From Boletus sp. NGJ (lineage: Eukaryota > Basidiomycota > Agaricomycetes > Boletales > Boletaceae): 64,000 bases of DNA. The stretch spans positions 124,001-188,000 of the forward strand of contig JAGTXK010000273.1 of NCBI GenBank assembly GCA_019096195.1, written 5' to 3'. The translations under genes were made by a program, and so were the position numbers. Positions 1 through 64,000 of the stretch are shown here, in pieces. How positions within the stretch are numbered: the stretch's first letter is position 1; every line of letters starts with the position of its first letter. The notes under the pieces are model-generated. The model made no database searches. It saw only the letters and a program-made list of their open reading frames with translations, and was not told the DNA's origin.

Positions 1-33
1 GCTGACTGGACTTCTAGAAGAAAGTTCGTTTTA

Positions 34-732
34 ATGAGCGGCCCGTTACAATCTCTCGCAAAGGCTTCTTCGAAAAATGCAGGAAGGATTCTGGTTCGTC
101 TCCTGCACGCTCTTGTCTCGTCATTCGGGTGCGTTGCCTCTCCTTGCTTGCGATATTCGTTATCCAAACAAATACAGGAACACGACGCCGTGCGTTGTCA
201 ACCCCAAAAACTCCCGCTTGAAGCAGATTGTCGGTCTGTTTACGAGGATTGTCTCTTGGACTACCCTGGCTTTCTCGTCGACCTTCAAGTTCTCGAAGGC
301 GACGAACGTTCCGACACGCCGTTCGGATGCGTTCGTAGATCCGAATTCTATGAAACAGAGTCTGGCATCGCCACGTTCGATCGGACAGGCTATGCAAACT
401 ACTGCCTCTCCAGGTGGATCGATAAGCAACGCGAAGAAGCGCGGGCTCCGAGGAAACTCGTGTTCGAAGATCCTGTACTTCTACCGTGGCCCAGCCGTAC
501 CCTACCACCACCTTCGAGCGGCTCACTCGAGATGTCTTGTCCCATGCCACCACTGCCCTCACCTATCTATAGGCCACCACGATCTCTTCCCCGGCGCATG
601 TGGAGGTACATCGAGGACGAACTTCAAAACGCTATTGTTGTGCTCATCATTGGGCTCTTCATCCACATATGTTTATTTCTTTTTCTTTTGTATGATATTC
701 TGACGCGGGGTCTCATCCCATCGGATGAGTGA
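34..732 (+). CDS. hypothetical protein with C-terminal membrane segment
   Basis: An uninterrupted 232-residue frame begins at ATG 34. I recognise no domain. Residues about 165-185 are proline-rich, and residues about 200-222 form one long hydrophobic stretch (AIVVLIIGLFIHICLFLFLL) followed by a short polar tail, so the protein would be tail-anchored or single-pass. GC-rich third positions agree with the neighbouring host genes. An intron is not needed but cannot be excluded. The opposite strand is also open for 182 codons, which weakens the case; the hydrophobic C-terminus makes the plus frame more convincing. Confidence 0.5.
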   Translation: MSGPLQSLAKASSKNAGRILVRLLHALVSSFGCVASPCLRYSLSKQIQEHDAVRCQPQKLPLEADCRSVYEDCLLDYPGFLVDLQVLEGDERSDTPFGCVRRSEFYETESGIATFDRTGYANYCLSRWIDKQREEARAPRKLVFEDPVLLPWPSRTLPPPSSGSLEMSCPMPPLPSPIYRPPRSLPRRMWRYIEDELQNAIVVLIIGLFIHICLFLFLLYDILTRGLIPSDE

Positions 733-1094
733 TTTGTATCATCTCACATGCGGTTTTGTTTTTTTCTTTTCTGCCATGTGGTGTTCTTCCGGTTATTCAG
801 GGCTGCTTGGTGGTCTTTCTGCTGTATACATTATCCTTTCTCATTTTGGCTACTGTATCATTAGTACATCTTAGTCTTAGCCTCACTTGTACAAGCAATT
901 TTTGTGGGATCTCCACACTTCCCTTCCCCTTAAAGGCTGGTGTGAGTTCCGTGAATTGTTATCACTGATAAGGGTGTGCATCACGTGCTCCTGCCTGCGT
1001 GACAGGCTTATGTCATATGTGACTGTCGAGAATACCGCGTTATCACGCAAGTCCCCGCATTGATTAATATTGATTCTTGAATCGCCTCCACGTA
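733..1094. other. intergenic, no gene seen
   Basis: This gap between two plus-strand genes is T-rich just after position 733. It presumably holds the first gene's 3' end and the promoter of the gene at 1095. I see no RNA gene or repeat. Confidence 0.5.
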
Positions 1095-2039
1095 ATGGCA
1101 GATGCCAGTCCTTCCAGCTCCTCCGAGAGCCAGCCTCGCGGACGCGGTAGAGGCAGAGGCAAGTCAAGAGGCGGCCTCGGTAAATACCTCCGCGCTCGGG
1201 GACGAGGTCATTCATTCGGGCGTCCTGCCCAGTTCACGAAACGACTCGTTCCAGAGGGCGAAGAACCGGAAGACGTCGACCCCGAAGAAGCCGAAGAGAT
1301 CCGCCAGAGGTACTCCAAACGTCAGCTCGTATCCAACGCGGATCGGTATGCGGAGGAGGAACCCCAGCAGGATTCAGACGGTACGCGTTTCTTTTTTCCT
1401 TTCCTTTCCTTTCCTTTTTTTTTTTGAGGGGGGTCGTGTTATAAACGTGTTCAGGATGTTTAGGAGAGGAGATCAAGGAGCGCGAGGTCGATCTGTCTGC
1501 GTTTTTGGAAAAGCAACGACGGTCGGATGTGGATTCGGCGTTTGGAGCGCTCGATGCGCGGGAGGAGGATGAAGACGAGATAGATCATTCGTTGGCACAT
1601 ATCACTTCCCAGCGGCAACCTGCTTTGCAGTCGAAAAAGGGTCGCGTGCAGACGATCGAATGGGACGAGTCGCTCGAACGGATGAGGCGCGAGAAAGCTG
1701 TGGCCGAGGCTAATCGAGGTTCGTCGGTGGTCGTAACAGCAAAACCACGGAGTCAATGATTCTTTCCCTCTGCTCCGTTTTTCTTTTCTTTTCTTGTCCG
1801 ATTAGACCTAAAGGAAAGGTTTAGAGCAAAGACGAGCACGCTCAGAACGAAAGCCGATGGCTCCCAAGGAACGAAAGAAAGGTCCGTCCGTATGTCACGC
1901 GTTTCTGTTTGGGCCTCGATTGCTGAGTCTCTTGGAAGAAAACGATGTCGTCGAGGCGCCGCCTTTGCCTACAGAGGGTATCACGAGGAAGGATCCAAAG
2001 AGTGAGATGCAAGATTTCCTTGACGATTTGCTGGGGTAG
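1095..2039 (+). CDS. conserved Arg/Gly-rich, acidic fungal protein (four exons)
   Basis: Exons 1095-1380, 1464-1718, 1806-1889 and 1939-2039 join to 241 codons plus stop. Introns start GTACGC, GTTCGT and GTATGT and end in AG. The N-terminus is an RGRGRGR tract followed by GGLGKYLRARGRG; the middle is acidic and carries the motif IEWDESLERM; the C-terminus is MQDFLDDLLG. The RG-rich start suggests an RNA- or chromatin-associated nuclear protein, but I cannot name the family. Splicing removes in-frame stops and keeps one composition across all exons, so the gene model is good. The third intron (49 bp) is the least certain because its acceptor lies close to other AGs. Confidence 0.7.
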
Positions 2040-3044
2040 GACCTGTGGAAGTGGGGTGACTGTTCCGTTGTGCTTTACATGATCCACACGTTCTTTATGT
2101 CGTGTGGTTGAGGAACCTCTGACTTTTTGGACAGTGCGAGTGCCTGACCTGACGATGATCAGTCCGTACATCTTAACTGGGATTAAGACTACGGCTAGCT
2201 CAACGACACCGCGATCACTGGACGCAATATTTCCCGCAGATGCGTTCGAGCGACAGGCAATGACGTGTTCGTACACAAAGTTGTCCCGCTCCATACCAAT
2301 GCCAAAAAACCACACCATCGGTTGGTTGCCTGATAGTCCAAGCATTCTTGTTCACCCGCCTCCATCCAGCTGTTCGCGGATGCAAACGTCCATGCACGCA
2401 CCCTCTCCTGACGTCCGCTTGGCAAGAACGCGCTGATGATGAATCTCCACTGTGTCTTGTCCCGGGGTAACTAGTGCTACGAGTAGATGCCCCGCCACCC
2501 GACGGTAGCATCCTCTTGACGAAGTTACGCACAACCTGTCCGAGCCGTCCCCGTGTTTGTTGTTGGGATATCTGAGGATGCAGGAGCGTGCGGGTAAGCC
2601 GGAACGCCCGAATAGGTGTCGTGGTATTCGTACGCGGCGTATCGGCATAAGACAGGGTGGAAAAGTCGACCAGGTAGGTAGGAACCGGACTCTTGTGAAG
2701 GCAGGATTGTATCGACACTGGCGTGCTGGATCTGATTGCATTGCCTTTCGTTCCGGGGTGTCATGGTCGCACACACTCCTCCTGGGTGATTGTCGAGCAT
2801 TGGTCTCGGGTCGTCACGGGGAGGGCGGTGTTTGCTTCCCACCATTCGGTGACGTCGGTTTGGTCGGTGAAACATGTTCCCGACTCTCGCGAACATGAAG
2901 ACCTGTGTCTTGGACTCTGGCGTCTTGGCGGGTTATGGGCAGAGGTATCCATTGCAAACCCATTACCAAGACGGACCGTCATCTGTCGCTGCAGCAAAAC
3001 AGTTGAACTGGGCCGTAATACATGAAAACTTGGGGAGACACCGT
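2040..3044. other. about 1 kb without a supported gene
   Basis: Several overlapping frames are open on both strands, but none shows a recognisable motif or a consistent splice chain. I looked for a pheromone-receptor (STE3) remnant, given the pheromone-like genes downstream, and found none. Confidence 0.4.
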
Positions 3045-3787
3045 GTTGTTCACGAAAGCACTCGCATTGGAGCTGCATATACCTGGACCCCAGCGCAAGT
3101 GGTGGAGATGGAACCTGGCCGAGGTCAGAATGGGGACCAAAAATCACAATCTGTGCTAACATCAGCTGATTTATGAGGTGTATAAGCTACACACTAGATT
3201 CCATGAATTTGTGAGTAGTGAGTAGACATCGCAGCGAGATGATCCGAAAATGGCAAGTGTAGCTAGCATTCGGGGGTTTTGCGCCATGTGGCTGTGTGGT
3301 CCGACAGACAATTAAAATGTCATTCTGCTATCACTGTATCAGACTACTCGACGCGGACAAGACAAAAAGGTGGAGAACAGCCCTGACATGACTGAAACAT
3401 CTTTTGCCTTGCCTTCACACGTTCCTGTCTCACTCCTCTTCAGTCGTCTTGTACGGTGCGTGTAGGCTTGCGTTTGCTTTCCCTGGCAAACTCCCTGGCA
3501 AACTCACGTCCCAGGAAACGCGATCCTTTTTAATCGGCCCGTATGGCTGCAGCCGTGTCTCGCCTCTCTTTTGTTCTCACAAATGGAGACGCATTATCCA
3601 GACCGGGTCTGCGATGACGGACGACAGGCAGCCAGAATTTCGGCAAGGACTCACCTAAACAATAACGAATGTCACCCGTCGGGTTTCGCTCCAGGGATGA
3701 GTCCGCCCGGATGGCAACCATGATATGGAGCATGTTTGATTCTTACGGCTCTCAATTGTCTTTGATCGGCACCAATGTCCGAGCAAA

Positions 3788-3799
3788 CGTATATATACG
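3788..3799 (+). promoter_or_regulatory. TATA element of pheromone-like gene 1
   Basis: The palindrome CGTATATATACG lies 114 bases upstream of ATG 3902. The same 12-mer precedes the other two pheromone-like genes at nearly the same distance, which supports a TATA box kept by selection or recent descent. Confidence 0.65.
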
Positions 3800-3901
3800 G
3801 CGGGGATGAGGCCAACCTTCATCACTAAGTCTACACCAGTCGTCTTCGTCTTGGAGGTCTTGCGACTTCTCTGCCATACATTCCTCTCATCATATACAAC
3901 A

Positions 3902-4054
3902 ATGCAGTTTGTCTCCCTGTTCGCCGTGCTCTCCGACTCCTCCTTCACCTTGGCCGATGCCCCCAATGCACCAGACTCGGATGAACCGCAAATACCAGTT
4001 GATGAGATTGGCAACTGGAGCTCTACGGGTGGCAACTTTTGTATCATTGTATGA
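3902..4054 (+). CDS. mating pheromone precursor-like peptide 1 (CAAX end CIIV)
   Basis: A 50-residue frame begins MQFVSLFAVLSDSS and ends GGNFCIIV before the stop. Cys plus two aliphatic residues plus one is the CAAX farnesylation signal, and length about 40-60 with an acidic, Pro-containing middle and a C-terminal CAAX is the usual layout of basidiomycete lipopeptide pheromone precursors. The shared core PQIPVDE recurs in the two paralogs. If correct, the product is farnesylated, trimmed and exported, and acts on a STE3-type receptor in another mate. A TATA element lies 114 bp upstream and CAACAATG surrounds the start. No receptor gene is visible in the window. Other CAAX peptides cannot be excluded, but three diverged copies with invariant CIIV favour this call. 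Confidence 0.7.
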   Translation: MQFVSLFAVLSDSSFTLADAPNAPDSDEPQIPVDEIGNWSSTGGNFCIIV

Positions 4055-4414
4055 TATACCATTTTGTAAGCATCTTTCCTTCAAAATTTCCAATGTTCCC
4101 AAACTGAGCGACGCCAAAGTCACGGAGACTAGCACGCCGTCAGTGGTCGAAGCGGAGCCTAGACTCCCAATTTCCTCTGCCCGAGAGTCGTGTGAGCGAG
4201 CTTATCAGATGAGGATGGCGGACAGTCTGGGGATAGCGGTGTCGAGGGGAGAGCTGCAGGCAACTCAATTTCAGTCGGGCGACCATGAAGAGCATATCTC
4301 AACCACGATTTCAGGAATCACACTTCTACTACTACATACAAATATACCTAACAGGGTGAGACGCGTCCGATGCTATTGCACATGAAGTGCTCATATTATA
4401 TTACATTCTGATGA

Positions 4415-5232
4415 TTTTTTTTTTTTTAAATTTCATTTATGTCCATGTGGAGTACGAGTACTCTATGTAGGACAATCTATCGTGTCTGACGGGGCCCTTG
4501 CCCCTCCGCTTCTCCGATCTCGTGAATACCATAGTGTGGGTTTCCCCCACTAGTCCCCCGTTCCCGCCGGCCGTTTTAGACACGCAGATCTTCTAAGTCG
4601 CGGTGACGGTTTTGTCCGTGCCGAGTGAAGTGGTGTGGTTAGGCGACTTTTGAGGTGTGACATGTACGTCTCCCTACCCGTCTGATACCCGTCCGGCTCT
4701 GCCGATCCCTCGTAGACTTAAATATTAGGTGGAATATGGTATGAATGGCTTCAGCGCGGGTTACGGCGTGTATTGCGATAAGTTCGTTTTGAGACGACCT
4801 GAATTGTGAATGAAGTTTAGTAGAGGGTTAGTCGCGTCTGGTTGTGTTAGTAGGTATCGTAAGTCGAATGCTTTCATTCTGAGTGCGTTGTATAGGGATT
4901 GGTGTTCTTTGGCGTAGCTGGGACATTCGAAGAGATAGTGTCGTAGCGTCTCTATTATGGGGGCGGGGTCGTCAGTACAAAAGGGGCAGTGTGGCGTTTC
5001 GGATACACGTATGCGGTATAGGTGTTGGTTGAGTGCTAGGTGGTTCGAGTAAAGGCCGACTAGAAGGGAGGTGTTAACTTTAGTTAGGAGGGCGACGTTG
5101 AATTTGTTTATTGTCGTAGACCGTCGATTATCTGAGCCGACTGGTATCCTGTCTGGTTGATCTGGGAAGGATATAAAATTGCTCATGGGCGCCCTCGTAT
5201 GCTTGGCCTGCGGCTGAGCTTACTGATTCTCC
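4415..5232 (-). mobile_element. 5'-truncated LINE (non-LTR retrotransposon) fragment
   Basis: On the minus strand, 5186-4761 encodes 141 residues with the Cys-rich tail of a LINE reverse transcriptase ORF: CPFC, then ETLRHYLFECPSY, a CCHC-like finger seen after the RT/RNase H part in fungal LINEs. The frame is followed by about 330 bp of 3' UTR and a tail read as the T-run 4415-4427 on the plus strand. The reverse transcriptase core is missing, so this is a typical 5'-truncated insertion. Comparison with duplication copy 2, where the flanks are nearly adjacent, marks both edges. I could not define a target-site duplication. Confidence 0.75.
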
Positions 5233-5570
5233 GACTATTCGGCCTGCCCAGCACAGTTCGCCGTACACGGCTCTCTTTCTGATGCCAGTGCGGTATCATG
5301 CATCATGCGATTCATACCCAACTTCAAGCCAGACATCGCAGGTCCATCCACGCGCGTACACATGGTATTCACCAGATTTTCCTTGACAACTTTCTCGTGG
5401 TTCTCTGCACATGCACAAGGATCGGGCGATAACACGTGCAGTGTTATAAAGCTTGAGAGACGAAGTGGTTGGTAGTTTGAGTGCAATTGTGCCAGTGACT
5501 CGTGATCCAGCCCGATACAGCGTACAAGCGCAAAGGATCAACGCGACGTAGTACGCCCATTGTCTCGCTT

Positions 5571-6169
5571 GTGAGTCGAGCTATTGATCAAGGGATTTCA
5601 TGGTCATGGGCGTGACTTGGTCGCTTTGTTGATCACAGTCGTCCCGGATGATCCAACCAGGCCTGGCGAGTTGATGGGCTCAGGATCCCACGGACTGTAA
5701 CACTCCACACCACTCGGTGAAGTCGTCCCATCGACTCCGACGGTAAGCACATACGAGTAGTGTGTGTTGTGAGAAGAGTTATCAAAAAAAGGTTCGGATT
5801 AGGTGGATGATGACCTTATCTGTTGTCCCCATTGGAATGTTTTCTAATAGAGTTTGACGATATGCCAAGTCCCAGCTTTGAGCTAACACGCACAACGCAG
5901 TAGACTTGCCTGAAACTCGGACATGACGACGTTGAGATACTCGTCTTCAAGGTACTGCGGGGTCTCACAAACGAAACACTCATACGAGTAACAGAGGTTA
6001 GTACCGACATGTCACAAAAGTGACCGTCCGAGTTTAAAGAGGATTGGCTTACCTCTTTGTCAATTTAATTCCCAAATACCCGACAGGACTCAGGGCTACT
6101 CGTCTATTGTCTCTCGATAGAATAAGTAATTGATACCTATGGAATGGTGCCTTGTGACGATGTGAGACA
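5571..6169. other. spacer between duplication copies
   Basis: GC-balanced DNA with no frame or splice chain that I can support. It separates the two copies of the pheromone-bearing duplication. Confidence 0.4.
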
Positions 6170-6950
6170 GGTTGCTCACGAAAGCACTCATGTCAAATTG
6201 GAGTCTTGCGTGGGCCCATGCACAAGCGGTGGAGATGGAACGTGGCAGAGGTCGGAGGTCAGAGTGGGGGCCCAAAAATCAAGTTCTGTGCTACAAGATG
6301 AGGCGTATAAGCTGTACACCATTCAGACGACTCCATGGATATGTGAGGTAGAGACAGGATCCAAAAATGGCAAGTATAGTGTTCAGGGAATTTTTTTCGA
6401 CGTGTGGCTGTGTGGTATGACAGACAATTAGAATGTCATTCTGCTATCACTGTATCAGACCATTCGACGTGGACAAGACAAAAAGATGGAGCTCGATGGT
6501 GAATGGCCCTGACGTGACTGAAACACCTTTCAATGACCTTCTCCTCACACATTCCTATCTCACTCCTCTTCAGTCGTCTTCTACGGACCGACGACGTACG
6601 GTGCGTGTCGCATGAGCTTGCGTTTGCTTTCCTGGAAAACTCACGTCCCAGGAAACGCGATCCTGGGGTTTATTCGGCCCGTACGGCTGCAGCTGTGCCT
6701 CGCCTCGCAATGACATTCTTTTTGTTCTCACAAATGGAGAAGCATGGTCCATACTGGGTCTTCGATGTGACCGACGACAGGCAGCCAAAATTTCGGCAAG
6801 GACTCACCTACACAATAACGAATGTCACTCGTCAGGTTTCGCTCCCGGGATGAGTCGTCCTGTGATGCAACAATGATATGGAACATGTATAATCCTTGCG
6901 GTCACATTGTTTCCTGTCAATGTCTTGGTCGGCACCAATGTCCGAGCAAA

Positions 6951-6962
6951 CGTATATATACG
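6951..6962 (+). promoter_or_regulatory. TATA element of pheromone-like gene 2
   Basis: The same 12-base palindrome CGTATATATACG as in copy 1, here 120 bases before ATG 7071. Confidence 0.65.
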
Positions 6963-7070
6963 GCGGTGATGATGCGGCCTACCTTCATCACCAAGCCTAC
7001 ACCAGTCGTCTTCGTCTTTCAAGAGATCTTGCGAGTTTTTTGCGATACACCCATTTCATCATATACAACA

Positions 7071-7223
7071 ATGCAGTTTGTCTCCCTGTTCGCCGTGTTC
7101 TCCGACTCCTCCTTCACCTTGGTCGATGTCCTCACTGCATCAGGCTCAGAAGAACCGCAAATACCAGCTGATGATAACAACAACTATAACTCTGCGGGTA
7201 ACATCAGTTGTATCATTGTATGA
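7071..7223 (+). CDS. mating pheromone precursor-like peptide 2 (CAAX end CIIV)
   Basis: This 50-residue paralog of peptide 1 starts MQFVSLFAVFSDSS, keeps the core EEPQIPADD and ends NISCIIV. The last 18 residues, which should form the mature lipopeptide, differ strongly (DDNNNYNSAGNIS before the CAAX), while signal-like N-terminus and CAAX are kept. That pattern is expected when paralogous pheromones diversify in specificity. It lies in duplication copy 2, with TATA element and CAACAATG context conserved. Confidence 0.7.
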   Translation: MQFVSLFAVFSDSSFTLVDVLTASGSEEPQIPADDNNNYNSAGNISCIIV

Positions 7224-8134
7224 TATACCATTTTGTAAGCATCTTTCCTTCAATTTTTTTTCAAGGTTCGCAAGCTGAGCGACGCCAAAGTCACGGAGAC
7301 TAGCACACCGTCTGTGGTCGAAGCGGAGTCTATGCCCGAGAGTCTTGTGAGCGAGCTTGATGAGGGGACAGTCTGGATGGGGTAGTCGAGGGGAAAGCAG
7401 GCAACTCAATCTCCCAAACTGCCCGACTATGAAGAACATATCTCTACTACTACTACATGCAATTAATATTACTATCTTCGACAACGTGACTGACCAGCTA
7501 TGTGGTTGACCGGGTATGCGATAGTATCATTATGGACGCGTCCGGTGCTGTTGCACATGTAGTCCTCAATATTTCAATGTTAATATTCCATTACGGCCTG
7601 TCCGGTACAGCTCGCCGTACACGGCGTGCTCACTGATGCGGCATGATACCCGACTTGCACAGACTCGGACACCGCAGCACCATCATGCGCGTACGCATGG
7701 TGTCCACCAATTCTTGCAGGCTTTCTTTCTCGTGGTTCTCTGCATATGTGAAAGGATCGGCGATAACACGCGCAGGGTCATAAAGCTTGAGAGATGAAGT
7801 AGCTGTGCTTGTACGATTTGAGTGCAGGTGTGCCAGTGACGTGATCCAGCCCGATGCAGCGTACAAGCGCAGAGGATCAACGCGACGTAGTACGCTCCGA
7901 CTCGTTCCTTGATGGATTCGTCAGCTTCGTACACGCTTCGTACGCTTTAGTTTCCTTTGTGATGTTTTCAAAGAAAGCTCACCCAACGCGGTGTTGCACC
8001 GAGCTGAGGGATGCAATACGGTGCCATTTTGATGCCTTTGTTGGGTGTGTGAATGCCGTTGAAGCCGGGGCCAGAGTGACGGGTATAAAATTCGGCAACG
8101 GCTGGAAAGGTGCATGATCGTATAACGCAGTACA

Positions 8135-8377
8135 ATGAGTACCCTCCTTACTATAAATTTTGATGACTTTTTAGTCAGCACTGAGGACCATCCCGTCACC
8201 TGCCGTGTGACTGCCACCTTCGAGCCGAGCGGCGAAGCGTACCCTTTGTCTCTGAACGCGAACGGCCGAAATGAACGTGCATCAAAGAGGGGCGTGTGCC
8301 CCGTAGACGTACCAATTGCATATGAAAAGTCATCACCCTTACCCGTCCTCACCGCGAGCGATGCGACCCTTGGGTAA
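8135..8377 (+). CDS. small hypothetical frame
   Basis: Eighty residues from MSTLLTINFDDF to TASDATLG, with no motif that I recognise. The antisense strand is open over the same stretch for 161 codons, so this may be chance or part of a spliced gene. The rest of 7911-9529 shows no gene that I can support. Confidence 0.2.
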   Translation: MSTLLTINFDDFLVSTEDHPVTCRVTATFEPSGEAYPLSLNANGRNERASKRGVCPVDVPIAYEKSSPLPVLTASDATLG

Positions 8378-9529
8378 TTGAGAACGCCGTGCACGAGCAG
8401 ATTCATGAAGTGACCCTGTTGAGACTGAGACAGTATATTTCGAACTGGAAGCAGAAATGAGCACTTCGCAAGATGGGTGGTGGTACACGATAGAATGACC
8501 GAGACGCACGATGCACGTCCAAGAGTGGATGAGTCATTTAAACCCGGAGACCCTCTGTAAGGCTCAAAAAAAAAAATTCGCTGGAAGGTCTAGGGTTGAA
8601 TTGTTGGATCCGAGGGAAAGCGTCGTGTAATCGGCATACCTCTGGATTTGACAGAGCGCCTGATTATGTAATGTCCACTTTTGCGTTGCAATCGTCTGTA
8701 TCACAAGAGAATGCCCCCCAAATGAAATGACAGAAGCAGGGAACGTACCAGCATTCTTTTGGGGCTAAATGGTCTCATTGAGAACCTGCTTGATGTTGAA
8801 ACGGACCCAACCACACAAGCCGGACAATGAAGACTTGGATGTCAGCAAAGACTCGGACAACGACATCCCTGACTTATTGGACGTACTGCGATTGGGTGAA
8901 AGCACCTAAGTGATCACACACCTGGTTGAAAGTTGTCACAGTCAACAGGCGTCGCGTCCGTGTCGCTGCTGACAACACGTTTCCCATTGTGAAACACATT
9001 GTTCGAGTTGCCGAGATTAAAAAACCGCGCCTTTTTTCAGAAGAGTCCTGGCGCTATATGGATGCTTACAGGTGTGACCCCAGCTGCATGCAGCACTTTC
9101 TCTTCCTCTTACCCTACCTCTCACGGAAAGGGGCGGAATAAGCAGAAGCCCAAATCTCAGTAGCTGATGATGATGAGTGGGAATCAATGATTGTTCACGG
9201 AGTTATGTAAGTAACAGCGCGGAGATAACCCCTACGCCCAAATATGATAACTCCAACTTTCTCCGACCGAAGTTCGCTTTTGTTGTGGTGGTTCCATGTC
9301 AAAATAATGCACTAACCACCCAGTATTTGTGTCGTGGAAGTGGTAGATAGAATTATAGTTTTACTCATACCTGAGTTGCCGCTTCCTCAGTACATTGTAT
9401 GGTCCATTTATCTAGTCTGACAGTATCTATCATAGATAGGTTACGTATCACGTGTACGTGCGAATCCGCGGAGCTCATAAACTTGAGTGATAATTTACTA
9501 CAGTAACCACACCGTTTATCTCCGTTGCA
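8378..9529. other. about 1.1 kb without a supported gene
   Basis: Only short, unrelated frames occur, the longest being 71 codons at 8926-9141, and none has a recognisable motif. Confidence 0.4.
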
Positions 9530-9759
9530 AAGTCCCTCTTTTGTTCTCGCAATTGGAGACGCATGGTCCGAATGGTGTAGTTCTTCGACGAGATTGAAAG
9601 AAGTCATAATTTCGGCAATAAGATATGCCTACACAATAAAAAATGTTCCACCCGCTGGTATGACCACCCTGATGCCGCCATGAATGGGAACGTGTTTAGC
9701 TGCTACCGTAACATAGTTCCCTCATAATTGTCTTTGACCACCGTCGAGATCCGAGCGAG

Positions 9760-9771
9760 CGTATATATACG
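9760..9771 (+). promoter_or_regulatory. TATA element of pheromone-like gene 3
   Basis: CGTATATATACG, unchanged although the surrounding bases differ from copies 1 and 2, 109 bases before ATG 9869. Confidence 0.65.
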
Positions 9772-9868
9772 AGGGTAATGAGGTGGCTTACCTTCATCAC
9801 CAAGCACGCCCCGTCTTCTTCGTCTCTTGCCACTTCTCTGCGATACATCCCTCTCTTCATATACAACA

Positions 9869-10000
9869 ATGGACTTCCTCTCTGTCGTCTCCTTTACTCC
9901 GTCCAATGTCTCCACTGCATCAGACTCGGATGTACCGCAAATACCAGTTAATGAAGCCGACAACTGGCAGGCTGGATACTCGTTTTGTATCATTGTATGA
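9869..10000 (+). CDS. mating pheromone precursor-like peptide 3 (CAAX end CIIV)
   Basis: A 43-residue frame runs from MDFLSVVSFTPSN through SDVPQIPVNEADN to AGYSFCIIV. It is shorter than its paralogs at the N-terminus but keeps the PQIPV core and the identical CAAX box. Many longer frames overlap it on both strands, so a gene finder may miss it. Support comes from conserved position, TATA element and C-terminus across three copies with otherwise diverged DNA. Confidence 0.68.
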   Translation: MDFLSVVSFTPSNVSTASDSDVPQIPVNEADNWQAGYSFCIIV

Positions 10001-10040
10001 ACTACCGCATTGTAAGCATCCCTCCTTGATCGTTCAAAGC

Positions 10041-10869
10041 TTGTAAACTGAGAAATACCTATCTAGCAGAACCATCTTCTCGTTGTCGTCCACAGTGCCA
10101 CGATCTGGCTGTTATATAAATCTTCTTCGTTCCAAATGATCTCACTTTTTTGTCGCAATGCGGCATTGTTTTTACTTCGTCCACTCCCGGTCGTGGACTA
10201 TGTGGTTGATGCCGGACTTCGGGTGTCAGGGAATCAGGGCAATTCATCAGGAAGTTGTCGTTGTTTGGGAGACCTTGATGGTTATAGCACTATGGGCCTC
10301 ATAAGTCACGTTGTCACTGTATTGATAACCACCGCACACACTCTCCTTATTAAATGCGAAACCTTGTACTTGCTGGACCGTCTGACCTGTGTCTAGTGCG
10401 ATTCTCGTGAACAAGCCTTGAACCAAATGATTTATGTGATATGAGAGACATACGATAGTCAAGTTAACGCTTCAAGCTTCAAGCATGACGGCATCAATAC
10501 CCTGAAGCGCAGATCTAATTGCGAGATGGGTTTGTTTCGGCAGAATGAATATACACCAGATGCTTTGCTACTACATGATCCTTGGTGAAATATTGTTAAT
10601 TCATTTCCGTTTCGAGGCAGATAGACCCTCACATTTCAGAGCGTTGTATCGCTTATAAAATTAGAGGCGTTGGGACTTTAAATCTGGGAAGCTCTCAGTC
10701 CCGCTACACAAGCCCCTGAACCACAGCACATACCAAACTGGGACAGTTTCAGTCGGAGAAGGTCTGAGATGCACGTTACCACACTTCCGCTGGCTGTTTT
10801 CTCCTTGTTCCTGCACGAGACTCGATGGCCCACGCGACAACGTTGATTCTGTGCGGCTTGCATCTCACC
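10041..10869. other. no supported gene
   Basis: Frames at 10136-10396 (+) and 10247-10462 (-) are open but show no family features. The minus-strand one could be a single exon of an unrecognised protein. Confidence 0.35.
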
Positions 10870-12579
10870 TTGACAATCCTCAGCTAACCGACGTCCAACC
10901 CACCAGTGACACCGGGGCTTCCAGTAGGACGATATATCACATCCTCCACCCTTTAGGCCCTCAAGATCTGGTTCGTCTACGAGCGGTACGTTTGACCCTT
11001 CTGTCTCTTTCTCCATGTATGTGCGTGTGCGTGTGCGGTACTTGAGTCCCGCTTTCTCATTTATCCACGATCCTGCCCTCCGGCGACCCGTCTATTCTAC
11101 CGCTCGTCTCCCTCACCCACCTGGTTTATTCCGCTGGCAATCCACCCGCTTCCTCCAACGCACGCTCGTCCACTCAGCACGCCTCCCAAACACGTGGGCT
11201 ACCAAACCACTCACGCTCATCTCGAGCAAGAATATGAAGCAGCTTCGGTCGCGTGACGTCGAGACAGGTTCGGAACGGGCGCTGTGGAATCATGGATCGT
11301 TCGCATGTTGGTGGACGACGTTGGTGATAATCTCACAGGGTCATTTCATTTAGGTCGTTGTGCATCGCGGGAGGGGCGTCTTGCGGATCCGGTGTATGTC
11401 TCACTGTGATGCGTTCTCAGCGGTCCCGTGTAAATGATGATGTTTTCTCTCAGGAGTTTCTAGTGGATGATAATACGGAGTACTTGTCGGGTCCGGGGAT
11501 GTTGGATGTGCCGACCTGGAGCTTTCAAAGAGAGGCGTTTATACTGCGTATCCAAGTTGATAGCGCACCATCTTGGAATATCGCGGGGTATGGTTAAATC
11601 TCGTCGGACTCTGCTTTACGCAGACCCTTCTCCTCGTACCTCTCGCGCTCCTACCTCATCCGTGGTCATCTTGGCGGGGTCGAGGTCGTTCAGACTCGGA
11701 CATTCGCCCTCCCAGACGTCGACACTAATCCCGCTCCGAATATCGGGCCGAGCGGCGACTTGGTTCCTGACAGTATTCGACCCATCGTCCGCGAGCTCGT
11801 CTTATCAGAGGGTCACATGACATGGGATCGATGTGACTTGCCGTCGACCCCATCACGCTCCGTTTCATGCACGCATACGCACCTTTCTATCCTACCCCGA
11901 TATGCGTGTCCGACTTGTATGCACCGACGCGACCATACCCTGGCTGCGTCCCATACCGGTCCTATCTCCGCCACTGTCGAAGACAACCACCCCAATGACG
12001 ACACGCACAGCAATAGCAACAATAATAACAATAACAATAAGAGCGGTTTTAACGCAGCACCGAAGAAGTGCTCCCGATCACCACCGCATCGCACGACTTT
12101 TTTTTTCGTTCAGGGGCTGTGGAAGGGTAACCTGATCGACGTTTCCAGCGACGAATTCGTCCAAGTGGTCGAACGGACGCGTGTCCGATATGTCCGATGG
12201 GATGATTCACAAATTCACCGTGGACGCTGTGGGGGAACGGCCTGTTGCCGTCGTCAATGATCCGTCCCCGCCGTGGGTATACCCGTCTCAGTATTACGAG
12301 TATTCTTTGGGACGGGACGAGAGGGGAAAATTTAGTACACAAAAGGGATGCGTACTGGAATGGAACACGACGGGAGAGCGTTTGGATAGGGACCGTGCTC
12401 GCGATCGTCGTCGACTTCAAAAGGCAGTTGACTGTTGGGTTGTGAAAATACATACCCATAACCCAACCCAACGTGTATATTCCCTGGTGTTCGATTACGT
12501 CGCTGAGCCATGGAGTCACATCGGCCAGGGGGCAAAGCAAAACACGTACATGTATGATTGGGATATCAACGACAGATGA
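10870..12579 (+). pseudogene. decayed host gene, possibly of an F-box-like family
   Basis: Coding-like segments lie in different frames: ILHPLGPQDLVRL near 10950 (an F-box-like start), HDPALRRPVYSTARLPHP at 11063-11120, EFLVDDNTEYLSGPGML at 11455-11510, and VYPSQYYEYSLGRD near 12280. The order and composition look like one gene of about 500 codons. Frame changes at about 11600 and 12180, stops between segments, and a CAA/TAA trinucleotide run at 12010-12040 are not explained by simple introns. The F-box assignment rests on one short motif and is weak; the coding character is clearer than the identity. Confidence 0.35.
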
Positions 12580-12905
12580 AAACAATGACTCCACAGTTCA
12601 GACTGGTTGATGCGAAAGGGTATGTACGGCTAAGCATGTCCGCGTCCACACTTCCCGTGCCTTTCGCATAACCTCTACAAGTGGCCGACCCACACCCCGC
12701 CAAAGCAGGCTTGGGTGACCGATTAGACGAAGGATCTAGAGAGGTGTCATCAAGAGGGAGTGGTGACAGGTAAATAGACACACGTCCTAACAGTCAGATG
12801 GCTATCTGCACGACATTTACTACTCTGCAACAGAACGCTGCTTTGACCAATGAACACACAGGGTCAACGCGAATATCAAAGGGAAACTTACATTGGAAAT
12901 ATTGT
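12580..12905. other. region 3' of the WD40 gene
   Basis: No independent gene is seen. On the minus strand this may contain one or two tiny last exons of the WD40 gene, since a TATGTAG/GTAAGT pair brackets 21 bases near 12893-12913. Confidence 0.3.
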
Positions 12906-13940
12906 TCAAGACCTACATAGGACGCTCGAATGAGTATGAATAGTGGATACGCAATGAGAACGGCATACCAGAGTATCGTGCTCCTTTGGCGCTTTACAGA
13001 TATAGGCGCCAGAGACAATGAAATCCCCATTTGGAGAGTAGGCGACGCAAAACATATCCCGTGGAAAAGAGTACCGCGCCACCTCCCGTACATTCTCCAA
13101 ATCCCATACATACACCACGTTTCCGCGCACGCTTGCCAGAAAACGGCCGTCGGGGGAGACCGACATGCAGATGTATGGCCACAACTGTGGCGCGGGGATC
13201 CCACCCGCATGATCCCGCCAACAACGTATTTGCGTGCCCGTGTGGGCGTCATACATCATGAGTTGCCCGTTGGCGAGGTTGTTGGCGATGACGCGTGACC
13301 CGTCCTTGGTCCATTCCAACGAATGCGCTCGCTGCTTGATCTCGAGCGATGGTCGACCGGTAGCCAACTCCCATATTTGGATGCAAACGCCACAAGCTGC
13401 GAGCCGCGTGTCGTCCGGAGAGAATCGTGTGCATCGGTTATTCCCCTTCCGAGGCTCGAGCACACAAACGCAGCTCCCATCCGTGGTGTTCCTCACCTCC
13501 AGACTATCCGACATGTACTCCCTCTCGAACGCAAACACCAAAAAGCGCGTATCACTACTAAAATGGACGACGCAGAGACAGCGACTGATGGCGGGTTTGT
13601 CAAACGTATGCTCGATTCGACGTGCGTTGGCGTCCCAGAGTAGGACTTGACCGCCATCTCTGTATGTACCACCTGTGGCGAACTTTTTTCCGTCTGTGGA
13701 GACGGCGACGGTGGTGAAGTTGGTGAAGAAACCACACCGGATGGCTTCGCCTTCGCGGGTTTTTTCTTTGACATTCCAGATCTGTAACCCTGGGCCAACG
13801 ACGGCAATTAATCTGGAGCCATCGGGCCAGAAAGCAAGACAAGGAATAGAGGCTTTCTGTTCAGGGATTAGTTCCTCGGCCTGATGGTCTGTGGACTGGG
13901 AGGATGCCATGGATGAGAAACCGTTGAGAGAGAGTTGCAT
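12906..13940 (-). CDS. WD40-repeat protein
   Basis: The frame from ATG 13940 (alternative ATG 13910, MASSQSTDHQ) gives 344 residues. About seven blade-like repeats are visible, each with a hydrophobic-FSPDG-like turn and a W/Y-D end: FWPDGSRLIAV...LQIWNV, VSTDGKKFATGG...VLLWDA, FSPDDTRLAACG...IQIWEL, WTKDGSRVIANN...LMMYDA, VSPDGRFLASVR...VYVWDL and YSPNGDFIVSGAY. Such proteins are beta-propeller scaffolds; no enzyme domain is attached. The last blade stops after SGAYI, and the next bases form a GTAAAG donor, so the final residues are probably wrong and further short exons may follow. The partner or pathway is unknown. Confidence 0.75.
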   Translation of the reverse strand: MQLSLNGFSSMASSQSTDHQAEELIPEQKASIPCLAFWPDGSRLIAVVGPGLQIWNVKEKTREGEAIRCGFFTNFTTVAVSTDGKKFATGGTYRDGGQVLLWDANARRIEHTFDKPAISRCLCVVHFSSDTRFLVFAFEREYMSDSLEVRNTTDGSCVCVLEPRKGNNRCTRFSPDDTRLAACGVCIQIWELATGRPSLEIKQRAHSLEWTKDGSRVIANNLANGQLMMYDAHTGTQIRCWRDHAGGIPAPQLWPYICMSVSPDGRFLASVRGNVVYVWDLENVREVARYSFPRDMFCVAYSPNGDFIVSGAYICKAPKEHDTLVCRSHCVSTIHTHSSVLCRS

Positions 13941-14174
13941 GATCGGCGACGGTCATTCCGGACGTGGATGTGGGTGGCACCGCCACTATCCACAACCTTT
14001 AGTTGCATTACATCATCATATATGCTGCAAGCAGTTCCAACACACCGTCCTTGGCGGTGCACCGAACCATAGTAACATTGTAGAATCACATTGCAATTTC
14101 AGCGGCCAGTTTTCTGCATGAACAAGGACGACGATAATAACGAGTGTCCAGTACCAAACCACCGACGTCTTTCC

Positions 14175-14588
14175 TCACGCATTGATGTTGATGTTGATGG
14201 GCGAACAGCCAATGTTCACCAGACCGTTCTGAGCAGTGCGCATGAGTGATGACATCTAAACTTGAGTCAAACGGCGAACACGTACGAATTCGTTGTTGGA
14301 ACAGCAAACGGGCTGTTGCTGAATCGTGCAACCGCTACCCGTGCCGAGAACAGTGAGAGGTGTGCAGGTAAGACCGACAAGCCCGCCGGCATCTGTAGCA
14401 GCGCTGAGCAGGTTCAACGTCGACAAAATATAATCGGCTTGTTGCACCTATTGAGCGAAAGGAATGCAGAAACCCACCGTTTGGACGCTGTTGCAACAGC
14501 TGATAGAATCTGTGTTGCATTGGTCGCGCCCCTCCAGGCGAGAGGCAGAGACAATGAGGGCGAGAGGAAGGAGGGCAAAGATGCTGAT
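14175..14588 (-). pseudogene. class I hydrophobin, start codon lost
   Basis: Three coding pieces on the minus strand give a complete hydrophobin: a signal-peptide-like ISIFALLPLALIVSAS, then QCNTDSISCCNSVQ, GLVGLTC, GSGC, QQQPVCCSNN and, after a 57-base intron (14285-14229, GTACGT...CAG), GLVNIGCSPININ. The eight-Cys pattern C-CC-C-C-CC-C is complete. Hydrophobins are secreted and self-assemble at air-water interfaces. Two oddities stand out. No in-frame ATG precedes the signal peptide; ATC occupies the expected place at 14588. The first intron would be only 30 bases (GTGGGT...TAG) with an in-frame stop. A TATAAAAG element sits 66 bases upstream. Either the gene has recently died or an unusual start is used. 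Confidence 0.7.
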
Positions 14589-14653
14589 TTTTTGTGAGCG
14601 AGAGAGAAAGGGAACTGCACAAGATGCTTGGGTACAATGGCGCTCTGGCTGGA

Positions 14654-14661
14654 CTTTTATA
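14654..14661 (-). promoter_or_regulatory. TATA box of the hydrophobin gene
   Basis: TATAAAAG on the minus strand, about 66 bases before the expected start, at a normal spacing for a highly expressed fungal gene. Confidence 0.6.
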
Positions 14662-14699
14662 CCTCGACACCGGGTGATCCCTCGCTGGTGCTTGTGCAA

Positions 14700-16313
14700 T
14701 GACCACCGTTCATCAATGGCAGCTACTCGTGTCTGAAGCAAGCTAAGAACGCGGCCTGCATATCGGTAGAGTGAAGCGCGTGTATCACATAATAAAGGAC
14801 GATGGGGTTGGTCATGCTAATGAAGAATACCGATGGTCAGTACTACTTAACAAGGATAGCCTCTCACTTACCAATTAGACATACGCGCTTCGATGCAGGG
14901 ATTGCGTGGGGGGAAGTCTTGTGATTCAGCAGACAAGGAAAGCTTTGAGGTCATTTATCGTATCACCGGAGTCCGGACGTCGCGTTCAGGAAGTGAATCT
15001 GAGCTTTTCCATTAGAGTTAATCTGTGAACAGTCGAAATGGGAGCCGCATCAGGATTATACAGGCGTAGAGTACGCCGTTAGGAGCTTACTCAGCTCTGT
15101 TTCGAGTTCCAGAGGCAACCAGCAGAGAGCACACTTGGGTTGGGCCTTCGCTGCCTTCTCGGTCAATGTTTGTTTGTATATCCATTCTAGTGACATATAC
15201 ACTCACCCATTACCGGCTTATGTCTGAAGCCATGATATTTATGACAAAGTGAGTACTGGAGTCTTCCCATGCGCATCGTGCCACGGCCCGCCGCCGGTGT
15301 TCCTAAAAAGGACAACATATCTGGAAGTTGCAGCGGCCAACAAACGAAATAACTTTACTGGAGTAATATATTTCAACGACCAAGCCACATGAGCACCAAG
15401 TGGCCCATTCCACTGGGGATCCCATGGTGAAATAGACAATTGCACGCAGAAAATCGTTGCATGGGCTACGTTGACTAGATCTTCGGTGGGAGAACGCTGG
15501 GTAGTTACGTAAGTCATGTTTACCTGTCTCGAGCATGACCTTTTTCATTCGACCAGGAACGACCTGTTCCCCCGGGCTCTCAGATCTCACAACTACATTA
15601 AACCTACTCCAAAAAGTATGAACAGGACACCGTCGTGGGTCCAACGATGTTCTTTATCCAAACGCGTCCTGCAGGGCATGCGTGTTCATGATCACGGTAT
15701 CCTCGCGACACCTTCATTCCAAGGGGTATCCCGTCCAGATCCGCATATCCGAAGCGCTTCCCACTGCGGAATGCCATGCCTTGGTCAGCGTACCCATCAG
15801 TCCGACAGTGCAGCGTGTAAGAGTTGCCATCGAGGTGGTCGTCGCATTCTCACTGGTGCAAGCCAATACCGGTGGTTAAAGATATGTTTCGAATGGCATC
15901 TTTCCTGATCGTGATGCAACGGTTGCCCCCAACTTCGGAATCTGCTTGGTATCAAGATGCCAAGGCACGCGTTCCCACCAAAGATGGCACACTCACGCGC
16001 GTACACTATTTGTATTCGACCAAGGACAAAGGCGTGGTGGTAGCTCCCTATTGCTAACCATCGCGGGAACAAAAATGTATAAGAGTCTACAAACTATACT
16101 GGAACAACAATTCCGTGCCTTGCAGTCGCACGCGCGCAGCAGGGACTTGGCCGGCGGAGTGGGAACGTAAAGTAAGGGGCTCCTTTCAAAAACATGGATA
16201 AAGTGCAAGGTATAACGTACTTGTAAGTAATAATCGATGAGTCCACGCGGTATGCAATGCCATAACAGGGACCTGCGTGATCAGCCCAGTCAAGAATGTA
16301 ATATCAATTACAG
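14700..16313. other. 1.6 kb without a confident gene
   Basis: Overlapping frames on both strands (15239-15650 minus; 15516-16060 plus) may be exons of one unrecognised gene. I found no splice chain that yields a known domain, so none is called. Confidence 0.35.
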
Positions 16314-17581
16314 TCATGAGCCGATATCACGACTCGATATCTCGGTCTCATGATCCTTCACATCGGCTTCAACAATTCCAATCTCGACCACTGGTGGGCC
16401 GCTCTCGTCACCGCTGTGGTTCTGCGACTGACCGGGCATTGCGATGAGGACTGCAATACGCACTGCAGGCGTGGGCGTTGCAGTCGGAGATGAAGTAGAT
16501 AAAGATAGCGCTTGGCCAGCCATCAGCGATGCTGGAGGCTGTGACGATGGCGGTGATCGTTTCCTCGAAAAGGGTTGTATGAATCGCGGAGGGCGTGATG
16601 GAGGGTCAGTGGAATTCTCCGCGGAGCTTGCAATGGGTCCCTGGGGTGATAACGTGGGCGCATCGACATATGCGGCATAGACAGGCTAGGAGGGGCGAAA
16701 CGCACAGAACAGTTAGCGAGAATGCTTGGCATGGCATGGCGCCGCCTACCATGATCTCGCCCCACTTTCTCTTTTCGTTCTCGCTCTCGCCATCGTCATC
16801 ATCGTTTGTATGCAACCAGGCTTCCCAGAGTTTTGGCTTCTGGCCAATGTCTCGTCTTCTCCTCCCTGCTTCTGAATCGAAGCGGCGTGGCATCCATGTT
16901 CCTGTTCTGATTGCCTCCTCGACTAAGCGGTGATGGCGCCGACGGAGGATCAGGCTTCGAATGACGACGGCAGATGATACAGAGAGGAGTAGGACGAGGG
17001 TGGCTACAAGTGCAGCGTACGATGCGTTCGTTGGCATAAGGGACGTTCCAGTAAGGGGATTGACAGGGGAAGACATGGTGAAGAGCAACAAAGAAAGAAG
17101 AAAGAAGTCAATGGCAGGTAGATGCAGTGGCACAGGATGAAGTAGCAAGGTGCTTACCGAGAAAGGTGTATACTGTTGGCACAGAGGAATACGCGTGTGA
17201 GGTAGACATGTGGAGACAAAGGAATCCGTGAAGCGGAAGGCAAGTGGGTTATTTTGTGCGAAATCGACCACACAGAGGGGCGAGAATGGCAGAGCACATC
17301 GTGTCGGATTGCCAAATCGTGAAGCACCCGATATACGAGCACACCGGAGACGGAAAGCGGAAGTGCATAAGTATGGATGTGAGAGCACACGATCCAGTCA
17401 GTGTGAAAATCGGGTAAACCGAGAAAGAGGTCAACGGTGAACCACAGCACTCACGGTACAGGGATGCATTGGTCGTGGAGTCGCTTGCGGTTGGCGTAGA
17501 AGTGGATGAGCTGTCTGACGAACTTGTTGATGAGGTAGGAAGCACAGAGGATATCCCCGTCAAGGGTGGGGTAGAAGACAT
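16314..17581 (-). CDS. single-pass membrane protein of an Agaricomycete family, with a microexon
   Basis: Exons 17581-17455, 17172-17158, 17003-16750 and 16685-16314 join to 255 codons plus stop. The order is a Ser/Thr-rich N-terminus (MSSTPPLTGISS), NASLY-LYTFL from the 15-base second exon, a hydrophobic segment ATLVLLLSVSSAVVIRSL, a basic RRRHHRLVEEAIRTGTW, KPKLWEAWL, a long disordered Pro/Ser region, and a conserved tail VRIAVLIAMPGQ with VVEIGIVEADV. The extracellular part is short and the cytosolic part long; the function is unknown. A second ATG at 17076 opens an in-frame alternative first exon, MSSPVNPLTG...NASYAALV, which reads directly into the same membrane segment. Confidence 0.75.
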
Positions 17582-18180
17582 CGTGGCGGCTAGTTGAAGA
17601 GGTCTACAACGCGCGTGAGCGATGTCGTCCGCCTATTAATATGTGGGTTAAGGATATAAGTAAAACCGGAGAAATTAAGAATTGGGAATGTACAGCGCAA
17701 CGTGAACTTAACTTGTTGGCGGCGGCGCCGGAGATCGATGGGTATGAGAGACTTTTGAGGGTCTACGCACAATGGCGTAGTCTGCGTAGTGGACAAAGCC
17801 CTGGCAATTGGCGGCGCTAACCTGATCCCGACCGTCGGAAACTGCATGCCGTCTCGCGGCACATCAAAATATTTTTTAATCTCCGACTAATTAGATTTCA
17901 CAGCAATAGATCTGTGCGAGAAACCTAGCCCCGGCCGCGAATTTTCGAAAGAGAAAAAGTCACTACGCGTATGCTTGACAAGCGCATTGGTCAATTCCTC
18001 CGAGTTGAGATGTCTCAACAGTTTGAAAGAAACTAAAACTTCGTTTTTTGTCCGTAAACTGTGGTCGATCACTACACCCCAAATCAAACTGACGTCTGGT
18101 GGACGTCAAAATTGGTTTATGTCAGGCTGATGCTCAACTGGTGGTGTGGCTGACGATTTCCGTCGACCGTTTGGTGAGCT
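17582..18180. other. upstream region of the membrane-protein gene
   Basis: No gene seen. The DNA becomes AT-richer towards 18.1 kb, where the transposon-rich, CpG-poor block begins. TTTGGTGAGCTCACCAAA at 18170-18187 is a perfect palindrome at that edge. Confidence 0.45.
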
Positions 18181-18906
18181 CACCAAACATCGACACCACC
18201 ACATGCTGCACATCTATTCGTCTGCCCTATCGTTAGTTGGTTATCATCCTAGGGTCAAATGTCACATTCATGTTTCAAGCCAGCATCTCAACAACCCTAA
18301 CCCAAGCATCCACTGGATATCCAGCAGACATCTAGTGGACATCTAAGTGACACCCAGGTTTTTGTATAAATTACAATATAAATAGATTTTACATTCAAAC
18401 AATAGCATGAGCATGGGAAGGATGGCTTAACACACTACTAGAATACACAGTAGAAAAAACATAATAATCAGGCACAGATGAGGTACAGTTTCAAGCACTA
18501 TGTGCTCAAATGGACATGGTTGAGGTAGGCGACTCGCCAAACATCGACACCACCACTTGCCGCACATCTATTCGTCTGCCCTATCATTAGTTGGTTATCC
18601 TAGGTCAAATGTCACATTCATGTTTCAAGCCAGCATCTCAACAACCCTAACCCAAGCATCCACTGGATATCTAGCAGACATCTAGTGGACATCTAAGTGA
18701 CACCCAGGTTTTTGTATAAATTTATTATAATAGATTTTGCATTCAAACAATAGCATGAGCATGGGAAGGATGGCTTAACATCAGAATGTATTGAATTACT
18801 AGAATACATAGTAGAAAAAACATAATAATTAAACTAAATAATCAGGTAGAGATGAGGTACAGTTTCAAGCACTATGTGCTCGAATGGACATGGTTGAGGT
18901 AGGAGA
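18181..18906. repeat. two tandem copies of a 354-bp repeat
   Basis: The unit 18181-18534 is repeated at 18535-18906 with few changes. The start CCAAACATCGACACCACCAC recurs exactly 354 bases later, and both units end in ATGGACATGGTTGAGGTAGG. There is no coding capacity. The second copy has a small insertion (ATCAGAATGTATTGAA) relative to the first. Confidence 0.85.
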
Positions 18907-19078
18907 CAAGTGTTTGTGCTCATATAACACTGTTGGGGCAGAAATCAAGTAATTGTGCTCAAATGAACATGGTGAAGGCAGGAGATGGATGGCTGTGCTT
19001 GCATTGACTTGGTCAAAGGTGGAAGATGAGCATTTATGCTCAAACAGACTCAGTTGAGGTGGGAGGAGACAAGTCAAA
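18876..19078. repeat. degenerate 40-bp minisatellite, about five units
   Basis: Units begin GTGCTCGAATGGACATGG, GTGCTCATATAACACTG, GTGCTCAAATGAACATGG, GTGCTTGCATTGACTTGG and ATGCTCAAACAGACTCAG, spaced 39-42 bases apart. The first unit overlaps the end of the 354-bp repeat, so the array may have grown from that end. Confidence 0.65.
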
Positions 19079-20389
19079 ACAGAAAAGTGAGTGCTGCACA
19101 AGACAATGCACAAGTCACATGACACATGCCTCAAAATTTTTGACAAATCCAAATCATTAGGAAACAAAAGCTACATTTTATTAGCCTAGAATACCACAAC
19201 TTTAAGAAACCATATTTTAGTACATGTAACCTTCATAAAAATACATTTTTGACTAGATTACCATGCTACTGTGGACTGTTGAGTTGTACCATGGCCAGCC
19301 TAATAAGGACAGGTTGTTTAAATGGCATCTGGCAGGTATCTTAGCTATAGTATACACCAGCAAATCCATGATTTTGCCACAGTGCCACAGTGGCAAAATC
19401 ATGGATTTGCTGATGTAGTTGATACACTCATAATGCATATGGTAGTAATGTATATTCATCATATTGCATCACTTTTTGGAAAGTTCCATGTTGGGCCCAG
19501 CCAAAATGAGTGAGTTAATGCATGATGTATAATGCATTGGGTAGCTATGAGTACATATGTATGCATTATGATGGACTACCAGAGTAGATGAAATTGAAAA
19601 AATTGCACCTATAAACACAAAACTTGCCATTTCTCACTGCCACAAAACTTTCTCAACATTAAAATACTCCATGGAAAATAAAAGCCCCAAGAAAAAGCCA
19701 CCAATCACCTGCCAGTGAAATAGCAGAAGCATACCCAAGATGGGCCTACAACCTCTGCACAGCTGCCACAGTGAACATCACACCAAAATCTTACTCTCAC
19801 TCATGGACTAGCTATTGGTCTATGCTTACATTGATACACATCCAGATGCTTCCCAAGCTGGTATTGTGGAGCACTTCCAGACACATTGTAAAGGTGCTCT
19901 AATTTTCAATCAATCAATCTTAGAATGTTACAACCTCTTTCTTCTCTTCACCCTTGCCTCATTGTCACTTACATTCTATCTTCTTATGCCTTGCCTTTCA
20001 TCACACAGTGGGACTCTGTGTGATTATCCTTTACCTTCCATGTCATATACTTTTAATGCTGCTTGCATAAGGAACCCCTTCACCTTATTCTTTGCTCCAT
20101 TGGGTTCATTATGTTCATGGCTTAGTCATTCCCATTCCCACACTTAATACATATATAAACCCTGTTGATCTGCATCAAACTCATTTTATGCATAGTTAGA
20201 AGCTAGAACCCAAATGGAATTTATTCTACCACTTGCAGCAGTTGGATTTTTCCAATATTCTAGAGCCCAATGACCTTTGGTATGACCTAGCAACCCTGCA
20301 ATCTTTAGAATATTTCATCAAGAAATTCAGGAGAAATTATTGTTTTTCTCCAACACATAGCTCTGTTACTATCTACAAGTATATAGCTA
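19079..20389. other. AT-rich intergenic DNA with a perfect hairpin
   Basis: No gene seen. It is CpG-poor. A 23-base perfect inverted repeat with a 9-base loop lies at 19358-19412; short frames near 19815-20147 show no motif. Confidence 0.5.
19358..19412. repeat. perfect hairpin, 23-bp arms
   Basis: Arms 19358-19380 and 19390-19412 are exact reverse complements (CAGCAAATCCATGATTTTGC...) around a 9-base loop. There is no U-run after it, so a terminator is unlikely. It could be the remains of a tiny inverted-repeat element. Confidence 0.8.
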
Positions 20390-22959
20390 TAGTGACTTCC
20401 AAAATTGAGTCAATGTTTTGAGATTTTGGAGTATTAGCTATATAACTCAGGAACATGAACAAATAGAGCCAATATATAAGTGGGTGCCTAAATGTGTCTG
20501 CCCCTGGCTATCTATCAAAAAATTATTTATGTAAGTTGAGTATATATCCATGGAGATATTGTTAATTTAACTCAATATGTCATTGACTCAATTGTGCAAC
20601 TACCTATCAGATTTATGTATCAAAGGTGGACAGCTGTCATATGTAACCCTTGATGGAAGTATGATAGATGATTACCATAGTTACTATATCTTAGTAATCA
20701 CTTCAACTGACACTATTTAAAGGCTGGTTTAATCTCTTATGCCTTTCAAATTCACTATGCATTCTACTCCCTCTTCTCAAAAAGAAAACATCCTTTCTCT
20801 GGCCTCTAATGGTCATTCTACTTGTCATATTGCCTCCAAACTAGGTGCCAGCCAGTCTACTGTCTCCAGGATACTCAGGGATCTTCTTCCCAACAGATCT
20901 ATACCTCTTTCTGGCTGTTCCTTCAAGCTTTCAGCCACTTCTTAGCATGCTATCATCACTCAAGTCATCACAGGCAGAGCTGCCAATGCTGTCCAGGCTA
21001 CCCATCATATCAATTTCATCATTCCTAGTCCAGTCTCCTCACAAACAGTGAGAAGAGTCCTCAAAAACATTCATTCAAGGTTGTATCAAAGAAGAAAAAG
21101 CTACTTTTTGCTGCATTAAGTATCAGGAATGGACTATTGAAGACTGGAAGAGGGTTATTTGGTCAGATGAGACCAAAATAAACAGGATAGGGTCAGATAG
21201 AAAGGAATGGGTATGGAAACAGGTGAAAGGAACTTGTAATGGATGAAAGAAAGAACCTAAACCCAATATCTGAGGCATTGCTAACCAAAGCAATATGCGA
21301 CAGAGAGAAAGGCAATTTCAAGACTAAGCGAAACATGGTACTCTACCGGCTACTTATATACTACCGATAGTGGCGCACGGACCATGCTATGCTATGACAT
21401 CGTGGGTACTGGGATATGACATCACAGAAACGAGGGAATGTTAGTGTCCAATGGCGAAAGGGGGGGGCAATGGAATGAGATGCATGTGGTATGCGCATGT
21501 AAGTGAAATGTAGTCCAGAGTGCTCTAGACGCGGCTATGTTGTGATATATCAGAGGAGGCTAATAGATAGAAATGAAGATGGAAAATGAAAGAGGAAATG
21601 AAAGGGTGATGCGCGAGGCATCGCATAGGGTGATCGTTGGATCTGGTATCGAGACGAGATCATATTGAGTGATAGATCGGATCTTGTCTACGTCTAAGGG
21701 GTTAATCTAGCATGGGCTTGATTAGTATTTGGCGGTACGAGGGGTGATCTACGGTGTGAACCAGGGAATCGAGGGTTGAGCGGGGGGTTCAAGGATCTGG
21801 AGGCGGGCTCCTGATTAGTACTTGTATAGCGTACCGAGCACTGTGTCAGGTACGGTCTACAGGCCTTGTGTGGATACCAAGCGCTGCATCAGGTATGTCC
21901 ATGGGGTGTGGCAGTTTAGAGGCATGTGGGCCTGTGCTTGTGGCGATGAATGCCGGGGTTAGCCATGAGGCTACTTGGTGTCATGGTGTAATGGGTATGA
22001 CAAGGGTATGACTAGTGAAAGTGTACATAGGTGTGGTCGATGGTATGGTGTATCGTATGGGGGAGGATACAGTAAGTGACTACTCTAGGTGTACGCATGA
22101 TGGGGTAAGGATGGAGGTTGGTGAGTGTATTTGTCTATAGGTGGTGCAAAGGTGTAGGTGGGGTCGTTAATATATAGGTGGTACAAACAGTGATCGTTTC
22201 AACAGGCAGGTGAGGGCCTTATTAACAGAGAGGTTCAGAGAACAGTGAAGTTTGAAAGAGGAAATATCATGATATGAGGGTGTATGGGTTGGGAAGGTGT
22301 TGGGCACCTTGCAGAGGTTGAGGGGAGGATGGATGCCAATCAATGTGGACATTTTAAAGGACAACTTGCTTCCCAGCTTGGAGGAATCTGGAATTTCTCT
22401 AGAGCATGTGATTTTTCAACAGAACAATGACTCCAAACATATCTTCAAAACAGTCAAAATATAGAGGACAATGATATAAATCTCCTGAATTGGCCTCCAC
22501 AATCTCCAGGTCTTAATCCTATTGAACACCTTTGGTATTACATTAAAAAGGAGCTTGCCAAGTATTCAAGACATGCCAAAGGAGTATGGGAGACTTGGGA
22601 TAGAGTGGCAGAAGTATGGAACAACATAGATTCAGAGGTGTGTCAGAATTTGATTGAAAGCATGCCTAGAAGGATCCAAGCAGTGATCAAGGTCAAAGGA
22701 GGTCATACAAAGTACTACAATTGGCTGATTCTATAGATTTGATATATGGTTATAAAATTGAGTCAATAACTTGCCAATTTGAATTACCTATATCTCCATG
22801 GATACTTATTTAAATTGCATAAGTCTTTTTTTGACAGATAGCCAGGAGCAGGCACAGTTAGGCATCCACCTATACTTTGGCTCTATTTGTTTATGTTCTT
22901 GAGTTATATAGCTAATACTCCAAAATCTCAAAACATTGACTCAATTTTGGAAGTTACTA
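20390..22959. mobile_element. Tc1/mariner element 1, split by a solo LTR
   Basis: TA dinucleotides at 20388-20389 and 22960-22961 flank terminal inverted repeats of about 210 bp (TAGTGACTTCCAAAATTGAG and its mirror TAGTAACTTCC). Transposase pieces on the plus strand are an N-terminal helix-turn-helix region at 20740-20945 (NGHSTCHIASKLGASQSTVS), a middle part to about 21220 and a C-terminal part at 22230-22735 (WPPQSPGLNPIEHLWYYIKK, IESMPRRIQAVIKVKGGHTK). Stops and frameshifts occur in both halves, so it is dead. A solo LTR (21224-22201) sits inside the transposase. Confidence 0.85.
21224..22201. mobile_element. solo LTR A (LTR retrotransposon relic)
   Basis: It starts TGAAAGGAACTTG and ends GATCGTTTCA and is flanked on both sides by the 5-bp direct repeat ACAGG. 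It is the same family as solo LTR B and partial LTR C. No internal region remains. It is younger than the Tc1 element that it interrupts and keeps CpG sites, unlike its surroundings. Confidence 0.85.
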
Positions 22960-22984
22960 TAGTAGAATTGTAAATAATATGTAT

Positions 22985-23650
22985 ATAGCTAAGTGCCAGT
23001 GAGAGAACATGATCATGTGACCATAATCAGCATAGCCTTGTGTCACCTGACTGAACATTCCATGACCTTCCATGACATTCCATGGAGTTCTATGGCATTT
23101 TCTGAAGTTCTATGCTTCAGTCAGCAAAAGCCTGGCATTTGTAATAAACCTCTTGGCATTTATAAGCAGCCAAACCTTCTGATTGGCTAGCCAAGCCCAT
23201 GTATTTACAGTATCTATAAAAGAAGAGCCATTCAGGCTACAAAGAGAGCAGATTTTCCCTCAGTGGAATTATCTCAACCAGAGAAGTTCTCTCAAGGAGA
23301 ACAATTCTCACCCTTATGTACTTGGAGTACCACTCACAGACAACCCATAGAGAACCTTAAGGAGGACATTCTCTGTAGTATTGGGCTGCTAGTTATATTG
23401 TTAGGAGTAAAATCCTTGTAGCCAATAGTACAAGTAATATAGAACACCTTTTAGAAGAAAACCCTAAATAGAGCTTCAAAAGGGAATAGATCCCCAACAA
23501 TATAATACTACTAGAATCCAAACAAACTCTGCTACTCAGCTGACTGCCCACCTAAAGAGATAAGTGATAGTACAGCCAAACAAGCTTTGAATTGCACTCT
23601 CCTTAGCATCACAATAAAGCTTGAGTTATTATAATCTATCTGAGTGAACT
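22985..23650 (+). mobile_element. LTR-like relic, plus orientation
   Basis: The segment has an LTR layout: a TATAAAAGAAGAGCC promoter-like site at about 23216, an AATAAAGCTTGAGTTATT polyadenylation-like stretch near 23622, and no coding capacity. It is cut at its right end by Tc1 element 2. It is probably from a Ty3/gypsy element. Edges are approximate. Confidence 0.5.
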
Positions 23651-23651
23651 A

Positions 23652-25255
23652 CAGTGACCTCCAAAACTGTTGCAATGTCTAACCCTGATGTGGTGCGCGC
23701 AGTGCACCACAAACACCCGTGGGAACTTACACTTCACTTTGGTGGGAACAAACAACGTACACACTCGTGGCTACAGTCCGGCCTCTGGATCATGTGATTC
23801 GGATCAGAGGCTGTGGAGTTATGTCCATTTCAAAACAGCAATACCATTGCAACAGTTTTGCATCTCTTGGTATGAAGTGGGTATTAGTACTTGGTATAGC
23901 CTTCCTTTTGCCTTGAGCACTGCCTCAACCCTCCTAGGCATGCCTTCAATTAACTTCTGACACTCCTCAAGTGGTATCCCCTCCCATTCCACCTGAACTC
24001 TCTCCCATAACTCATGAATTCCACTAGGAGGTTGTTCTTGATCTGCTAGCCTTCTTTTGAGGTGACCCCAGAGGTGTTCAATGGGGTTGAGGTCAGGAGA
24101 CTGTGCTGGCCATATCATAGTCCCAAACTCCTGCTCTCCAAGCCACTCTTTCACCTTTTTGCAAGTATGCTTGGGGTCATTGTCTTGCTGAAAGATCATG
24201 TTAGGAGGATCTAGACCATAATACTGCAGAGTATTCAGCAGCTCATCCTTCAAAATCTGAAGGTAAAGGTCTCCATCCATCCTACCATCAATCTTGGTAG
24301 CATAGCCAACTCCCTGCCAAGTCATACACCCCCACATCATGAGAGAACCTCCTTCAAACTTCAAGGTCCCTTCAACCAATCTATCATTAAGCCCTTCACC
24401 TGCTTTTTTCCAGCCCCATTTTCACCCATCTGACCCTAGGCGATTGATTTTAGTCTCATCAGACCATACTACCTTCTTCCAGTCCTCTATAGTCCAATCC
24501 TTATGAGCATAGGCAAAGTCCAAGCGAAGCCTTGTGGTGCCTAGCTGATAGAAGGGGGCGTTTAGACTTTACCACAGCCTTCATACCAGTTTTTCTCAAG
24601 TGCCAGTGCATACTGTGGAGGTAGAGAGGGGTTGGTTGACCACATTGGTGAGAGCCTTGGTCACCTGGACAGCATTTTCTGCCTTTCCAGATGAAATAAG
24701 ACGGATGGCATGACGAAGATTGATAGGAGAAAGCTTGGATGGGCGACCTCCAGCAGACTTCTGAAGCTCAGAACGCTCTTTGGAGTGGAGCCTGGATATG
24801 GTAGAAGCATGGAGACCAGTGGTGGCAGCAATAGAATGAGCTGACTGGCCAGCATCAAGCATAGAGAGAATGGTGTTTTTCTGAGTAGAAGAGATGGATC
24901 TCATGATGATGTGGTTGGAAATAAAGAAGTGTGTGAACTATTTCAAACTCAGACATAATATTTGTATGTGTATCTTTGTTTGTATAACCAAACATTGCCA
25001 CTTATGATGATATTTCAACAAGATTGCACATTCTCTACTAAAAGGTGCAAAACTGTTGCAATGGTATTGCTGTTTTGAAATAGACATAACTCCACAGCCT
25101 CTGATCCAAATCACATAATCCAGAGGCCGGATTGTAGCCAAGAGTGTGTACTTTGTTTGTTCCCACCAAAGCGAAGTGTAATTCCCACGGGTGTTTGTGG
25201 TGCACTGCACGCACCACATCAGGGTTAGACATTGCAACAGTTTTGGAGGTCACTG
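23652..25255. mobile_element. Tc1/mariner element 2 with about 210-bp TIRs
   Basis: Flanking TA at 23650-23651 and 25256-25257; both ends start CAGTGACCTCCAAAACTG and match for about 210 bp. A minus-strand transposase occupies the inside. It is inserted at the end of an LTR-like relic. The TIRs keep CpGs, so the copy is probably younger than its surroundings. Confidence 0.9.
23819..24904 (-). pseudogene. Tc1-family transposase of element 2 (DD34E), broken once or twice
   Basis: The N-terminal part 24904-24596 has a helix-turn-helix (MRSISSTQKNTILSMLDAGQ, then STISRLHSKERS, GRPSKLS). The C-terminal part 24379-23819 carries FQQDNDPKHT and SPDLNPIEHLWGHLK, the second Asp and the Glu of the DD34E triad; WSDETKIN, with the first Asp, lies between them around 24440. 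The frame is lost between 24596 and about 24380, so a whole protein of about 345 residues cannot be read. This enzyme cuts and pastes the element at TA sites. Confidence 0.85.
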
Positions 25256-25559
25256 TAAGTGAAGTGTGAATCAATTGACTTATTTGACCTTCTAAAAAGT
25301 CTACTAACTAAGTCTAGTAACCCATTAGTGTTGCCTAGTATATCCTTAGATGTGTTCATAAGTTGTTTATCATTGTTTACACTACTAATCAAACTACAAC
25401 TGAATTTGTTTCAATTTCAATTTTTCAATGTTTGTTGAGAATTGATGAACAATCTGTGCACTTAGCTACACTAAGTATTCAACTGATTCAATCCTAGTGC
25501 ATCTAGATAGTGTTTCAGTATAAATTCCCCTAGCTAATAGTGTTCTAATCACAGGAGGC

Positions 25560-28500
25560 AAAGCAAATGTCTGGGGGAAACCTATTGTTATCAAGTTTCC
25601 ATTGCCTTTGCCTGCATAGAAGTCACTGTCAATTGTTAGCTCCCTGTAAACCTCATTTGGGTGTGTACCCTATCCACCTCCACCTATGGCTACAATGAAT
25701 CATAGAGTGTCTTGGGGGGAGTGTATCAAATCTTTCTTTTGCAAATACATCCTTGAATTCATGGATGTACTTGGGGGTGGCTTCCTCAAAGGATTTCTTT
25801 TCTTTTGGACATAGTCTTTAATCACTGCTTCCATTGGAATATTGCATATGTATTGGTCATTGTCCAATTGGAAGAGTTGGTTTCCTTGTGAGGAAGCAAA
25901 GTCTTCATCCATTTCGTCATCTTCCTCATCTACCAAGGTGGTTACAGTATGTGGTTGTTCCCACAGTGGAAGGAAATTTGTCCTGATCTCCAGTCAATAG
26001 CTGAGTGATGCATCTTTAGCCAGTCATGTCCAAGGAAAATCATATTTGACCTGAGATTTGTTACTACAAGGGCAATTTGTTTCTTATGGTCTTGAACCTA
26101 GTGTTTGACTATAACAAACTTCTCGAATTTGCCTCTGGTGTTGGCATTGTATATAGTTAGTGTACGTGGTAACAAACAGGTTTGTACTCTCTTTTTAGCT
26201 ATGAAGTCCTCATGAATGGAGGATCCTGTACAGCCTGAGTCAATTAGAGTCTTGACCTTGGCCTTGTTGCCATTTGACAGGCTTAGTTGCATAGGGAGTT
26301 TCTTTTTGGTAGATGGGGTGATGCCTTTCTGAATTTAGTGGTATGTTGTAGATTGCATAAAACCCAGTAGGTGTTATCAGATGACATTGTTTAGAGATCC
26401 TGAATGAGGTCCTGAGACACTTCAATCATTCTGGTGTTATGGATGAAAGACTTCAGATGTTTGATGCTGTGATCAACATCAGTGTTTTCCACCTGGGCTT
26501 TCATCCAACATATAGACCAGGGATCTAACATGTTCAACCAGGGACAAGAGGATGTCTCTTCCTTTCACTTGGGTTTCTTTGGATGTTTTCTGGTGATAGT
26601 TTGTGAGTTGATTGGTCCATTGTCCCTTTTTACTGACAGATTGAAGACGACTTTCTTTGATGATAAGGGGCACTTCATAATTGTAACTTTCACCTCTGGT
26701 GTTGGAAGGTTTACTCAGACTTCGTCTTGTTTAGCCTTATTATTGCACAATATAGCAAAACAATTCTTTTGCTATGACTTGGGAGTTAGTACAGAAGATC
26801 AGCTGATGTCTACTATATAAGGAGAAAAGATGAATCTGAGGCTACATTGAAAGTGTATTCTACTATGGGCTTTACCCGCTCAGTGTCTGTCATTATTGCA
26901 CATATATTGGCGAACATATCCAATGATACTTCCTGTTCATTAATTATGATGCCCCTTGCTTGATAAGGGCAAGGGTGCAGGGGGTGATCTGCACATAGCC
27001 AGGGTTTGGAGCACTTGTGGCATACTCCAGCTGTGCATGCCTTGTCAAGCTCCATAGGAGCATCTTGACCAGCAAATGTGCCAGTCACATTAGGGTGTGG
27101 TTTTGCTGTAGGAGCAGCTGCAGTGGTGGGAGGAGGACCTGTAGGGGCAGTATATTGAGGGTGTGGGATGAAGCAGGGGGCATATACAGGGCCCATTGCA
27201 TAGACCAACTGCTTCCTGTCAGCTACTTTGACCAGGGCTGTCTCCCAGTTGTGAATGTTGGTGGACTCAATCAATGCCAGTTGGTTTCTTTCCACAAACT
27301 CAACTATATCTAAGTGTACTGCCCACCTCACCAAATCTACCATTACTCATCCATTGTAACCAATGTTGAATTTGGCTTCTTTGGCATAGTGATAGAGTTT
27401 CATGAAGTAATCTTCTACTGTGTCCTTATCCTGCTTCAAATTCAGAATCTTCTGTTGAGCCACACATTTTAAGTTTGCCGATTGGAAGTTCTTCTTGAGC
27501 CTTTCTTCATAGCTCTTGAAGGTAAGGATGTGAATGGCTCTCTGCGCCATCATGAGGTCCCCAAATCTTCCTGCTGGGTTGCTACCATGGAGGTATAATA
27601 GCATGATGAAAATCTTCTGATAATCTTGGGGCGTGGTCTCAAAGCCCAATAGGTACAACTTCTTCATCCTCCACCAGGACACAAATTTCTCTTTGTTGCC
27701 ATCCTAATACTCTAACTTGACTGCTAGAGACTTTCCCAGCTTGGGTGACAGTCCAAGAAAACTGTGTGCTGCTGCATGGGGGTCTCCAATCAAGGAGGGA
27801 GGTGAAGGAGTTGATGGGAGAGGATGATGGGAGGATGGTGGTGGTGGTGGCAGTGTCACTGTGGTGAGGTTAGAAGGGGGTGGCAGTGGCAGTCCTGCTG
27901 CTGCTGCTGCTCTTTTGTAAATTCTCCATCATGTCTTGAAGGTGGTTAGCCACATGCCAGCAAGGTTCATGGGTGGTACAGGGCACTGGTGGTGAAGTAT
28001 CAGATTTATGGGTGTGGTAGAGATGAGGCCAGGGGGCATCTCTTGGCCTAAGAACCCAAATGGCAATGTTACCAGCAGATCTCTGAATGAGGGGGACTCT
28101 ATCAGTGATTGTTGTGTTGGGGTAGAGGTCACTGTGTTTATATCTTCAAGGGTGGCCATCATGGCTGTGAATGTGGTACCTTGGGAGGGGCCTGACATTG
28201 GTGCTGGTGAGTTGAAACTCATTGTTGGTGGAGGAAGCAGAGGAGTGTCATGAGTATCTCAATGAGTATGTCAGTTGGTTGGAGATGACAGGTAAGAAGG
28301 TGCCAAAGCACACGAGGTAGGCTATTAGATGGTGGACTGGACCAATGCAACATGGTGGATAAAGTCTGGTGGCAGAGGTACCAGAGGTGGCTGATAGTGA
28401 GTGGAAATGGGGGACAGAAGCAACTGAGTGGCACTTGGCTGCACACTCAGAATTATGCAGAATGATGGAGGAAGTGGTCCTGTAGGGAGATCTTTGATGA

Positions 28501-28640
28501 GAATGAGGATGGGCATGGAGAACCAGAGGACAACTTCCATACTACAGGAAGGTGTACATGGGGAGAAGGCAAGATAAACTCCCTTGTCATACTGGCATGA
28601 CGTTGCAGGTGATCACACAAATCTACCTCCTGCAGTGTCA
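25560..28640 (-). mobile_element. Ty3/gypsy-like retrotransposon fossil, gag and protease part only
   Basis: Read on the minus strand, the order is a Pro-rich start (28.6-27.9 kb), a gag capsid-like part (about 27.7-27.35 kb), a gag tail with a Cys-containing CHKCSKPWLC region (27.3-26.8 kb), a retroviral-type aspartic protease with LIDSGCTGSS (about 26.2 kb), and an acidic linker (25.9-25.7 kb). Reverse transcriptase, RNase H and integrase are absent. It is broken in many places, AT-rich and CpG-poor, so probably old. Confidence 0.75.
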
Positions 28641-28822
28641 AGGAGGGTATGGACTGCTAGGCACTTAGCAGACAATGGGGGCTAGTGCTCTATGCCCCAT
28701 AGCAACATTATTCATATTTAGTATACTGGATGAGCATATGTACAATGGCTTCGACAAGGGTCTACTTGGGCATGTCACATACACCAATGAATTTCTCTTA
28801 AGCCTGAGATCTGGCTGTAGGG

Positions 28823-29873
28823 TGAAACGATCACCGTTGATACCACCTAATTATTAACGATCCCACCTACACTTTCGTACCACCTATAGACGATACACTC
28901 GCCTACCCTCACCCAACCTCCATCCTAGCCTAACCCCACATACACCTAGAGTAGTCACTCACTGTATCCTCCCCCATACGATACACCACACAACCACATA
29001 CACCCCTGTACGCCTTCACTGGCCGTACCCTAGTCATACTCATTACACCTACAACACCAAATAGCCTCACAGCCAACCCCGGCGTTCATTGCCACAAGCA
29101 CAGGCCTGCATGCCTCTAAACTACGCCCCCCCAGTGGACCTACCTGATGCAGCGCTCGGTAGCCACATCATGTGACATAACGCTGTACAATGACAATAAC
29201 CCCTTTGTCACGTATGCGCTCATTACGCGCATGCCACCCATAGACTGTACCCGACCCAGTGCTCGGTATGCTACACAAGTACTAATCAGGAGCCCGCCTC
29301 CAGATCCCCAAATCTCCCGCTCAATCCCCGATCCCCGGCTCACGCCCGATGCCATCCCACAATGCCATCACCAAGTACTAATCAAGCCCACGCTAGATTA
29401 ACCCCTAGACAAGACCCGATCCATCACCCGATGTGATCTCGTCTCGATACCAGATCCAACGATCACCCCATGCGATGCCTTACACATCATCCCTTCATTT
29501 CCTTCCTCTACCTCTCATCTCCATTCCTATCTATTAGTTCCCCTTTAGATATATCACACGTAGCCACGCCTAGAGCGCTCCGGATTACATTTCACTTACA
29601 TGCGCATACTGTGCGCATCTCATTCCATCGTTTCTCCCTTTCACCATTGGACACTAACACTTCCTCGTTCCTGTGATGTCATACCCAGCACCCACGATGT
29701 CATAGCATAGCACGGTCTGTGCACCACTATCGGTAGTATATAAGTAGCTGGTAGAACACCATGTTTCACCTAGTCTTGAAATTGCCTTTCTCTCTGTTGC
29801 ATATTGCTTTAGTTAGCAACACTTCAGATATTGGGTTTAGGTTCTTTCTTTCGTCCATTGCAAGTTCCTTTCA
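28823..29873. mobile_element. solo LTR B (same family as LTR A, inverted)
   Basis: It starts TGAAACGATCACC, ends GGAACTT...CTTTCA on the complementary reading, and is flanked by the 5-bp direct repeat TAGGG on both sides. It is about 1,051 bp against 978 bp for LTR A. Like A, it retains CpG sites inside a CpG-poor area. Confidence 0.85.
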
Positions 29874-29878
29874 TAGGG

Positions 29879-31229
29879 TGTCTGTAATGAAGGGTTGCAA
29901 GGATGGATAGTGGAAAGGGCGAAATGGGTAGTAAAACAAAACAAAGAATCCTTGAATTCCTTATTTTCTCCTCTAGTTATAGCTTGTGCCTGATGCCAGC
30001 AACCATCTAAAAGGCTGGGTTTATACTTAACACTAATTGAGTTTTCTTGGATCCTCAACCCTCAGAGTCTACAACTGTTCTAGAGAATGGATGCAGAAAG
30101 AGACAAGGTAGAGAAAAGGAATAGGCATGTTGCTAAAGACGACAGTGAGGCTGCTAATGGAAGGAAGGGTGGTTGGGGGGCAAAGGGCCCAGCAACCAAG
30201 GGGTATTCTTGGAATTTGAAAAGATCAAGGTTAACAATGTCCAAGGGGTCACTCGAAAGTGATATCCAAGGAGTAGAATGACAATTCCAAGAATGGATAT
30301 CTACTAACAAGATATGCTACTATACAGTATATACTATGGAATATGTGCATGGACCAGCTTTAGGGCTAGTATGGAATGTACTAGAGTGATGAGGTATTGT
30401 TCTAGAATATTCTATGATGTAAGGTGATATCATAGGTCTAGACATGAGCTCGAGACTTGGGTTTTAGGTAATATATAAGCATTTGTGGGAATGTCTCTTA
30501 GCTAAGTAGTGTAAGTATCTATGAGAATGGAGAAAAACATTTCATGAGGGTTGGTAAATATATAGGGGTATCAAGGTTGTATTGTTTCAGCTGTGGTGTC
30601 AGCACTACAAGATTGCAAAACCTTTGCTAGGATGTCCCAACCTGTCTAATAGCATCAATGGTCACTCTCATTATAGGACTGGACAGGTCACAGAAAAATA
30701 TTTGATCACTAGCAATTTTAAGTTTTTCTGTGACCTGTCCAGCTCTGTGACATTAGGTCTATCATCCACAAACCACAACAATTATGTCTTCATCTATGGC
30801 TTCACTTCCCTTGCAGACAAAGATCCTAGTGCTTGGGAGTTGGTATCTGAATCTATGTCACATGCACTACTTCCCACTTGGGTTTGTCTCCTGACAGAGT
30901 GGATGACAAGTTGTCTGACTTGTCAGTATACACAGATGGGCTCTTGGATGCATCCTTGTACAAGGGATTTTCCTATCAAATGAATGCCTGTGTGTATGCT
31001 AGACATGGCCAATCAAAAACATTTCCAATAACCATGATTGGCACTGTATGGGCATGAAGGAGGCCCCAAGCAAAGTGACCATTTCAGTCTTGGGCAAAGC
31101 TCAGGACTTAGGGTCTACTATATTCAGTGGTTGTGACTTGTGAGAGCATCTAGTTCCCTAATGTAGCCACCATGCTGGATATGGACATTGAGCTTGAGGT
31201 TAAAGGTGCTGATGTTGGTTTTCTACTAG
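29879..31229. other. AT-rich DNA, no supported gene; hairpin inside
   Basis: A 133-codon frame at 30582-30983 shows no known motif, and it contains a perfect 20-bp hairpin (30680-30743), so coding is doubtful. The rest holds only short frames. Confidence 0.4.
30680..30743. repeat. perfect hairpin, 20-bp arms
   Basis: CTGGACAGGTCACAGAAAAA at 30680-30699 is exactly reverse-complemented at 30724-30743, with a 24-base loop. Confidence 0.8.
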
Positions 31230-31449
31230 TGAAAGGAACTTGAAATGAATGAAGACAAGAAATCTAGACTCAATATCTCAAGTGTTGCCAACCAAGACAA
31301 TGTGTGTGAGAGAGAAAAGCAATATCAAGACTAAGTAAAACATGGTGTACTATTGGCTACTTTATATACTACTAACAGTGGTGCATGGACCATGCTATGC
31401 TATGACATCATAGTATACTGGGTATGACATCACAGGAATGAAGTAAGTA
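31230..31449. mobile_element. LTR C, partial copy of the LTR A/B family
   Basis: It starts TGAAAGGAACTTGAAATG like LTR A and follows it for about 220 bp, then is cut by a Tc1 fragment. It has lost its CpGs, so it is older or more mutated than A and B. Confidence 0.75.
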
Positions 31450-31821
31450 CAGTGACCTTCAAAACTATTGCAATGCCTAATCCTAATGTGGTGCACTATG
31501 CACACCACTAACACCCATGTGAACTACAACCCATGTGAACTACACTTAGCTTTGGTGGGAACAAACCAAGTACACACTCTCAGCTACAATCTGAACTTTG
31601 GACCATGTGATTTGGGTCAGAGGCTGTGGAGTTATGTCCATTTCAAAATAGCAATACCTTTACAACAGTTTTGCATCTCTTTGTATGAAGTGGGTATTAG
31701 TACTTGGTATAGCCTCCTTTTGCCTTGAGCACTGCCTCAACCCTCCTAGGCATGCTTTTAATCAACTTCTGACACTCCTCAAGTGGTATCCCCTCCCATT
31801 CCATCTGAACTCTCTCTCATA
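31450..31821. mobile_element. truncated copy of Tc1 element 2
   Basis: CAGTGACCTTCAAAACTATTG and the next 370 bases match the left end of element 2 (23652 onward), including the start of the transposase 3' coding part, then stop. A TA lies on the left side only; the right side is lost. Confidence 0.85.
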
Positions 31822-32205
31822 ACTCTATTTTGACATCCTCTGTGGAAAGAATCCTTCCCATATGTTCATTAGAGATGCCATCAAAAAGAATATTATTGGG
31901 CTTGATACAGTAAGACATTGTAATAGTAATGGCATTGCTAACAATGTTTACCAAATGTGACATGCATATAGCAATTTCATGCAATGATGCAAGTTAATTA
32001 CTATACATTATCCTTTTATAATAACCAGGCAAATGCATTGGAAGGAAATATTTATATTTATATTTTGAAACCAAAACTAGATTTACAGCTATTTTCATAA
32101 GTATGTGGAAAATAGATTCTCAAAAGTCATGCCTTGGAGACAACTGAGCAAGGACCCTGGGTGCAGCTAAGTGAGCTGATGGCTGGCTAAAGTAAGTAGA
32201 GTTCA

Positions 32206-32950
32206 TTGCTACTGCATCATATACCTGTGCACCACCAAATCATGTTCAATAATGTCAAAGCCCAGATACTGCTCCTCCACAATGCAAACCACACCATCAA
32301 AGACATCTGTTGCATCCTAGGCATTGGAAAATCCCTTGTATACAAAATCCTCTTACTATACTCAAAATATGGCACTGTCACAAATTCTTGCAAATACTCT
32401 CATCTCACTGGGCACCCATGTATAGTATACTCAACTCTGCAGATGTTGAGTTCATATCCACCATCATTCAGCATTGCAATACCATCTATTTTGACAAGCT
32501 CCAACAGGAGCTTTTGATCAAGCACTACAAACATGTCACCATCCCTACCCTTCTTCAAACCCTCCAATGTCTTAGTATCATCTAAAAAATAGTATTGTCT
32601 GCTGCTGCAGAGTGGAATGAAGAAACACACACATTTCACCAGAGCAAGATCATTCATGTTCTCATTGAAGACATGCATTGTACGTCATAATTCTACACCT
32701 GTCCAATCTCAACTAACTACTTACTATAGTCTACAAGCTATTCTTTCTTCCTCCCTACTCCCCTGACTATAATTCCATTGAGCAAGCTTTCGCTGTGATC
32801 AAGGCATACTTATGCCGCCACACTAATGATATTTAAATGACCACAATAGCTCATGCATGCCAAACTATCACACCCAACAAAACAGAGGGCTTTTTTCGAG
32901 CCTTAGGTTATATCATGTAGCATACCATGTATCCTATGATCATTACTGTG
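32206..32950 (+). pseudogene. IS630/Tc1-like transposase remnant, internally deleted
   Basis: The helix-turn-helix part is readable (HTIKDICCILGIGKSLVYKI, about 32290-32350). After about 32600 the catalytic middle is missing, and the C-terminal motif SPDYNSIEQAFAVIKAYLCR follows at about 32755-32820. Stops and shifts are frequent. The gap removes the two catalytic Asp regions; only the region with the final Glu remains. Confidence 0.65.
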
Positions 32951-34702
32951 TACAAAATGATGGATGTGAGATTGGCTTCAGATGAGACTTAAAGTGATAC
33001 AATTGACACAAAACTAGATTTGCACTATACAAATGACATTGATATCCTAGTACATGAATAAACCATTGGCAGAATCCTCTGCATCCTCACAAACAATATA
33101 ACCTTTTAGAATGGGAAGCCAAATCCCATGCTCTGCAGACTGATATCAAAGATCATGATCTTTGGGCCCATTGTCATCACTGGATTCCATTGAAGGTCCC
33201 ATGGAACAACAACCACCCCCACCATGGTACTTCTTCTCATAGGTGACTTTTTTCTTCAATGGATCACAGGAATCAGCAATTGCCTGCCTTGATTGGCCTG
33301 TTGTGCTCTGGTCAGTGTTGCAGCACTTGCACTTTGCATCAGGACCATTTCACCACACAGTACAATCTCTTTTCAAATGAATGATATCACCTGTTGGAAT
33401 TCCAATTTCCTGAAGCATCTTGTCATCAATATTACTAAAATGTCAGGACCAATATGCTATGCAAGAAGTTTGCACTCATATATAGTGGCATCAGTGACAC
33501 CCAGATCTGTTTCAGCATACTTAAGGAACTGGGAGAGCTGTGAAGGTGATGGAAGTGAAGGTGAGGTGGTCCTTTCTGCTGCATGATGAATAGGTGTCAA
33601 TGGGGCCAGAGTGGATGTAGCATGAGGGAGGTTGGAATTGACCAACATCTGAAGTAATAAGGTAGATACTGACAATATTTGCCCATAATCAAGTCCCGAA
33701 CCATTCCGGTTTCATCACTTCCAATCCCGGAAGTATCATTCTGAAACCATATCCCAGAACCTCCAGTTCTGAGGGTTGCTTCTAAGATTTTCCTGTGCCC
33801 TTCTGCAGGTTCTAAAATGGTCATCTCAGAACTGCTCTGGAACTGTTTCTGGAACTTTTCCATGCTCATTCTGAACTCAAAATGAGCTTTTATTACAGTT
33901 AGACTTCCCATCATTTCTTATGCTTCTTTTGGGCCTGTTCATATAATATCATATATAACATAATACGAGCATACCTCCACCCATAATATATATACTGTAG
34001 TTTCCACTCACTGACACACACTTCAGTCATTTTCACCCTCTTAGGCGGCTGAGTCTTGGGCATTCCTGCCCTTTCTTAGATTCTGTCAGATACAATTGAG
34101 TTGAAGTCAGGCACTGGGTTTGGAGACAGCAGGGGCTGTGAGTGGCTTTGTGCCTTGCATGCCAGGTGCAAAATTGATGCTTTGTTGGCCATGTCAAACA
34201 ATGGTATATTGGACAGCATGGTCAGCATTGCCTGCCCTTTGTCCTATACACTGATTAGTTTTTTTTTTTTTGGAAATGCAACCATTTAATGTATGCACCA
34301 AAGCCTGAGCCCAATTGAGAACTATGGCTGGAGTAAGCTGCATGGCACCTGACAGCCCAATATATGTAAGACTCTCATCATGCTTGTTCTTGTACAATTT
34401 GATAAGCTTTGTGCACCATTGAGCAAGCTGCATGTTCAAGTCTAATGCTATTTTCAATGACAGAATGTGAATCTTGTCAAATACATTAGAAATTTATGTA
34501 ACAAGAAGGAAAAAAAAAATAGATGCCTGCTAATTGTCCAAGGTTTCTGACTCTTCACCCTCAGAGTCACCATTACCCACCTGATACAATGGGAGTTTCT
34601 TGATATTCTTCATGTCCACAAGAATTTTCATTACACCTGATGAATTGCTGGTGTTACAGATTTTTTGCACCATATTCTTGTAATCTAGCTCGTTGTCTAT
34701 GT

Positions 34703-35062
34703 TCATTGCATCACCAATGCATTGGCTAAATAAAAATTTGATGAGATGAGAACTTGAATATAGGGGGGGATTTCATATCCTTTTACCTTTGGGGCAATGA
34801 ACTTGAATGAGAACCATTGCTTGCTAGAGACCTTGTACTGCTGTTTGTTGTGCTTCTCAAGAATGCCATCTAAGAGGTCAAGGTAGTTGTTCTCTTCAAG
34901 CACAAAGAATAATTCCTTCATCTTGATGGATTTTTCTTTGCACCTGGTAGAGGGCTTGCCCTTGATAGTGAACTGTTTGCACCATGAGTAGACAGTGAGA
35001 GCTATAGCAAAGGTATACAGCCTCTCCAAGTCTGGGAAAGATTTCTCAGCTATTTCAGCCAT
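34703..35062 (-). CDS. unrecognised 119-residue frame inside the inverted-repeat segment
   Basis: It starts MAEIAEKSFPDLERL, is Lys-rich (CKEKSIKMKELFFVLEENNY) and has no motif that I know. In an AT-rich, decayed setting a 119-codon frame is notable. It could be the first part of a second element-encoded protein or of a captured host gene; the frame downstream (34.7-34.2 kb) is broken. Confidence 0.35.
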   Translation of the reverse strand: MAEIAEKSFPDLERLYTFAIALTVYSWCKQFTIKGKPSTRCKEKSIKMKELFFVLEENNYLDLLDGILEKHNKQQYKVSSKQWFSFKFIAPKVKGYEIPPYIQVLISSNFYLANALVMQ

Positions 35063-35222
35063 AGGAAATGAAGTAGAAGCTACAAATGTACTGCCATGTC
35101 ATCCGAGTCTGCTAACTGCTTACAGCTACACACACAGCTGTGCCCTGGGTCCTTGCCCAGTTGTTTTTGAGGCATGACTTTCAAGAATATGTTTTTCACA
35201 TACTTATGAAAACAACTGTAAT

Positions 35223-35545
35223 TGAAATATCTATTAGGTTATAATGAGGTAAGCACAGCCCAGTAATGAGTCTATGTGACCCCTACACTAATTTACAGTT
35301 GCTAACAGTGGGAAACCCCCAAACGATAGGTTATTAACTGACTGATGTTTATCAACAACTGTTCAGAATAATATTCTATTGAGCCCCAGAGAGAACAATG
35401 TCCTGGCCAAAAATTAATTTACTTTGAATGCAGTTGATGTGCTCTGATATCATGTCACAAAGGTTTCCCATTGCATGAAGCAGATAGATGCACTATAAAA
35501 TCTCTCCCTTCATGTGTGAAGGATCATGCCTCTCACATCAAGAAC
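35223..35545. other. right edge of the AT-rich block
   Basis: No gene seen. Composition changes from CpG-poor to CpG-containing between about 35.5 and 35.6 kb. Confidence 0.5.
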
Positions 35546-35758
35546 ATGGCTATAGAAGTAAAGTTTACTTGTCCAGCCGAAGATACGGTCAGCGGGCTGT
35601 TGGCCCACGACTTCGACGGGTAAGATCCCAGGCAGTGACATGTCGACAAGGTGCTGCAATTTGCTGCCATGAATGCCAATTCACTTCCAGGAGTTACAAA
35701 GGCTAGGGTCAGGTACACTGCTATTTCGACTTGTCATCCGAGTCCTTCATCTGTTGCA
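35546..35758 (+). pseudogene. possible small gene remnant at the block edge
   Basis: ATG 35546 opens MAIEVKFTCPAEDTVSGLLA up to a GTAAGA donor-like site. A second coding-like piece (HVDKVLQFAAMNANSLPG, then VTKARVRYTAIST) follows in another frame with no convincing intron between. I do not recognise the protein; it looks like a decayed or mis-spliced host gene. Confidence 0.25.
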
Positions 35759-35759
35759 T

Positions 35760-37323
35760 AGAGCACCCGCACATGTCGGAGGTACCACCGATCCGCGCGA
35801 GAAAGAGCACATCACCGTAACGTACAAGGCGAATCACCACATGGCAACAGTGGAGCGTGGCACATATACACAGGCAGAAAAAAGTTTGTGTCTATCTCGA
35901 TTCTCATTGAGGTCATCCACAAACCTATTCCTTTTAGATGACTTCGAATACGAGTGTCACGTACCAATCCGAGTCCAGCGGCTCTTTTTGGACAGACAAG
36001 TTCATCAGGAACTATATTGTTGTCTGTAATATGTCGTGATCAACTATGGTGTAATTTTTGGGATATGTTGAGACCAACGCCGTATTGAGAGTCAATGATC
36101 GCGCAACTGTACAAAGGCAAAGGCTCGACGGGATGAACAACGTCATGACCTCAGTATAGAAGCGCAAACACACACAGCGCCGTGAGTTAGGCCACGACAA
36201 AGGACGCCAGCGTGCCCCAACATGAATCGCGTGGAACGATCTCAAAGGATTCTAGCCTGTGGTGTTTCAAGTTAGATTAGCCACAGAAACCGGCGTTCTC
36301 GAAAACAAGCGAACGGTTTACAATTGCTCGTCGCGATGGGAAGCATACCAACTTGCCGACGGCCACCGCGATGACATACAACTAAGAAAAAAAATACATT
36401 AGATGATGGACACTCCTCTTTTTCAGTGATCACAAACAACTCGGATTGACAACCATATGTACACTGTCGATCAGCCCTGGGTAAATGTTGCGGCACCCTA
36501 GCCAACGGAAACTCGGGTTACGAGGAGGGCTTGGGAAGACTGCTTGGGGAGGGGTGGTGTTCAGTGATGTATGGAAAACGGGAGAGGAGGCATACCTCGA
36601 CACCATGTTTTGGTGTATACTACGAACGCGGCATCGACGTCGACGGTGCCGCCTGGTTCTCTGTCACCCTTGCCAGTGACTTTTAATACGACGTCTTGGT
36701 TCGAGTTGTACTTACTTGACCTGTAACGTCAGCATCCCGACTGAAAGGAGGATACCGCCTCACCGTCTTCCATCACCCTCTGCACCTCATCCCGACACTC
36801 GGCCATGATCCGCATTAATTCGTTTTGGTGGACGTGACATTCAAAGGCTAACGAGAACGGGCCAGTACTACTTCCATTCTCGGCATGACGCCAATGCTTT
36901 TGACGGCTTGTTTGGCGGCCTCCGCAAATGACAGTCTTACTCAACGTCCACCCGCACCCCCTCGCCCATCCCAACAGAGCTACCGAGATCACCCCCGGGT
37001 CATGGAAATGTTGACATTAATAAGGGGTGATATGAGGACATGACAATTAAATAACCAAGGAGACATGAATATTTGAAAGGCGATACGTTCAAGTAGCCAA
37101 GAGGAACATATTGAAAACATCAAATGTTGTATAGAATGTATAATAAGTCATGGTCGTACTCATTGGGATTAGGAAGGTGGAATGCGAGGAAGAGGGAGGG
37201 ATGTGTGACTAACTACTTGAACAAACAACAATGTATGGGGTTCTACACGGTCAAGACACCAGCTCGATTGCACGGGAGTGGAAGGATGAACCAGCCCGCA
37301 TTGGCGGCTTATCGACGCGCATA
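35760..37323. other. 1.5 kb without a confident gene
   Basis: The minus-strand frame 36992-36729 ends in a Cys-containing tail (FECHVHQNELMRIMAEC). I considered a small CHCH-type mitochondrial protein, but the CX9C pairs are not there. Other frames show no family features. Confidence 0.35.
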
Positions 37324-38447
37324 TCATCGTCTAGCGATGCGTTTACGTTGTGGGCCGTCCTCTTCAACATCCATCGAGTCACCCGATTGGACGGGCAGCT
37401 GCACGTGACCTGCGGAACGTTGACTTCGAGTCCGTCTCCTTGAATTTCCGGAAGTGGAAGTGACTGTTGAGGGAGTGCTGCTGCTAGAAGGCGAGAGGAC
37501 ATCGACAGCAGCCGTCGATGGGGTCGCATCGAGCATCATCATGACCGCGTGTCTGCGTTTCGCGCCTGCTGAAAAGTCGGTGTCAGGCAGAGTGGGTATC
37601 GGAGTAATTGCGGGGACACGGAAGAGATTCTCGGAGGAACCGAGGGGAGAGGATGTGGATGATGTCAATGGAGTGGATGCAGTGTCGGAAATGTCTTTGC
37701 GTGCACAAGGTGGACGTGCTTTAGTGATGCGTGGATTGGCACTTGTAAGAGTTGGTCTGGCGGGGGTCATAGTGGGTGATGGGGACGATGGGTGATGTGG
37801 TAAATTGATGTTATTCGACAGGACAGGGGAATGAGGTGTGAGCGGGGCAGGCACCGGCTGAGGTGGGGTGAGTTCATCTAACAAGGTTATTCGATGAATA
37901 ATATCTTACAGGGCCATCGTCTGGTCTATAGGAAGTGGATATTGTCTGTGCTGGTTTTTGAGAAGTAGAAGGGAATGCATGGGTGTCCTTGGGTGCATCG
38001 GAGCGAGTGGTTGGCGGGGTGATTCTCGCACGTTCACGTTCCTTCTCGCGCTCCTCGTCCTCATCCTCTTCTTCCTCCCTCGACTTGACTGCCTCCATTC
38101 TTGCTTCTATCCAGTCCAGGATGCGACCGACTGTCATCTCGCCGCTATGTACGTTATGGTCAGAGGGAGCGATGCCACCTGCGGAGACGCCTTGCTGAAT
38201 CATGATCATGAGATCCTGGCAGGCTCCTGCATAACCAGCATTGTATGCGCGTTTTGAAGCATGTCGCGAGGATCTGTACAGGGTTGTGATGCTGAGTGCG
38301 GCGGCTGGGGGAGGGGAATATGAGTGAATGGGTTAGCGCAGGGAAACGGGACGGACCTTTGAAGTTGTTGAGGAGCTCCTTTTCTGCCTTTTCAAAGTTG
38401 GATGCTGGGAGCGACTTTGCGAGTCCGTTCAAGTCAAGAGATTCCAT
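37324..38447 (-). CDS. HAPSTR1/C16orf72-like stress-response protein
   Basis: Exons 38447-38357, 38304-37910 and 37857-37324 join to 339 codons plus stop; both introns are about 52 bases. The N-terminal region NNF-KAAALSITTLYRSS, KRAYNAGYAGACQDLM and MTVGRILDWIEARMEA resembles the conserved helical start of human HAPSTR1 (FQNAATAVTNLYKES, then an SFDIGIQIGY and DVLAWVK pattern). An acidic EEEEDEDEEREKERER stretch, a disordered Ser/Pro region and a KRRHAVMMMLD motif follow, with a basic tail QRKRIARR. HAPSTR1 works with the HUWE1 ubiquitin ligase in nuclear stress signalling; that role here is inferred. It is divergently placed from the ABC transporter, with 184 bp between the starts. Confidence 0.55.
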
Positions 38448-38631
38448 CGCTGTCGTCGTCGTCGTCGTCGTCGGGTTTGCGGGGAATATATTACCGTTGA
38501 GAGCTGGATTAGCTGATGTTCTGCGCAAATTTCTGATGCACATATTCGTCCGATTTCTGCACTATTATGGGAATGCGCTACGGGTGTCGGGCTACTTAAA
38601 CATTCGGCTGGGGCCGCGTCGTCTTCTCTCC

Positions 38632-41600
38632 ATGGACGGTTTTCAGCTCTGCGGTCGGGCGAGTCTGCTCGACCTGTCAGACTCGTGCATTCGCGTCACC
38701 TGGGCCGCGCTCGCCCCCGTCGTCCTCGTCGTCGCCCTTTGTCTCTTCTCCATCCCGCTCCCACTCCCCGCCTTCGCAAGGAAGCTCGGCCGTACGCTCA
38801 GGTCGCCCTTGGACGAGTTTCTGACTCTCCGCGAGGCAGAAGCCTTGGATGCTGGCGAACCCAACGCGGTGTATGCCACCGCCACCAATAGTACAGTCTC
38901 GCTCTGGCGCACGGTGGCACTCGCGTTCATGGCACTCGTGCAAGCCCTTATCTGGTTGTCTGCCGGCGCGTACATCATCATCACCCACGAAAATGACACC
39001 TGGATGGGTGTATGCGCTGTCTTGGTTGGCTCCACCTGGGTCTATGGTGTCACCAAACCCGTTTTTTGGCCCAAGGCAACCGCGCACCTGGATCTTTTCT
39101 GGCTGTATTTTGTCCATCTCGTGTTTGGCGTTGTCGTCCTCGGCGGTATTATCTACGATCATGAAATCTTCCACGTGCCTCTGGAACCCCGCATCGAGTT
39201 TGCTTCGCTAATATTCAACTTGGTCGCTATCCTCATCGAGCTGGCACTTATCTCAACAATGCCTATGGAATTCCCAAGCGGTCACATCAAGAAGGAAGAT
39301 ATCGTGAGTGTCACGCGACCACCTCTCGCCCGCCGTTAACCCGCCTATATGCGTCCAGTCCCTCAAGTATTCCCCGGAAGACTATGTTACCATCATTCAA
39401 TGGGTTACCTTCAGCTGGGTTTACCCGCTCGTCAAGCGAGGTACCAGTACGACCATGAATGAAGAAGATGTTTGGGATCTCAGTCCAACGTCCCAATCCC
39501 GGCCCGTATTCGGCAAGTTCACTACCATCAAGTAGGTTCACTGTATCCCTTCAAGGACGCTTTTTGATGGTATCTCAGAGGGGCATCCCTTCTCCGTCGC
39601 CTTTTCTGGGCAAACTCTTTAGATCTCATGTGAGTATCTCGTATTTTATGTTTATCTTTTCTGATGCTTATTATTTTCCAGCATCGATTTTTGCCTGACG
39701 TTTGTCAGTGTCCTGTTCAATTATGCCTCTCCATTCTTCCTCAAGTAAGTGCGTCTTGCGTAAAAATAGTGTCGACTAAGTTCATTCTTCAGGGCTATTC
39801 TCGATTCCATCAAGCCTGACGCTACCGAGGCACAGCGTGCAATGGCATACATATACGCGTTCTTGGCATTCCTATGCACGATACTCAAAGTACGGCTATT
39901 GGTTTCTTCCATGCATGGAGCGTATAACAAATCCAAACACAGGCTCAAGCAGATGTTCAACATCTTTGGTATGGCAGACGTGCTGCCACGCGCATGCGTA
40001 TAGAGCTCATGGCCGCCATCTACGACAAAGCGCTCAAGCGCAGGGATTATTCAGGTGTTGTAGATAAGGACAAACTGAAGGCCGACGCAGATAAGAAGGC
40101 CGGCATCGCACCTTCCGAGAACCCATCCGGAGACGACCCCAAAGCTGGCGCCGATGTCGGCAAGATTGTCAATTTGATGGCCGTTGATGCAAATAGGATC
40201 GCCATGATGGTTTCGGGAATGTATTTCATCTACGGAGGTAGGTCTGATGATGTTTGTGACAAAGACATTGGGTAATAACTATGATCCAGGTCCTTTTGAA
40301 ATCATCATTGCTTCGGCATTTCTGTACAAGTATGTCTTGTTTGGTATCGTGCAGGTTATGGGCTCATCCTGCGCATAGCCTCCTTGGCATTTCTGCTTTC
40401 GCAGGGTTTATTGTCTTGCTTATCGGATGGCCGCTGAATAGCTACGTGATGAGGCGCAGCATCCGCATCCAAAAGGGCGTTTCTGCGTCGCGTGATAAGC
40501 GTATGGCAGTTCTGAATGAGCTCATCGGTGCCGTGAAATTCATCAAGTTCTTTGCCTGGGAAGAACGATGGATCGAGCGGGCGATGGATGCGAGAGGAGT
40601 CGAAATGAATTGGATGGTCAAATGTGCGTCACCTTTTCATTTGGGTCCGTGATCAACGATTGAGAAGGCTTTCCATGCGACGACACTGTCCCAATCATCC
40701 AGCCCGTCTCAACTCAATCATGTTCACCGCTCTCTGGACTTCAGCACCTATTATCGTCTCCCTTATTTCGTTCTTTGCGTATGTTTACCAGGGAAACCAG
40801 CTGACGGTTTCTGTCGCGTTCACTTCCATCACATTGTTTGGAATGATTCGGTAAGACGAAGTTTACTCTTAACTTGCCTGCATCCTCAACAACATTGAAC
40901 AGCCAGCCATTGAACATTATCCCTGCTTGGATTGTCCAAATACTCCAGGCAAGCCGATCAACCTTGTGTACATGCCAAAGTTCGCTTATTCAGTTGCTTC
41001 TTTGTGCGATTAGACCGGTGTAGCACTGAAGCGCATCGAGACGTATCTCGAAGAGGAAGAAGTGACGGAACAGGTGTCGTCGCTCAAGCGTGCTCGGGTG
41101 CCTGCAGATTCACTTGCCGCGGATGGGGGTCTTGCGATTGAGAGTGGCTCGTTTAAGTGGAATGAGGTACCGGAGCAGGAGATCAAGGATGCGGTAAAGG
41201 GCAAGACAAATGGGAATACCAAGAATGGCAAGTCGAGTCGGAGCCCGAGTGATGGGACGGATACGGCTGTCGATGCGGAGAGTTTGTCGGGCAGGTCTGG
41301 GATTGAGGATCACAAGTTTGAACTGCAGGATATTTCGGTGCGGTTCCCAGAAGGCGAGCTGACGCTGATCACCGGTCCGACTGCGAGCGGCAAGTCTGCT
41401 TTACTGGTGAGTCCTTGTTTCGCGAGAGCAATCAAGTTTCTTAGCTGGATTTTGCCTTAGCTGGCGCTTTTGGGTGAAATGACGATCACCAACGGAAAAC
41501 TCATTATGTCTAAAAACACCTCCGACATTGATGAACATGGAACCATGAACGCCATATCTTATGCTGCACAATCGCCCTGGTTGCGACACCAATCTATCAA

Positions 41601-44600
41601 GGACAATATTCTATTTGGTTGCCCATACGACGAGGAAAGATATAATGCAGTCGTGGAATGCTGTGCTCTGAAACCTGATTTGGATATTTTCGAAGATGGG
41701 GACCAGACGGAAATTGGCGCAAGGTGGGTTTCGTCCAAAAGAAAAGTTGCAGGGTATTGAGCGTCTTACATAGGGGTGTGAGCTTGTCTGGCGGACAGAA
41801 GGCTCGGTGAGTTTAGGAATGGTGTGTGTGGACATAACAGTCACGGTTACGCTAATCGCCGTTCCCAGTGTCGCGCTTGCTCGAGCTGTCTATGCTCGCA
41901 CGAAATACATCTTGTTAGACGACCCCTTGAGTGCTGTCGTATGTTCCTTACCTACCCATCCATTAGAGGGTTCGCTGATTATATGATGGCTTATAGGACA
42001 GCCACACCGCGAGATTCTTGTACGACAAGCTCTTGCGTGGGCCCCTCCTCGCCAACCGCACGGTTGTAAGTTTCTGTCCGTGTAGACAAAAACATGTGTT
42101 ACATGTGTTTAATCTATGCGCTAGATTCTTGTTACCCATCATGTCGAACTTGTCCTCCCTGGAGCCTACTACCTGGTTCGGATGCTTGACGGACGGATTG
42201 ATACACAAGGAACAGTAAAAGATTTGCGCGCCCAGGGTGTCTTGGAATATATCACTCAGGATGCAGAAGCAGATGCGAAGCAAGAAGAGCTTGTCGCTGC
42301 GAGCGAGGTGCCTGTAGACATTCTTCCTGCGGAGCCTGCCAAGGATGGATCAAAGAAGCCGAGGAAGCTGATCAAAGACGAGCATAGGGAGAGCGGCGGT
42401 GTCAAGTGGTCGGTCTATAACGCATATCTAATGGCCTCGTCAGTTTTTTTTTTCCCCCGTTGACTCGTGGCAGAGATGACTTCTTACGTGATGGATACCC
42501 AGGTCGTATTGGACGTGGTTCATATTGAGCGTGTTGATCATTTGTTCGCAGGGTTTGGGGGTCACCGAGAAGCTTTGGGTTCGCGTGAGTACCGCTGAAT
42601 GAGAGACTAGTTCGGACACTGATTAATATGTTCAGGAATGGGGTCAGGCTTACGGTAACAGCACGACGGCCGCGCCATATTCCTTTGCCTCGACTGTCTT
42701 GACGGAGAATGAAGCACTGATGAATGGCTTCCTCCCCTCGCACGACATTGGGCACTACTCGAATCCCTATTATCACCTTCAAGCTTCTCACAAGGTACTG
42801 TGGTTCACTTTTCCCGATGCCAACGAGGAACCGCTGTTCTACGTTGGTGTTTACGGTGCGATTGGTCTCGCAACGGCGATTGTCAGTATTATGTCGACGA
42901 CGGTGCAGTACACGGGTGCCCTGAGGGCATCGAGGCTGATTTTCAAGCGGCTGTTGGAGGGTGTGGTGAGAGCCACGATGCGCTGGCATGACGTCACACC
43001 TCAAGGTGAGTGCTGAATGATCGAGATAGTTGACTTGGTTGATTGACTGATGGTTGGCGGCATAGGTCGTATGCTGAACCGGTTTGGCAAAGACATTGAG
43101 ACGATAGACAACAACTTGGCTGGCTCGTTGTCGGCTGTGAACTCGTCTTTAGCCACCTTTGCTGCTGCCATTATCACTGTTGGGTACGTGGTCTCTTACT
43201 CTTTGGACGATGAAACTCATTGAACTGTGTTTGGGCTCGTAGCGTCGTGTTTCCGTGGTTCTTGATTCCCGCTTTCGTTATCGGCTTCTTCTATCGCATG
43301 CTAGCCATTGGGTACTTGCACACGGGCCGCGATCTCCGTCGCATGGAGTCTAACTCTCGGTCACCGATTTTCTCCGGGTTTGGAGAGCTGCTGGAGGGTA
43401 TTGTAACCGTTCGTGCCTTCTCGGCGGAGCGTCGATTTTTGGATGATTTGCACAGTAAGATCGATGTGACGACAAAGGTCGGTGTTTCCTGATTCCTCTC
43501 CACACTACATGAATTTAACGCATGAATGCATAGATGTGGTACAATTTCTGGATGACTAACCGATGGCTATTGCTCAACTTTGACGCGCTCGGTGGTCTGG
43601 CGGTGCTGATAACGACGTTATTTGCACTCTCCGGATACGTCACGGCTGGTACTGCTGGTCTTTGCATCACAAGTGCGATGACGTTCACGATGAGCGTGTA
43701 TTGGGCGTGTCGCTTCTGGACTGCTCTCGAGCTTGATCTGAAGTATATCTCCCTACATGCTCTAGCTGTTCCGTCCGACTAACGGGTTTTCTTGATCAGC
43801 TCCGTCGAGCGTGTTGTCGAGTACCTCGAACTCCCCCAAGAACCACCTGCTATCATCGAATCAAACCGTCCACCTGCGTACTGGCCCTCAGGCACGAGCT
43901 CAAACCCGTTGGTCAGTGTCGAAGATTTGGTGATCAAGTACGCGCCGGAGCTTCCGCCAGTGTTGAAGAGTGTGTCGTTCCAGCTCAGTGCTAGGGAGCG
44001 GATAGGTCTTTTGGGAAGGACGGGTAGTGGCAAATCGACGTTGGCCATGAGCATTTTGAGATTCGTGGATCCGGCGGAGGGACGAATCGTGATCGATGGG
44101 ATTGACATATCAAAAATTGGCGTCCATGATTTGAGATCACGCTTGGTGAGTGTTTGGGTGGAATTTGGATGGGCGAGGTCAAGGCTGATTGAGACATAGA
44201 CGTTCATTCCTCAAGATGCTACATTATTTTCTGGGACATTGAGGGATAACCTAGATCCCTTCAGTGAGTGTTTCTAGGTGAGGACTTGTTGGTGTTCATG
44301 TTTTATTTCACAGATGAACATGATGACATCGAATGCTTGGACGTTCTTTACCGCGTTCAAATGCTCACCGAGAGTGGCTATCAATCGCAACGCAACTCTC
44401 AAACGCCCAGTAGAGCGTCCACGCCTGCTGAAGATGGTACCTCTGTCGCAGCTTCAACCTCCGCGACCGAGGTAGACAGTAAGACAACCATTTCGCTCGA
44501 GACCCAAGTCTCTGCGGGTGGTACCAACTTTTCACAAGGCCAACGACAATTGATCGCAATGGCACGTGCATTGTTGAGACGAAGCTCAATCATCGTGCTC

Positions 44601-45006
44601 GATGAAGCGACGAGCAGTATTGATTTCGAGACGGATGCCAAGATTCAAGCGACGATCAGGGAGGAGTTTGGGGGTTCGCTGTTGTTGACGGGTGCGTCCA
44701 CCCTATGGCATGAATTGATCTGTGTGTGTGTTGACGGGGCGGTTTGGTGTAGTGGCGCATAGGCTGAGGACGGTGATCGATTACGATCGGTTGATCGTGT
44801 TGGATAAGGGCGAGGTGGGTGAACGCTCTGATCTTGGCTGTTTCCAATACTGAGTGTGTGCACAGGTGGCCGAGTTTGACACGCCGCTGAACCTGATCCA
44901 AAAAGAGGACGGAATATTCAGAAACATGTGTCTGAAAAGTGGAACGTACGCCGAGTTGGAGGGTGCGGCGAGGGCAAAATCGGAGAGGGATCTTGCGCGG
45001 CAATAA
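38632..45006 (+). CDS. ABCC-type (MRP/YBT1-like) ABC transporter, many exons
   Basis: The first exon from ATG 38632 ([18 protein letters not shown]) encodes an extra N-terminal membrane domain. About 20 short introns follow. The first transmembrane domain spans about 39.4-40.95 kb. NBD1 has Walker A GPTASGKS (41.38 kb), signature LSGGQKAR (41.79 kb) and Walker [12 protein letters not shown] (41.92 kb). The second membrane domain is at 42.45-43.79 kb. NBD2 has Walker A GRTGSGKS (44.02 kb), signature FSQGQRQ (44.54 kb) and Walker [13 protein letters not shown] (44.61 kb). The C-terminus is ERDLARQ. TMD0-TMD1-NBD1-TMD2-NBD2 is the full ABCC layout, about 1,450 residues, acting at the vacuole or plasma membrane on conjugated organic anions or drugs. 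All catalytic motifs are present, so it looks functional. The substrate cannot be read from sequence. Confidence 0.9.
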
Positions 45007-45344
45007 GAGCCTTTAGTATACTCGGGACGTGTCTTTGATCCAAGTGTACTACTACTGGAATAGTGATATGACATTGCTCCATGTGATCGTCACCACGTTG
45101 AGTAAGTTGGTTACGAAGAACTTGAAACATCCCTTTCGTCCTTTCGTATGGAATACGGCCTTTAGCAAACTATTCGTCAGCTAGAGCGTATGCTTCAGCT
45201 TCACGTCGTCGCAGCAGAGGCTACGAGTTGGCGTCATCGTCAGACGAGGCTACACAGTCTACGACACAAGAACCTGGTAGACCGTGACCCGCTCAGAAAA
45301 GGCAGCGTAATATGTCGCCTGTTCTCGTTCTATCCTGATCATGG
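45007..45344. other. gap between ABC transporter and paralog cluster
   Basis: Nothing seen except the ABC gene's 3' end and, from about 45.3 kb, intron-like sequence of the truncated paralog. Confidence 0.4.
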
Positions 45345-45745
45345 ATGATATTAGCAGCATATGGACTTCCCACAGCGCTTCTCCGTAACGATACCCAGGA
45401 CCGTTCTCAAACCGGAAGCGATCGTACCCTTTGCGACTGGTGTTATGGTCTCCACGTATTCCTCGTCGTTGTGCTCGTCGGCATGTCGCTGACACACCCG
45501 GAACATCAATTCTCAGTCTCCGTCCACATCACCACTGCTAGCATCGCCTTGAAAGCATCTCTCCAGGCATTTTTTCGGTAAGTTTTACATCGACGTGCTC
45601 GGTGGATAGGTTATCCCAGTGACGTGACGGCCACTTACCGGAAAGGTATGTAGTACACCGCAGCTCTAGTGCTGATGACACGACATCTCGGGATATCCGC
45701 CATGTCGAATGCGACAGAACCTCACGGCCGTGACCGTAGAATGCC
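45345..45745 (+). pseudogene. truncated copy of the tandem membrane-protein family
   Basis: The exon after CCCACAG (about 45375) encodes LLRNDTQDRSQTG, CYGLHVFLVVVLVGMSLTHP and FSVSVHITTASIALKASLQA, the same exon as in the gene at 46214 (CYGLHVFLVAIHVVLVGMLF, THPEHSFSVSINNTGATIAL). The next exon is recognisable by DNA similarity around 45655-45730 but shifted, and the rest of the gene is missing. Confidence 0.65.
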
Positions 45746-46213
45746 ACATGAGAGCAAGTTTAGTCGGCCTGAAACATCCGATGGTCGTGCTCAGCACAAC
45801 AAAATTCTCATCGAGCCCAGCAACTCGTGTTCAGTAAATGGGTTTCCATAGCTCATGGACTAAAAACCCGAGTTCACAGGCGAGTTGTAGCTGTGCTTCC
45901 TTGGAGACCAAGTTGTTGATTGGCGTGAGACGTCGTACCTCACTCTACTTTCGACAGGGTTATATCCTTAAACTAACGGATAGCACGTCTGTACAGCAAA
46001 AATAAAGACGGATGCAGTCGTACGATGGACCTACATGGATAATAGATTGCTATAACGCCGAGCATGGCGGTGGAATAGCCCAAGTTGGCTTTCGACACGT
46101 CAAGCACGGGGAATCTGACTAATCGGTCCTATCGAGGTCGGGAAGAGCCAAGGGAAGAGTCGCCTATCCCTCCCTCTTCCCATCCTCCCGTCCAACTACG
46201 GACAGCCGCCAAC

Positions 46214-48790
46214 ATGGCTGACCTCTATCCTTCAGGCCGTCACAGTAGCGATCGCAGGTCAATGTTGTCATCAAATGAAAATATACCGTCTACCATGGGG
46301 TGGGAACCAGACCCTTCCAACGAAAGTGAGCATCTCGACATGTTACGTCCCGTCAAAATAATGTTAACCATGGATTTGTCACAGCGCTTCTCCACAGCGA
46401 GACTCAGGATCATTCCCCAACTTGGGGCGAGTGTACCCTTCGCTATCTGTGCTATGGTCTCCATGTTTTCCTCGTCGCCATCCACGTTGTACTCGTCGGA
46501 ATGTTGTTCACCCACCCGGAGCATTCGTTCTCGGTCTCGATCAACAACACGGGTGCGACTATTGCCTTAAGGATATTTCTCCATGCGTTTTACTTGGTAC
46601 GTTTGTACGACCTTTGTTGGTGGATGATGGTGTGACGGCTGTACCGGTTAGATATACACGCAGTTCTGGTGCTCTTGACACAACAACATGCGTTATCCGC
46701 CCTCATGGCACAGCGGCAAAAGCTCACGGCCGTACACGATATATCTGGTGCATGGAATGGAATCGGGGCTGCAATCAGTGCTCTATGGCAGCAAACCAAG
46801 GTCACATCCTCGCCATCAGCATTAGTCTTGGTCTTCATATACTTGAGCTGCATCTCGGGCTTGCATATCATCTCATCCTCCGTCATCCAATTTGAAGCCT
46901 TCAACAATACTGTCACGAGCATTGTTCCGTCCTCATCAGCATGGACCTCCTCATCCGTCGATCTCTCCACTGTTAATTGGGATGTCGTCGGACCACTGAT
47001 GGTAATGTCGCCACTACTACCAACTGCCAAGGGCCTATCTGGAAGCACTCTGTTTGATGTGCCATTGACTGATGATGCTTACACTGGGGCTGTTGTGGAT
47101 GCAACCGCCATCAGTGCCGAGTGTGGTCTACTTTCAAATCTTTCAGTTGGCACATGGAACTCAACTGATGGTCTTGATTATGTCAATGTCAATGTCAATG
47201 GGCTTGGTGAGGTTGATTTTCAAGTGCAAGGTATGTAGGTTCCACAAGCTTTATCCTCTTAGTACTAAACATATAAAAACAGTAGTAGTGAATTCAGTAT
47301 TGTTTATGGACTTTACTCTGCTCGAGACCTCTGTGAGTGGTTCCTAGATTATTCTGTATAAATGTTTATGAATGTGTTCTAGTCCTGTTCAATGTGTAAC
47401 AACTATGCTATCTATCAGGTCACTACTGCAATAGGACTGGGCAATCAGACTGGTGAGGTCTTTCAGGTGGATCTTGAGGGCCCACCACTTACATGTGAGT
47501 TCTGGGTGAACCTTAGACTAGACTTAACTCATTTCTCATTAGTAACTGGTGAACCTTTCAATATTTCAACCACATCCTGATTAGGCTTGACTCACCTTTC
47601 ATTAGAAACTGGTGGCCTGTTCAATATTTCATTCACATCACATTTTGTTGCATGTACTCTAAATGCAACAACAACTTCTCTTTATCTTTCCATGCAGGAT
47701 GGAAAGGTCACCAATACAGAATCACTGCCTAACAACTCTAAAGAAGCTGAACCTTGGACTGTTTGGTCATCAGGCAATACCACAGAGTTGACTCAAATGG
47801 TATGTAGATGTATTCTGCCTGTACTGTCTATTGGCTAAATGGTATAATTTAGTTTAACATTGCTGAGGCCACAACACAGGAAATTGCATGTCAAGGCCTA
47901 CAATTCCCTGCAGGAAGAGTGGAATGTGCTTCTATATCTCATCCTGATAGGTAAGTATTTCCTTTGTTATATATCTATCTCTTAAATTACCTGGAAACTG
48001 ATGCTTCCAAACAGATATGTAAATTATGTGCTGGGTATTCCATGGGTCCCTTTAAGGCAGACAATCATAGCAACACCAGCATCACCAATAACTCTGGAGA
48101 AAAATGACATGGAAAATGCAATTGCACAAACTGCAGCAGCACTTATATGGTTGGGTATGTGATCAGCCAACTTTTAATACTCTTACTATCAACTATGTAC
48201 ATTGATCATGGTTGCATAATAAACAGCAGGTGCAGTTGGAGTTGATGATGGGGGTTTTCAGCAAGATCAAGGGGGAAGCTCAATAAGCTATGATATTCTT
48301 GTATTCAGATTGAATGTATGTGTATGTTTATCTTTTATTTCTTTCCAAGCTGATTTCCAGCCCTTTCCACAGGTAAACACTACACCTGTAAGTTTTCTCC
48401 AATATTATGTGCAAAACATGATATAACTATATGAAGGTTGCTTTTGGCTTGTTTGCTTCATCCATGCTCTTGGCAACCATGGTTTGGATGTTTCATCATA
48501 CACAACCAACACATTCCAAGGCATCAATAACCAGCCCTAATACTTTGGGATTGATCTATATTTCTGCCCACTCCATTGCCCTACAAGATTTTATGAAGAC
48601 TGGCAATTCTCTACCAGACCAATTGAGGCTAAAGGGAATGAAAGCTGAAGCTTGTCTTGCTGACATGAAATCTGAACCAATCAGAGTTCTTGGAAGTACA
48701 GATCATAACCTTCAGATAGATGCAAAGGTCCATGCCTCTAGTGGGCATATCTTAGAAGGTTCATCTCAGTTCATTCTAGTATTCAACTAG
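46214..48790 (+). CDS. multi-pass membrane protein with large extracellular domain, paralog A
   Basis: ATG 46214 (MADLYPSGRHSSDRR) is followed by a GTGAGC donor (46331) and an exon from about 46387 with two hydrophobic helices. Then come QKLTAVHDISGAWNGIGAA, a third helix (ALVLVFIYLSCISGL), an Asn/Ser/Thr-rich extracellular domain (many N-X-S/T sites) over several small exons, a last helix VAFGLFASSMLLATMVWM and a cytosolic tail to 48790. The function is unknown. After about 47.24 kb the same gene continues in AT-rich, CpG-free sequence while the reading frame stays open. A 65-base tandem duplication lies at 47507-47640. Exact exon joins in the 3' half are approximate. Confidence 0.6.
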
Positions 48791-48822
48791 TAATAAATCA
48801 ACACAAATTTACATTTCCTTGT

Positions 48823-50994
48823 AGGACAATTCCCCATGCATTGGTTATGCTATGGTCTTCATGCTGTCCTCCTTGCATGCCATGTGGTTTTAATTCTATT
48901 CCTCATCAAGCATCCAGAACATGATGTTACAATGACAACTGACAACTCTTTGGTCACAACAACTCTAACTATATCTCTTCAGGCATTCTATGTGGTAGGT
49001 CCTTCACTATATTTCATTTGCCTCAAAGAATTGAATTTTATTCTTAAATTCAGCTATACACTGCTGGACTGGTATTCATTACACAGCAACTAGCCATATC
49101 AGCTATTATTGCACAAAGGCATTGTTTGACAGCAGTGCATGATATTTCTGGAGCATGGGCTGGCATTGGAGCTGCTGTTTATGCTCTTTGGCAGCAAACC
49201 AAAGTAGCATCATCCACTTGGACCATGCTGGGTGTGGTATCCTACCTGGCATGTGTCTCTACTCTTCAGACAGCCTCCACTACCATCATGCAGTTCACAG
49301 CTTTCAACAGTTATTCCATCATTCCTGTCCAGTCACAAATGACCTGGCCAAATTCAACTGCTCTAGTAAATGTATCCTGGGGGAATACATTTTATGAAGG
49401 TTTACCACCAAGTGGTTTGCTTTCCAACATTCAGACCATTGGTCTGCTCAACAATACACTTTATGATACTTTAACCACCATTGATTCCAGCTTTACAAAT
49501 GCCACTGTGAATGCAACATCCCTTCAATCCAATTGTGGGCTATTGTCAAATCTCACCTTCTCTAATTTGGGTCCACAATATCTCAACTTTTCTAATGATG
49601 GCATTGGTTCTGGATACTTTGTACTAAATATTAGTGATACTGGTGGTAGGTTTTTCATATTAAGAATCACAAATTATGAATTATTGATGGCCCTTACATG
49701 TTCTAGATGGCTTTGGTCCATCAGTACCCACTCAAGTTACAAGAAACCAAATTGTCCTTCTGTCAAACAATGATGACCAAAATCTGGTACTTTCATCTCT
49801 GCAATAGCTTCTCATGTAGAAAACTTACATTTTTCCAGAATTCCACTTATTTGTTTTTTCTGATTACAACCAATGTTGAATGGAATGGATCAATCCCTGA
49901 AAGTGCAATCAATCTCAGTGTTAACATTGCAACAGGTACCTGTCAAATATCTTTTTTTTTCTGAGCATTTCACTTACAGTATTTGGCTACAGATGAGAAT
50001 CCAATCATGGCATATCTTGCTGCATGCAGTCTGTCAACACAATCCATCAATGCCACACTAAACATCCAGGCTGGCACTCTTATTCCAAATCCAGTTCAAG
50101 CAAGTTCACAACCTTGGAAGCTATGTGTTCCAGGAATGGAAGATGATCTAGAGCTTTCTTTGCTTGTAAGATAAATGTGGTCTCATGTGAAAATAGCTTT
50201 CTGACATAGATGGTTAGGCCAATGAAATATTATCCAGTTCTGCATTTGGCATCTGCCCACAAAATGGATATACAACATGCTTAATGAATAACAAGTATGC
50301 TTCAATTTGATCAGCTTTTATTGGTCAGACCCTACTAACTACTGTGAATAGTACATCACTCTCAGCAGCAAATAGTTCCCTTTATCCACTTACTCCAGAC
50401 CAGTTGCAGCAGGCTATTGAAGAGTCAGTAGCAGCAATAATTTGGACAGGTAAGTAGTTGCACATTTAATATATCTTATTACTATCTATCTGTTATCCTT
50501 CTAGCTGGTCAACTGGGATCAAACCAAGGAGGATTTGATCGCATGACAGGTGAAAGTCAAGTCACACAAGTGATTACTGAATGGAGATTGAATGTGAGTG
50601 AAACAAACACAATGAAGTGTTTTTTGCTGAAGTAGAATGCTTGACAGATCAATACAGTTCCAGTTTGAGTTGTATCTATATCTCAATTTACAAAGACCTT
50701 ATTTCCCTTTAGGTTGCATTTGCTTCAACAGCATCACTGATTCTCTTCATATTGGTATTATGCTTGATCAGAATCCCCTCAAAATGGCCACAGAATGGTA
50801 GATCCATTACTGGACTAAGTGTTTTGGAGACACTCTGGGTTGCAGCACGTTCCCAAACTCTATGTGAAAACATGGTAGATCTCAATGATCCATCACTAGA
50901 TGACCTAAGAAGGGCAGGAATGTTCAAAGTGTGTCTCAGCAATATTAGAGGCTCTCAATCCAATGAAGCTGAGAGTGTGACCTTCCTGGAATGA
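48823..50994 (+). CDS. membrane protein paralog B, apparently lacking its own first exon
   Basis: The exon beginning after TTCCTTGTAG (48824) encodes WLCYGLHAVLLACHVVLILF, the equivalent of exon 2 of paralog A. CLTAVHDISGAWAGIGAAVY, a Ser/Asn-rich extracellular domain (NATVNATSLQSNCGLLSNLT), LQQAIEESVAAIIWTAGQLG, a last helix (ASTASLILFILVLCLI) and the tail NEAESVTFLE follow, with stop at 50994. Only about 45 bases separate it from the stop of paralog A, leaving no room for exon 1 or a promoter. It is AT-rich and CpG-free yet mostly open: one 215-codon stretch lies at 49126-49773. It may be expressed as a fusion with A, or be a decaying duplicate. Confidence 0.5.
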
Positions 50995-52259
50995 AAAGAG
51001 GTGAGCTTTTCATCCATTCTTGTTCTATGAGCAGCTAGATATTTTTGCCATGACTGACACAGAATTCAAATTTGTACTGCAATCAGCATGCAAATGATGC
51101 CTGATATCTTTCTATTATTTCTGATATGCAAATACTTGTTTTCTTGTCATAGAATTGCAATCATTCATTTTTGGTTGATCATAAATCATAATGGCCTTCT
51201 GGACAGCTATTGAGAGGGATCCAACTCACAACCAACCATGTTTGATCATGCAAGAGCCTCAAGAATTAGTTGAGTACCTGTAGTGAATAGTGACTTTCCA
51301 ATGGCATGGGCCCACTATGCAGGAAGTCCAGTGGTGTAGATAAGATAACACATGGTCAAATTGTTGAAGACTACAGTGATGATATACTTCATGCACAACT
51401 AGAATGCCACCTCTATATCCTAAACCGATGGGTTATATTATATATCTCCAGATACCTAAGGAGCAACATAAGCATGAAACTTGACTCTGAGTCAAGCAAT
51501 ATGTGCCTCCAAGTTCATTAACTATGGATTTTCCCAGTAAACTGGCCAATTCAAGGTGCCACTGTGAAATTTATCTTGATAAGAACAATCTGTTAGAGTG
51601 AAAGCCAAAAATATACATAATATCCTCATGGCTATGAATAGATGCTGGTAAATATGCTGATCCAGTAGTGGTTGGGAGATCAAAATCCTACCTAACCTCT
51701 GGAAAAAAAAAAAGCAGGCATATTATGATGCTCCTAGGAATATGCTGAGGTTAGCAACAACAAAGGTTTATAACTGATGATTAAAACCAAGAGCCTTACA
51801 GTTCCAAGTAGTCTGGATGCTCAACCATGGTAAGGTGACTGGAAGAATAAAGTGGCCACTAAAAGCATAGCATCATGATATAGTTTTATTGCAGTGCAAC
51901 ACATTTGTCATTCAGTTCATTACATTGACCATAAAAACTTGGAATGTCAGATTTGCATAGATGATGCTGAATAAGATGCAAGAAGCAGCATCTCAAACCT
52001 CAGTACCTAGTGCATTGTGAAGTACATTGATGAGTTGATAGATACTGTATATATACACTCAAACTATGTATGAGATTCAAAGTAATTAGAACTAGGTTTC
52101 TATGAGTTGGAATAATTCCCATCAAAGCTCTGGGCAATCAAGCATATATTGTGACTGAGGCCACACTCTTGGTTAATTGTGAGTGTACTGTATGTGTTGC
52201 TGACTGGGCACCTGATGTATCTTAAATAGTCCAGGTGAGTGGCCATAGCATACAGTATA
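50995..52259. other. AT-rich intergenic DNA
   Basis: No gene, repeat family or RNA gene recognised. Almost no CpG. Confidence 0.5.
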
Positions 52260-53868
52260 CAGTGGCTCAAAAAACTGTCCACATGTTTGGTCATTTTTCA
52301 CTAAATGCATTATTCCCCAATAACCCCTAACCCTTACCCTAACATATAGGTGTATGAAATAAAGCACTGACCCTTGGCTTTCTATCCATCAAGGTTTTAA
52401 GACATATGAATAAGAATTGATGAACTGGCGGCCATTTCAAAACAATGACTCATTCGGACAGTTTTTTGACTCTAAATTTATCTAGGTATCTAGTACTTGG
52501 TATGAGCTCCTTTGGCCTTGATAACTGCTTTGATCCTTCTAGGCATACTTTCTATCCATTTCTGACACTGTTCCTCATCAATCTTTCCCCACTGCTCCAC
52601 TACTCTTTCCCACAATTGATGAATACCTGTAGGAGCATTTTCATAACCTGAGAGGCATATCTTGAGGTGATTCCAAGTATGTTCAATGGAATTAAGGTCT
52701 GGAGATTGTGCAGGCCAGTCCAGAAGCTTGATTTCTTGCTCTTCAAACCATCTTTGGGCTCTTTTAGAGGTATGCTTGGGATCATTATCTTGTTGAAAGA
52801 TAATGTCATCTTCTGGAATTCCAGATTCCTCCATGCTTTGTAGCAACCCCTGCTCCAATATGGCCACATACTGTTCAGCATCCATTCTCCCCTCCACCTC
52901 ACTCAAAATCCCCACTCCATTCCACCCTATGCAGCCCCATACCATCAGTGAATCTCCTCCAAACTTGACTGTGCCTTGGATCTCTCTAGCAATTAGCCCC
53001 TCTCCTTTCTTTTTCCACACATACTCTTGCCCATCTGACCCAATCCTACTTATCTTGGTCTCATCTGATTATATAACTCTCTTCCAGTCCTTCACAGTCC
53101 AATGCTGGTACTTGAGAGCAAAGGCTAATCTTCTTTTCTTATGACCACTAGAAAGCAGTGGCTTTTTCTTCTTTATCACAGCCTTTAAGGAGGCTTCCTT
53201 GAGAGTATTTCTAACAGTCTGAGGACAGACAGGGGTATCAATAATGGTATTGATGTATTGGGCAGCATGAACAGCATTCCTGGCCTTGCTAGTAATAATT
53301 TGCTGGACAATAGCTCTTTTGTTGGTAGAGGTAAGCTTGGAAGGACAGCCATCAAGAAGCCTAGTCTTCTCTGGCTGGAGTTCCTGAAGCACTTGGCATA
53401 CTGTAGACTTCTCTAGGCCAGTTTGGGCAGAGATTTTCCTAGAGGAAAGCCCATGAGAGGAGAGAGAGATGATATTGTTTCTTTGAAAGATGGAAATGGA
53501 TTTTATGGTGATGGTGGAAAAATAAACATGGAATGATGGAGTTTATATATGTTGTCTGACACTCAGTTACATAATGGTGACATAATAAAAGCCTTACCAA
53601 ATGTATGTAACCATATTACAGCATGCTAGGGTCCAATATATGTAATCAAAACTTAGAGTCAAAAAACTGTCCGAATGAGTCATTGTTTTGAAATGGCTGC
53701 CAGTTCATCAATTCTTATTCATATGTCTTAAAACCTTGATGAATAGAAGGCCAAGGGTCAGTGCTTTATTGCATACATCTATATGGTAGGGTAAGGATTA
53801 GGGATTATTTGGGAATAACATGTTTAGTGAAAAATGACCAAACATGTGGACAGTTTTTTGAGCCACTG
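52260..53868. mobile_element. Tc1/mariner element 3 with about 225-bp TIRs
   Basis: TA at 52258-52259 and 53869-53870 flank ends that both begin CAGTGGCTCAAAAAACTGTC and match for about 225 bp with few differences. The inside is a minus-strand transposase. The well-matched ends suggest a relatively recent insertion. Confidence 0.9.
52490..53515 (-). pseudogene. Tc1-family transposase of element 3 (DD34E), nearly whole
   Basis: One frame of about 340 codons carries a helix-turn-helix (SRKISAQTGLEKSTVCQVLQ), a second DNA-binding part (CPSKLTSTNKRAIVQQ), the first catalytic Asp in SDETKISR, the second in FQQDNDPKHTSK and the Glu in SPDLNSIEHTWNHLK. Length and motif spacing are normal. One in-frame TAA just before SDETK replaces an expected Trp codon, and the start region reads ATA rather than ATG, so this copy would not make a full enzyme. 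It is the best preserved of the three Tc1 elements here. Confidence 0.85.
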
Positions 53869-53870
53869 TA

Positions 53871-54814
53871 TCACAAAAATGATCAAATGTATGATGTATT
53901 GACCAACCTTGATTTCTTCAGCTGCATTCATCATCTTCTTTCATATAGATCCCTACAATGTCCTCAACATTGGGTGGATGATGTTGCCTTTATCCCCTTG
54001 ATGAGCAGCAACACTTGTCAATCTAGTTAATAAAGATTATCACCAGGTGATATTGAAACAACACACAATATAGAGTTCCTAAATGAAGGATTGTATTATT
54101 GTATGCAGACAAGATGGAGTCAGGTGCAGTTAACTATATTACAGATCTAATTCAAATCAGTGTTTGCTACACAACACAGTTTAGCACACAAGAAGACTCC
54201 ACTCTTCTGAAAATCTCCAACTGTTTCTGTGTGGCTGACATCAACTTTGAATTTTGAACTCTGCTCCACAGGCAAGGTGACAATTGGTGTGCACTAACTC
54301 TATTATATCTCAAGGAAGCTAGCTTGGCATAACAATCACCCCTTTCAGATTGTCAACTGTCTGAGGGAATTGATATGGCCATTAGCCTGGGTGTTATGAA
54401 GGTTTAGTGGATGATCCATTCTTGGGTAGAAACCACGCAGAGTCATCATGGCTTCTTATCATTAGTATTCTGACAATTGCCACAATAGGGATAGGATCCT
54501 TTTGCTTGGTCAGCTTTTCACTTTGAGCTTACAAGAGGGTTGGTGGCATGGTTTGTTGAGTGGGCATTCATCATTGGAGATGTAATGAAGGGAATCAGAG
54601 TGCACAAGATCTGTGAGATCAACTTTTGCCATCAAATGTTGTGAACAGTGAAGGAACTTCATACAGTAAGAAAGCAGATGAACTCCTGTTTGGGGCAGGT
54701 TAAAGTAATCCAGAGAGAGGATGGTCAGACATACACTGGATGTTGATCTCGACAGATGCAATGGATATGAAATAAAGTTCAATGACAGGGCCAACAAAAA
54801 AAAAAAGGGAAAAA
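53871..54814. other. AT-rich DNA up to the inverted duplication
   Basis: No gene seen. The last 20 bases hold an A-run (T-run on the minus strand) that should act as the RNA polymerase III stop of the tRNA gene. Confidence 0.5.
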
Positions 54815-54898
54815 TCCGACCTGCCTGGCTCGAACAGGCGACCTCAAGATGATTTTATCCATTACAGTCTCGCGCTCTTCCAACTGAGCTAAGGTCGG
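54815..54898 (-). tRNA. tRNA-Tyr (GUA) with 11-base intron, left copy
   Basis: Cloverleaf on the minus strand: acceptor CCGACCT/AGGTCGG, D stem GCTC/GAGC, anticodon stem CGAGA/TCTTG with anticodon GTA, T arm GCCTG-TTCGAGC-CAGGC, discriminator A. An 11-base intron (TGGATAAAATC) sits one base after the anticodon, the usual place for eukaryotic tRNA-Tyr introns. A T-run follows. It is identical over 84 bases to the right copy. Confidence 0.95.
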
Positions 54899-55035
54899 CC
54901 GTTCGTACTCATCGTTCCATGCCTTCTTGCAGCAAAGTGCCAGCAAAGACTCGAAATGAACACCATAAACAGCGACAAACACCGTCCTCGGCGTGTCATA
55001 CGCCTGCGGAACCTTTCGAAATTTCAAGCTGCAAT

Positions 55036-55471
55036 ATGGCCCGTGCACAACGCGTCGCCATCTACGCCTCTGCTTTCGTTCTCGTCTACTTCCTCGCCTT
55101 CCTCGCCGTCCTTCCCGTCCCCTTCCTCGCCCCACACATTGTCGCCCAACTCCTACCCGTTGTGCGTGACCCGTCGTGTTCGGGATCCGAATCGAGCTAA
55201 CCTCCGAGCCGATGCTTGTATAGATTCCTTGGTGGCTACTCGTTTCCTTTGGGGCCTACTCCCTCGCATCTCTCGGTTGGGGACTGTTCACCTTTCAGGA
55301 CTGTCCCGACGCCTATCACGAGTTGCTCAAGGTGACCCCACTTTGTCTCAAGCTTTTACCCGCGGACTTAAACTCACGACCCTCGCCTCCCCATCCATCT
55401 TACATCCGACTGTGCAGGAAATCAACAATGCCAAGAGCGAACTAAGAGGGAAAGGCGTCACTGTGGACTAG
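55036..55471 (+). CDS. DPM3: dolichol-phosphate mannosyltransferase subunit 3
   Basis: Exons 55036-55161, 55224-55331 and about 55418-55471 encode 95 residues. Two hydrophobic helices (VAIYASAFVLVYFLAFLAVL and WWLLVSFGAYSLASLGWGLF) are followed by TFQDCPDAYHELLKEI and the Lys-rich, coiled-coil-like NNAKSELRGKGVTVD end typical of DPM3. In the ER membrane DPM3 anchors the catalytic DPM1 through this C-terminus for dolichol-phosphate-mannose synthesis, which feeds N-glycans, O-mannosylation and GPI anchors. Length and all conserved positions are normal, so this is the working copy. It lies 137 bp from the divergent tRNA-Tyr and tail-to-tail with the MDR gene. Confidence 0.9.
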
Positions 55472-55652
55472 CTGGGTTACGGATCTTTGTATATCCTTCC
55501 TCGCCTGATGCCCATGCTCTCGTGACCCCTCGACCGTATCGTCAGAACGTGTGTCCATGCGCTCGACCAAGTCATAAAATACAAATCCATTAATGAAATG
55601 ACTAGACCATACCATGTCATACCCCCGATTTGCCCGGACATCCGACACCACG

Positions 55653-57006
55653 TCACTCGACCTTGACAACCACCTTACCTGTCGCCCGGCCCGTCATTAT
55701 CCTATCATACGCATCCAGCGCCGATTCGAATTGATATGTCGAATCCACGTAGGTACGGAGTGTACCTGTTCCCAGAGTCATAAAACGCATCGAGTCAGTG
55801 ATGCGTGTTCAGCTTGACCAAAGAACCCACCTCGTTCGATCAACGTGCACAACATCTCCGTATCCTCCTTTCTATTCGTCACGTGGATGAACCTACTCAA
55901 GGATGCAGTCAGCATCCATCACACAGCCCCACCCAGGCAACTCACCTCCACGGCGTCGACACGCCTCCCAAAAAGGATGGTCTCAATATCGCACCTGTCC
56001 ACCGCCCCACCGTACCCAACAATCCCTTTTTATCAGTCCAAGGACCGGTGGTCGCATAGACAGCTCCCTTTTTCACATATGCGTCCGATTTGACGTATAT
56101 TGCGGTGTCCGACGTCCCCGCTGCGTCAAACACCATGGAAAACGGTGGGTTCGGCGGGTTAGCGAGAAGTTGCTCAGCAATAGGCTGGGCAGTGTAATCA
56201 AGGAAGGTGTCTGCACCGACGCTGCGCACAAACGATTCGTTTCGCGCCGAGGCAGAGGCAGTAACACGAAGTGAGAGCGCTTTGGCGAGTTGGATCGCAT
56301 AGATACCCACGGAGGTGGAACCTCCGTTGATGAAAATCGACTGCTGGTTGTCGGGGCTTGGTGCGGGCGTGTTCGCGAGCGCACGGGCGGGGTCGTATCC
56401 GCCCAGACGGAGGGCTTGTGTCGCCGTCGATGCAGCGAGGGGGAGGGCTGCAGCTTCCTCCCAGGTGAGCTTGGTGGGCTTGAGTGTGACGTTCGCCTCA
56501 GGGAGGGTGGCGTATTGAGCGAGTGCGCCCTGACGGGAGGTGTATTGGAGGGCTTTAGTGTCGGGATGAGTAGGATGAATGAGACGAAGAGGGAGGGAAA
56601 GGGATAGGACATACAAACGGGAATATATCCAATGACTTCGTCCCCGTCGGAAAACGACGTGCCGTTCGCGTTGGCGATCACGCCTGCAAGATCATGCTCT
56701 GGGATTAGGTTTTTCGACAACATAGTTGGCAATGTGCCCATGAATTTCCACCCTCTGTGAGCGTGTGGTCCCAGCCGACGGAGGTCATGTCAGAACACAA
56801 AAGGACAGTGGAAAGAAAGCCAAAGGGTATGTATGTACGCACACTGGATTGAGCGCCGCAGCGCGTATCCTCACGAGCACCTCTCCCGGCTTCGGCCTCG
56901 GGACTGGACAGTCTGTCTTGAACACCAACGCATCGCGGGGTTTACCTTGTTTTACGACTATCCAAGCTTTCTGCGTGGTTGGTATCGTGTTGTCGCTGGA
57001 AGACAT
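55653..57006 (-). CDS. MDR-family oxidoreductase (quinone/enoyl reductase type)
   Basis: ATG 57006 (MSSSDNTIPTTQKAWIVVKQ) is followed by exon 1 to 56843, exon 2 from 56754, a large exon at about 56.54-55.95 kb and two short last exons to the stop at 55653. The N-terminal GroES-like part has PGEVLVRIRAAALNPV and EHDLAGVI; the Rossmann part has a nucleotide-binding INGGSTSVGIYAIQLAKAL and SVGADTFLDY; the end is DRIMTGRATGKVVVKVE. No catalytic-zinc Cys/His set is visible, so it is an NAD(P)H-dependent zinc-free reductase, like fungal trans-enoyl reductases of the toxD type. The substrate is unknown. Its 3' two-thirds lie in the inverted duplication; its first exons lie in the spacer. Confidence 0.8.
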
Positions 57007-57400
57007 TCCAAGTCTGAAGTTCGAATGTTTACTAGCGCGTGCGAGTCTGGATGTCGTTTGGGAGCTGGACAAGGTTGCTCGACGATACAGTATGGATCGG
57101 GTACGTGCCGGACGCCGGCCAAACGTTGGCTTATGAATTTGATGGGCTTGCGCGTCTCTTTACTGCTCAGCTTCATTGAATGTGACACGACTCTCCGATT
57201 TGATGTGCTAACTTGTACAATCGCCGACACATACACCTAGAGCATATTTTGAATGTGCCGACCGAATCACCACATTTACACCAGTCTACACCGCAAGCAT
57301 TGCCCAATGTACCCTCGGTGAAAATCTAAGGAATAGGACACGTTTTTTGTTTTGTCTGTTTTGCTGAAAAATACCCAACATGTCACCCAATATTCTTTTC
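57007..57400. other. central spacer of the inverted duplication
   Basis: Upstream region of the MDR gene. No further gene seen. The duplicated arm resumes at 57401. Confidence 0.5.
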
Positions 57401-58099
57401 GCCCTCCCCCTCGCTGCATCGACGGCGACACAGGCCCTCCGTCTCGGCGGATACGATCCAGTGCCCTCGCGAACGCCCGCGCCCGCACCAAGCCCCGACA
57501 GCCAGCAGCCGATTTTCATCAACGGAGGTTCCACCTCCGTGGGTATCTATGCGATCCAACTCGCCAAAGCGCTCTCATTCCGTGTTACTGCCTCTGCCTC
57601 GGCGCGAAACGAATCGTTTGTGCGCAGCGTCGGTGCAGACACCTTCCTTGATTACACTGCCCAGCCTATTGCCGAGCAACTTCTCGCTAACCCGCCGGAC
57701 CCACCGTTTTCCATGGTGTTTGACGCAGCGGGGTCTTCGGACACCGCAATATACGTCAAATCCAATGTATATGTGAATGTATGTGACCGCCAGTCCTTGG
57801 GCTGATAAAAAGGGATTGTCGGGTATGGTGGGACGGTGGACAGGGGGCGGTGTTGAGACCGTCGTTTGTAGAAGTGTATCGACACCGTGGAGGTGAGTTA
57901 GGTGGGCGGGGCTGTGTGATGGATGTTGACTATATCCCTGGGTAGGTTCATCCAAGTGGTGAATAGAAAGGAGGATACGAAAATATTGTGAACATTGATC
58001 GAACGAGGTGGGTTCTTTGAGTCCAGCTGAACACCTTCGTTTGGACACATCACTGACTCGATGCGTGGTATGACTCTGGGAACAGGTACACTCGTACCT
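57401..58099 (+). pseudogene. MDR reductase copy, 5' truncated (right arm)
   Basis: Homology to the gene at 55653-57006 begins abruptly at 57401 within the large exon. The Rossmann part is intact (LPLAASTATQALRLGGYD, INGGSTSVGIYAIQLAKAL, SVGADTFLDY) but the GroES-like N-terminal domain is missing. After YVKSN the frame is lost, and the last exons carry stops and small indels. The 3' end fuses directly into the DPM3 copy at about 58100, about 180 bp being absent compared with the left arm. It cannot make a working enzyme. Confidence 0.85.
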
Positions 58100-58452
58100 C
58101 TAGTCCACGGAGATGCCTTTCCCTCTTAGTTCGCGGGTAAAAGCTCGAGGTGAAGTGGGGTCACCTGGAGCAACCCGTGTTAGGCATCGGGACAGTCCTG
58201 AAAGGTGAACAGTCCCCAACCGAGAGATGCGAGGGAATAGGCACCAAAGGAGACGAGCAGCCACCTAGGAATCTACACAAGTGTCGACTCGAAGGTTAGT
58301 TCAATTCGGATCCCGAACACGACGGGTTTACGCAGGAGTTGGGGGACAATGTCTGGTTCGAGCAAAGGGGCGGGAAGGACGGCGAAGAAGGCGAGGAGGT
58401 AGACGAGAACGAAAGCAGAGGCGTAGATGGCGACGCGTTGTGCACGGGCCAT
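58100..58452 (-). pseudogene. DPM3 copy, broken (right arm)
   Basis: ATG 58452 starts MARAQRVAIYASAFVLVYLL, close to the left copy. The end of exon 1 is changed (PQLL then a GTAAAC donor), IPRWLLVSFGAYSL has Trp to Arg, CPDAY is cut by a stop (TAA for Tyr), and the start of exon 3 with EINNAKSE is deleted, leaving ELRGKGISVD. The conserved C-terminus needed to hold DPM1 cannot be made. Confidence 0.85.
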
Positions 58453-58593
58453 ATTGCAGCTTGAAATTTCGAAAGGTTCCGCAGGCGTATGACACCGCCG
58501 ACGACGGTGTTTGTCGCTGTTAAACTATGGTGTTCATTTCGAGTCTTGCTGGCACTTTGCTGCAACAAGGCATGGAACGATGATTACAAACGG

Positions 58594-58677
58594 CCGACCT
58601 TAGCTCAGTTGGAAGAGCGCGAGACTGTAATGGATAAAATCATCTTGAGGTCGCCTGTTCGAGCCAGGCAGGTCGGA
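58594..58677 (+). tRNA. tRNA-Tyr (GUA) with 11-base intron, right copy
   Basis: All 84 bases including the intron are identical to the left copy. It keeps full pairing and is followed by TTCTATTTTTT, which can stop RNA polymerase III. It appears functional although the neighbouring DPM3 and MDR copies in this arm have decayed. Confidence 0.95.
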
Positions 58678-58956
58678 TTCTATTTTTTGTGTTTTTGCCA
58701 TGTCATGGGACTTTCACATCAGGAAATTGACACATTACTTTTTCCTGGACCCGGAGGGGACAGGTTTGCGATCCAAGAATGCGTGGGAAGTGCCAAAAGT
58801 CGACGCCCGTGGGAAGTCTTGGCTTGACTTAACGGGAACCTAACCTTAACCTCAGTGTTGGGGCTCGCGTCGCCCAGGGCAGAGGGCTGGCGGTCATCAC
58901 AATACTCCATCATCTGAACACTCCATTATCTACAACAACAGTACTACGATTTTATC

Positions 58957-59817
58957 ATGTCGAGCTTGGTCGTAAACGAATCGGACGTGCAGGTCGTTTT
59001 GGCCGTTTCAGAGGATGTTGAGTGTGATGTGGACGTAGCGAACGGCGTTGTCAGTTCGCGCAGACTTGGCGATGCGTTCGACTTTGTGGGTGTTCTCCAC
59101 ATGCCGCTCCCGACAGTGTGTTTGTGGCCAGCGGGTCCTTGTGTACTCGTTCAGTTTCAGTCGCTGATGCAACTGGTTTATTCCTTTCCGTACCTCACTG
59201 TCGCTGCATTGGAGAGTGTCGCTTCGATTCATCATGTTCCTTTTAGTCGAGGCTGGCCTAAGAATCAGCTCGTGGAAGAACTGCGCCGTCATGTATGTAA
59301 TGCACCTTGCGAGTCTGATCTCGTGTTCGTCTTCGAGCAACATCGCAAAAGTAGAAGGGTCAGTCAACGCAGGCACGCGAACGAGAATGATGCATGCATT
59401 GTGCATGAATTTGTGCAGTCCCAAGAATGCATGATGTGGTCGCGCGATAGGATTCATTATGTCTCGTCACATCTTCTTAAAACACAATATCGGATAGTGC
59501 CTGATGATGATGGGCTGTCGTCTCTTCTCGTAGACGTACCGTTACCTCTCATACTGTCGATGTATACGCTGACGTCCCAGGACACCGATTTTTTAATGAG
59601 TGCTCATTCGGTTGCATGCGCAAGTACTGTTACTCACCAGGATAGGATTCAACTACTCCGAGTACATCATTGCCCTACAGTCAACCATTGGCCAGACAAA
59701 CCACCTCACTTACTACTTTTGCCAATATGCACTGCTATGGAATATCACCTTGTTGGTACGAACATTATCACGAATGATGCAGAAAATGTCCCTTCTTTAT
59801 TTGACCTGTTGGGTTAG
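58957..59817 (+). CDS. uncharacterised 286-residue protein with a Cys-pair region
   Basis: The frame from ATG 58957 (MSSLVVNESDVQVVLAVSED) has no intron. The middle has GWPKNQLVEELRRHVCNAPC, a short helical SAP-like stretch with a Cys pair, seen in proteins associated with large fungal DNA elements; that likeness is weak. No membrane segment is visible. GC content is like host genes to about 59.6 kb. The C-terminus may be altered: the last 50 residues run into more AT-rich DNA shortly before the pogo element. Confidence 0.45.
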   Translation: MSSLVVNESDVQVVLAVSEDVECDVDVANGVVSSRRLGDAFDFVGVLHMPLPTVCLWPAGPCVLVQFQSLMQLVYSFPYLTVAALESVASIHHVPFSRGWPKNQLVEELRRHVCNAPCESDLVFVFEQHRKSRRVSQRRHANENDACIVHEFVQSQECMMWSRDRIHYVSSHLLKTQYRIVPDDDGLSSLLVDVPLPLILSMYTLTSQDTDFLMSAHSVACASTVTHQDRIQLLRVHHCPTVNHWPDKPPHLLLLPICTAMEYHLVGTNIITNDAENVPSLFDLLG

Positions 59818-59971
59818 TCTCCAACACGATTTATGTTCATTGTTTTCTCACATAGTACAGCAATCATTAATGATTCTAACATACATCGCATATATTTCAC
59901 CTCCATTGACACCATGTGGAGAGCTCTCTCCATCCTATCACATTCGGCTGTCATCTTTGAGCTAAATGGTA

Positions 59972-62542
59972 CAGTTGACTCCCTTATAACCCATACCCCC
60001 TCAGGATGGGTCCAAGGGTATGGGTTATAGGAGAGTATGGGTTTCGGGGGTGGTCAGCCACTAGCAAAATTATGTTCATGAAATATCTATATGCATTCAA
60101 GCTGAGCAATACAAAGTCAGTTGGGCGGAAAATAACTAGTAATTTTTGTTTCCTTCATGTTCTGCATCTCGAGAACCCGGGTCCTCTTCCCAATTGAACC
60201 CAGCATCGCCTCCAACTTACACATGAATGGATCATCATCAAATTGCCTGATATATCTCCCCAAAGCCAATGCCCTGTGGAGTGCCTCACGGCATGTGGGG
60301 ACTGGTTCAATAGGCTCATCTGACTCGCCATTCACCTCGTCACTCCCCACATGATTTGCTTCCCGTGCCGCTTTTGCATCCATTACCACTCAATAGATAT
60401 CTTCGTCAGTTGCCTTGAAGACATTGTGTGTCTTGGTGGCCAGGTTGAGAAGTTCCTCTATATCCATTCGGTTTGAGCATTGGAGGGCCCCGGGAGCCTC
60501 CAAATCATCCAATGCCTCCTTGACGGTATTCTCAGCTTCTGTAATGGGATTGTCTAAGTCACAATTGGTCATGTGGATTAAAGATGAGATAGGAAGAGAT
60601 GGTTGAATGAGAGATGGTGTCGACAAATCAGTGTTAGGAAGAATGTTCGCTTTACGCCAGCAGTTTCGAATCGTCGTCGTATCCACTTTGTTCCATGCCT
60701 TATTGGCCATTTGCATGGCTTGGAGTTGATCAATGTCGTAGATCTGAGATGGGGTGATGTCAGCTTCATAGTGCTTGATGGCATGGTGATAGAATTCTGC
60801 CTGATATTTGGCCTTGAAGCAGCGAATGATTCCTTGGTCATTAGGCTGAACATGCGCAGTGAGGTTGGGCTTGAAATTAATGACGTGTATGTTGGTGAGA
60901 GTCTCTGGGATGATATGTCCCAAGAAGTTGTTCTGCAGAAGTAAAATCTTCCACCCCTTGCTCCTGAGCTTTCCATCCCAATCCAGCAGCCACTCTTGAT
61001 AGAGAGTGCCCGTCATCCATGCCTTCGCATTGTTCCAGTAGTGGAAACCAAGTTGAGCGCCAGTCTTGTTCTTGAATGCTTGTGGCTTCTGAGCCTTTCC
61101 GATGATGAGAGGAGGTAGTTTTCTTGAACCATCTGCATTCGTTGTGAATAGATATGTGAGTTGATGCTTCTTTCCTTTAATGCCAGAATTTTGCATGTTG
61201 GCAAGTCCACGATCTGGAGGCAGACTGGACTCAGGAATGTCACTTCAGCTCAATGTGAATCAGCGCATGGAAGTAGGAGAGGACTCACACATAGAACAAG
61301 CCAGTCTCGTCAGCATTAAAAACATCATGTGGCTTGTAATTCTCTTTCTTGATGAGCTTCTGAATACATAGCTGCTCCTTTGCAACAGTCTCAAGAGGTA
61401 TGGAGGCAGCTTCACTGTGTCGCTTTATCTCCTTCAAGCCATTTCGTGCCTTGAAACAGCTCAACCACCCTTCACTTAAATTGAGCCGTTCATCATCTGG
61501 CACACCCACAAGGTCGGCGAACACTTTTCATTTCTGGTGAAGGATTTCACCAGTAAGAAGCAGCTTGTCTGACATCGCCTTTGAAACCCAAAGATCCAAC
61601 ATCTCTGTGACCTCTGGATGTTGTGTTTGGCAGATCCTTTTGGCTGAACATATTGAATTTGTGCTGTTCTCATACTCTGCCTGCCACTTTGCTTCGTCCT
61701 TGACCCATGATGAGATCAGCGGCTGCTTGATTTGGAGATTAGGATAGACCACATGAAAATGATTTGCAGTTCGGCTCTGGACTCCACCATTGGCATGATG
61801 CCAATCAAGAATTTCAATCCGTTGCTGAAGTGTCGCATTCTCTTTCTTCTGAGATCTCACTGTGACAATAGGTTTAGATTTCCTGCCAGTGGACTCAGAT
61901 GCAGGAGTGTCATTGGCAGCAGGACCTGCAAACAACAGACTTAGTACAGCATGCACCTAAATTTGAAAGCCTTACGCTTCCGCCTCTTTGAAGGGGCATC
62001 ATTTTTCCTGCCATTCTCTGCAAGTTTCTGCAGCTTCTCTACAATTGTTTTGTCTTGTGAATCCAACCTCCCAAGGCCTCTCTCATAATCAGAAGCATTG
62101 TCCAATATCTCCACCACCCTTTCATTGTCTATCAAATTTCCATCACCATCAAGCCAATTCTCATCAGACTCTGATATGAGCCGACCAGCTTTCAGCTCAA
62201 CCTCGAGCTTGGCTTTCCACTCTTGAATCTGATGACAAAGCTTGATTAGGCCTTTTTTTAGAACTTTGACAGGTTTCATAAGGTGAGAAGTTGAGAAGTT
62301 GGAGCATTTGGGTCGCTCTTGCCATCTCCGGGTTGTAAAAAATGAGAATTATATAATCAAATTTCCTAATGGGGACTCATGTATGGGTTATGATGAACAA
62401 AAAATGTTATGGGTTATGGGTTATTGAAGGGTTATGGGTTATTGGTACAAAATCCCTGCATACCAACACAGGAGATGGAAAATCCTATGGGTTATCAAAG
62501 AGTATGGGTTATACAATGTATGGGTTATAAGAGAGTCAACTG
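59972..62542. mobile_element. pogo/Fot1-like DNA transposon
   Basis: TA at 59970-59971 and 62543-62544 flank ends that both begin CAGTTGACTC(C/T)CTTATAACC. Between them is a single minus-strand transposase of pogo type. Several copies of TATGGGTTAT lie just inside both ends. Total length 2,571 bp; the element is structurally complete. Confidence 0.9.
60390..62279 (-). pseudogene. pogo-type transposase (CENP-B/DDE_1), probably inactive
   Basis: A first coding part 62279-61978 (acidic, SKRRKRK end) is spliced with a GTAAGG donor, TACTAAG branch site and TTTGCAG acceptor to 61926 onward, which has the DNA-binding part (NATLQQRIEILDWHHANGGV, then QPLISSWVKDEAKW). EGWLSCFKARNGLKEIKRHS follows, then the first catalytic Asp in FNADETGLFY, then after a second intron SGIKGKKHQLTYLFTTNADG. 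The second catalytic region reads LLLQNNFLGH where the family has DNFSGH, so the Asp appears replaced by Asn. The third acidic residue lies in QPNDQGIIRCFKAKY. A frame change near 61527 is also seen. It ends at about 60390. Confidence 0.8.
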
Positions 62543-63146
62543 TATGAACTGACATTTGTTCTCTCATCCTTACAACATTCCTCAACACAGTAAATACGAC
62601 ATAAAATTTATGCTATTCCCCCTTGTACTTTGTTGTTGAATTACTCTCCATCCTTGGGGCCAGGGGTGCCTGGAGGGCAATGCTATTAACACTTATAGCT
62701 ACTTATGTCGGGAAACGAACATGCTGTGCCGCCTCCCATTGGCTGGATGTTGCGTGACTTAGGATTCCATCCGCACAGCCACCACGGGTGCCGAGTCCAT
62801 CCGAATGATGGATGGATCGCGCGCATGGGCAAGTGGCCGCTCGTTCGTTCACAAATGGACGATGCGAGAAGAGGCGGCGAAGCAAGCAACACACGCACAT
62901 GCCACATCATCACCGATTAGCCAAGTAGGGTACTACGCGAGACAGAGGTGCTGCGGTACAATACTGTCATCAACTAGATAGGAAAGCGGGGCGGGTAAGT
63001 AGTAGTGCTCCAGGGGGTGGTAAGAGGTCTTGGCCAAAAATTGCTGGGGGTCAGTAGTGTGGTGTGGGCCCCGGTCGTCAGTTGGCTTCAGGCAAGCTCG
63101 ACTTCCCATTTTGGCGCGGGTGTGCTGAGGTCTCCCCGTGCTCACG
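62543..63146. other. intergenic, composition returns to GC-rich
   Basis: No gene that I can support. CpG-containing DNA resumes at about 62.7 kb. Confidence 0.45.
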
Positions 63147-63989
63147 TCAGGCCGAATAGATTGCATGGAGAAGAGCCGTGTGGCCATTCTCCACCTGTGG
63201 GTATGCAGCAAGGAACTTCTCCTTGTCGGAGCTGTACCTGCATCAAGTCCGAGTCAGCAGGCGGTATCGACGACGGCAGATGACCCACGTGTTGACGAAC
63301 TCGAGCGCGATAACCGACCGCTTGTAGTGCTTCACTGCGAAGACGTGGTTGTTCCCCTGGATCCAAGCAGGCAGCCATTCGCTCAGTGGTGTGTCGAGGC
63401 CGAGCTCTGGGTCCCCACTGACCCAGTGCTTCACAATGTCCCTCCAGGAGTCCTTTTTGGGACGACGGGTCCCATCTGCACAACGAACGGGAACGTCTGG
63501 GATGACGAGTCCAGGTTTCAGGATCGAGTGTGAGATGTGCCTGCATGCGCCGGTCTTTCCATGACGCAGCGGCACGTCCGAGTTGCTTGTTCTGCTGACG
63601 TTCATGATGGACACCAGCCTCCAGTTGGGCTGGCTGCCTGGGCATGGTCCAAGTCGGTCGTTGGTAGCATCAGAGGATAGATGCGGTGGTGGGGAACATG
63701 GGACGCCCGTGGATAAGACGTTCAAGTCTGCCGTCATGGTGCCGGTGGGGCGAGGTGGAATCCTGATGGTAAGTGGTGCTGGTACGTTTGGGTCACGATG
63801 TGTCAGTGGTGTGCTGGTGCTTGTCACACGCTTGTGTGACTGTTGACGGATTACATCGGTGAGTTCACGGACGACACCAGCAACGTTGCCCATGTCTGCC
63901 CTCAGTTCTTGAACATCAGTCATGACTGATGTGTGGATGGACCGGATCTCTTCTGTCAACACGGGCTGAACAAGTGCACCCTCCCCCAT
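63147..63989 (-). CDS. uncharacterised Agaricomycete protein, C-terminally cut
   Basis: The first exon from ATG 63989 (MGEGALVQPVLTEEIRSIHT) has a coiled-coil-like start, a Pro/Ser-rich middle and the family block DSWRDIVKHWVSGDPELGL, TPLSEWLPAWIQG, HYKRSVIALEFVNTW. A short intron (GTCATC...GATGCAG) joins YSSDKEKFLAAYPQVENGHT and ALLHAIYSA, then a TGA. Related proteins as I remember them continue for a few residues in this place (ARREHGE-like sequence is readable after the stop). The function is unknown. The family is multi-copy in mushroom genomes and may be tied to mobile DNA. The window ends 11 bases upstream, so the true start may lie outside. Confidence 0.5.
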
Positions 63990-64000
63990 CAGCGACTCAT

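Follow-up and report, generated by a model that had tools for sequence, protein, structure and literature searches.

The window analyzed here is a 64,000-nucleotide stretch of a Boletus sp. NGJ contig. Toward its left end, three small open reading frames lie on the plus strand, each closing on the CaaX word CIIV:

3902..4054, plus strand: pheromone-precursor-like gene 1; 50 aa, starts MQF, ends CIIV, motif PQIPV
7071..7223, plus strand: pheromone-precursor-like gene 2; 50 aa, starts MQF, ends CIIV, motif PQIPA; weakest profile score
9869..10000, plus strand: pheromone-precursor-like gene 3; 43 aa, starts MDF, ends CIIV, motif PQIPV

For all three frames, the coordinates, strand and CIIV ends are exactly those of the preliminary description. 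Its common PQIPV motif is present in genes 1 and 3, but gene 2 has PQIPA. An alignment confirmed that the stretch before the CaaX differs in each gene, and gene 3 is indeed masked by longer frames, overlapping one of 96 aa on the minus strand and others of 57 and 46 aa on the plus strand.

Three Small Frames with Precursor Features

A strict pattern (ATG start, 35-75 aa, end C[VIL][VIL]X) finds four frames in the window, three of them the CIIV frames. In 200 first-order Markov windows the mean number of such frames was 0.62, with three or more in 5 of the 200; CIIV ends averaged 0.01 per random window, with a maximum of 1 (n = 200). Under a looser pattern, ten frames of 25-150 aa in the window end in a CaaX-like word and, in our judgement, only genes 1-3 among them look like precursors. 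Because the three genes are duplicates of one unit, they do not represent three independent events, and the stronger evidence is therefore their conserved anatomy together with the profile match described below.

Precursors of this kind are described as being about 40-100 aa long with a C-terminal CaaX (PMC5100862, in part), and the three frames, at 50, 50 and 43 aa and all ending in CIIV, agree with this. At the N terminus MD, which is usual but not universal, is found in gene 3 only (MDF), genes 1 and 2 having MQF. A pair containing an acidic residue lies 11-13 residues before the cysteine, namely DE in gene 1, DD in gene 2 and NE in gene 3, with no ER or EH. The relevant section of PMC8305134 places a charged pair (ER, EH, DR, EE, DE and others) 10-15 residues before the C terminus, and DD and NE are absent from the list given there. 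Applying the cleavage rule of that paper and of PMC5100862, as far as those parts of the two papers state it, we predict the following mature segments:

4001..4042, plus strand: predicted mature segment of gene 1, DE to the CaaX cysteine
7170..7211, plus strand: predicted mature segment of gene 2, DD to the cysteine
9950..9988, plus strand: predicted mature segment of gene 3, NE to the cysteine

The Genes Are Copies of One Transcription Unit

Genes 1-3 are diverged copies of a single transcription unit, in which a TATA block, leader, start, stop and post-stop intron-like stretch are conserved. Genes 1 and 2 share one duplicated unit, with direct repeats spaced 3.1-3.2 kb apart; the similarity to gene 3 is shorter. 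Downstream of genes 1 and 2 the repeat spacing is only 2.33-2.35 kb, which fits with the presence of a LINE-like fragment between the two genes, at about 4415-5220.

3084..5556 (at least), plus strand: duplicated unit around gene 1, direct repeats, interrupted by the LINE-like fragment
6211..7895 (at least), plus strand: duplicated unit around gene 2, direct repeats
3788..3799, plus strand: TATA-like block of gene 1, CGTATATATACG, identical in all three copies
6951..6962, plus strand: TATA-like block of gene 2, from copy comparison
9760..9771, plus strand: TATA-like block of gene 3, from copy comparison
4066..4132, plus strand: putative intron in the 3' flank of gene 1, GTAAGC...CTGAG...CTAG, 67 bases
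7235..7303, plus strand: putative intron in the 3' flank of gene 2, GTAAGC...CTGAG...CTAG, 69 bases
10012..10066, plus strand: putative intron in the 3' flank of gene 3, GTAAGC...CTGAG...CTAG, 55 bases

Nine blocks of at least 8 bases are identical in all three copies. The TATA-like block lies 109-120 bases upstream of each ATG. The end of the leader at the start codon (TCATATACAACAATG), the CaaX with its stop (TTGTATCATTGTATGA) and the bases that directly follow it (TTGTAAGCATC) are likewise identical in the three copies. GTAAGC begins at the twelfth base after each stop, again identically; a start of this type follows within 30 bases at about 1% of plus-strand positions, by a pattern written after the conserved block was seen.

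Each copy also has an early ATG, 6-14 bases after the TATA-like block. In genes 1 and 2 this ATG shares the reading frame and would give frames of 82-84 aa; in gene 3 it is out of frame. From about 15 bases past the block onward, the frame's own ATG is the first one in each copy. As a general rule, transcription begins about 25-35 bases past a TATA-like block; if it does so here, the RNA lacks the early ATG, which we take to lie upstream of the transcription start.

The +1 frame, too, runs open through the ORF in all three copies (142, 50 and 46 aa), so it can be asked whether CIIV is incidental and this frame encodes the genuine product. We find that hardly credible: the +1-frame ATG lies downstream of the frame-0 ATG, and the +1 products end at three different places with no common C terminus. 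The stop of frame 0 falls at one and the same aligned position in every copy.

The sequence ACAAAG, a pheromone-response/HMG core in other basidiomycetes, is absent from the 400 bp upstream of each of the three genes. ACAAT and ATTGT occur upstream of the three genes at similar distances.

Likeness to Published Precursors

A search against published precursors, proposed in the preliminary description, gave a divided answer: genes 1-3 head the results of a Rhizopogon profile, but Pfam family PF08015 does not match them. The profile was made from 11 of the 13 precursor rows published for Rhizopogon (PMC5473757, in part) and run on 849 ATG-initiated frames of 30-120 aa, with nested starts kept separate. 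The best three independent frames of the 849 were gene 3 (E = 6.1e-5), gene 1 (2.5e-4) and gene 2 (0.14), a result that, because the training set is one genus, is to be read as likeness to Boletales precursors.

Of 3000 shuffles per gene that kept the initial M and CIIV, those scoring as high as the real sequence numbered 0 for gene 1, 35 for gene 2 and 0 for gene 3. With the CaaX omitted, gene 3 came first (E = 0.063), gene 2 second (E = 1.1) and gene 1 sixth (E = 3.2). Similarity beyond the CaaX is thus found when judged by CaaX-keeping shuffles; it is clearly weaker once the CaaX is removed, gene 1 then standing at noise level. When each of the six Rhizopogon groups was held out in turn, the held-out group scored 10.7-26.1 bits, and in the same runs gene 1 scored 16.3-21.1, gene 3 14.5-21.8 and gene 2 4.9-14.8 bits. 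Genes 1 and 3 therefore score like held-out genuine precursors and gene 2 lower; with RVphb2.2 held out, gene 2 (4.9 bits) fell below another frame of the window (6.2 bits). Random CaaX-ending ORFs (165 of 180 scored) gave 5.6 bits at most, and none reaches 9.1 bits.

PF08015 had no match to genes 1-3 with the limit at E = 10, and again none to genes 1 and 3 in a second run; HMMER's filters discard most matches above 0.1. We therefore do not assign the genes to that family. The same model matched all 8 Rhizopogon precursors tested, with E-values up to 0.08 and three of the eight above the cut-off. A literature search found no mention of CIIV together with pheromone.

A CaaX by itself signals only prenylation, which would also suit small prenylated proteins that stay inside the cell. 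This is very unlikely to be what genes 1-3 encode, given that the scores of genes 1 and 3 each exceed all 3000 CaaX-keeping shuffles (gene 1 being weak without the CaaX) and that the variable segment directly precedes the CaaX.

Published precursors of other fungi offer both likenesses and differences. Those of Rhizopogon, also in the Boletales, have 48-60 aa and CaaX words with I or V, including CVIV and CVII, like genes 1-3 (PMC5473757, Table 4). Further likenesses are the P[VL] that precedes an acidic stretch in three of their six groups and a mature part mostly with W/Y and G. The Rhizopogon precursors start with MD, the 8 that we tested match PF08015, and the paper describes them beside STE3 genes, whereas here two of three start with MQ, PF08015 does not match and the window has no STE3 match. 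The pheromone-like precursors of Agaricus bisporus, as described in part of PMC8305134, resemble genes 1-3 in size (44-54 aa) and in having a 3'-UTR intron in three expressed genes with EST evidence; their mature peptides are G-rich, unlike those predicted here, and the likeness is one of description, not of sequence. FvPp1-3 of Flammulina velutipes are likewise short (46-54 aa) and end in a CaaX, and their Pfam E-values are weak, at 0.0013, 0.45 and 0.035 in the section concerned of PMC3140503. They differ from genes 1-3 in a conserved glutamate/arginine site and in linked STE3 genes (PMC3140503, PMC5100862, both in part).

Divergence between the Copies

Between copies 1 and 2, 24 of the 153 ORF sites are changed and there are no indels; gaps number 0 in the 153-nt ORF vs 21 in 852 aligned flanking positions; the ORF of copy 3 has two gaps, of 18 and 3 nt. 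By Nei-Gojobori count, the changes between copies 1 and 2 are 22 nonsynonymous and 2 synonymous, which is few in all. The segment before the CaaX differs more, with 14 of 39 sites changed vs 44 of 331 in promoter plus leader (3569-3901; Fisher p = 0.0008) and 10 of 114 in the remainder of the ORF (p = 0.0002), with segment borders picked after the alignment had been inspected. The comparison of copies 1 and 3 gives a dN/dS of 0.82 overall and 0.43 for the mature segment, and that of copies 2 and 3 gives 1.42 and 2.88, respectively. A nonsynonymous excess is thus not present in every pair, and the counts are small.

Divergence of the ORF between copies 1 and 2 is not below that of the flanks, as would be expected of decayed or silent precursor-gene relics that are open by chance; gene 2's weak score and the transposon pieces close by also fit such an origin. 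We nevertheless consider it unlikely, as all three copies have retained the start codon, the reading frame and its stop, the CaaX, the TATA-like block and the splice-like sites.

Surroundings of the Genes

We searched the window for the neighbors of a mating-type locus by six-frame Pfam scans (X at stops, E 0.1) of positions 1-13100, 12700-37401 and 37300-63999, whose power for a multi-exon STE3 was not benchmarked. No STE3, ICMT, PAK or other PR-locus neighbor was listed in the 3.9 kb to the left of the genes or the 54 kb to the right. From position 11000 on, 162 of 212 ORFs of at least 85 aa were also scanned at E 0.01, with 25 of 27 families listed in one batch. The domains found in the Pfam scans were WD40 repeats, DPM3, an ABCC transporter, a zinc dehydrogenase, several transposons and a hydrophobin, a family of fungi and so in keeping with a fungal origin of the DNA. 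The suggestion in the preliminary description that the region might be a B/PR mating locus thus finds no support within the window, and, as these scans listed no linked STE3 in it, we do not class the region as a PR locus. The other half of that reading, lipopeptide pheromone precursor-like genes, is supported by size, CaaX, acidic pair, conserved promoter, leader and stop, variable segment and profile.

Some further features were considered and set aside. An ABC transporter from about 40.4 kb was rejected as a Ste6-type exporter, the 60 listed relatives of solved structure, among 282 matched, all being ABCC proteins (such as MRP1, YCF1, SUR and CFTR; one frame searched); Ste6 belongs to a different ABC subfamily. 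Hydrophobic segments at 600-900 on the plus strand, considered as the end of a receptor, were without Pfam support, and a hydrophobic frame at 38296-39336 on the plus strand had only three matches, all below the cut-off.

In described PR loci, receptors are found near precursors (PMC5473757, PMC3564976, PMC12387193, each in part). We give a somewhat less than even chance to genes 1-3 being mating-type specific and lying on the border of a PR (B) locus, with STE3 to the left of the window. Such a location is compatible with our main conclusion, since the molecules would be the same. In PR loci of Boletales, several precursors are found next to STE3 genes (PMC5473757, in part), only 3.9 kb of the left side falls within the window, and the surroundings here are transposon rich, as the passages concerned in PMC13108863 report for some expanded matB loci. 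The missing STE3, ICMT and PAK matches speak against it, as does Serpula S7.9, where a span of about 22 kb takes in both receptors and precursors (PMC3564976, in part). For Agaricus bisporus, part of PMC8305134 describes precursors distant from receptors and with no mating-type role. The alternative named in the preliminary description, a pheromone cluster outside a mating locus, may hold instead. A receptor-free array outside the mating-type locus, in which whole pheromone units are duplicated and mainly the secreted segment diversifies, is a more doubtful proposal.

Discussion

Taken together, the conserved anatomy, the duplication and the profile similarity lead us to conclude, with a probability of about 0.85, that genes 1-3 are paralogs coding for precursors of the basidiomycete a-factor-like lipopeptide type, pheromone or pheromone-like; this judgement is drawn from sequence. 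They are probably new members of a kind of gene that is already known. Their expression, processing and receptor we infer by analogy with the systems cited above.

According to this model, each gene would be read from its own TATA-type promoter into a precursor of 43-50 aa. The CIIV cysteine would be farnesylated, IIV removed and the cysteine carboxymethylated, as in the family described in parts of PMC8305134 and PMC5100862. A cut near DE, DD or NE, after PQIP[VA], would then leave a peptide of about 11-14 residues. Such peptides exit through an ABC exporter, and the predicted lipopeptide may leave the cell in this way and act on a STE3-type receptor. The terminal V may allow farnesylation, by analogy with the CVIV and CVII ends in Rhizopogon, since the authors assign all their precursors, these included, to farnesylation (PMC5473757, in part). 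The copies arose when the unit was duplicated as a whole. In the comparison of copies 1 and 2, it is the peptide segment that changed more than the surrounding DNA, with promoter, leader, pro-segment and CaaX better kept.

Precursor genes this small are easily missed, and genes 1-3 also escape PF08015; in Rhizopogon, about 50% of precursors were found only by a CaaX pattern script (PMC5473757, in part). The genes would be ordinary if a receptor sits just past the left edge of the window. They provide placed genes and three predicted peptides for studying the origin of new pheromone specificities, a question for which they are useful because the peptide segment changes while the remaining unit is better kept. 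If they do form a receptor-free array, it would supply new ligand specificities, or else a signal unrelated to mating.

A LINE-like Fragment and Other Features of the Window

The duplicated unit around pheromone-precursor-like genes 1 and 2 is interrupted, between these two genes, by a LINE-like 3' fragment. A poly-T forms the left end of this fragment, and the Pfam scan gave a weak zf-RVT match within it, which at E 0.017 fell below the cut-off. The fragment is listed here with the other features of the window.

Features of the window (coordinates are positions within it)
4415-5220, minus strand: LINE-like 3' fragment
12909-13952, minus strand: WD40-repeat protein frame, 348 aa
~14200-14520, minus strand: hydrophobin-like gene, two CC pairs
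18179-18907: two tandem units with a spacing of 348-374 bases and 92-99% identity between their pieces
23650-25257 and 31529-31825: sequence that is repeated, along with inverted repeats
~40400 to beyond 44300, plus strand: ABCC-type (MRP1/YCF1-like) transporter gene, over several frames
52257-53871: frames flanked by inverted repeats (223 bases, 94% complementary)
54795-58697: inverted duplication of ~3.9 kb; where pieces of its arms align, they are 86-94% complementary
~61426-61617, minus strand: Tc5-type HTH match, within region ~60393-61617

The hydrophobin-like gene was placed by its pattern; the Pfam Hydrophobin match (E 3.3e-11) is scoped to the six-frame scan segment 12700-37401. Each arm of the inverted duplication carries one tRNA. 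In or near the duplication there are also zinc-dehydrogenase-like frames and a DPM3-like sequence (~58168-58452, minus strand), which occurs a second time in a different frame.

Transposase matches can be given probable locations. The frames between the 223-base repeats are probably the source of the Tc1/Tc3-type matches in the window, and the DDE_3 matches probably lie in the repeat regions 23650-25257 and 31529-31825. The region that holds the Tc5-type HTH match also includes, on the minus strand, the frame 60393-61244, the probable location of the DDE_1 match.
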